From positions 1 through 35,231 of IMG/VR virus record IMGVR_UViG_3300025132_000134: DNA of 35,231 bases, one strand, 5' to 3'. The translations under genes and the position numbers were made by a program. Positions within the stretch are counted from its first letter, which is position 1. Each line of letters begins with the position of its first letter. The notes under the pieces were generated by a model. It did no database searches. It worked only from the letters and a program-made list of their open reading frames with translations, and was not told the DNA's origin. The DNA comes from a virus. This document shows, piece after piece, positions 1 through 35,231 of the stretch.

Positions 1-3000
1 CCTGCCGTATCCCATTTCATCTAAAGCCTTATTGAGTCCTTCCGCTCCAAGAGCTTTCTCGTTGAAGATCATCCCGTGCTTGCGGTATGCCTCCATAACT
101 TCCGGGTGGCTCTCGATGTAGTTGGCGGCATTAGCTATGAAGTTCCGATACAGCTTCCACGTTGAGATTGTGTTCGCCATTCCTGACTGTCTTGCAATCT
201 GGGAGAAGATGGCTTGCGGTCTGAACACCGGGAATGCTCCCTGCCCCTGCTCTGTAGAGCCGATACCAGTTTCAAGGAATGCTCTAATCCCCCTTGACGC
301 TCTTTCCACACCACGAGTGAAGATGTTTTGACCGATCATCTCGTCCGTCATGTTGGATCGAAACTCTGTCATAAACCGCTTGAACCACCCGCCTTCGAGC
401 GAGGCTGTTGAATCGTCGAGGCCAAGCTCTCTCATCAAGGCCATGTCATCGTGTGCGAACTTAATGCTCTTGTTAAATATCTGGAAGAAACTGCCAGCTC
501 CAATACCTAAAGAGTGATAGATATTGTTGGCCATCATCGTGAAGCCAAAGCGATTTAGCCCCATCTTCTTGTAAGGCTGATCCACAATGGAGATGGTATC
601 CATTAGGGAAGTGCCGGGAGATTGCACGATAAGACCAGACAAAGATCGCACTAGGTCATTCCAAACTGTGAACTCTAAAGCTGAATCCCTTTCCTTGGCC
701 AAGTAGGATTTGAATGCAGTCTCAATGCCGGCCATAAACCTTCTTGTCCTAACTGAATCACGAAGAAACTTACCTGAGTATTTTGGCCCAGCTACTCCCT
801 CTTGTTTCTTGGCGGCAAGCTCATCGTAAACCTTGGTGTACCTTCTAGTTGCCCAGTTCGTAACCCTAGAAAGCAGACCCATCTTGCCGATCTCTCTTTC
901 AATCTCCCTATGAAGGGCTACCGCTGCGCCTAAATCGTTGTCAGCTAAACTAAAATCATTTGCTACCTGCACCATGTCCCGTCCGAACGCAGATTCAGCG
1001 GCAAGGTTCTTAACATACTGATACATCCTGCGCTCCGTGAAGTCAGCGTAGTCAACCCATTCGAGAGGGAAGTCATTGAACTTACGGGCATCCATCATAA
1101 CGTGCATCGGGACTGCTCTCTCCCCATCGAGGAAGCCATCCTTTTCCTGCTGCTCTCCAATAACCTTATCGAGCTTGTAGAAGAAGTCTTGGAACCTGTC
1201 GATGATCCCGGCTTGAAAGTCTCTAACGCTGCCCTCTTCCACCTTGGCCCTGACTGCAAGCTCATTAAGGAATGCCATCATGTCAGCTCCTTGTGGGCCG
1301 CGACTGCTTTCAAAAGCCTCCTCGACCCATAGCCTTGGTATCCTTACTCCATCAACATCGGTGAAGACACTTGCACCTGGTCGCTTGATGATTGGGGCGG
1401 CAAACTCGTTAACAGTTCGTAAGTTCCCGAATCTATCTTGGACGTAATTCTCAAACTCTTCCTGTGTTAATTCCTCAAGCTGTTTCTTTGTGGCTGCCCT
1501 TGATCTATTCCATGTATCTCTCAGGAACCCATGCACGTTGCGAGCGACATCATTGGTCATTCGCATAGTGGTAGAAATGCTGGAACCTATTCTCTCCCTA
1601 AAGTAACCCATCTCCTCATCGTAAACCAATACCCCCATCTTGGAACTGATGTCTGCGATTTGACGGGAGTTGACTGCTGTTTGTTTGTATAAGGCTTTGA
1701 GTTCCTTTTCTGCCCCGGCAATATCGTTTCGTAAGTCACCTGCTTTTAGGGAGTTTATCCATGAATCAATTAACCTGTTTTCACCTTCCTCCCTATTGGA
1801 TGCTTCGTTCAGTATGTCCCTTCGGTGGTGGAAATACTGCATTGCTGGGCTGTAGAAAGCTGCCTTGAATTGGTCTATGTCATATTCCTTGCCGTTCCGG
1901 TTCACCTTAGCCATCGCCTCGGATAGCTTCTTACTCCATATCTTACCGTTCCTGACGGCAGACTTTGTTCCGCTCCCTGCGTGTGAAGCTATGTAGTATG
2001 CGAACTTTTTGATCTGAGCAGCAATCTTGGCAGCAGCAGGGGTTCCCACCATCTCCAGCTTGTCGGTTATGCTACCCAACAATCTTACCGTGAAACTGTT
2101 GCTGAGTTCTCGGTGGTACTGAATGGCTTGAACTTCCGTCATCCTGTCCACCATGCGTTTAATCATGTTGTACTCGCCGCCGCGCTTCTCTGCTGGTTGA
2201 GCTTTAAGCCAAGCGTTCATCTTCTCGATGTCTTGTACCAACGAGCCGATGTTCTTCATGTCCAGCAGGTTCAGCAGCCTGTGGTTGGAAGGGTTCTTTA
2301 AATCAGTAATGTTGGATTCCGGTGTTGGTGGAACTACATACTTGGCTCCATCTACTGCGGTCCACTCCTTGCCGTTAGTGGCAATGCTCTCGAACCAATT
2401 TGGGAAGATGCTCTCCTTGTTAAACAATGCACCAACTCCCTCCCTGTATGTGGCTAGTGGTTCATCGAGTAACTCCTTTAACTTGATGTCTCGCTTGTGA
2501 GTCTCCAAGTCCATGTGGATAGCTCTCGACTTCTCCTGCTCTGCTATTAGCTTCTTTAAGGCCAGCCTTGTCTTGTATGTAAGCCTTTCAAACGCTGCCG
2601 TTCTTCCTCCTATTTTTCTAATATCAGAGTCCCATCCATCAATGGCTTCCTCTGTGCTGCCTGAGATTGCAGCTTTGGTTGCCTTGCTGAACGCCTTCTT
2701 AACTCCCGTGGTATCTTTCTCCCTCCTTAACGCAAGCATCGTTATTAAGGAAGGCTGGTTCCTAGCCACGCTAATCGTTAAAGCTAAAGTTGCTGCATCT
2801 TTAAACACATCCAACCTAGGATCACCAAGCTCCGCTATTCTGGCAGCGATTCCTTTTGCTGATCCCTTCCCCCAATCCGAGATTTCCCTAGCCAGTATTT
2901 CTATTGCATCAATCAGCTTTCCGTCCTTGTTGGTTCTTAACCGCTTGATTGCATTTTGTATTTCCTTGTCCGTTGCCTTGAGCCTGAGTTCCTTGAGAAC

Positions 3001-6000
3001 CGTATCAATCATCTTGTCGGCTTTATCGGCCTTGCCCTTGGCTAACTCCTCTGAGATTGCGGCAACATTATTCTGAATCCATTCAATGTTCTCGTAGTTT
3101 GAAGTCAGCTCAACGATTGATATTTGAGATTTTTTATGCTGGCTGGCTGTTGAATTTGTTCTGTCTAATCTTAGTTCCTCATTGGCAGCTAGGTACATTT
3201 TGTCCAACTGCTTCTGGATCGAATCAAGGTACCCATCCAAGATGACAGCCGCAGCCGGACGGGCCTCCTCAACTTCGAGGTCATCCATTTGCGTATCTTT
3301 AAGGTCGGGGTCTTTGGCGATTTCCAAGGCTTTCTTGATTCTTTCATCAGGTAGATTCTTGGTTAACCAGTTTACAAATTGTTCCTTCTTGAGAGCAGAG
3401 TATTTAACTCCACCCTGCCGCTTGAATGAATTGAATAAGCCATCGAGTATTCGGTTTAGCGCATTGTTAGCTGCAATCGTTCTTTGAGCCTCCATCTTAG
3501 AGGCCGCCAAATCTTCCTCGGACATATCAGCCCGATCTACGGTGAACCTGATGCCGGCCCACCTGATGTTATGCTCTACTGCCTCTGGTGAATCTCCGAC
3601 CACCAGCTTGTACTCCTTGCTGAGTGTGGACAGATCGTAGATAGAGTTGATGACTGAATCAGAATCCTGCAAGGACATCATGTTCATCCTCTCATCCACG
3701 CTGTACTTGTACCCAGAAATCCAGCTTATGTACTTGGGAGCCTTGTTACCTGTAAGCATCGCCTCCACCTGTACCTTAAAGTAGTTGAGGGCTACCTGAC
3801 TATCGTTGCCCATCATGCGGTGGAATGCCTGAGTCACAAACCGGAGGACATTCTTCAATCCATCAACAATCTTTCGGGCTATGGAACCGGAGGTTGTCGG
3901 ATCAAAGTTCTCACTCATCAAAGCCTCTGCAATAGCTTCAACCAATCTTTCCTCCTGCTGCACATCGTCAAGGCTTTCAGCGTCCTCCAATGAGAACTTG
4001 TACTTGCGCCCTCCGATCTTCAGAACTGCGTCATTCAGCTTTGTTATAGCTGCCAGTACACGTTGCCTATCCTTTTGTGGCATATCAGCCGTGACTGCGT
4101 GACCGACCTCATGGATCAGATCGTAAAGGTTTTGCGTGGTAGGATTCTCAAGGGAGTTCATCGCTATCACGATCACAGGCTTGCCGTTTGCCAAACCAAA
4201 TACGGCCTTTGCTTCAGACGCAGCGTTGGCAAATTCACTTTCAATCAGCTCAACCTGTATGCCCATGTTGCGAAGCCTCTCGATAATGAACGCGAATACC
4301 TTGTTGATTTTCTCCTGTGAAACCTTGGGGTATGCGTTGTCTGGTCTGTCTGGGGCTGATCGCTCTGAGGCTATCTTCGATCCGGACGATGGCTGGTTGA
4401 CCCGCTGCTTATTCCCTTGGTCATCCGTGTAAAATTCTAACTTCTTTAAATTGTTGGCTTGTCTAAATGCAGGATCATTGGATTGCGCCTCGGTCATCCT
4501 GACAACATTGCCATCTGAATTGATTTCTACATGAGTTGTTGCCGGGGCTTCGGTTTGAGTTTCTTCCGTAGTGGCTGCCTCACTTACCACCGCCTCACGA
4601 GAGTTTGGATCTACCTGCTGCTGACCCTTATCTACAATATTATCTAGCTCGTTGTCTGCTTCTTGGACTGCCGCTTCTCGTATTTGCTCGCCAATAAATT
4701 GAGTAGACGAACTACTGAGGAACGATTCAACGAACTCTTCTTTTGTTTCTGTTGTTTCATAAGTGTTTTTAATTAAGTCGGTTAACGCTTGCAGGAACTT
4801 ATCGCCGTTTTCAGATGATGCTTTTCCTACGGAATCCAGTAAATCGTTTAACTCCTCATCAGTTAACCTAAGTTCTTGTTCGAGGATCAGATCGCTTATC
4901 TCCACCCCGGCGGCTTCTTTTTCGGCAATGGAATCCAGAACTTTATGGAAGGCTAACGCCCCTCGCTCTGTGAGTATCTGCGGCTCGAAGACATCTATGT
5001 CCATCTCGTCCTCGACAACAGCCTCCTCCGCTACAGCCATGCCCTCTCCAACATCGGTGGGTTCATCGACAACGGCTTGAGCTGATCCAACTCTGGCTGC
5101 CTCCATCCCCCTCGCACCGGATACATTCTCTCCTGTCCTAGATGTTTCATCACCTACGAACACCGGCTCATTCTTTTCTACAATAGAGTCAAGCGATGTA
5201 ACCTTGCTGACTGCCCCCTGTGATACTTGTCCAAGGAAAGCAGGAGTTTGTTTTACTTCAGTCTTAATATCCTCGAATATCTTTTGATACTCCTCGACTG
5301 AATCTATCCTGTAGTTGAGTTTGGGAACTGGAGTCTTGAGACGGATTGAAGCAAATGGAACAAACCCTTGTGCAAGCAAGTCCTCGAAAAGCATTCCTTC
5401 ATATCCAGCCTTGCTGTCTACCTTTGTCTTTGGAGGGACAACGGCATACCGATCCTTTTGCCTACCGTATCGGTGTAACCCTAAAACCCATATCTGACCG
5501 TCAGGCCCAACGAATGATATAAGCCTCCTTGTGTCTGATGTATCACTTGCTGTTGCCCCTCTTGCCAGTTGGGATGCAAGCTCCTGTGCAAGCCTAGCTT
5601 TCTCCTCCGCTGTGGTTGCATTGTTGTAAGCCTCAAGGGTGATCGTAGCTTCTCTGCCCCATTGGGTTGACTGCGTGGCATCGTTGGTTCCGATTTCGTA
5701 GTAGGCTGGGCCAGCTTTTTGTTCCCTGTCTTGCTTCTCGGATTCCTTTTCTGAAATAGCACCTTGAGCGTGGGCTGGCATCCAGTTTGTAGACGGGGTG
5801 CTTGGATCGGTGATGATGTCTATGTTGCGAATATCAAGCGGGTTGATCTTATCCTGATCCGAAATGCGTTGCTCTGTTACTTCAACTGCTAGGTTGGTTT
5901 TTATGAAGTCATCAACAATCTTGTCGTAAATATCTTTGCCCCCAATATCAATGACTACATCAGGATCATTAACATCCTCCTCGGTGTACCCTAATTCCTG

Positions 6001-9000
6001 TTTGGCGATTTTCTGAATGTCTCGCTCGATCTGCTCAACCTCTTTTACCTTTTCATCTATTTGGCTTTGTTTGCTGTCTTTGGTTTTCTTTGTGACAGCC
6101 TTTTCCTTTTGGGTTGAAAGATTACCGATCTGAACATTTAGCTTATGCTGCCTGTCTTGTAGCTTTGAGATGGTGTTTACATTTGATCTGCCTCTTTGAA
6201 TCCTAGCTTTCTCTTCTGCTGTTGCAGTCTTATCAAGTTCATCAACTAGCTCATTAAATCTTTTTACCGCATTATCTTTTCTTTCTTTCTGCTTTTCTAA
6301 TCGGTTACGCGCACCCTGCGTCATGCTTGCGCGAGCGTTATCCTCATTGTTGGCTAGTGCTTCGTTTTGTTCTGCTGCATTTATGTCATCGAACTTAACT
6401 TGAAGAGTGTTTCTTGCTCTTTCGTGATTAGCTATCTCATCTACTATGCGCCTTCCGTCTTTGAGGGTTGTTTGTCCCACTCTGAGTCTGGCGTTATATC
6501 TGGCTATTGATAGATTGTGGCCTTTTATTTTTTTCTTTAACTCACCGGCAGTTAGGGCCGCAACCGGCTTTGTTATTTCTTCTGCTTCATCAATTCTTTC
6601 TAGGTCAGCCTCAATCTGGGTAAGTTCATCCTCGGCAACTTCTAATCTAGTGCGTCCGGTAGTGATGCCAGCTTTAGTCGGCCTCAAGTCCCGCCCTGCC
6701 ATTGGGCTTTCTTGCTGCTCCCTTTGTTGTTTGGTTTGTTTGGCTGACTCTTTGGCTTTTGGCTTTTCCTTTTTAAGTTGAGCGATCTCCTTCTTAACTG
6801 CGCCCCTTCGAGCCTCCAATGACTCCCTGCTTTCAACTGGGCCAACCGTTCTCGCCCCTTCCAGCCTACGGGAAACCATTCCTGTTGCATCAGGTCGCCG
6901 GTCGATAACACCTTCCGTAAATCTGATTAACCTAGTTGCCTCGTCCCTGCTTAATCCTAACTTTGCAGCAGCCTGACCCGCCCTGACACCAGCCCTTAAC
7001 TTCTCCCTTACTTCACCCTTTAATTTCCTTACTCCCTGTATGCTGGTTTCGGTTTCCTCGATGAGTTCCTGTAGCGCAGCTTGATCTTCCCTGCCAAGCT
7101 CCATGCGCCGCATCTCCCTTAACTCATCAGTTAGTTGCTGCTCTGTTGTTTCTAGTGTTACAAGGTCTTGCTCAAGTTGCTCTCGCATTCCCTGGCGTAG
7201 CTCCTCAAGCGCAGCCCGGTCATCAGCAAGTTCTTGTTCTAGGTTGTTAAAGTAAGCGGCGTTCTCTGCTGCCTCTTTTTCTTCCGCAGATGTCTTGGCT
7301 AACTCCTCTTCGTGTTCCCTGATTCTGGATTCAAGTCGTGTCTCAATATCAAGATTCTGCTCTGCTTGAAGCACTCTCTCTTCAAGGCCAACAGCCTGTG
7401 GACGGCGTTCATCTACTAGCTGCAAACTGGGATCGGGCCTTGCATCTAATCCGTCATTAATTCTGGCTATCTCTTTGTTAAGCTCACTAATTTGCTCGGA
7501 CAGTTCTTGTCTTCTGCCATCCAGCATTTGCTCATAGTTAGCCTTCGTGTCGGGGTCAACTTCCCTAGACACCATTGAAGTTGAGAGATTGAGGTCGTTG
7601 TTTACATCCATCAACTCGGATGCCAAACGGTTTCTCTCGTTCAGTAAATCACTCCTTTGGGCGTAGGCTCCAGCCGTGTCACCCTCAACGATATTAGACG
7701 GGGAGACGGCAATGGTATCGTCAATAGCGCGGCTTGCTCTTTTCTCTGGGTTGGCAATCTCACCTGCGCGTGTGTTGATAACATTTGATGCTCGATCTGC
7801 TGCTCTGCGGGTGTTGGCCAAGAACAACTCTGCCTCAAAGATTAACTGGGCATCAGCGTCTTCACCTACCAATTCCTTATGGCGATCCGCAATCTTCTGC
7901 CTTGCCTCGATGTCCTGTCCTGTTGGGTCTAGCTCTAATTGTAGGGCAACCTGTTCAGCTACCTCTTTAATCTCTTCCTCTCTGCCCCCCGTGTACGAAG
8001 CTCGTGCGTCTGCAACGGTACGCTCTACGTTATCCGGTTCAGTAAATCCTTCATTCTCTACGAAACTGGCAGTCCTAGAATCCTCGATGTCCTTAACTTT
8101 TCTGGTAAGCGAGCTGGTGAGTAGTGAGAGAATTGCACCAGATACACCACCGGCAGCAGCATCCCTTTCCAGATCAGCAAACATCTCCCTGTCTGGATCG
8201 TACTTAACTATGTTGGCAGCAATGATGTCACCGGCAACTCCTTGGAATACCTCCTGCCCTGCTTCCTCGAGAGTTTCAACGCCGGCATTGGCTAGGTAGT
8301 ACATCGCGGTACCGTTGCTGGCATTGTCCAAACGATTCAGCATCCGGCCCAACGGCATGGCCTCACTTGTGCCTACCAATCCGTTCAGCAAGTAAGAGGC
8401 TAATGCTTCATCAGGTGTACCTCCGTTAGCCAAGGCATCCTTGTAGCCAGCAGTAGCATTTGCAGCCGCACCCAGCGCACCAACAGAACCATAGTTTAAC
8501 TGTGCGGATTTGCGCTTTATGTACTTATCTGCCGCAGCTTTACCCTGTTGCTGGGCGATGTACCCTCCACCCATAGGCATTTGCCGCGCCTTGTCTATGC
8601 CCTCTTTTACAAGTTTATCGGCAGTCTTCTTGAACCCAGTCCCAAGCGCAGTTCGGGCAACCCCTGACGTAACACCGCCACTAAAAATGAAGCCGACACC
8701 GGAACCCAGCGCACCGGGAACTGTGCTTTGCCAGAAGCTATCGGCCATCCTCTCGGCTTTGGTAGGTGCAACCTCTGGCGAGACGTAATCACCCACCCCG
8801 CGAATCCCTTCAGCCAGTTGGCCCATTAAGGTTTCGCGATAATCAGTTGTCCCGACACCCAGCCCACGGCCAAACGCTTCGGTACGAGCAATGCCTATGG
8901 CTTCGGGGATCGAGGCAATTGTCCCAGCTACACCCTCTACAAACTTACCAGCAACCTGCGAAGCCCTGTCGCCAACGGTTAAAGGGAAGGCTTCGTCATA

Positions 9001-9156
9001 GATGCGTCCGTAGTCCTCTCCGAAATCGGGGTATGTCTTAACCAGATTCGGCAACTGATCCGCATACTGCTCCGCATAGAACAACGTGATCTCATCATCA
9101 GACATCAACGTGCCAGGATTTTCCTGACGATAGAAGTCTACAATCTGGTTTGGCAT
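1..9156 (-). CDS. Giant polyvalent/ejection-type virion protein with zinc metallopeptidase motif (partial, C-terminus outside window)
   Basis: The frame is open from ATG at 9156 to the left edge: 3052 codons with no stop in the lines I checked, and landmarks at both ends stay in one frame. Residues 1-360 are Gly/Ala-rich with short hydrophobic helices (about 143-168, 219-234, 333-353). About 500-1055 is a charged Glu/Lys/Arg/Gln coiled coil. About 1115-1300 looks globular and is followed by an acidic linker. HEVGH at 1682-1686, with a downstream ERLVEAIAE near 1736-1744 that could supply the third zinc ligand, marks a gluzincin-like domain. The remaining 1300 residues are mostly helical and unrecognised. 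Size, position last in the tail operon and an internal HExxH fit the phage large polyvalent proteins, which are packaged and injected with DNA; T7 gp16 is the positional analogue. The ATG has no Shine-Dalgarno sequence and lies 12 bases past a promoter-like motif. The coding call is secure; the role is inferred. Confidence 0.93.
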   Translation of the reverse strand, partial: MPNQIVDFYRQENPGTLMSDDEITLFYAEQYADQLPNLVKTYPDFGEDYGRIYDEAFPLTVGDRASQVAGKFVEGVAGTIASIPEAIGIARTEAFGRGLGVGTTDYRETLMGQLAEGIRGVGDYVSPEVAPTKAERMADSFWQSTVPGALGSGVGFIFSGGVTSGVARTALGTGFKKTADKLVKEGIDKARQMPMGGGYIAQQQGKAAADKYIKRKSAQLNYGSVGALGAAANATAGYKDALANGGTPDEALASYLLNGLVGTSEAMPLGRMLNRLDNASNGTAMYYLANAGVETLEEAGQEVFQGVAGDIIAANIVKYDPDREMFADLERDAAAGGVSGAILSLLTSSLTRKVKDIEDSRTASFVENEGFTEPDNVERTVADARASYTGGREEEIKEVAEQVALQLELDPTGQDIEARQKIADRHKELVGEDADAQLIFEAELFLANTRRAADRASNVINTRAGEIANPEKRASRAIDDTIAVSPSNIVEGDTAGAYAQRSDLLNERNRLASELMDVNNDLNLSTSMVSREVDPDTKANYEQMLDGRRQELSEQISELNKEIARINDGLDARPDPSLQLVDERRPQAVGLEERVLQAEQNLDIETRLESRIREHEEELAKTSAEEKEAAENAAYFNNLEQELADDRAALEELRQGMREQLEQDLVTLETTEQQLTDELREMRRMELGREDQAALQELIEETETSIQGVRKLKGEVREKLRAGVRAGQAAAKLGLSRDEATRLIRFTEGVIDRRPDATGMVSRRLEGARTVGPVESRESLEARRGAVKKEIAQLKKEKPKAKESAKQTKQQREQQESPMAGRDLRPTKAGITTGRTRLEVAEDELTQIEADLERIDEAEEITKPVAALTAGELKKKIKGHNLSIARYNARLRVGQTTLKDGRRIVDEIANHERARNTLQVKFDDINAAEQNEALANNEDNARASMTQGARNRLEKQKERKDNAVKRFNELVDELDKTATAEEKARIQRGRSNVNTISKLQDRQHKLNVQIGNLSTQKEKAVTKKTKDSKQSQIDEKVKEVEQIERDIQKIAKQELGYTEEDVNDPDVVIDIGGKDIYDKIVDDFIKTNLAVEVTEQRISDQDKINPLDIRNIDIITDPSTPSTNWMPAHAQGAISEKESEKQDREQKAGPAYYEIGTNDATQSTQWGREATITLEAYNNATTAEEKARLAQELASQLARGATASDTSDTRRLISFVGPDGQIWVLGLHRYGRQKDRYAVVPPKTKVDSKAGYEGMLFEDLLAQGFVPFASIRLKTPVPKLNYRIDSVEEYQKIFEDIKTEVKQTPAFLGQVSQGAVSKVTSLDSIVEKNEPVFVGDETSRTGENVSGARGMEAARVGSAQAVVDEPTDVGEGMAVAEEAVVEDEMDIDVFEPQILTERGALAFHKVLDSIAEKEAAGVEISDLILEQELRLTDEELNDLLDSVGKASSENGDKFLQALTDLIKNTYETTETKEEFVESFLSSSSTQFIGEQIREAAVQEADNELDNIVDKGQQQVDPNSREAVVSEAATTEETQTEAPATTHVEINSDGNVVRMTEAQSNDPAFRQANNLKKLEFYTDDQGNKQRVNQPSSGSKIASERSAPDRPDNAYPKVSQEKINKVFAFIIERLRNMGIQVELIESEFANAASEAKAVFGLANGKPVIVIAMNSLENPTTQNLYDLIHEVGHAVTADMPQKDRQRVLAAITKLNDAVLKIGGRKYKFSLEDAESLDDVQQEERLVEAIAEALMSENFDPTTSGSIARKIVDGLKNVLRFVTQAFHRMMGNDSQVALNYFKVQVEAMLTGNKAPKYISWISGYKYSVDERMNMMSLQDSDSVINSIYDLSTLSKEYKLVVGDSPEAVEHNIRWAGIRFTVDRADMSEEDLAASKMEAQRTIAANNALNRILDGLFNSFKRQGGVKYSALKKEQFVNWLTKNLPDERIKKALEIAKDPDLKDTQMDDLEVEEARPAAAVILDGYLDSIQKQLDKMYLAANEELRLDRTNSTASQHKKSQISIVELTSNYENIEWIQNNVAAISEELAKGKADKADKMIDTVLKELRLKATDKEIQNAIKRLRTNKDGKLIDAIEILAREISDWGKGSAKGIAARIAELGDPRLDVFKDAATLALTISVARNQPSLITMLALRREKDTTGVKKAFSKATKAAISGSTEEAIDGWDSDIRKIGGRTAAFERLTYKTRLALKKLIAEQEKSRAIHMDLETHKRDIKLKELLDEPLATYREGVGALFNKESIFPNWFESIATNGKEWTAVDGAKYVVPPTPESNITDLKNPSNHRLLNLLDMKNIGSLVQDIEKMNAWLKAQPAEKRGGEYNMIKRMVDRMTEVQAIQYHRELSNSFTVRLLGSITDKLEMVGTPAAAKIAAQIKKFAYYIASHAGSGTKSAVRNGKIWSKKLSEAMAKVNRNGKEYDIDQFKAAFYSPAMQYFHHRRDILNEASNREEGENRLIDSWINSLKAGDLRNDIAGAEKELKALYKQTAVNSRQIADISSKMGVLVYDEEMGYFRERIGSSISTTMRMTNDVARNVHGFLRDTWNRSRAATKKQLEELTQEEFENYVQDRFGNLRTVNEFAAPIIKRPGASVFTDVDGVRIPRLWVEEAFESSRGPQGADMMAFLNELAVRAKVEEGSVRDFQAGIIDRFQDFFYKLDKVIGEQQEKDGFLDGERAVPMHVMMDARKFNDFPLEWVDYADFTERRMYQYVKNLAAESAFGRDMVQVANDFSLADNDLGAAVALHREIEREIGKMGLLSRVTNWATRRYTKVYDELAAKKQEGVAGPKYSGKFLRDSVRTRRFMAGIETAFKSYLAKERDSALEFTVWNDLVRSLSGLIVQSPGTSLMDTISIVDQPYKKMGLNRFGFTMMANNIYHSLGIGAGSFFQIFNKSIKFAHDDMALMRELGLDDSTASLEGGWFKRFMTEFRSNMTDEMIGQNIFTRGVERASRGIRAFLETGIGSTEQGQGAFPVFRPQAIFSQIARQSGMANTISTWKLYRNFIANAANYIESHPEVMEAYRKHGMIFNEKALGAEGLNKALDEMGYGR

Positions 9157-9168
9157 TTAACTATTGAA

Positions 9169-9179
9169 TTTAGTGTTAC
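9169..9179 (-). promoter_or_regulatory. Phage-type promoter motif (GTAACACTAAA), site a, before the giant gene
   Basis: Exact 11-base copy of an element found at five module heads. Its TAA (9176-9178) is also the stop codon of the upstream 595-residue gene. If transcription starts just after the motif, as in SP6 and T3 promoters, the leader before the giant gene's ATG is only about 12 bases and AT-rich. Confidence 0.7.
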
Positions 9180-10963
9180 GGTTTAGGCGATGTACCTAGG
9201 CCCGGAATCTTTGCCCCTGTTGCTTTTTCTGCTGCTGCCTTGAGTGTCTTTAAGTCGGCCCCAATCTGGTCAAGCTCTCTGAATAAATTAGGGACTTCCT
9301 CTTGTTCTGCCTGTAGTTGCCCTGCGGATTTCTTGAAAGTTTGAAAAGGTGCGCGACCACCAACAGGTGCGCCGAGAGGGCTTGCCATTTTTTGAGTTTC
9401 TGAAATTGACGGGACTCCGCTTGCATCTCTAGCTGCGCCCATTTCTGTTAGTCTATTCTGAACAGTTCGCTGCTTTGACTCTAAGTATTCTATCGCTTGT
9501 TGAACCCTGCCTAATGGGGAGTTATCACCAAGGCCAATCATTTCCCCTACCCCCCCTCTAGCGAGCCGACCTGTAAACCAAGTTTCGTCCAGAAATGTTT
9601 CGGCTAGTTCAAGTGGAGATTGCCCACCCCCTTCAGGTTTCTTCATTAGCGCACCAGCCGCCCCTCTTACTTCTGGCGTTGCGTATTTAGTCGATACCTT
9701 CTCATTTGGTTTAGGCAAAGGCGCACCAGTTTTCGCGGGTGTTGCAGGAGTGCCAGTACCGGGAGTCCTCGCACCTGCACCGAGGGCTGGCACGTTGGCT
9801 GCCGGAGGTTTACCAGCATCTTTATTCAAAGCATCGGCCTGATCCACAAACGCCTGACTCATCATATCAAACTCTTCACGCAATAATGGGCCATAGGTTT
9901 CATGCTCGAATAAAATGTCCATCAGCTTCAACTGGGACGGCACAAGTTTGACGAATTCTGATCGCAGTTTACCGAAGTCCTGATAAGCCATGTCCTTCTC
10001 TAGAAATTCAATCGCCGCAGTATTATCTGCTTTCCCCATTCCGAGTGAATTTCCACCTTTCAACTCTCCGAGAGCATCCTGTTTAGCTTGCTCGAACAAA
10101 ACTCCTACCCGAGCAGCATCAGTTGGAGTCATACTCCTGTATCCTCTTCCGGTTTCTTCCAGAAATGCGTTAGGGTTAATTTGAAATCTTGCTCGCTGTT
10201 CCTCATTTAATAAACTTTTCCATTCTTCATTGTTTGCAAGCACCCCGGCTACCGCTAAGTGAGCTGGCTTGGCTCCCGGCACGTTAGATTGAACCGCTCC
10301 CAAATAGGGAACCATTAGCTTGTTTAGGTTTTGAGAGATGGGAGCAGCAATACTCTGAAGCTGTTTAAGCATATTCTGAAATGCTGGTTGCTTCTTTAAG
10401 AGTTCATTTTGTCTGCTTTGTTTTACGGATGAAACAACGGGTTCCAGTTTCGCTCGCAAAGCCTTTAAGTCATTCGGGTTCATCTCCTGTTGAAGACGCT
10501 CCAAATTTATAGGGCCGTATTCGAGATTAAATTGTGCCGCTACTTCTGGGTTATCGGTAAGCAGTCTGTCTATGTCATCTTTGTGTGCGGTAAACCATTC
10601 CAAAGCTGGCATATTAAGCTCGTAGTCATTCTTCAATTTAAGGAGTTGATCCTTGTTCAAGCCCTTGTAGTTCAGCCCGTACTTCGCTGCGGTTTCTTTT
10701 AAGGCAAGTAGCTTCTGGGTTTCCTGCAACTTTGATGTGTAATCCCTAGCCTCGTCCCTAACATCTGCCGCATAACGCCGCGCATCTTTCTGCCTTCCGT
10801 AGTAAGATAATTCAGCCCGTCTCTCTGCTTCAATCTTCCTGTCCTCGGCGCGTTCCTCTTGACGCTTGGTAAATTCCTCGGCCCTGTTGAGCCTACGAAG
10901 TTCCTCGTCCTCCTTAAAAGTGTCGGCCACTAGGCCCATTGCCACATCAAATCCGTTTGCCAT
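9176..10963 (-). CDS. Putative internal virion/ejection protein, 595 aa
   Basis: I recognise no catalytic domain. Residues 15-85 are a dense charged coiled coil (Glu/Arg/Asp-rich, no Pro). The middle, to about 380, is helical. A low-complexity Ala/Pro/Gly/Thr linker follows at about 388-425, then a second helical part and a helical C-terminus ending in a Pro/Gly tail. It sits between the 402-residue gene (one base away) and the giant gene, which is the place of T7 gp15-type core proteins between tail tube and gp16. That position and the coiled coil suggest an internal or ejected protein. Its TAA stop lies inside promoter motif a. Function is inferred from synteny only. Confidence 0.85.
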   Translation of the reverse strand: MANGFDVAMGLVADTFKEDEELRRLNRAEEFTKRQEERAEDRKIEAERRAELSYYGRQKDARRYAADVRDEARDYTSKLQETQKLLALKETAAKYGLNYKGLNKDQLLKLKNDYELNMPALEWFTAHKDDIDRLLTDNPEVAAQFNLEYGPINLERLQQEMNPNDLKALRAKLEPVVSSVKQSRQNELLKKQPAFQNMLKQLQSIAAPISQNLNKLMVPYLGAVQSNVPGAKPAHLAVAGVLANNEEWKSLLNEEQRARFQINPNAFLEETGRGYRSMTPTDAARVGVLFEQAKQDALGELKGGNSLGMGKADNTAAIEFLEKDMAYQDFGKLRSEFVKLVPSQLKLMDILFEHETYGPLLREEFDMMSQAFVDQADALNKDAGKPPAANVPALGAGARTPGTGTPATPAKTGAPLPKPNEKVSTKYATPEVRGAAGALMKKPEGGGQSPLELAETFLDETWFTGRLARGGVGEMIGLGDNSPLGRVQQAIEYLESKQRTVQNRLTEMGAARDASGVPSISETQKMASPLGAPVGGRAPFQTFKKSAGQLQAEQEEVPNLFRELDQIGADLKTLKAAAEKATGAKIPGLGTSPKP

Positions 10964-10964
10964 T

Positions 10965-12173
10965 TTAATTATTTATCCTTTGCTGGGTTTGAATTATTGA
11001 GTCCTGAGTTTGTTTAACTTTATCAGCTTGGTTTTGCACATTTTGCATTTTATTTCTCATCATTATGTCCTGTAAAACATTGATGTTGTGGGCCTTGATG
11101 TCACCTCTCCCATAAAGGTATCTACTGTATTCTGAGTTATCCAAGTTGATGTACTCTCCTGTTTCCTTGACGTAAATAACAGGTGGGACTGGGCGGTTTT
11201 CCGTGTCTAGCTTGTCTAGCAAAGCCTCACTCTCGCTTAACGTATTGACTACAACAGGCAGAAGCATCCTATCATCTGGGACGCTTGCGGGATCACCGAG
11301 TTCCACCACCTTTCGCAGTTCATCCGTGGACAGTAGGGAACTTGGCGCGAAATCAGAAAATATCTCGTTTGCCTCCTTGTCAAGACGCGCCTCTTTATCA
11401 AGCCGCTGTAACTGCTCGGCCTCATTTTTAACTGGTGTTTCCCCGTATACAGGCATCTGAGCAGGGGGCAGGATACCCTGTCTGGCAACAGAAGCAGGAG
11501 TAGCTGGCATTGCTGGTTCGGCTGGTGGAGGTGGAGCTATTTCGCTTGTTCCAAAGTAGGGAGAATCTTTGACTCCTTCCTCGAAGTTAGGGTCTTCCTT
11601 TGCTCCCGGTGATAAGTCTCCCTTAAATGCTTTGATCGCCTTGTTCATTTCCTTCAGCACATCGACAAGTTCCTTCTGTTCCGCTGGCTTCTCCTGTTTA
11701 GGTTGAGGCTTTGGCTTATCCTCTTGAAGCATGAACTCTTTTTCTGGCCCCTTGTATAATGTTGCTGGGTCAAAGTCTTCCTCCTCGTCTTGTTGCGATT
11801 GAGCAAGCATCTGATCTATCACGGAATCTAGTTCTGCTATCTGAGCTTCCTTGGATTGTTCCTCTGGTGTTCCTTTGGCTGATTCATAGGCATCCTTCAT
11901 TCTGCCAAGGAAAGAACCTACCGCTCCCATAGCTGGAGTTGCTACCGGGGCTGGGGCTGGAGGAGCATAATCAAATTCTTCAGCAGGGCCGCGCATCTGA
12001 TCTAACCTCATCGGTCTGTCGTTGCGAAACCTTTGTGGGGCTGGCGTTGGTGTCGGTTCTGAAACAATGGTAGCCTTTGGCACGGCTCTCATATTTGCCT
12101 CCCTTAAGTTCTGCATCAGTTCGCGCCTACGGATGCCCCCCATGCGAGGCCCAAGTTTTTGCATTTGTGCCAT
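10965..12173 (-). CDS. Putative virion protein with Pro-rich linkers, 402 aa
   Basis: No family recognised. The N-terminal 40 residues are basic. Two Pro/Ala-rich stretches (about 40-80 and 210-235) separate a strongly acidic helical segment (about 100-185). The C-terminal 60 residues are rich in Gln, Asn and Lys and probably coiled coil. Its ATG overlaps the TAA of the preceding gene (TAATG at 12171-12175), so translation is probably coupled. The beads-on-linkers architecture and the position among three consecutive unknowns before the giant gene suggest an internal virion or ejection component. No enzymatic motif is visible. Confidence 0.82.
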   Translation of the reverse strand: MAQMQKLGPRMGGIRRRELMQNLREANMRAVPKATIVSEPTPTPAPQRFRNDRPMRLDQMRGPAEEFDYAPPAPAPVATPAMGAVGSFLGRMKDAYESAKGTPEEQSKEAQIAELDSVIDQMLAQSQQDEEEDFDPATLYKGPEKEFMLQEDKPKPQPKQEKPAEQKELVDVLKEMNKAIKAFKGDLSPGAKEDPNFEEGVKDSPYFGTSEIAPPPPAEPAMPATPASVARQGILPPAQMPVYGETPVKNEAEQLQRLDKEARLDKEANEIFSDFAPSSLLSTDELRKVVELGDPASVPDDRMLLPVVVNTLSESEALLDKLDTENRPVPPVIYVKETGEYINLDNSEYSRYLYGRGDIKAHNINVLQDIMMRNKMQNVQNQADKVKQTQDSIIQTQQRINN

Positions 12174-13384
12174 TATCCTATTCCAATTCCTTTACCGATC
12201 TTGTCCATGCCTCCCCCTGCCTTATACATCTGATCGAAAATTTTAGTCATCAATCCTGATTGTATCTGGCCGCTGGATGCCACGGGTTTAAATTGAGTGA
12301 ACGGTGAATAGGTTGCAGTTGGCACTCCACTTATCTTTGCAGGAGCCATCCAATCTGCCCTTCGTCTTTGGTATTCACCTGCCATGTCGGACGGAAGCGA
12401 TGCAAACTGTCCTGCTTGCTGTGCCATCGTTGCCCCTAAACCTAGGTTACTGAACTTCGCCTGTCTGTCTGCCTCCTGTATCGCAGCTCGACGCTCGGCC
12501 TGACCGACATTCATGTCTCCTCTTAAATTTGCTAATGACTCGTTAGCCGCCAACCTCATCTGCGCCCCTAGTTTTATGGCTCCTAATCCTTCTGAATCAG
12601 TTCCATAACTTGCGGCGTTTCTAGCCTTTAACGCATTCAGTTCTTGGGCTGTCTGAGTATCGTAGGCATCAGCAATTCCAGCGATCCTTTGCCTCTCTGC
12701 CTCCTCAATCGGTTTAAGTTCTGAGAGTTGTTCCTGTAACCTTTGGCCACTAAACAATCCTCTGGCCTGTTCTCCAGCAGCATCCACCGTTGGCTGAAAT
12801 CTTTCCTGTATTCCCCTAAATGTTTCTAGCGATTCTTCCGGTGTTAAGCCTTGGTCATAGGTAGCCATCAAGTCCCTACCCATTTCCTTCTCGAATGGCT
12901 TTACCGCAACAGGCTCCAGCTTGGCTATCAACTCGTCCCTGTTGAGAGTTTCAACCCCTTTCTTCCGCAGCCTAGTTCCCCCAAAAAGACCAGAAAGGCC
13001 ACCGCGCTTCTTTACTTCCGTGGTGTACTCTGTTCGGTAGGTAGGCTCGACCCCATATCTCTCAGCAACTTGCAACAGTTGTTGGTCGCTCATCTTGTTG
13101 AGAAAACCTGGGGCATATTCTCCTCGGTACAAGTAGTTTGCTAGGTTTGTGAATCCATACCCGCCAGTAGACAATAAGCCCTGTTCAATAGACCGCCTAA
13201 AGGCTAACTCGTTTTGCTCTATGGCTTTGGCGTATGCCTCCTGCTGGCTATTGGATGCACTCTTTCCTGCTTGGCTGGCCCCGTACATCTTTCCAGCCAA
13301 CATAAGGGCTGTTGTGATCCACGCTTGAGAGACTTCTGAGTTGCCTCTTAACAGAACGTATAGGTCTTGTAACAGTTCAATCAT
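12173..13384 (-). CDS. Putative internal virion protein, gp14-like by position, 403 aa
   Basis: Near the N-terminus (about 18-36) is a moderately hydrophobic, Ala/Gly-rich helix. It is followed by a Gln/Ala/Ser-rich helix, a pattern common in podoviral gp14-type core proteins that insert into the host envelope. A Gly-rich turn with basic residues occurs near 110-125. The rest is helical and rich in Ala, Gln, Glu and Arg, with a Pro/Thr-rich C-terminal part. It is the first of three ejection-candidate genes after the tail proteins. I infer membrane or virion-core association from the N-terminal pattern and order; no homology search was possible. Confidence 0.82.
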   Translation of the reverse strand: MIELLQDLYVLLRGNSEVSQAWITTALMLAGKMYGASQAGKSASNSQQEAYAKAIEQNELAFRRSIEQGLLSTGGYGFTNLANYLYRGEYAPGFLNKMSDQQLLQVAERYGVEPTYRTEYTTEVKKRGGLSGLFGGTRLRKKGVETLNRDELIAKLEPVAVKPFEKEMGRDLMATYDQGLTPEESLETFRGIQERFQPTVDAAGEQARGLFSGQRLQEQLSELKPIEEAERQRIAGIADAYDTQTAQELNALKARNAASYGTDSEGLGAIKLGAQMRLAANESLANLRGDMNVGQAERRAAIQEADRQAKFSNLGLGATMAQQAGQFASLPSDMAGEYQRRRADWMAPAKISGVPTATYSPFTQFKPVASSGQIQSGLMTKIFDQMYKAGGGMDKIGKGIGIG

Positions 13385-13385
13385 T

Positions 13386-14348
13386 TTAAATAACTCCGTA
13401 AACTTCTAAGAAGTCCAGCTCTGCTTTGTAGTCTGCGCTGGCCCCTTCTTTGTATAAGTAAATTGTTTCTGTCTCAGGATTCCCCCCGTCAAACTCCGCA
13501 ATCAATGTCTGCCAAGGTGCGTACTTGATGTCCGTTGAGGCTGTTGCGGAACTGTCGCTGTATGCCTTACCTGATGGGACTTGCATCTGAGGTATTTCGT
13601 AAGACGGAGCTACCCCGACGGTACCTTTGTAAAACTGTGCAGTTAAATCCACGTTGTGACCTGCGATCATTCTTAGTGTAGCTTTTATTATGATACGCGA
13701 ATAAGAATTACTGGCCAAGGAGTAGGAAGTTATCTGTGATCTGTCGGTTGATGGTGCGTGAGTTAATACGTCAGATTCAACTGTGGCAATTTTAACAATG
13801 CCCGGATCAGAAACAGACAGGTTGCTTAACAGGTGGAAAGTGTTACTCCCTGCATAGGCAACCGCTATGATCTGATTGTTTTGCAGGTCGCCGCTTACGA
13901 GGTTGGCAGTCGTGCCGTTCTTTTTGATTGGCCCTTGTGTTGTGACACTATCAGTTGTGACGTTCATCGTTACGGAATCGGTGTTCGTCCCGTTAACCTT
14001 GATGTAGATGACACTTCCAATCGCAGGTGCAGCCGTCAGTCCAGTTAGAGATACGGTTATCTGGTTAACGTCTGCATTAGAATCCTCTGCGTAAAACAGA
14101 GTGGACAGCTTATCGTAACCAACAGTCGCGTCTGACAATGCGCTTCCGTTAACTGTACCTGATGTTGTCTTGATTGACCCGTTGGTTTCGTGGGCCACTA
14201 GGAATTTTGTAAAGTCACCTGTAACTCCGTTGGCAAGATTTATGAGGTTATCATCCATCTGCGTGGAGGTTAAGGCTTGTCCTATGGCAGTTGCCCCTGC
14301 TCCACTTTTGGAACGTAGCGTTAAAGCAATTTGGTTTGGGTCTGGCAT
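13386..14348 (-). CDS. Putative tail fibre/structural protein, 320 aa
   Basis: Residues 1-100 contain the phrase TSTQMDDNLINLANG and repeated short Thr/Ser/Gly/Asn-rich strands, typical of the shaft start of phage fibre proteins in which trimeric beta structure replaces helices. The C-terminal half is predicted beta-rich (alternating Tyr, Ile, Val, Thr). It may be a compact knob or carbohydrate-binding jelly roll; that is a guess. ATG overlaps the previous stop (TAATG at 14346-14350), as for its neighbours, so it belongs to the tail operon. It could be the receptor-binding or a minor tail protein. Confidence 0.8.
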   Translation of the reverse strand: MPDPNQIALTLRSKSGAGATAIGQALTSTQMDDNLINLANGVTGDFTKFLVAHETNGSIKTTSGTVNGSALSDATVGYDKLSTLFYAEDSNADVNQITVSLTGLTAAPAIGSVIYIKVNGTNTDSVTMNVTTDSVTTQGPIKKNGTTANLVSGDLQNNQIIAVAYAGSNTFHLLSNLSVSDPGIVKIATVESDVLTHAPSTDRSQITSYSLASNSYSRIIIKATLRMIAGHNVDLTAQFYKGTVGVAPSYEIPQMQVPSGKAYSDSSATASTDIKYAPWQTLIAEFDGGNPETETIYLYKEGASADYKAELDFLEVYGVI

Positions 14349-16273
14349 TAGCTTAAAGTTGGTTGTCTAATTTCACTTGAGCTTGATACCATACTTACAT
14401 CAAAAGTTCTAGCGGCAAGCCGTACATTTTTAAATTCCGTTGCTGTTATCTCGTCTTGAAACAAGTGACTCCTAAAGAAGCAAGGAACTAGGTTGCGTGT
14501 TGCTGGAGTCGTTATTTGAAATCCGTTAACTAGGGTCGTTGCTGATCCGTATGCGTTTGCGTATCCGTAAATTTTAATAGTCAGCACAGCGTTCTCCTCC
14601 TGCTGGCTGGCGAGTTGAACGAGATACCCTCTGAAATCCTTCTCGTTGTAAGCATCCCCAAAGTTAGCAAGGCCGCCTTTAAGTTTGCTGGAATAGGCCA
14701 CTTCGGAAGTTGAGTAAGAATTGGTGCGTCTGTAGTAGATGGCCTTCTTGTTACTCCATTCAGACTCATCCTCATTTGATAGGCCGTACCTAAAGATTGC
14801 GCCTTGGGCTGTACCCATTATGAACCAATCCTGATTAGTGGCTGGCGGCTTCTTGATGCTGGCGGCTGCGCTAAATGATCCTGCTGAAGTGGAAGCGGTA
14901 TTGTTTCTGTAATCGTAGCAAATCGCAGAGTCATCTGACAGGGATGTGAAGCAAAACCAAATCTCATTAGTCAGCACATTATCGGCAGCAAATACATCGT
15001 TCGTGCTACCTATTTCATTCTGATCAAAAAACACATTCTTCACAGCGGCCAGTTGGCTCAACTCCTTTGGGCCGCCGCTTGTTAAATCAAATGAGTAAAA
15101 GCTATCTCTACCTGCGTAAACATGGCTGTTCTTAACGGGGATAAGTGTGTGTTTGTAGTAGAGAGCCTGAGTGCTGGGAATAGTGATGACCCTAAACTTA
15201 AACGGGATATTAGTGTTACCTGTGTACTGACCCACAAAGATCGAGGTGTCCTTGTAAATCACGATCATGTTTTGCAGAGGGGCCAACCCGATAATACCCG
15301 ACCCATCCCCCATTAAATCCTCAAATCCTATGATGCTTCCAATCTCTGCCGTCTGCATCACCGGAGAATCACTAACTGTAGTAGACGCAGCTTCGTCGAT
15401 AAACAGAGTGTTGTTTTTAATTGATGCTACATTTGCTGTAAGATTACCGCCGTTTGTCCCTGCTCCGGTAATTGTTATCTGGTCGCCCACCTGGATTGAA
15501 CTGACTGCGTAATCTAGTGTTACAGTCTGAGAATCTGCATTGATCGCCCCCTTTGTTGTTGCGGCAAACTTTAACGGTTCCTTGATTTGCGACCAGATGA
15601 GGCGGTTATGAAACCTAGTTGTGTTGGCAGTAACCACCCCGTAAGGGCTGCCCCCCTGCATCCATGCCTTGAGGTCATCTATCTGATCAATGTCACCAAG
15701 CATAAGGATGCCCGAGTAGACTGCCATTGAACCGACGGAGGATATGCCGTTCTCTCGAAGCTCGTAAAGTGGAGTGACCGTCTCCTGTTCAACTCGGTAG
15801 GACACAGGCAGGTCTACGCCATTATTAAAAATAGTGTATCCGTTTAGATCAACCGCTTGCCAACGATTACCGTTCGTACTGAACCCGCTACCTATTGTGA
15901 TCCAGCTATCAGGCGTTGTATCAAAGTAACCTGCCTCGATGTAATCACTAGGAACATAAGAAATATCGTCACTCTTCTGGTATCTGTAGAGGTGTGTCTT
16001 GGTTCCGACGATGATGGCCACCTCTCCATTAGGGCGGCGCACCATGTGGATTAAATTGATTTCGCTACTGGAAGGGAAGGCGTTGCTTGATGCGTCACTT
16101 GTACCGGATGGACTAAAGTATTCGTAGCCTTCACGCCTTACCTCTTGATCCAAGTCCCTGCGCCAATCGAGCTTCTGAACATAGTTAGCAGGGCCAGCAA
16201 ACTCATGGGACAATGCGGTAAACAGTTGCCCTCCGTCAGTTGGCCTAGCCGTTATGTGTTTGTACTTAGCCAC
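14348..16273 (-). CDS. Putative tail nozzle/tail tubular protein B-like, 641 aa
   Basis: The N-terminus reads like the P22 gp10 / T7 gp12 class. After a short basic start comes a run of beta blades with statements such as EVAIIVGTKTHLYRY (about residues 83-97), the recurrent value-then-display pattern of these nozzle proteins. Later Tyr/Phe-rich strands (YAGRDSFYSFDL region) look like further propeller blades. The length is close to phage nozzle proteins (600-800 residues). It lies after the adaptor-like 246-residue gene and a fibre gene, as in podoviral tail modules. No membrane segment is seen. The match is by pattern and position; an alternative is a fibre-base protein. Confidence 0.8.
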   Translation of the reverse strand: MAKYKHITARPTDGGQLFTALSHEFAGPANYVQKLDWRRDLDQEVRREGYEYFSPSGTSDASSNAFPSSSEINLIHMVRRPNGEVAIIVGTKTHLYRYQKSDDISYVPSDYIEAGYFDTTPDSWITIGSGFSTNGNRWQAVDLNGYTIFNNGVDLPVSYRVEQETVTPLYELRENGISSVGSMAVYSGILMLGDIDQIDDLKAWMQGGSPYGVVTANTTRFHNRLIWSQIKEPLKFAATTKGAINADSQTVTLDYAVSSIQVGDQITITGAGTNGGNLTANVASIKNNTLFIDEAASTTVSDSPVMQTAEIGSIIGFEDLMGDGSGIIGLAPLQNMIVIYKDTSIFVGQYTGNTNIPFKFRVITIPSTQALYYKHTLIPVKNSHVYAGRDSFYSFDLTSGGPKELSQLAAVKNVFFDQNEIGSTNDVFAADNVLTNEIWFCFTSLSDDSAICYDYRNNTASTSAGSFSAAASIKKPPATNQDWFIMGTAQGAIFRYGLSNEDESEWSNKKAIYYRRTNSYSTSEVAYSSKLKGGLANFGDAYNEKDFRGYLVQLASQQEENAVLTIKIYGYANAYGSATTLVNGFQITTPATRNLVPCFFRSHLFQDEITATEFKNVRLAARTFDVSMVSSSSEIRQPTLS

Positions 16274-18030
16274 TAGCTAATGTCGTAGATTGCACCCCAG
16301 CCACTACCACCCCTCCTGTTCAACTTTGAGGAGCTACCACTAGCATGAGCCGTTAAAGTTCCAGCACCACCCCATCCATAACCAGAACCTCTTAATTGTT
16401 TATTCTCAGCATGACTTTGCTCAACTCCATCTTGAACTGTTACAATGAGATCGTTGGCTGCTTCGCTGTCGTCTTGGGCAACTGCAACTTGGCCACCTAA
16501 TGCTCCTTGTCCTTTGTAAGAAGCCCCGCCGTATCCTCCGTGTGTAGCTCCTGCATCTGATTGTCCGTAAAACGCTTTACCCCTATCTCCACCTGCTTGG
16601 CCATCGACCTTTTTTGTGTAGTTGGTGGTTCCGGCTGCGTTGTATGGGGAGGTTAACGCCGGGGCCACACCTCCCGCCCCTCCAACTGAGTGATGATTAT
16701 TACTGCCTGTGTCAGTTGCCCCCGATCCCCCCGGAGCAGATGCCCGAAGTGTGTGACTTAAACTGCCTCCACTTGTCCCTGTTAGCTGGCGAAATTCTGT
16801 GGCTTCACCAGAAGGGAATGGAGTATTTGAACTTCCCGACGAAGCTGAAGATCCAGCCCCAACTTTAAGCATGAAAACCTGCCCCGCAGAAACATTAAAC
16901 TCTGCTTCACAATAAGCACCACCACCGCCCCCACCACCAGCGTTTGAGCTTGTATCAGTAGCCCCACCTGCACCTGCTCCTTGTAAACAAACCCTAATCT
17001 TAGTTACCCCTGTCGGTACAACCCAATGCGCGTTTACGTTTGCGTATGTCACCTCCAGCATTGGAACCATTGATGTCTCACTCTGGAATGTAGGAGCAGC
17101 ATTGTTCCCGTTAGACTTGAGAACCTTTCCGGTTGAATTTGCGTCTGCTGTTATTGCTGCGGCAGTACCACTTGATCCATAACCAAGAACACCAGCAGAT
17201 GAGTGAGCCTTAATGTGGGAAACTTCTACCCCTGCTGCCTTGATCGAAAGTGTGTTACTCGATAGCTCAATAGAGGTGGTGTCAGCAGTATCAGTAGCCA
17301 GCATTGACCCGTGGATTTTACCTCCACCAATCGTTACAGCTCCCGTGTTCGCCATCGTGACATCACCAGACAGGGTGGCAGCCGTGAATCCTGTGCCGTC
17401 ACCAATGAGCAACTGTGTATCACCAACTACCTTGTCGCTTGCTGCTCCGGCAGAGTTTGCATCCCTCACCTTAACAGTATTGGCGGCCATATCTGCCATG
17501 TTGGCGTTGGTAATGTTGGCCCCGTTAATTTTGGAAAACGGAATGTCGCCATCAGATATGCTAAGTTTGCTGTACGGGATACTGCCAGCCAGCTTGCCCT
17601 CTGCAATACTACCAGCCAGATCAGCATTAAGGATTGCCCCTGTCAGGTTGAGCTTACTGTAGGCAATCGCAGCGGAGTTGTTGACCATTGCGTTGGTGAT
17701 TGCCCCACTAGCTACGCTGCCGACCGTCACTACCCCAGTATTAGCAATCGTAGCGTTGCCGCTCATAGCTACGGCTGCTGCCTTACCACTTGAATTACCT
17801 ACAATTACCTGAGTGTTTGGAACAGATAGGTCATCAAGTGCGACATCACTTTTCTCTTGCCATTTTAGGTAGGTTGAATCGTTGGATGCCTCTTCATTCC
17901 AGATGTAAAACTTCGCCTCTCCAGAGGTACCGAGTCTGCGAATCCAGATGTAATCCTTCCACGCTACCGTCTTGGTTGCATCAGGGACATTAGGTGCGCC
18001 GCTGCTATCGGTTGTGTTAATTAAACTCAT
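16273..18030 (-). CDS. Tail fibre/adhesin with polyglycine receptor-binding region, 585 aa
   Basis: Residues 1-65 look like a globular attachment domain with many Trp and Tyr. From 90 to about 320 the chain is built of short Ala/Asn/Thr/Gly repeats. GNATIANTGVVTV (91-103) and GDVTMANTGAVTI (222-234) are copies of one repeat, and AGSIAEGKLAGSIPYSKL is of the same kind, as in beta-helical fibre shafts. After a small beta domain (about 321-350) the last 235 residues are extremely Gly/Ser-rich, including seven consecutive glycines at 365-371. This resembles the polyglycine-type tips of phage adhesins such as T-even gp38 and related fibres, which bind receptors through variable loops between Gly strands. 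Receptor binding is inferred. Coupled to both neighbours by one-base spacing or overlap. Confidence 0.85.
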   Translation of the reverse strand: MSLINTTDSSGAPNVPDATKTVAWKDYIWIRRLGTSGEAKFYIWNEEASNDSTYLKWQEKSDVALDDLSVPNTQVIVGNSSGKAAAVAMSGNATIANTGVVTVGSVASGAITNAMVNNSAAIAYSKLNLTGAILNADLAGSIAEGKLAGSIPYSKLSISDGDIPFSKINGANITNANMADMAANTVKVRDANSAGAASDKVVGDTQLLIGDGTGFTAATLSGDVTMANTGAVTIGGGKIHGSMLATDTADTTSIELSSNTLSIKAAGVEVSHIKAHSSAGVLGYGSSGTAAAITADANSTGKVLKSNGNNAAPTFQSETSMVPMLEVTYANVNAHWVVPTGVTKIRVCLQGAGAGGATDTSSNAGGGGGGGAYCEAEFNVSAGQVFMLKVGAGSSASSGSSNTPFPSGEATEFRQLTGTSGGSLSHTLRASAPGGSGATDTGSNNHHSVGGAGGVAPALTSPYNAAGTTNYTKKVDGQAGGDRGKAFYGQSDAGATHGGYGGASYKGQGALGGQVAVAQDDSEAANDLIVTVQDGVEQSHAENKQLRGSGYGWGGAGTLTAHASGSSSKLNRRGGSGWGAIYDIS

Positions 18031-18031
18031 G

Positions 18032-18772
18032 TTAACAAGTGCTGCAAGTGGTGGTTGAACAGGCTAGGTTAGTCGATCCACCTACGGGATTAGTTCTTAT
18101 GACCTGTCTACCAAAGCTATTCAGATAAAGCTCCTGCCGCTTCTTCTGGAATGTGGCGTAGTACGATTCAAACAGCTTCAAATCTTTGTCCACTTCCCTA
18201 GTTACCTTGGCCTTGACGTATTCCCCCACGCATTCAGCCATTGGTTCATCATAAGAAACCGTGTCGGAATCCTGATGATCTGCGGTGAATCCATCCCAAT
18301 GAATCTGCAAGACCTCGTTACGATCTAGTTGTGGATAGATGTAGAAATCTCCTGACTTACCTATCGCTATGACTGAAGCCCCATCGTTTATTAGGGGATG
18401 GGCGCAGATAAGATCGTTGCGATTAGCGTAGGAGTAATTCACCACGGGAGTGCGGTTGCAGCCTTCGTCATCTGTAGGTGGGCTGGCCGCTATCTCTGCC
18501 GTGTCATAGAAAATTCTGTATGCCTCTTGAGGTCTGGCATCTGAGGGGAGTTGACCAAGGCTGGCGTTTCCCTCTGTTGTTAATGGCTGAAATCCCTCCG
18601 GCCCTGCCAGATTGTACTTGGTTATGTTGCCTTTGGTGTAGAACTCCACATGGGATAACACCTCCACAACACCCAGCTTAATCATACGATCCACATAGCT
18701 GGTGATTCCCTGCCTACTCCCATCTACCGTGATGAGTTCTTTAACTGCTGTCTTAAATTGCAACCAAGTCAT
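18032..18772 (-). CDS. Putative head-tail adaptor/tail tubular A-like protein, 246 aa
   Basis: It is mostly helical at the N-terminus (residues 1-45, with DRMIKLGVVEVL), then mixed, then a helical C-terminal part (about 170-215) with EYVKAKVTREVDKDLKLFESYYATFQKKRQELY. Long helices closing a small domain are typical of podoviral adaptor proteins (T7 gp11, P22 gp4), and the gene precedes the fibre and nozzle genes as an adaptor should. The last ten residues are oddly rich in Cys and Thr and end in Cys. Stop and next start are one base apart; its own ATG overlaps the previous stop by four bases. Confidence 0.75.
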   Translation of the reverse strand: MTWLQFKTAVKELITVDGSRQGITSYVDRMIKLGVVEVLSHVEFYTKGNITKYNLAGPEGFQPLTTEGNASLGQLPSDARPQEAYRIFYDTAEIAASPPTDDEGCNRTPVVNYSYANRNDLICAHPLINDGASVIAIGKSGDFYIYPQLDRNEVLQIHWDGFTADHQDSDTVSYDEPMAECVGEYVKAKVTREVDKDLKLFESYYATFQKKRQELYLNSFGRQVIRTNPVGGSTNLACSTTTCSTC

Positions 18773-18990
18773 TTAGGTTTCTTCCACTTCCGCGCCTTTA
18801 CCATTAAGTCCTCTGCTAACTCTGGGTATCTACTTTGATTGCCGATGGCTGCCGCCTTGCATTCGCTGTAAGTAGGATTCTTTCTCTGTAAAATATCTAA
18901 TCCATGCTCCCTCCAAAACTTCTGCTTGGCTTCTCTCTCTGCGTGAGACTCAACCTTTCTTTGGTTTTCGCTTGGTCTTAGGTTTAGCAA
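18769..18990 (-). CDS. Small basic unknown protein, 73 aa (TTG start)
   Basis: A strongly charged helical protein (Glu, Lys, Arg) with two Trp residues and no recognised domain. The only start I can place is TTG at 18990, 41 bases inside the end of the previous gene; a weak GAAG lies about ten bases upstream. The stop overlaps the next start by four bases (ATGA), which supports translation. It is in the operon between a 126-residue unknown and the adaptor-like gene. The start is uncertain and function unknown. Confidence 0.6.
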   Translation of the reverse strand: MLNLRPSENQRKVESHAEREAKQKFWREHGLDILQRKNPTYSECKAAAIGNQSRYPELAEDLMVKARKWKKPK

Positions 18991-19330
18991 CTTGCTTCAC
19001 TTCAAGGACATCATCCTCATCTTCGATTGACTGATTGGGGGCCTCTTCCACATGACCCACAACCTGTTGTTCGGACACGCCTTTCAAGTGTGGCTGTAAG
19101 CTCTGCCTCTCTGCTTTTTTTTTAGTTGCGTCCTCGTACTGCTCGGTTGAGATGTTCTTGATCTGGCCCATGCCTGTCAGCTTATCCAGCGCAGCCTGTT
19201 CACCGGGATCGTCTGTCTGGTAAACCCCGTACCAACTCCCGGCAGCTACATCCACAGCCTCGAACACGAATACATAGCCGTCCATTTCCTTCCCGGTTGT
19301 AGGGTTGCCGCTATAATATTTAGTAGCCAT
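18950..19330 (-). CDS. Unknown protein leading the tail operon, 126 aa
   Basis: Residues 1-60 look like a small folded domain with Tyr/Gly/Val strands. Beyond about 65 it becomes acidic and then ends in a Lys/Arg/Pro tail (residues 112-126). No family is recognised. It is the first gene after a terminator (19366-19402) and a phage-type promoter motif (19347-19357), so it probably leads the tail transcript. The ATG lies about 16 bases beyond the motif with only a weak AGG upstream. Position between head and tail modules would suit a head-completion protein, but nothing in the sequence proves it. Confidence 0.8.
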   Translation of the reverse strand: MATKYYSGNPTTGKEMDGYVFVFEAVDVAAGSWYGVYQTDDPGEQAALDKLTGMGQIKNISTEQYEDATKKKAERQSLQPHLKGVSEQQVVGHVEEAPNQSIEDEDDVLEVKQVAKPKTKRKPKKG

Positions 19331-19346
19331 TAAGCAAGAACCTAAA

Positions 19347-19357
19347 TTTAGTGTTAC
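19347..19357 (-). promoter_or_regulatory. Phage-type promoter motif (GTAACACTAAA), site b, tail operon
   Basis: Exact copy of the five-site element, lying 8 bases downstream of a terminator's U tract and 16 bases before the first tail-module ATG. The bases just upstream (TTGTGTAACACTAAAT) match site d almost letter for letter. A TTGACA also lies upstream, but no good -10 box follows it. Confidence 0.72.
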
Positions 19358-19365
19358 ACAATGTC

Positions 19366-19402
19366 AAAGAAAAAGGGGCCAGGGCATGACACCCCGACCC
19401 CT
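19366..19402 (-). terminator. Rho-independent terminator between head and tail modules
   Basis: On the minus strand an 11-pair stem is formed by 19392-19402 and 19374-19384. It is GC-rich, with two G-U pairs, and closes a 7-base loop. It is followed directly by TTTTTCTT. It ends the head transcript just before promoter motif b. Confidence 0.85.
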
Positions 19403-19434
19403 CGTAGCAGAGACAGAACAGGTATGGAGCAAAA

Positions 19435-19479
19435 TTACTTCCCTTTACGTCCGCCTTTTTTCTTCTTGGAACCGTACAT
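19435..19479 (-). CDS. 14-residue Lys/Gly-rich peptide
   Basis: ATG at 19479 overlaps the TAA of the 189-residue gene (TAATG). It encodes MYGSKKKKGGRKGK followed by TAA. Seven of 14 residues are Lys and one is Arg. The TAATG junction is the same coupling seen at five other gene pairs here, and the terminator begins 32 bases later, so the peptide is the last item of the head transcript. Tiny basic peptides near capsid genes could bind DNA or the capsid interior, but that is speculation. The overlap could also be chance. Confidence 0.5.
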   Translation of the reverse strand: MYGSKKKKGGRKGK

Positions 19480-20048
19480 TACAACGTGACCGTAGCCCAT
19501 GCGCCCTCGGTAAGAAGGTCATTCATGTTTACAATGTGCAGATAAATCTCAAGTTCGCCAGCCGTCAGTTCATTTAACTTTTCAGTACCGCTAGACACGG
19601 TGCAAGTTAAAGTTCCTGTAAGCTGCAAATCCTCGGGGGCGACCATGCCGAACCTTGATGAGTCACTTTCAGCAGCAAAGGCTTCCCAGCCCCCAGCCGT
19701 TCCAGCGTCAAACGCATCTATAAAGTTATCAACATCATCGCTCTCGACCGATCCACCTGTGTAGCCAAAATCAAAAGTTTCTCCATTCTGATTAGCTATT
19801 CCAGCAAACGCCGTCTTGATATAGCAGACCACATCCTTGATGTAGCACCCTTTTAATAAGCCTTTGGTAGCTCCAGAAGCATTTTTAAATATGGGGGCAT
19901 GAACCGCAGCGGTTAGTGCGTCGGTTGTAGGGGTGTAATCTGTATAATCAAACGTGACCTTATGGGTAAAGAAGTCATTCCTACTTGCGTTCTTTAGATC
20001 AGCAAAGGTTGAGCTTGGAGATGTTCCTATTAGTTTTTCTACCTTCAT
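19479..20048 (-). CDS. Minor head/decoration-type structural protein, 189 aa
   Basis: A Thr/Ala/Gly/Asp-rich, Cys-poor, beta-leaning protein without recognised motif. It lies directly after the capsid gene, separated only by a hairpin terminator (20054-20091). This would let read-through set its amount below that of capsid protein, a usual arrangement for decoration or head-completion proteins. Composition (many Thr, Ala, Gly, few charged clusters) is that of a virion component. Function is inferred from position; it could also be a tail-tube-like protein. Confidence 0.8.
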   Translation of the reverse strand: MKVEKLIGTSPSSTFADLKNASRNDFFTHKVTFDYTDYTPTTDALTAAVHAPIFKNASGATKGLLKGCYIKDVVCYIKTAFAGIANQNGETFDFGYTGGSVESDDVDNFIDAFDAGTAGGWEAFAAESDSSRFGMVAPEDLQLTGTLTCTVSSGTEKLNELTAGELEIYLHIVNMNDLLTEGAWATVTL

Positions 20049-20053
20049 AGTAT

Positions 20054-20091
20054 TTAAAAATAAGGGCAGGGGCCGATTAAGACCCCCACCC
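20054..20091 (-). terminator. Terminator (probably leaky) after the major capsid gene
   Basis: On the minus strand 20083-20091 pairs with 20064-20072 over nine base pairs (GGGTGGGGG with CCCCTGCCC, two G-U pairs) around a 10-base loop. TTATTTTTA follows. It lies nine bases after the capsid stop. No promoter motif separates it from the next gene, so some read-through must occur. Confidence 0.75.
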
Positions 20092-20099
20092 TAGGTTAA

Positions 20100-22016
20100 T
20101 TAGGAAACAGTTACGTCAGCTCCAGAAACGGTCACGCTAGGTGAGGCATCGCTGAAGTTCTCAACCATTGCATGACGGTTAGTGTTACCGACACGCACCT
20201 CAAACGTCTTACTATTCAACTGATAGTGGCTGACGTTCGGCTGGATGACGCAGTTGTAGAGGTCATCAGCGGTGTTGGTGGTACGCTTCACGCTCGCAGT
20301 CTTGAGGACGTTGATCGCAATGTCAGACCAGTCGATGAGCCACAACTGACGAGCAGTATTCTTGGTGGTTCCCGACACGCCTTGAACAGCCATAGCACCG
20401 TGCGCTCCGAGCTTATCGTCGAAGAACGGATCACAGAAGACAGCCAAGCTAACACCCTGATCGGGCAAATCGTACTTGTTGTACTCGAAGACAACCTTAC
20501 CCTCGAAGGTGATCTGCTGCTTCGGCTGCATGAACAACGTCAGGTCAGTAGAATACTTCGACTTGTAATACTTGGTCATCAGATCACGAATCTTGGCAGC
20601 CGTGAAGCGGTCAGTCATCGCGTCGATTGTATCAACAGTACCACCGGAGTTTTCACGCTCCCGCTTAATCATGTAGCAAGTCTCGAACAGAACGTCCAAG
20701 TTCAATGCTGCACCAGCGTTATCCCAGATGCGGGAACACTCACTCAACTGAGTACGGATGCCCAAGGTGTTGGACTTGTACTCGATTGTCGGAGCCGAGC
20801 TACAGGTATCAGAACCAAATGGAGCAGTAGCCCCTGTGTTTGGATCAACAACTGTCGGAAGGCTCGTGTATGTTTCCACCTTCTGATTAGAGTTGATGCG
20901 CTGCCCGTAGAACACGGTGTTCATAAAGGCGTGTTGGTGATATTGCTCCTGCTGCTTGCGCTGCTGGGCCAATGGGAGCTGCCGGAACTTCTTGAAATAC
21001 TCGGAAGTTAACGGAGCTTGCAGAGCCTTGATGTACTCCTCGTTGAACTGTGTAGACCACCGCTGAGTTTGCGACCAGTATTCAATCAAGGTGAGGTCAT
21101 TCACGGCTGGCCCCTGCTCACACCACTTCTCGTAGTCGCTTACAGAGTTGCCGAGAATCATGCCAGTACCGGCTACTAGATTGTATCCAGCATCAGCCTT
21201 GTTGGTAGCAGAAGCAGAACCCCATGCGGTTTCGATTGAGTCACCACTTGCGCCAGAAGCATACTCACTAGGAGCAACTACGATGCGAGCCTTTTCGGTG
21301 TTACCACTTCCAGTTCCACTTGCAGTAGCGTCCTGTGCGGCCAAGACCTTGTACTGAACATAAGCAATTTCAGCGGCAGCCTTGGTTGTGTTGGTATCGT
21401 TACCCCCACCCAGTTGTGTGCCGTTTGTCATCACGTTGATGTAAGCACCCGGATGGAAATACTTGGCCAAGTCCTGCACCTGACTCTTGTTAAAGTTCGT
21501 GTTGGTCAGGGCGTTGGAGTTACCAGAAGGCGAACCATCTGTACCAGCGTTGACCGTGAGAATGATAGCCGAGCTAGGAATCCAGCCGTAGTTTGTGCTT
21601 CCTGCACCGGCAGAACTAATGTCACCCGTGAAATCACTCCACGTTACAGAGCGAGCTTCAACTTGGAAGTAGTTAAAGTTCAAAGTGTTGCGGCGAGGAA
21701 CCAAAGTGAACGGGGCAATCACAGACTGCGACCCTCCACCAGATTTCTCTCCTAGTGCAACGTGCCTTGAAAGTAACAAGTCATACAGGGATTTCTCGTG
21801 CATACCAGCAAGGCGAGCCTCGGCGGTTTGTGCGATGATCCTGTCCATCCCGACTTCCTTAGCCGCTTGAGCCTCGAAGTCGCTGCGTTTGAAGGCGGTT
21901 ATGTTCGCCCTCGTTAATGAGCATCCACGACTGTCATCGACAAGGATATGCCGAGGGGAACAGTTATAGATGTTGGCCGTATCTTGGGCCGAGCTTTGTA
22001 AGGTAGTCGTAGCCAT
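20100..22016 (-). CDS. Major capsid protein, 638 aa
   Basis: The call rests on gene order (portal, small gene, scaffold, this gene), the strongest ribosome binding site in the window, and composition. Codons favour C-ending forms more than the neighbours, as expected for the most abundant protein. The length is well above the usual 300-450 residues of HK97-fold capsids. A Ser/Gly/Asn/Thr-rich region (about 145-270) could be an insertion domain or surface spike. The C-terminal 130 residues (LAVFCDPFFDDKLG onward) look like the conserved beta-rich P-domain/A-domain end. The N-terminus (about 40-85) is helical, like an N-arm. A terminator follows directly. Confidence 0.88.
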   Translation of the reverse strand: MATTTLQSSAQDTANIYNCSPRHILVDDSRGCSLTRANITAFKRSDFEAQAAKEVGMDRIIAQTAEARLAGMHEKSLYDLLLSRHVALGEKSGGGSQSVIAPFTLVPRRNTLNFNYFQVEARSVTWSDFTGDISSAGAGSTNYGWIPSSAIILTVNAGTDGSPSGNSNALTNTNFNKSQVQDLAKYFHPGAYINVMTNGTQLGGGNDTNTTKAAAEIAYVQYKVLAAQDATASGTGSGNTEKARIVVAPSEYASGASGDSIETAWGSASATNKADAGYNLVAGTGMILGNSVSDYEKWCEQGPAVNDLTLIEYWSQTQRWSTQFNEEYIKALQAPLTSEYFKKFRQLPLAQQRKQQEQYHQHAFMNTVFYGQRINSNQKVETYTSLPTVVDPNTGATAPFGSDTCSSAPTIEYKSNTLGIRTQLSECSRIWDNAGAALNLDVLFETCYMIKRERENSGGTVDTIDAMTDRFTAAKIRDLMTKYYKSKYSTDLTLFMQPKQQITFEGKVVFEYNKYDLPDQGVSLAVFCDPFFDDKLGAHGAMAVQGVSGTTKNTARQLWLIDWSDIAINVLKTASVKRTTNTADDLYNCVIQPNVSHYQLNSKTFEVRVGNTNRHAMVENFSDASPSVTVSGADVTVS

Positions 22017-22043
22017 ATCTAGTTACTCCTAAAAGCACTAGAT
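22017..22043 (-). promoter_or_regulatory. Capsid ribosome binding site displayed in a hairpin loop
   Basis: On the minus strand ATCTAGT (22037-22043) and ACTAGAT (22017-22023) form a perfect 7-pair stem. The 13-base loop carries TTTTAGGAGTA, so AGGAG (22026-22030) is presented unpaired, and the stem ends directly at the ATG. The rest of the 123-base gap to the scaffold gene is AT-rich and has no phage-type promoter motif. Confidence 0.65.
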
Positions 22044-22139
22044 TAAGCTGCGATTTGAATTACCTAAGTAGAACCAGCCTAAAGGTGGAAATTATTATAA
22101 ACTTTGAGGTTGGATATTTTTTCGTGGAGGTTTGCGAAA

Positions 22140-23462
22140 CTACAATTCAATACCCAATCTATCTAATATGTCCTGTCCAGGTGATGCCTCCTCCTCGACT
22201 CCCTCTGAATTAGCTGCGCCGGGGCTAGATGAGGTTGTCACCTTCGGGGTTTCAATAGCCTTGGCCTCCTCTTTTTTCGCTGATGGTTGCGATTTATTTT
22301 GAGACTGCCGTTTGAACCCCATTTTTTCTAGGCGTTCTTCCTCTACTTTTATTGAATCTTTAGCCTTACCTTGGAAGTAATTGCCCATGATGTCCACAAT
22401 GTCAGTCGATGTGAACGTCCAATGCTTGCTTGAATCTGCGTTGGCAAACTCCGAGGGAGGAACAAAGGATTTCTTTACGCCTTGCTCTGTCCTGTATAGG
22501 TGATCGCCGCCGTGCTGCTTGAATGCGTCTGACTGCTGGGTAACAAAGTCTATGATCCAAGTGTGCAGCGGGTCTTGTTCATCGTACTGCTTCAATCCAT
22601 AGAACAGATCGAGATACTCCTTGCCCACCCGCTTTGCATCCTGCATCTCATTAGCGTAGACAGACGTAGCTAACTGATCTTCTTCTTCTGGTTTATCTTC
22701 GGCCAGCAACTCTTCAAATCTGTTGTATTCGTTAGCTGCCTTGGGCCTATCTTCTACCTGCCGAATCTTCTCCTCCAGTTCCTTGTTCTTGTTTTCAAAT
22801 TCAGATCGAGCTTCATCCAAAGCCTGATCCTTAATCATCTTCCTCTCAAGTTTACGTTGCTCTACCTTTGAAATAGTAGGCTTGTTCTTCTGCACCCACT
22901 TAATGAACTCATCATCCTGCTCATCAAATGTGCGATCAGGGTCATCTGTATTGTCTATGTATTCATCGAGGTCGGAGTAGAATTTCTTCAGCTTACCAGC
23001 CATCCCCTTGTATTTCTTAGGGTCTGACTTCTCCGCATACATAGCCAACTCAATCTCATCCCTCTGTTCTGGAAGGAAATCCTCAAGCTCATCAACTGGC
23101 TCTGGCTCTGGTTCTTTAGGTAGGGGTGGCGGGGGTTGGGACGCTCTTTTCTGCTCCAACTCCTCTCTGATGGTGCGTCGAATGTCCTCCTTGGAAAGCT
23201 CTGGCTGTTTAATCTCGAACTTCTTCTTAGGCTTTTCCGGTTCTGCCTCCGGTTCCGGTGCTGGAGTCTCTGGTTCCGGCTCCGCTTCAGCCTGTTCGGT
23301 TTCAGCCTTGGGTTCTTCAACAGGTTTCGGCTCGATGTCTACACCAAGATCGTTATACAGGACATCAAGGAACTCATTATTCCCCTGTTCTTCCTGCTGT
23401 TCTTGGGTTTCTTCTGCCTGTGTTTCTACCTGTTCCTGCTCTAATACTTCTGTCTCTGCCAT
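22140..23462 (-). CDS. Capsid scaffold protein, 440 aa
   Basis: A very acidic, Gln/Glu/Pro-rich protein. Residues 1-30 are almost all Glu and Gln. About 45-85 is a run of Glu-Pro and Glu-Ala repeats. Residues 95-260 are charged coiled coil, and the C-terminus alternates Lys-rich and Glu/Gly-rich segments. This composition, with almost no hydrophobic core, is that of podoviral scaffolds, and the gene lies between portal and major capsid where scaffold genes sit. It presumably directs procapsid assembly and leaves or is degraded before packaging. No protease motif is visible. Confidence 0.82.
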   Translation of the reverse strand: MAETEVLEQEQVETQAEETQEQQEEQGNNEFLDVLYNDLGVDIEPKPVEEPKAETEQAEAEPEPETPAPEPEAEPEKPKKKFEIKQPELSKEDIRRTIREELEQKRASQPPPPLPKEPEPEPVDELEDFLPEQRDEIELAMYAEKSDPKKYKGMAGKLKKFYSDLDEYIDNTDDPDRTFDEQDDEFIKWVQKNKPTISKVEQRKLERKMIKDQALDEARSEFENKNKELEEKIRQVEDRPKAANEYNRFEELLAEDKPEEEDQLATSVYANEMQDAKRVGKEYLDLFYGLKQYDEQDPLHTWIIDFVTQQSDAFKQHGGDHLYRTEQGVKKSFVPPSEFANADSSKHWTFTSTDIVDIMGNYFQGKAKDSIKVEEERLEKMGFKRQSQNKSQPSAKKEEAKAIETPKVTTSSSPGAANSEGVEEEASPGQDILDRLGIEL

Positions 23463-23465
23463 AAA

Positions 23466-23729
23466 TTACCAGTTGTAGTTACACGCCCAATACCGAGCTG
23501 TAGTCCGGTCTTTTGCTGTCGCACAGTTGTGTCTGGCCTTGAAGTTAGCTCTGCGTTTCTTGTTCTTATGCTTCAAGTAATCTGAATAACCAACTGCTCC
23601 AAAGTGTACGATCCTCACCTTGCCTGACTTATCCTTAACGTAGACGGTGTACTTTTTTCCCTTGGGAGTTACGCCCGGAATCTTACGGGGCTTACCTAAC
23701 TTGACCTCTTTCCCTCGGTACTTCGCCAT
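23466..23729 (-). CDS. Small basic conserved phage protein, 87 aa
   Basis: Rich in Lys, Arg, Tyr and Gly. The central phrase VHFGAVGYSDYLKHKNKKRR, followed by RARH-like FKARHNC and an aromatic ending ARYWACNYNW, is a pattern I associate with a widespread family of unknown function in marine phages and some large viruses (DUF5754-like, from memory and unchecked). The ATG overlaps the portal stop by one base, and its own stop is three bases from the scaffold start, so it belongs to the head operon. Strong basic charge suggests contact with DNA or with the acidic scaffold. Confidence 0.8.
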   Translation of the reverse strand: MAKYRGKEVKLGKPRKIPGVTPKGKKYTVYVKDKSGKVRIVHFGAVGYSDYLKHKNKKRRANFKARHNCATAKDRTTARYWACNYNW

Positions 23730-26092
23730 TACATCATCTGCGGTTGCGGTTGTTGCATCTCTGCCGCCATAGCCTCGGCTGCTGCTCGTTCCTCTGCGGC
23801 CTGACGTTCCAACATCGTACCGCTTTGTGGGGATGGGCCTTCCTCTGCGCCACCTAACGCCTCCTTGATTGATTGAATCTCCACAGCATTCTTCTCAATC
23901 ACATTGGCCATAGCTTGCATGACTTGTTCCTGTTCCTGATTCGGGCCACCCATCGTGTTGTCCTCGCCGGCCTGTACCTCCAGCTTCAGATCGGTACCTG
24001 ACTTGCGAGCTATCTCATTGACCAGTTCAAAGTATTTCTCCTTGCCTAACGCCTCAAGTATCAGCGGTGATTGACTCACAATCTGGAACACTTGGATTAA
24101 TGCTTGGGCTTGCTGCATATTGCTGGCCCGTTCCGATCCGTCTCTGCTAGTAAAGATGTAGTCATGGCACAAGGCTCGCTTGCTACCTATGATTGTGTAC
24201 CTCCGTTCACCCTCATCTACCATCGTGTCGGAGTCTTCCATGTCTATCTCGAACCCTGCCTCCTCGATCACGGCGGCGGTGTACCTCTCTTTAACTGGTA
24301 GCTTAATCGAGTTACTGCCCATGCTGATGATGGACTCATAGATCATGCGCTTCATCGCAGCCCTGCCCTCATCAATAGCCTCACTAATAAAAGTGTAGAC
24401 TGATTCGGTGGTGTTGTTGATGGTCAGAACTTCCGTGGCACTTGTTTCCCTAGGTGCTGGCTGCCCCTGCTCCTGTGGACTGAGAGCCATCAACCGCTCC
24501 GATATTCCGATCAGTTCAGCTATCGACCTAAAGATGTTTGTGATCTGAGAGTTGGGCTGGCTCCTGATAATCTTGAACACATTGTCGGGGCTGGTGTCTA
24601 TGCCAAGGTTAGCGAGCTTCTGGAACGATGCCTCTAGTACATGGGTGGTAGCGTAATAATTCTCCCCACTCATGGTCTTTCTAAACTCATCCCTTAACTT
24701 CTGCCCTTCCTCTGAATCTGGGAATATGTCCGTGTTCAGTACCCCTACGTTGAACAGGTCTGCCTTTGTGGTTTCCAGTAGTTGAGAGAACAGATTGGTC
24801 AACTGATCCTGATAGCTCATCAACTCATGGGCCACGCTCAAGTTACGCAGTCTTGTGTCGTTCTCGTTGTAGGAGAATACGGCAGCCGGTGAGCTGGGTA
24901 GGAACTCTGCAAAGATGATGGTTGAATCCCCAGCCACTCTCATGTGTACCCATACAGGGTGTGGATAATCACCAATGCCCCATTGATTAGGGACAATCTT
25001 CACAAAGTAATCGGTAATAAATACTGAGGTATCCGCCATCTCTCCTGAGTAGATCCCCAGATTATTCTTCCGATCATTCCAGCTAGTCAGGTCATCCTCT
25101 GTTCTAGGCGGGACGATCTGCGTGTAGTAGTTGTTGAAGTAGGTAGCGTACTGGGTAAACAACCCAACAGATGCGGTGGTGTAACCAACTGAATCTCGGT
25201 TAAAGTACAAGGGGTTTTCCATTATGTCCTTGTATCTCACAACATCCCAGAACCCTACATACTCTGAGCCAGTATCGGAATTAAGAGATGTCAAGGGGTA
25301 GGCGTTATCCCAAAAGACTCTACTAGGATGAGGATTAATCCAACAAATCCCCTCCTTTGTGACCTTAGTTTTGGCACGGTTGTCATCTAGTTCTGGATTC
25401 ACCTTCTCCCATTGAACCTCTCTTTCCCAAGCGGCCCGTGGAAATGCTATGCTGTGGCCATACAGGAACATATCCCTGACCACCTGCGTTTGAAAATGTC
25501 TGTACCCATACTGGTCAGCCATTATCTCTACCCTTTGCGACAAGGCATCAGCCCTTAATTTACCTGCCGTGCTTGTGCTTCGGGGATCATACTTAAAGAA
25601 TGGATAGAGGTTGTTGTACTTGTTCACCTGTGCGGCCAGCCTTCGGGTAACAAAGCTGCGAACCAAGTTGATGTTGACCTCGAAGAACTTGGGAAGATCA
25701 ATCTCATCAGGCTGTCCGGCTGCGCCTCTCTTAACGTACTTGTCTGAAATCTTTAACTTGTCCAGTTCCTTGACGCAGCTCGCCACGTTGATCCGCTTCT
25801 GTGCGTACATCACCAAGGGAATGACCCTGTTGTTCAAGGGGGTACTGTCCCATGCTAGGTCAACTGAACTGTAGAGGTGGTGGTTGCGGAGGGAGAACGT
25901 GATCGCCTCGGTGATCCGGCTGGCGATTATCTTTTCCATCTCCTCCCTTTTATCTATGTCTTTCTGGAGTGCTTTGACATCAGCCTTTGGCATCTTATCC
26001 AGAACCGTTTTGGCGGGGAGCTTTGCTGAGAGGACTTCCCTTAATCTTTCGTTGGTTGTCCCGTGTTCTTTAAGTATATCGAAATCAATCAT
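23729..26092 (-). CDS. Portal protein, 787 aa
   Basis: Portal proteins form the dodecameric ring through which DNA enters and leaves the head. The evidence is the place after terminase and before scaffold and capsid, the length (podoviral portals are 500-800 residues), and the RETSATEVLTI phrase near residue 550. The last matches the Thr-Ala-Thr-Glu-Val helix motif of T7/P22-type portals, followed by a long helical stem. The C-terminal 100 residues are Glu/Gln/Ala/Met-rich coiled coil ending in a Gln/Pro/Met tail, like a barrel extension. The ATG lies eight bases inside the end of the 81-residue gene. Confidence 0.88.
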   Translation of the reverse strand: MIDFDILKEHGTTNERLREVLSAKLPAKTVLDKMPKADVKALQKDIDKREEMEKIIASRITEAITFSLRNHHLYSSVDLAWDSTPLNNRVIPLVMYAQKRINVASCVKELDKLKISDKYVKRGAAGQPDEIDLPKFFEVNINLVRSFVTRRLAAQVNKYNNLYPFFKYDPRSTSTAGKLRADALSQRVEIMADQYGYRHFQTQVVRDMFLYGHSIAFPRAAWEREVQWEKVNPELDDNRAKTKVTKEGICWINPHPSRVFWDNAYPLTSLNSDTGSEYVGFWDVVRYKDIMENPLYFNRDSVGYTTASVGLFTQYATYFNNYYTQIVPPRTEDDLTSWNDRKNNLGIYSGEMADTSVFITDYFVKIVPNQWGIGDYPHPVWVHMRVAGDSTIIFAEFLPSSPAAVFSYNENDTRLRNLSVAHELMSYQDQLTNLFSQLLETTKADLFNVGVLNTDIFPDSEEGQKLRDEFRKTMSGENYYATTHVLEASFQKLANLGIDTSPDNVFKIIRSQPNSQITNIFRSIAELIGISERLMALSPQEQGQPAPRETSATEVLTINNTTESVYTFISEAIDEGRAAMKRMIYESIISMGSNSIKLPVKERYTAAVIEEAGFEIDMEDSDTMVDEGERRYTIIGSKRALCHDYIFTSRDGSERASNMQQAQALIQVFQIVSQSPLILEALGKEKYFELVNEIARKSGTDLKLEVQAGEDNTMGGPNQEQEQVMQAMANVIEKNAVEIQSIKEALGGAEEGPSPQSGTMLERQAAEERAAAEAMAAEMQQPQPQMM

Positions 26093-26330
26093 ATCGTGCT
26101 TCTAGTTCTGCTTGCTCCTGTAGATAAAACAATAAGGCTATGTAAGGCGGCACTTTGTCCATGTTCATCCAAGCCTTTAACTTCGAGGGAGGGATGCAAC
26201 TTCTTGCTGCCAGTTCCTCCACCGTTACATTCAAAAACTTGGCGCATCTTTTAACTCTCCGTCTGTTCCACCCATCCTTTACGCCAGTTCTCTCGTGCAG
26301 TTGGCCTAAAAGAAATACGCTGGGACTCAA
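26085..26330 (-). CDS. Small helix-turn-helix-like protein, 81 aa (TTG start)
   Basis: Residues 24-55 (RRRVKRCAKFLNVTVEELAARSCIPPSKLKAW, here split by eye) have the spacing of a helix-turn-helix, with VTVEELA as first helix and IPPSKLKAW as recognition helix. DNA binding is therefore plausible but unproven. The apparent start is TTG at 26330, overlapping a TGA of the upstream frame (TTGA), with AAAGG about ten bases upstream. The end overlaps the portal start by eight bases, supporting translation. In this position it may regulate late genes or assist packaging. Confidence 0.68.
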   Translation of the reverse strand: MSPSVFLLGQLHERTGVKDGWNRRRVKRCAKFLNVTVEELAARSCIPPSKLKAWMNMDKVPPYIALLFYLQEQAELEARYD

Positions 26331-26410
26331 TAGGTATTAGCCTTTGCCTTGTTGGTTTCCATCTTCTCACCAACCATGACAGCCAGAACAGGCTCATCAG
26401 GTGAGGGGGA

Positions 26411-26599
26411 TTAGTCATCATAACCCTGCTCAACGGACACCTTCTTAACAGAGAACACGGCTTGGTCATCCGTCTGTTCATCGAGGGTAGCTGATATTGT
26501 CATCTTGCATTCCTCGCCGGGGTCTTTGCTTGCAATATAGCCAGCCAACTCCATGTCATCCGTCAAATCCAACACAACTTTGTCATTTAAATTTGCCAT
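26411..26599 (-). CDS. Small acidic protein leading the head operon, 62 aa
   Basis: A 62-residue acidic protein with Asp/Glu-rich ends and alternating beta-type residues. No family is recognised. It is the first gene after promoter motif c, with about 22 bases of leader; GGAG lies only one base before the ATG, too close for a normal ribosome site. After its TAA (26411-26413) the same frame continues open for 25 more codons with protein-like composition to a TGA at 26327-26329. The stop may therefore be a recent mutation or be read through. It is probably a minor head-module protein of unknown role. Confidence 0.75.
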   Translation of the reverse strand: MANLNDKVVLDLTDDMELAGYIASKDPGEECKMTISATLDEQTDDQAVFSVKKVSVEQGYDD

Positions 26600-26620
26600 G
26601 CTCCGTGTGTGATACCCGTT

Positions 26621-26631
26621 TTTAGTGTTAC
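26621..26631 (-). promoter_or_regulatory. Phage-type promoter motif (GTAACACTAAA), site c, head operon
   Basis: Exact copy of the five-site element, three bases past the terminase stop codon and 22 bases before the head operon's first ATG. The following bases ACGGGTATCACAC resemble those after site e (ACGGAGTCACAC). Confidence 0.72.
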
Positions 26632-26633
26632 AT

Positions 26634-28145
26634 TCAAGATATTCCGCAATGTATTAGGTTGGCCTTGATGTCCCTTGCCCTCGGCGCATGGGCCTGACCG
26701 TTAAGTTCCAGCTTAAATATGGGGTAGGTCACGCTGTCAAACTTGTGAATGTACCTGCTTCGCTTGGGTTTGGTGGGGTCTTTCTTGTCTGCCTCCAGCT
26801 TCATCAGCATATCCAAGGCATTCGGACATTGAGCTGATACATAGAACTCATCTTGGAATAGTTTGCCGGATAACAGTCTGACCCTAGCCTCCACCGATCC
26901 CTGCCCTTTGGGACATCCGACCATCCTGATCCTACCCTCGCTGTACCGCTCAAAGTCCCAGCTATCGTAGCTACCCTCACCACCGGGATGCCATTGGTTG
27001 ATTGCGCTGGAGTCGGTGATGTGTTCGTAGTGGAAGTCTGTCTCTAGCTTCTGGTTCCAGTAGTCCATGCGCTGAATGATCTGCTGGCATAGCCTCTTGT
27101 ATAGGTGGCGTTCTCCCAGATAATCCACCTCATCGAACACAGTCCAGATGTTACCCCGCTTGGTGGGAATCATTTGAAGGAAGGTCACGGCTGAGTACAC
27201 CTGGCCCAAGTCATAGCCAATGATGATAGGGTGTCCGACCTTTGGCATCAGCCCACTACCTTTCAGTTCATCCCCCTTCTTGTGTAACTCTGGAGCATAG
27301 TAATCACGGAACAACGCCTCACCGCTAGGCCGATCCACCCACTCACCCTCGATCAAACGCCGCCACTCAACAGGGTCAGCCTTGAGGATGGACTCTAGGT
27401 TCTCAACGTATCCCTCCGGTAATCGCTTGGTGTTCTCCTTAATCGGGACATGGTAGACCTTGTATCGGGAATCCCTCTTGCCCTTGTCATCAAGGATGTC
27501 CTCAAAGAACTGCTTGTAAACCCAATGGCTTGGCCCTTCTGGGTTGCAACTAGCACAAAACTGCTGTGGCCCTGAGATACCTCGCCTTCTTCCTAGCTGT
27601 GCTGCTGGGTAACGAAAGTATTCCACGCCATCACATTGGGTAAGCTCATCCACATACACATGGCTAGGTGCTGGCCCCTTGATTCTGGTTTGAACAGCAG
27701 CAGCATAGGGTATGGATATGAGAAGTATCTTACTCCACCCACCAAACCTGTTGCGAATCCATCGGTGTCTATCCTTGGTGTTCGGATCTAGTTTGGAAGC
27801 GGTGTACTCAAGGCCAATGCCTTCTTCCCATTGTGGCAATACCAGCGTATCAAGATCATGCCAGATACCTTCAGCACCCGTGCGGATACTGGGGGCAATT
27901 ATCATTACCAAGGCATTCTCTTCTTCATAGGCATGGCGAGTCAGCTTGTGTGCAAAGCCTATGGTTTTACCCGATCCCTTCTCTCCGTAGCCTAGGATAA
28001 ACCTAGATGCGTCATCGAAGATTTGTTGCTGGGTTTTGTTTAGATCAGGATGCCATTCCGTTTGAGGGACAGGGGCATGATTCTCCCCGTAGGCAGAGGC
28101 CAAGGCTTCCACTTCAGCATCACTTAGTGGTTCCCTTACTGGCAT
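26634..28145 (-). CDS. terL: Terminase large subunit, 503 aa
   Basis: The packaging motor: an ATPase plus nuclease that pumps and cuts phage DNA at the portal. The Walker A motif is GYGEKGSGKT at 52-61 and the Walker B is VYVDEL at 163-168, with the catalytic Glu after the Asp. CNPEG near 200 is the usual coupling segment, and RRLIEGEW (262-269) is the conserved end of the ATPase domain. The nuclease domain begins with IIIGYDLG (307-314), whose Asp should bind metal. Acidic partners are likely further on (DEVDYLG about 338, and later Asp). The length is normal. The start overlaps the end of the small-subunit gene by 26 bases. Very confident. Confidence 0.96.
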   Translation of the reverse strand: MPVREPLSDAEVEALASAYGENHAPVPQTEWHPDLNKTQQQIFDDASRFILGYGEKGSGKTIGFAHKLTRHAYEEENALVMIIAPSIRTGAEGIWHDLDTLVLPQWEEGIGLEYTASKLDPNTKDRHRWIRNRFGGWSKILLISIPYAAAVQTRIKGPAPSHVYVDELTQCDGVEYFRYPAAQLGRRRGISGPQQFCASCNPEGPSHWVYKQFFEDILDDKGKRDSRYKVYHVPIKENTKRLPEGYVENLESILKADPVEWRRLIEGEWVDRPSGEALFRDYYAPELHKKGDELKGSGLMPKVGHPIIIGYDLGQVYSAVTFLQMIPTKRGNIWTVFDEVDYLGERHLYKRLCQQIIQRMDYWNQKLETDFHYEHITDSSAINQWHPGGEGSYDSWDFERYSEGRIRMVGCPKGQGSVEARVRLLSGKLFQDEFYVSAQCPNALDMLMKLEADKKDPTKPKRSRYIHKFDSVTYPIFKLELNGQAHAPRARDIKANLIHCGIS

Positions 28146-28800
28146 CCTTCACTTCAACTTTCGTGGCATCCGTTTGCACGATGATGTTATTCATTGGGGT
28201 AAAGCCGGGTTTCCCTGCCGACCTGCCACCCTTCTCATCTTGCTTGGATTTTATCTGCGCGTCAATGAGTGCGCCCTTCAGTATGTCCCTGTTGATTTCA
28301 TTGCGGTACTTGATTGCGTTAAACAGGGCATCATACAGGGTGCTTTCTCTTTCCTGCTCTTGACCGGCAGATATTTCCCCCTTGATCTCCTCTATTAGAA
28401 CACCCAACTGAGCAAAGTCCTTGAGTATTCCTCCCGCTGTGATTTGTCGCATGGCCTGTAGGTGGGTACTGCTAAAAGCAGCGGCGGCTATTGCTTCTTG
28501 CTGGGCTTTACCAACAATCCCTACGGCTGACAGACCATGCGTTAACGCCCGTTCCTCTTCCTTTAATCGTTCTGCAAACTTTAAGGATGGGTCAGGTCTG
28601 TGAACTACCTCCTGTTTAGTTGGCGGTTCAACTGGGTTTTTGCTCCACCTTGCGTTAAATTCTTCGTCGTTCCTTATCAGGTTGTATATGGATAGCTTAT
28701 CCACACCACACATCACCGAGGCATTAGGGACATTTCCTTCTGCTTCCTCTAAAGCTAGATGGATTCCCTTTCTTTCTCCCTTGGTGAACTTGGTCTTCAA
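28120..28800 (-). CDS. Putative terminase small subunit, 226 aa
   Basis: Small terminase subunits recognise phage DNA for packaging. This protein has an N-terminal helix-turn-helix-like segment (about 12-45: ALEEAEGNVPNASVMCGV then KLSIYNLIRN). Long helices follow that could form an oligomeric ring (about 75-185), then a flexible Lys/Gly/Thr tail. It lies directly upstream of the large subunit and overlaps it by 26 bases, the normal arrangement. Sequence similarity between small subunits is low, so the call depends on position and fold pattern. It could be an unrelated DNA-binding protein. Confidence 0.78.
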   Translation of the reverse strand: MKTKFTKGERKGIHLALEEAEGNVPNASVMCGVDKLSIYNLIRNDEEFNARWSKNPVEPPTKQEVVHRPDPSLKFAERLKEEERALTHGLSAVGIVGKAQQEAIAAAAFSSTHLQAMRQITAGGILKDFAQLGVLIEEIKGEISAGQEQERESTLYDALFNAIKYRNEINRDILKGALIDAQIKSKQDEKGGRSAGKPGFTPMNNIIVQTDATKVEVKDASKGTTK

Positions 28801-29015
28801 TCTGTTTCCACTTCTGCTTCTGTTTCAACCCAGCAATGCGCCCCGCAAGGAAGGGGTTTGTCAGGCCTGTAGACTACCTTCGATGGGCCAAGTATCTTAA
28901 CTTCACTACAGTAAACATTGTCCTTGTAAGACTTGACGGTGATAACTGGCTCAACCTCACCCGTCTTTCGGTTTCTCTTTACCTTGTGCTGGTTTATGTG
29001 AATGACTCGCTTCAA
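28797..29015 (-). CDS. Small unknown protein, 72 aa (TTG start)
   Basis: Basic at the N-terminus and acidic at the C-terminus, beta-leaning, with three Cys and a Trp. No family is recognised. The start is TTG at 29015, overlapping the integrase TGA (TTGA), and the stop overlaps the next ATG by four bases (ATGA). It is therefore translated, if at all, as a link in the chain integrase - this gene - terminase. No function can be assigned. Confidence 0.65.
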   Translation of the reverse strand: MKRVIHINQHKVKRNRKTGEVEPVITVKSYKDNVYCSEVKILGPSKVVYRPDKPLPCGAHCWVETEAEVETD

Positions 29016-29932
29016 CTAATGTAATGCTTATTCGTGGTCTTTGAACTGGAATGGGCTAGGTCTTTGGCTATCTGCTCAATGTCCTCTCCCTTGTTCTTCC
29101 TGTTACTGGCATGGGAAACTCGAAGGCAATGGAATGTCTTATCCTCGATGCCAAAGGAAGTCATCATTCTCTTAAACGTAACAGGGAACCATGTCCTAGT
29201 ACCCCTGCCTCCGTCCTCTACCTCAAGGTAATCAATCCTTTGCTCTGGAAATACATAGGTGTCATCCTCGTATGGAATAGCAGCAATGGTCTTTCGTAAT
29301 CTTGCACTCATCTTCAACTCCACCCGCTTGTCCCTCTTATCTGTCCATACTGTAATGGTGTCCTCGGTAAAGCAGTCCCACTCTAGCTGCACAATGTCAC
29401 CGATACGCAGCCCCGTCTCGTAGGCTATAAGTATGGCAGCCCTCCAGAATCCCTCGGTGTTGGCCACCATGTACCTGATCTCTTCCGGTGTGAACGCCTC
29501 CTTCTTTCTGGTTTCCCGTAGCCTATGCGGAACCTTTCTTATGTTCACCTTGACCAGCGCAGCAGGGTTGCCCGTTATCAGACCTTTAGCTGAACAGTAG
29601 TTGAGAAAGTTCTTAATGGCAGACAGCTTGTACCTTCTGGTTGCTACGGAGATCGCCGCATCCTGTGGGTCTTTGATCTTTCTCCTGTCTTTACGCTTGG
29701 AAACCTTGCCCTTGGGCGTGAGCTTGGGTGGTTCAGCCCCCATGTTAACGGGAGGATCGTTGATGTAATCGTTGATAATGAACTCATCTATTTTGTCCAC
29801 GTTCTTCTTCAGCAGCTTCTTTTCCCGTAGGAACATTAGCACCTCTCGCTCTGTATTATATTGAGTCTTTGGGCTTTTCCCTATCGTAAGCATCCAAGCC
29901 AACATATCTTCTAATGCGTCTTCACTTTTCAT
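29012..29932 (-). CDS. int: Tyrosine recombinase (phage integrase), 306 aa
   Basis: Catalyses site-specific strand exchange through a 3'-phosphotyrosine link. All active-site positions are visible: Arg176 in ETGLRIGD, Lys199 in the beta-hairpin (WTDKRDKR), His268-x-x-Arg271 in FHCLRVSH, His294 in LAHSS, and nucleophile Tyr304 in NKHYIS. The chain ends two residues after the Tyr, as in compact phage integrases. Residues 1-110 hold the core-binding SAM-like helices, interrupted by a Lys/Pro-rich loop (about 60-90). It lies between an early coiled-coil gene and terminase, an unusual place. I found no attachment site or excisionase. It appears complete. Confidence 0.95.
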   Translation of the reverse strand: MKSEDALEDMLAWMLTIGKSPKTQYNTEREVLMFLREKKLLKKNVDKIDEFIINDYINDPPVNMGAEPPKLTPKGKVSKRKDRRKIKDPQDAAISVATRRYKLSAIKNFLNYCSAKGLITGNPAALVKVNIRKVPHRLRETRKKEAFTPEEIRYMVANTEGFWRAAILIAYETGLRIGDIVQLEWDCFTEDTITVWTDKRDKRVELKMSARLRKTIAAIPYEDDTYVFPEQRIDYLEVEDGGRGTRTWFPVTFKRMMTSFGIEDKTFHCLRVSHASNRKNKGEDIEQIAKDLAHSSSKTTNKHYIS

Positions 29933-30191
29933 TTTGGAATAACTCTATCTCTTTATCTTTTCTTGCTTTTCTTATGAACGCCAACCGCATTTCTTTGGTC
30001 GCCTTATCTGTAACATCATCCACTATCTTGCTTCGGGTTAGTTCAATATCAATCTTCCTTTGAATCATATCCTTTAGCAGCTTGTCTATCCGCAGATTGA
30101 TCTCGTCTATTGCCTTGAGATTCCCGTTGATTGACTTGTTGCTCTCACACCTCTCATCAATTTCCCTCTGATATTCCTCGTTTAACTGCAT
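29922..30191 (-). CDS. Coiled-coil protein, 89 aa
   Basis: Almost entirely Glu, Lys, Arg, Asp, Ile and Leu, with heptad-like spacing over residues 5-85 and no Pro or Gly to break it. It is therefore a single long helix, probably an oligomeric coiled coil. It overlaps the previous gene by 35 bases and the integrase by 11, so it is translated with them. It could act as an accessory to the integrase or the helix-turn-helix protein; nothing in the sequence decides this. Confidence 0.72.
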   Translation of the reverse strand: MQLNEEYQREIDERCESNKSINGNLKAIDEINLRIDKLLKDMIQRKIDIELTRSKIVDDVTDKATKEMRLAFIRKARKDKEIELFQNEK

Positions 30192-30576
30192 AGCTCTGCC
30201 TCCATTTCTTTATCAGCGGGACGTAGTAATCATCCCATTCTTGGGTGGTCTTTAGGTATTTGAAACGAACAGGCCGCTTGCGTAGGTAGTCCCTGACATA
30301 CTTCATACAAGTGGAATCAAGGAAGTCTACCCCACAAGCGAACGTGAATTGCCTAAAGGTTTCCAGATCGACAGCCTTCCACGATGTCATCTCCGACAAC
30401 GCAAGCACCTCGTACTCTGAAAGCCCTGACTTATCCGCGATCTCTTTGGTTGTCATGGCTGGGCCGGGCCTATGCTTTGCCATTAACCTGCACAACACAG
30501 GTGGGTAGTCATCGACCCTGCTCCAAAACTTACTGGTGACAGACCAAGTGTGAGTCACGGATTTAGTGTCACACAA
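30157..30576 (-). CDS. Helix-turn-helix regulator-like protein, up to 139 aa (start uncertain)
   Basis: Residues 44-70 of the longest frame (AMTTKEIADKSGLSEYEVLALS) are a good helix-turn-helix: helix TTKEIADKS, turn, recognition helix EYEVLALS. The C-terminus is basic and aromatic. The longest frame starts with TTG at 30576, but promoter motif d (30562-30572) lies inside its first codons. Translation probably begins downstream, at GTG 30558 or ATG 30483 (the latter with AGG four bases upstream). It is the first gene of the integrase-terminase unit and so a candidate lysogeny or late-gene regulator. Confidence 0.72.
   Translation of the reverse strand: MCDTKSVTHTWSVTSKFWSRVDDYPPVLCRLMAKHRPGPAMTTKEIADKSGLSEYEVLALSEMTSWKAVDLETFRQFTFACGVDFLDSTCMKYVRDYLRKRPVRFKYLKTTQEWDDYYVPLIKKWRQSYAVKRGISEGN
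30562..30572 (-). promoter_or_regulatory. Phage-type promoter motif variant (GTGACACTAAA), site d
   Basis: The one variant of the element. It is even closer to the SP6 core GTGACACTATAG. It sits in TTGTGTGACACTAAATCC, nearly identical to site b. GTGTGA and TCACAC flank it as a 6-base inverted repeat (30569-30574 and 30549-30554), so it could also be an operator. A TTGACA (30587-30592) lies upstream. Confidence 0.62.
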
Positions 30577-30620
30577 TTTTTCCCCATGTCAAGGGAATGG
30601 CGTGGAGGTTGGGGAATTTA

Positions 30621-30857
30621 CTACCAGCTTGTACGGTTGACCGTCTTGGTCGAGTAGTACGTCACCGTTCCTGCTTCATCTGTGACGGTGTGGTATCCGT
30701 AATCTTCTTCTGGGGGTAGCGTGGCAGCAAATGAGTCCTTTATCCTTTCGTCGCCCCCTTCATCGTACACCTTGTTGATTGCCTCCTCGACCGAGTTAGC
30801 CTCTACCTCTAAGGTGTAATGATGAAGAACTGGAATGGTTACTGTATATTTACTCAT
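30621..30857 (-). CDS. Small unknown protein, 78 aa
   Basis: The ATG at 30857 is preceded by AAAGGAG with six bases of spacing, which decides the start; a longer TTG frame to 30875 lacks such a site. The sequence SKYTVTIPVLHHYTLEVEA, followed by a helix VEEAINKVYDE, is a beta-strand/helix/acidic pattern typical of small phage proteins that have a strand-helix fold. No catalytic residues are evident. It is the last gene before the 44-base gap carrying TTGACA and site d, and so ends the early transcript. Confidence 0.75.
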   Translation of the reverse strand: MSKYTVTIPVLHHYTLEVEANSVEEAINKVYDEGGDERIKDSFAATLPPEEDYGYHTVTDEAGTVTYYSTKTVNRTSW

Positions 30858-30868
30858 GATTTCTCCTT

Positions 30869-31072
30869 TTACCAATATAACTTTGCTTCTTCTATGTTAA
30901 GGGTTTTGACCTCGCCCCCTTCATCGCCGTCATCCCACATCTCTACAAGCATATTACCTGTACTGTTGTCGATGTAGATGATGCGATCACCACCGTTCCT
31001 TGAGTCCACTACATGAACGTACACCGCCTTGTCATTTTCTAGGTGCAGTTGATTGCCTTTAACTATTCTCAT
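30869..31072 (-). CDS. Small acidic beta-rich unknown protein, 67 aa
   Basis: Short strands rich in Val, Ile and Tyr (YVHVVDSRNGGDRIIYIDN) with an acidic loop (WDDGDEGGE) and a helical end. It has no known motif. It starts four bases after the preceding stop and ends 11 bases before the ATG of the next gene, whose ribosome site lies in its final codons. It is part of the early operon; its role is unknown. Confidence 0.75.
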   Translation of the reverse strand: MRIVKGNQLHLENDKAVYVHVVDSRNGGDRIIYIDNSTGNMLVEMWDDGDEGGEVKTLNIEEAKLYW

Positions 31073-31076
31073 ATCG

Positions 31077-31793
31077 TCATACCTTTTTGTGTTTCTTTGC
31101 TTTAACTTTCTTTGGGTTCACGACCAGTTCTGATTCACCCCAGTTGACTAGGCAGATAAGAATGTCCAGGGGATCTACCTTACCTTCGCACACTTGTCCA
31201 CTCCCTCCGAATCGTTTGGCGAACCATATTGCCTTCTCTTTATCGACTGTCCATGAGTGACCATTGAAGTATCGTTCACCTCTTACCCCTCGATACACCG
31301 TGATAGGTTCTCCCTTCTCGATGTACTCATCCCAAGCTGTCTTGTCATCTTCATCAACCACCTCTCGCAGTTCATCCCGCAGAGAATCAATCATCACCCC
31401 CCACATCTCCTTGTTCTGATAGTAGTTCTCGGTATTCACATATATCTCCAGCAGCAACCGAGCAGCTTCTAACGGTGGAGCTTCATCGAATACATAATTG
31501 AAGAATGCGGAAGCTCGATGCGCCTTCTCATGTACCATGACCATGCCGCTGTAATTTTCAGCATTAATATACTCTTGAAGTTGCTTCTTCTTCCACTTGA
31601 GGGATTGATTAGCAAGCGCAACGGAAGTGTAGCTCTCCAAGTATGGAACCTGATACACTAACGGATGCTTGATAGTGGGGAACCCAAGGAATGAACTGGT
31701 ACCCGTGTAATAATCTTGCAGCTCCGGGTCTAGCTTCACGCCCTGCTTCTTCCAATAGCCCTCACCTTTACTGAATATGTCTGATACGTTCAT
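31077..31793 (-). CDS. ADP-ribosyltransferase-fold protein, 238 aa
   Basis: The C-terminal half has the order of an R-S-E type ADP-ribosyltransferase. VYRG carries Arg168, and GHSWT carries Ser180 and Thr182. A helix WFAKRF (190-195) follows, and ESE at 220-222 gives the ExE motif. The phrase SWT.D...A.WFA.RF is shared, from memory, with a large family of bacterial and phage proteins. Its N-terminal helices carry a Tyr/His-Glu motif, here HEKAH (88-92). That looks like HExxH but is probably the family's structural motif rather than a zinc site. If active it could modify a host protein early in infection, as T4 Alt and Mod do. Activity is inferred. Confidence 0.68.
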   Translation of the reverse strand: MNVSDIFSKGEGYWKKQGVKLDPELQDYYTGTSSFLGFPTIKHPLVYQVPYLESYTSVALANQSLKWKKKQLQEYINAENYSGMVMVHEKAHRASAFFNYVFDEAPPLEAARLLLEIYVNTENYYQNKEMWGVMIDSLRDELREVVDEDDKTAWDEYIEKGEPITVYRGVRGERYFNGHSWTVDKEKAIWFAKRFGGSGQVCEGKVDPLDILICLVNWGESELVVNPKKVKAKKHKKV

Positions 31794-32104
31794 TCACCTG
31801 CCCACCAATCTGTTCCGTCTATGATCTTTGTTACGGCTGCGCTTCGGATCAAGGGATGCTCTAGTACCTCTTTGTATTCTATCTGCGCCTCCTTCAAGGA
31901 CTCATGCACCCCCCACTTGTCATGGGTTTTATTGCTGTCCTTTTCGTTCATTGCTTCTTCGTTGTTGTAGTAGTGAGATGCCACTATGTAACACCCTGTC
32001 TCCTTCTTCTCTGTTGCATCGGCTATTCTCTCCAATGCTCTAGCTATCTTCGGCAGCGTACCCTCGATGAGTCGCTTGCCCATTACTGTTTCGTGTAGGT
32101 TCAT
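31790..32104 (-). CDS. Unknown early protein, 104 aa
   Basis: The N-terminal 30 residues form a basic amphipathic helix (IEGTLPKIARALERIADATEKKE), a segment often seen in small phage proteins with a C-terminal tyrosine- or acid-rich domain. The middle has YIVASHYY and is hydrophilic. The end has a Trp pair (DWWAGE). The stop overlaps the next ATG by four bases and the start lies four bases inside the previous gene. No function is recognised. Confidence 0.75.
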   Translation of the reverse strand: MNLHETVMGKRLIEGTLPKIARALERIADATEKKETGCYIVASHYYNNEEAMNEKDSNKTHDKWGVHESLKEAQIEYKEVLEHPLIRSAAVTKIIDGTDWWAGE

Positions 32105-32391
32105 TGCTCAACTATCTCATCTACCTTGTCGCTTCGTTCACCGGAATTCCCTTCATATCGAAGAGATCGGAGTGCTGGCCAATCGTAAACACTAGGCCCA
32201 CCCTTAGTGACCTCGCCAATTGACTCCATTAAAGTAGAGTTATGGTCGATGCCGGAGGGGCTAACAGTTCCGTCTTGCAACATCTTAGCGAACAACCTTT
32301 CTACCTGTTTCTTTGAGGTGGCTTTTATTGTGTAGGCCGTATCCATTTCGTGACGCATTGTCACCCAGTATGTTTTTGTTTCTTTACTCAT
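32101..32391 (-). CDS. Unknown early protein, 96 aa
   Basis: Start ATG 32391 (MSKETKTYWV) is preceded by AAGGAAG and lies eight bases inside the end of the upstream gene. The longer frame to 32442 has no ribosome site and would overlap that gene by 59 bases. Residues 5-45 show a strand then a helix (TYWVTMRHEMDTAYTIKATSKKQVERLFAKML), a ferredoxin-like or dsRBD-like pattern; the C-terminus is acidic. Unknown role. Confidence 0.73.
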   Translation of the reverse strand: MSKETKTYWVTMRHEMDTAYTIKATSKKQVERLFAKMLQDGTVSPSGIDHNSTLMESIGEVTKGGPSVYDWPALRSLRYEGNSGERSDKVDEIVEQ

Positions 32392-32596
32392 TTGTTTCTT
32401 CCTTTTTAATTGGCCACCCACCATCGAAGGCGAATGACCCAAGCTCTTTGTATTTATCTTTACCGTGTAGCTGTTGTAAGAACGTGACCGTCCCTGCTAC
32501 TCCAGCTATGCAATCCATATCCTTCACAGTCATCATTGAACTGCGCTTGCCGTCCGTATCCAATCGAACGTGCGTTGTGTTTCTAGGTGTCTTCAT
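32384..32596 (-). CDS. Unknown early protein, 70 aa
   Basis: A small protein with a Thr/Arg-rich N-terminus, a hydrophobic Ala/Gly/Val centre (IAGVAGTVTFLQQL) and an acidic end. The stop overlaps the next start by eight bases and the start lies four bases inside the previous gene. The continuous chain of short overlaps supports its being real. No motif is recognised. Confidence 0.68.
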   Translation of the reverse strand: MKTPRNTTHVRLDTDGKRSSMMTVKDMDCIAGVAGTVTFLQQLHGKDKYKELGSFAFDGGWPIKKEETNE

Positions 32597-32901
32597 GCTC
32601 CTGAGTTTTTTATTTGATCCAAAGGCACATCACTAAACTCATAACCCGCTCGATCTAGTAGTCTCATGAGAGGCTCAACGTGGTCTCGGTTGACATCTTT
32701 AAGCGTAGTGGGAAACCCCTTCACGCTGATCCAAGACATTGTTATTTTTGTCCGAGAGTTCTTTCTCTTCTTCTCATGGTGTATGTAATAACTTGGTTGC
32801 CAGTCTGGATCTTCAACGGTCTTCTTAATTATTTCCAATAAGCTATCGTCGCGGTGGACAGCCCAAGTTGTATCGTTGTTTTCTGTTTCTAGTTTATTCA
32901 T
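32593..32901 (-). CDS. Unknown early protein, 102 aa
   Basis: Mixed strand/helix protein with an acidic N-terminus, a basic middle (HHEKKRKNSRTKI) and a helix VEPLMRLLDRAGYEF. No family is recognised. The ATG lies nine bases after the end of the upstream gene. It is in the early operon. Confidence 0.72.
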   Translation of the reverse strand: MNKLETENNDTTWAVHRDDSLLEIIKKTVEDPDWQPSYYIHHEKKRKNSRTKITMSWISVKGFPTTLKDVNRDHVEPLMRLLDRAGYEFSDVPLDQIKNSGA

Positions 32902-32910
32902 TGTCTTACT

Positions 32911-33174
32911 TCATTTTGGGTCGCGATAGTGGGGTTCCTTCCAAAACTCCCTGTGAACTATTAGGGTTTTTTTCATTAACGCTTCATGTCCAGCGTCTCT
33001 GTTTAGCAAGGAACAAACGAACGACCTTGTTGAGAACTCTAACTTAATCTCGAACAAGGATGCCTCGTCATATCTGTACCTTATGCCGTGAAGATATTCT
33101 TTTGCTTCTTTCTTGGCGGTAAACCAGCGGTCTGAATACCCTGTTTCATCTTCTACTTTATATAGTTTAATCAT
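32911..33174 (-). CDS. Unknown early protein, 87 aa
   Basis: The opening IKLYKVEDETGYSDRWFTAKKEAKEYL is a strand, loop and helix seen in many small phage proteins of unknown function: a short beta-strand with aromatic residues followed by a helix that starts Thr-Ala-Lys-Lys-Glu-Ala. The rest is basic. The start overlaps the methylase stop (TAATG). No function is recognised. Confidence 0.72.
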   Translation of the reverse strand: MIKLYKVEDETGYSDRWFTAKKEAKEYLHGIRYRYDEASLFEIKLEFSTRSFVCSLLNRDAGHEALMKKTLIVHREFWKEPHYRDPK

Positions 33175-33764
33175 TATTTATTTGCCTCGAAGAATGCGCG
33201 AGCGAACCCTCTTGGTGTCTGACTCCGCATCTCCTTTGTTCTTTCTGATTTGCCTCCGTACATAGCCCACATCTTTGAGCCGAGTACCGGAGGAAGTTCT
33301 TTCTTCTCTGGCTCATTGAACCTACCCCATAGACAGGTGTACTTGGTGTACTGCTCCTGTTCCTGCTCACCCACCGGCAACCAGCCAGCGAACTCGTGAG
33401 GGTGAAAGGCATACACCTTGTTACCGATCCACTTCTTCAACCTGCCAACAGGATTCTCCAGCACCCACCACTCTGGGTCATAGATAACTGCGGCCCGAAG
33501 ACAGGCATCCACTATCGCAATGTTATTGGTCAGCTTCTCGGGCGTGTCCTTCGCCTTACCTTTCCAATGCTTCGCACCTGACACCGCGAACTCCGTGCAT
33601 GGTGGAGCCATGAGGATGCCGTGTACTTGCTTGTCCAACTTGGGGAACAGGCGAACATCGAAACCTAACTTGATGTCTACCTGATGCACCTCATAGCCGG
33701 CCTCTCTGTATGGGTCACTCCATCTACCGCTGTAATCACAAAGGGATAGGATGACCTTACTCAC
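33174..33764 (-). CDS. Short cytosine-C5 DNA methyltransferase-like protein, 196 aa (GTG start)
   Basis: The N-terminal ILSLCDYSGRWSDPYREAGY with QVDIKLG fits the AdoMet-binding motif I and following acidic strand. MAPPCTEFAVSGA (52-64) is motif IV, with the catalytic Pro-Cys at 55-56. VLENPVGR (101-108) is motif VI with ENP for the usual ENV. TPRGFARAFF (183-192) resembles the last family motif. The chain is about half of a normal C5 methylase and has no room for a full target-recognition domain, so it may act on nucleotides or short targets, or work with a partner. Start is GTG at 33764 with GAGGGGG upstream. Many phages carry such short forms; no cognate nuclease is seen. Confidence 0.8.
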   Translation of the reverse strand: MSKVILSLCDYSGRWSDPYREAGYEVHQVDIKLGFDVRLFPKLDKQVHGILMAPPCTEFAVSGAKHWKGKAKDTPEKLTNNIAIVDACLRAAVIYDPEWWVLENPVGRLKKWIGNKVYAFHPHEFAGWLPVGEQEQEQYTKYTCLWGRFNEPEKKELPPVLGSKMWAMYGGKSERTKEMRSQTPRGFARAFFEANK

Positions 33765-34146
33765 TTGCCCCCTCTATAATAATGCAAGGGCTTGTACCTC
33801 TCTCGTGCGGGTGTCGCTCGTCGTACTCAACCGTGTAATGCGTGTACCCCTCGAAGAACTGCTTGATAACCCAGCCCGTCAGGTCAATGACCGATGTACC
33901 CTTCTTGTCTGTTACCTTGCGTACCTCTGCTGTAATGTCCTCGTCATCATCAAGCAGCCATAACTTTAGGATAGGGGGAAGAGTTTCAATGACATCAAAG
34001 CCATCGTCTTTCGGTATCCATTGCGTTACATAATAGGAGTTAGGAGTGAAGCCAATCTCTGACAACCTCTTGTTCTCCAGCCAGATGCGAGCGTGTTCCT
34101 GCCCTGACTTCTGATCTTTACCTAGTTTACGTTTCACAACTTTCAC
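33757..34146 (-). CDS. Unknown early protein, 129 aa (GTG start)
   Basis: Basic N-terminus (KVVKRKLGKDQKSG), then a mostly beta pattern with aromatic residues (YYVTQWIPKDDGF), an acidic turn (LLDDDEDI) and a last strand-rich part. It starts with GTG 20 bases inside the zinc-protein gene and ends eight bases inside the methylase gene. The close overlap with the methylase suggests co-expression, but I see nothing that makes it a methylase subunit. Confidence 0.72.
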   Translation of the reverse strand: MKVVKRKLGKDQKSGQEHARIWLENKRLSEIGFTPNSYYVTQWIPKDDGFDVIETLPPILKLWLLDDDEDITAEVRKVTDKKGTSVIDLTGWVIKQFFEGYTHYTVEYDERHPHERGTSPCIIIEGASE

Positions 34147-34351
34147 ATTTGCTTTCTATGAACTCACCGCACCACTCACACTTCTCGCACTTCTCACACT
34201 CTTCATCTTCCATCACCATCTCGCCGCAGCCCTCGCACTCAATCTCTTCGCGCTCGATACCGCTGCCATTACAATCCGTACAAGTGTAGCTAAGTGATGA
34301 ACCTCTCTCTACATACAAGTACCCTCTTCCTTTGCACCATCGGCAACTCAT
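34127..34351 (-). CDS. DnaJ-type zinc-ribbon protein with six CxxC pairs, 74 aa
   Basis: All twelve cysteines lie in six CxxC pairs: 3/6, 24/27, 39/42, 52/55, 58/61 and 69/72. The first two are CxxCxGxG repeats (CRWCKGRG, CTDCNGSG) like the DnaJ cysteine-rich domain. The others are simple zinc knuckles in a very acidic context. It could bind three zinc ions. There is no J domain, so it is not a DnaJ chaperone; a role as zinc adaptor or host-factor binder is inference. The ATG follows promoter site e by about 54 bases, and AGGAG lies 12 bases before it. Confidence 0.8.
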   Translation of the reverse strand: MSCRWCKGRGYLYVERGSSLSYTCTDCNGSGIEREEIECEGCGEMVMEDEECEKCEKCEWCGEFIESKCESCET

Positions 34352-34404
34352 TTGATTAACCTACTCCTTTCGGTGGGACATTGATTGTCTGTGTGACTCC
34401 GTTT

Positions 34405-34415
34405 TTTAGTGTTAC
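34405..34415 (-). promoter_or_regulatory. Phage-type promoter motif (GTAACACTAAA), site e
   Basis: Exact copy of the five-site element; its TAA (34412-34414) is also the stop codon of the 159-residue gene. The following bases AAACGGAGTCACACAG resemble those after site c. The next gene starts 54 bases on, behind AAAGGAG. Confidence 0.72.
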
Positions 34416-34891
34416 TTACAGGGCTTTAAGTTGCCGGACACTCTGCCTACATATCTTGCGTAGCTGTGTCCCTCTGTGTTTACAAAGAACGGAGCTTGAA
34501 GGTGCATATCTATTGGCTCACCTGTTACCTCCTGTTTCCTCCATGTCTTGTTACAAATGTCCACCCTGACAACTTCGGTGAATGATGTGTCATGGAATAT
34601 CTTATACAGCCTCTCGTCTTTCATAATGTCTACTGAGCTACATCCCTCTAGTCTTTTATCTTCAGACACGGAGCCGCCTATCTTTTCCCATTCATCTCTG
34701 TCAGTTAACAGGCTGTGCGTTATGTCTACCCATTCATCCCAATCCAGTACAATATGTTTCTTAACTACACACTTCTCTTCATTGTACCCTTCTCTTATCT
34801 CTGTGTCGTTTTGGTCTAGTGAGTCGTTCTTGTTTATCTTTGGGAATTTAACCCACAACTTTGTACCCACCAATTCTGTTTTGTTTTTCAT
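34412..34891 (-). CDS. Unknown early protein, 159 aa
   Basis: Charged, mixed strand/helix protein with five Cys and several Trp. Residues 40-75 (VVKKHIVLDWDEWVDITHSLLTDRDEW) form a strand and helix. The C-terminus has HSYARYVGRVSGN. No recognisable family. The start overlaps the upstream ligase-like gene by four bases (ATGA), and its stop TAA is part of promoter site e. It is the last gene of the transcript that enters from beyond the right edge. Confidence 0.75.
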   Translation of the reverse strand: MKNKTELVGTKLWVKFPKINKNDSLDQNDTEIREGYNEEKCVVKKHIVLDWDEWVDITHSLLTDRDEWEKIGGSVSEDKRLEGCSSVDIMKDERLYKIFHDTSFTEVVRVDICNKTWRKQEVTGEPIDMHLQAPFFVNTEGHSYARYVGRVSGNLKPCK

Positions 34892-35231
34892 GCTTTGAAT
34901 CTATGTTTAATCCAGTACCCATACTTCTCGTTGGGACTGCGTAGTTGTATCGGATACTTGCTGTCGAGTTTCTTGGCTACTAACCCCTCGAAGAACTCGC
35001 ATCCTTCCTTCTCGTTGTATTCCTGCATCTCCTTCCAATAGTCCTTAACCTGTGACTCCAGCACAACAGGACAGATGTAAGCTCCAGCCTGCCGAGGTAC
35101 CGAGCCAGCAATATTTCCAGCAACATCTGTCCAAGGCATCGGCCACAACATAAACAAGCCTTCATCATATAGGGCTGCCGAATCTAATAAACCCCTACGG
35201 AATTTGTAGGTCGGCCCGCGCCCTTTCATCG
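34888..35231 (-). CDS. C-terminal part of an ATP-dependent DNA ligase-like protein (5' end beyond window)
   Basis: Near the C-terminus FFEGLVAKKLDSKYP holds the ligase motif IV (EGLVAK), and YGYWIKHRFKA fits motif V (W-x-K-x-R/K) of ATP-dependent ligases and capping enzymes. The AMP-binding KxDG motif is not in the visible part and should lie upstream, outside the window. The first Met I see is at 35229, two bases from the edge, and is probably internal. The protein ends just after motif V, without a C-terminal OB domain, so it would be a minimal ligase or nucleotidyltransferase. Partial and inferred. Confidence 0.7.
   Translation of the reverse strand, partial: MKGRGPTYKFRRGLLDSAALYDEGLFMLWPMPWTDVAGNIAGSVPRQAGAYICPVVLESQVKDYWKEMQEYNEKEGCEFFEGLVAKKLDSKYPIQLRSPNEKYGYWIKHRFKA

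Follow-up and report, generated by a model that had tools for sequence, protein, structure and literature searches.

What a phage would do with a protein of more than 3,000 residues that carries a metallopeptidase-like motif in its interior is the question raised by the 35,231-base virus record analysed here, referred to below as the window. A first-pass annotation of this record had pointed to a giant zincin-bearing protein delivered into the host with the DNA. Here, the frame, its active site, its relationship to the virion RNA polymerase (vRNAP) of phage N4 and its genomic surroundings are considered in turn, and this proposal is weighed against other explanations.

Extent and domain layout of the giant protein

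The gene lies at positions 1 to 9156 on the minus strand and lacks its 3′ end. As the first-pass annotation had claimed, the frame is uninterrupted: it begins with an ATG at 9156 and stays open for 3,052 codons, up to the left edge. This ATG is the true start, since all full-length relatives begin with M-(P/A)-N-x-x-V. In those relatives, 1,806–1,851 residues separate HExxH from the C-terminus, a nearly constant distance from which the complete window protein can be estimated at about 3,490–3,530 aa, with some 450 residues missing. The long C-terminal part reported earlier is likewise real, as 1,366 residues follow the motif within the window.

The N-terminal domain (residues 1–400; 7957–9156, minus strand) is Gly/Ala-rich, opens with the conserved start M(P/A)NxxVxxYR and contains mildly hydrophobic segments; by analogy with the N-terminal domain of N4 gp50, it may be a membrane-active part. 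The hydrophobic N-terminal helices proposed at first hold up only as mild hydrophobicity, with Kyte–Doolittle maxima of 1.32–1.33, much like the 1.39–1.47 of the N-terminal region of N4 gp50. The middle region (residues 401–1590; 4387–7956, minus strand) is charged, helix-rich and coiled-coil-like, varies from 502 to 1,389 aa among relatives and has no invariant positions in its first 700 residues. Within it, the stretch at about residues 500–1080 had been described as coiled coil; it is highly charged and aromatic-poor, but its helical periodicity exceeds that of shuffled sequences in only two of six 100-residue blocks, so that "helix-rich, partly coiled coil" is the most that can be said. 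The small globular island noted earlier is present at about residues 1200–1300 (5257–5559, minus strand), is conserved in sequence at about 1200–1290 and is recognisable in relatives, and the acidic linker is also there, at the end of the middle region. The zincin domain (residues 1600–1860; 3577–4359, minus strand) is followed by a C-terminal helical region of near-constant length across relatives (residues 1861–3052, plus about 450 more past the edge; 1–3576, minus strand).

Pfam, PHROG and PDB searches with the whole protein and with pieces of it returned only sub-threshold, chance-like matches, and no lytic transglycosylase domain was matched in Pfam or PHROGs by either. For the family as a whole, no Pfam entry exceeded the cut-off; DUF6782, a putative metallopeptidase, appeared at E 0.06–0.17 in some relatives.

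Relatives and lineage

Isolate phages searched with both halves of the giant protein yielded no match, nor did they with the capsid and portal proteins, and the terminase reached only about 24–28% identity. In IMG/VR, about five related lineages carry full-length homologues of 2,804–3,731 aa, with pairwise identity down to 21%: G001 (3,731 aa), G008 (3,157), G004 (3,236), G003 (2,804), G005 (2,810), G006 (2,816) and L087 (3,151). The N-terminal 400 residues are also common to these relatives. Locus L084 was left out as an extra lineage, being an apparent duplicate of G004 with the same length and ends. In G002, the giant gene spans the contig ends, which overlap by 177 bases with 3 mismatches, an indication that the genome is complete at about 70.5 kb. 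When genome contigs were searched with a profile of the C-terminal alignment, neither a provirus nor a host came to light. By sequence comparison, this is an undescribed phage lineage without a close isolate.

Two further observations concern gene content. L079 (G012), a more distant relative whose terminase is 50% identical, shares the head genes and lacks the giant gene and the cysteine-free block after the phrog_3287 gene; its ejection genes are either elsewhere or lost. G001 carries CobS- and CobT-like cobalamin (cobaltochelatase) genes as auxiliary metabolic genes (L062:16057–19478, plus strand).

A conserved gluzincin-like active site

The HEVGH motif at residues 1682–1686 (4099–4113, minus strand) was confirmed as the sole HExxH in the protein, with 0.024 expected from composition, and is predicted to provide two histidine ligands and the catalytic glutamate. 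The downstream glutamate mentioned in the first-pass annotation can be placed at E1740 (codon 3939–3937), the predicted third zinc ligand, which closes the segment QEERLVE (residues 1734–1740; 3937–3957, minus strand) and is invariant in all homologues. All of them show HE[IV][GAN]H and, 50–53 residues on, QEERL(V/A)E, while overall identity drops to 21%. An unguided alignment of five family members and four N4-type C1 domains left H1682, E1683, H1686 and E1740 as the only invariant columns, and these are the four residues expected to serve as ligands and catalyst in a gluzincin-like site.

AlphaFold2 models were weak (mean pLDDT 62.8 and 51.8). The zincin model, built from eight sequences and with a mean of 62.8, places HEVGH on a helix at 1674–1688 and E1740 on a second helix at 1729–1747, both at pLDDT of about 80. 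The earlier proposal had been staked on HEVGH lying on a zincin helix with a third ligand; the two successive predicted helices agree with it, but the sheet ahead of the HExxH helix, where pLDDT is low, was not resolved. Because the model is weak, Foldseek searches against the PDB and BFVD gave no significant match. On the combined evidence, a true zincin fold is likely.

In 8 of 8 homologues and in the 13 N4-type proteins examined, the catalytic E1683 is conserved just as strictly as the zinc ligands. Since all 13 N4-type proteins collected also retain HExxH and a downstream glutamate (in EF, EL or EM), catalysis looks selected in both groups, and the conservation of the catalytic glutamate argues for real catalysis. 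This bears directly on the view that the site is structural, with zinc serving folding, packaging or allosteric control and proteolysis not being needed. N4 provides some encouragement for it, as the MPTase-containing region of vRNAP is needed for encapsidation (PMC5512222) and the C-terminal domain regulates the polymerase, according to PMC12633501; yet a structural zinc site would not require E1683, which is kept throughout both sets, and a purely structural role appears improbable.

Probable kinship with the N4 virion RNA polymerase

In N4, the C1 domain of vRNAP corresponds to residues 2124–2375 and is described with an HExxH motif in PMC12633501; Iyer et al. classed it as MPTase (PMC5512222). 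HELVH is found at residue 2228 of N4 gp50, inside C1. When the whole-family alignment of the giant protein was slid along the N4-type C-terminal alignment, the sole significant region was the zincin against C1 (E 4e-4 and 1e-3), the best slice reaching E 5e-5 over 106 columns; reversed controls gave 0.12–0.17, and the best shuffle scored 22 against 41. Repeats with the 13 N4-type sequences gave E 8e-5 to 1.6e-4, with reversed controls at 0.03–0.13. Single-sequence hhalign against N4 found nothing, and only family-to-family profiles matched. The match is of moderate strength, and specific kinship between the zincin and N4 C1 is probable rather than certain, because part of the score is shared zincin geometry.

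Such kinship raises the matter of a polymerase. The N4 RNAP domain (residues 998–2103) and PF00940 were searched for in eight related records, three of them long (63–71 kb), with no match. As positive controls, the N4 domain query recovered N4 itself together with five of the six other Schitoviridae records tried (L101 was missed), and PF00940 was found in all four phages tried (T7, P-SSP7, N4 and a Litunavirus record). It is possible that a polymerase has diverged beyond the reach of both searches. With a polymerase looked for and not found, the giant protein falls outside the vRNAP family; an RNAP-containing protein and a T7 gp16-like one were both rejected as alternatives, with no match at all to either. 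Among replication genes, a DnaB-like helicase, an exonuclease and a ligase were seen, and these phages probably use the host RNA polymerase.

The likeness to gp50 of N4 and other Schitoviridae is nevertheless extensive. Both are Cys-free proteins of about 3,500 aa, encoded by the last gene of a portal–scaffold–capsid–ejection block, with a putative membrane domain at the N-terminus and a zincin-type C1 (HExxH, then Glu) that leads into a large helical region extending to the C-terminus. By position, the helical region is the counterpart of N4 C2 (residues 2376–3500), although it is about 500 residues longer and no sequence similarity to C2 is detectable. The main difference is that the RNA polymerase domain is absent here, its place being taken by the charged, helix-rich middle of variable length. 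Gp16 of T7 and of P22 offers a looser comparison: these proteins are also large, Cys-free and last or next to last of a Cys-free internal set, whereas the window protein is far larger and has a zincin instead of any transglycosylase match.

The label "polyvalent protein" given at first fits only loosely. Polyvalent proteins are likewise large phage proteins with an internal zincin-like MPTase and predicted co-injection with DNA (Iyer et al. 2017, PMC5512222), but no registered polyvalent or Pfam domain was matched by the giant protein. As for their multi-domain character, the window protein has one enzymatic domain, and a second, papain-like candidate occurs only in G001 and its near-identical relative G009.

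Gene neighbourhood

The giant gene ends a five-gene Cys-free block on the minus strand. Directly upstream lies the gene for a 595-aa protein (9176–10963), by position the counterpart of N4 gp51, with no sequence match to it; proteins of 402 aa (10965–12173) and 403 aa (12173–13384) belong to the same ejection block, and a 320-aa protein at its head (13386–14348) is appendage-like and may fall outside the ejection set. Beyond the block are a 641-aa virion structural protein of phrog_3287 (14348–16273), a relative of which weakly matches "phage stabilization protein", a 638-aa major capsid protein candidate, assigned by synteny from its position after the scaffold (20100–22016), a 787-aa portal candidate with a weak profile match to N4 gp59 (E 0.006; 23729–26092) and the terminase large subunit (26634–28145), all on the minus strand. 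The small and large terminase subunits together span 28800–26634 (phrog_2, E 6e-24). An 87-aa gene, a scaffold candidate, small connector-like genes and a 585-aa fibre-like protein lie on the same strand between terminase/portal and the block. The order portal–small gene–scaffold–capsid–…–595 aa–giant parallels gp59–gp58–gp57–gp56–…–gp51–gp50 of N4, and the Cys-free block ending in the giant gene matches the gp52–gp51–gp50 layout, while the neighbouring structural proteins show no clear relation to those of N4.

Several other genes of the window were also noted. A tyrosine integrase is located beside the terminase genes (29012–29932, minus strand; Pfam E 1e-17), and integrase-like genes occupy the matching place in G001 and G003; because of the integrase, the lineage may be temperate or formerly temperate. 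A 238-aa protein (31077–31793, minus strand) belongs to phrog_4776 (E 1.5e-37, unknown function), has no Pfam match and shows a YRG…SW…ESE pattern that reads like the R-S-E signature of ADP-ribosyltransferases. A 196-aa protein with a PPCTEF motif (33174–33764, minus strand) weakly matches C-5 cytosine DNA methylase (E 0.026) and has a close relative in G001 (L063:4791–5381).

Absence of cysteine and a papain-like insert

No cysteine occurs in the 3,052 residues of the giant protein; at the frequency seen in the other window genes (60 Cys in 6,211 aa), 29 would be expected. Across the block of 320-, 403-, 402- and 595-aa proteins plus the giant, none occurs in 4,772 aa, where 46 are expected. 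Cysteine is also absent from the known ejection proteins T7 gp15/16, N4 gp50/51/52, P22 gp7/20/16 and P-SSP7 gp15/16, which together total about 9,750 residues. For N4-like vRNAP, this absence has been published and tied to passage through tail and periplasm (PMC3715699, PMC3915230). The tape measures of lambda (gpH) and MED4-184 also contain none, for which reason Cys-freeness was dropped as a podovirus signature; judged by composition, it is a mark of proteins exiting through the tail, not of podoviruses alone. Scaffolds are likewise without cysteine.

The rule is strong but not absolute, because the L087 giant has one cysteine, within its C-terminal helical part. The G001 giant has two, at residues 1571 and 1574, both inside an insert (about 190 residues; L065:9181–9700, plus strand) that separates the linker from the zincin. 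This insert shows an NC…AHW…VVDDP pattern and weak matches, all at one place, to three papain-fold or C39-like families (E 0.04–0.18). Its cysteines, the only ones in the protein, sit where a catalytic cysteine would be needed, which is suggestive of a papain-like candidate domain. A search for the insert in other viral contigs returned only the same phage and a near-identical copy. In G009 (L078:4806–16000, minus strand), the near-identical giant gene is divided into two frames of 1,551 and 2,195 codons, and the split, an assembly error or a real frameshift, falls at the start of the insert.

Proposed role and competing explanations

The proposal of a giant zincin-bearing protein delivered with the DNA is supported by the conserved ligand set, the remote yet specific similarity to C1, the N4-like gene order and the Cys-free ejection block. 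We favour, with moderate confidence, a giant podovirus-type ejection protein with an N4-vRNAP-like build that lacks the polymerase and a zincin that probably acts after entry. Its position, size and Cys-free composition make an ejected virion protein very likely, while action of the zincin after entry is a tentative assignment with somewhat less than an even chance.

By analogy with N4, the head would most likely contain a few copies of the protein, which would enter the cell together with the DNA by threading, unfolded, through portal and tail. The mildly hydrophobic N-terminal domain would enter the envelope, and the helix-rich middle would serve as a spacer whose length can be adjusted; the C-terminal half, comprising the zincin and a helical domain of about 1,650 residues, would get to the cytoplasm and refold. 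The zincin (H1682, H1686 and E1740, with catalytic E1683) would be an active metallopeptidase after delivery, and its target could be the ejected assembly itself or a host protein.

The timing of this activity separates delivery from maturation. As a maturation autoprotease, the zincin would act during assembly, cleaving the giant protein or else other proteins of the head, and the virion would contain fragments; P1 DdrB, which carries an MPTase and is processed before packaging, sets a precedent (PMC5512222), and the variable acidic linker just ahead of the zincin would make an easy cleavage zone. That linker, however, shows no conserved cleavage-site motif, and vRNAP of N4, the nearest characterised relative, is packaged unprocessed (PMC5512222) and was purified without degradation according to PMC12633501. 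The unprocessed packaging of N4 vRNAP makes action after delivery likelier than maturation cleavage, for which the chance seems small.

The weakest rival, a tape-measure protein of a long-tailed (siphovirus) phage instead of an internal head protein, shares the constant ends, the helix-rich middle of variable length and the lack of cysteine, and among the phages weakly matched by the terminase is MED4-184, with a major tail protein and a tape measure in its record, but it is very improbable given that no major tail protein or tail terminator was found in the window by family search or annotation, that the genes just upstream encode three more Cys-free proteins and a downstream gene matches tail fibre families, that the 787-aa portal is close in size to those of N4 (763 aa) and P22 (725 aa), that the relative of the 641-aa protein matches "phage stabilization protein", and that the only profile match of the giant is N4 vRNAP C1. 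The podovirus placement of the favoured ejection protein rests on the N4-like gene order, the portal size, the weak N4 portal match and the weak "phage stabilization protein" link; a long-tailed phage is possible.

Biological significance

We know of no function for the C1 zincin of N4 vRNAP. That the same active-site domain occurs in a polymerase-less giant, from phages in which no phage RNA polymerase was detected, suggests a role for the zincin in delivery or host takeover and not in transcription. The eight homologues and at least 13 N4-type proteins, none of which has lost the active site, now form a comparison set that makes the zincin question testable, and a phage lineage without a close isolate has been documented. 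The complete lack of cysteine over thousands of residues may offer a simple compositional criterion for recognising virion proteins that exit via the tail, and ejection proteins could be detected in this way without any annotation.

A more speculative reading, which we regard as rather unlikely, is that the zincin and the helical C-terminal half form a general delivery chassis older than any cargo, onto which N4-like phages loaded an RNA polymerase. If this were true, the lineage described here would have fitted it with a spacer of variable length, plus a papain-like enzyme in a single case. The zincin would perform a step common to all; it might, for example, clear the conduit used for ejection or, once passage is complete, cleave a conserved host target.
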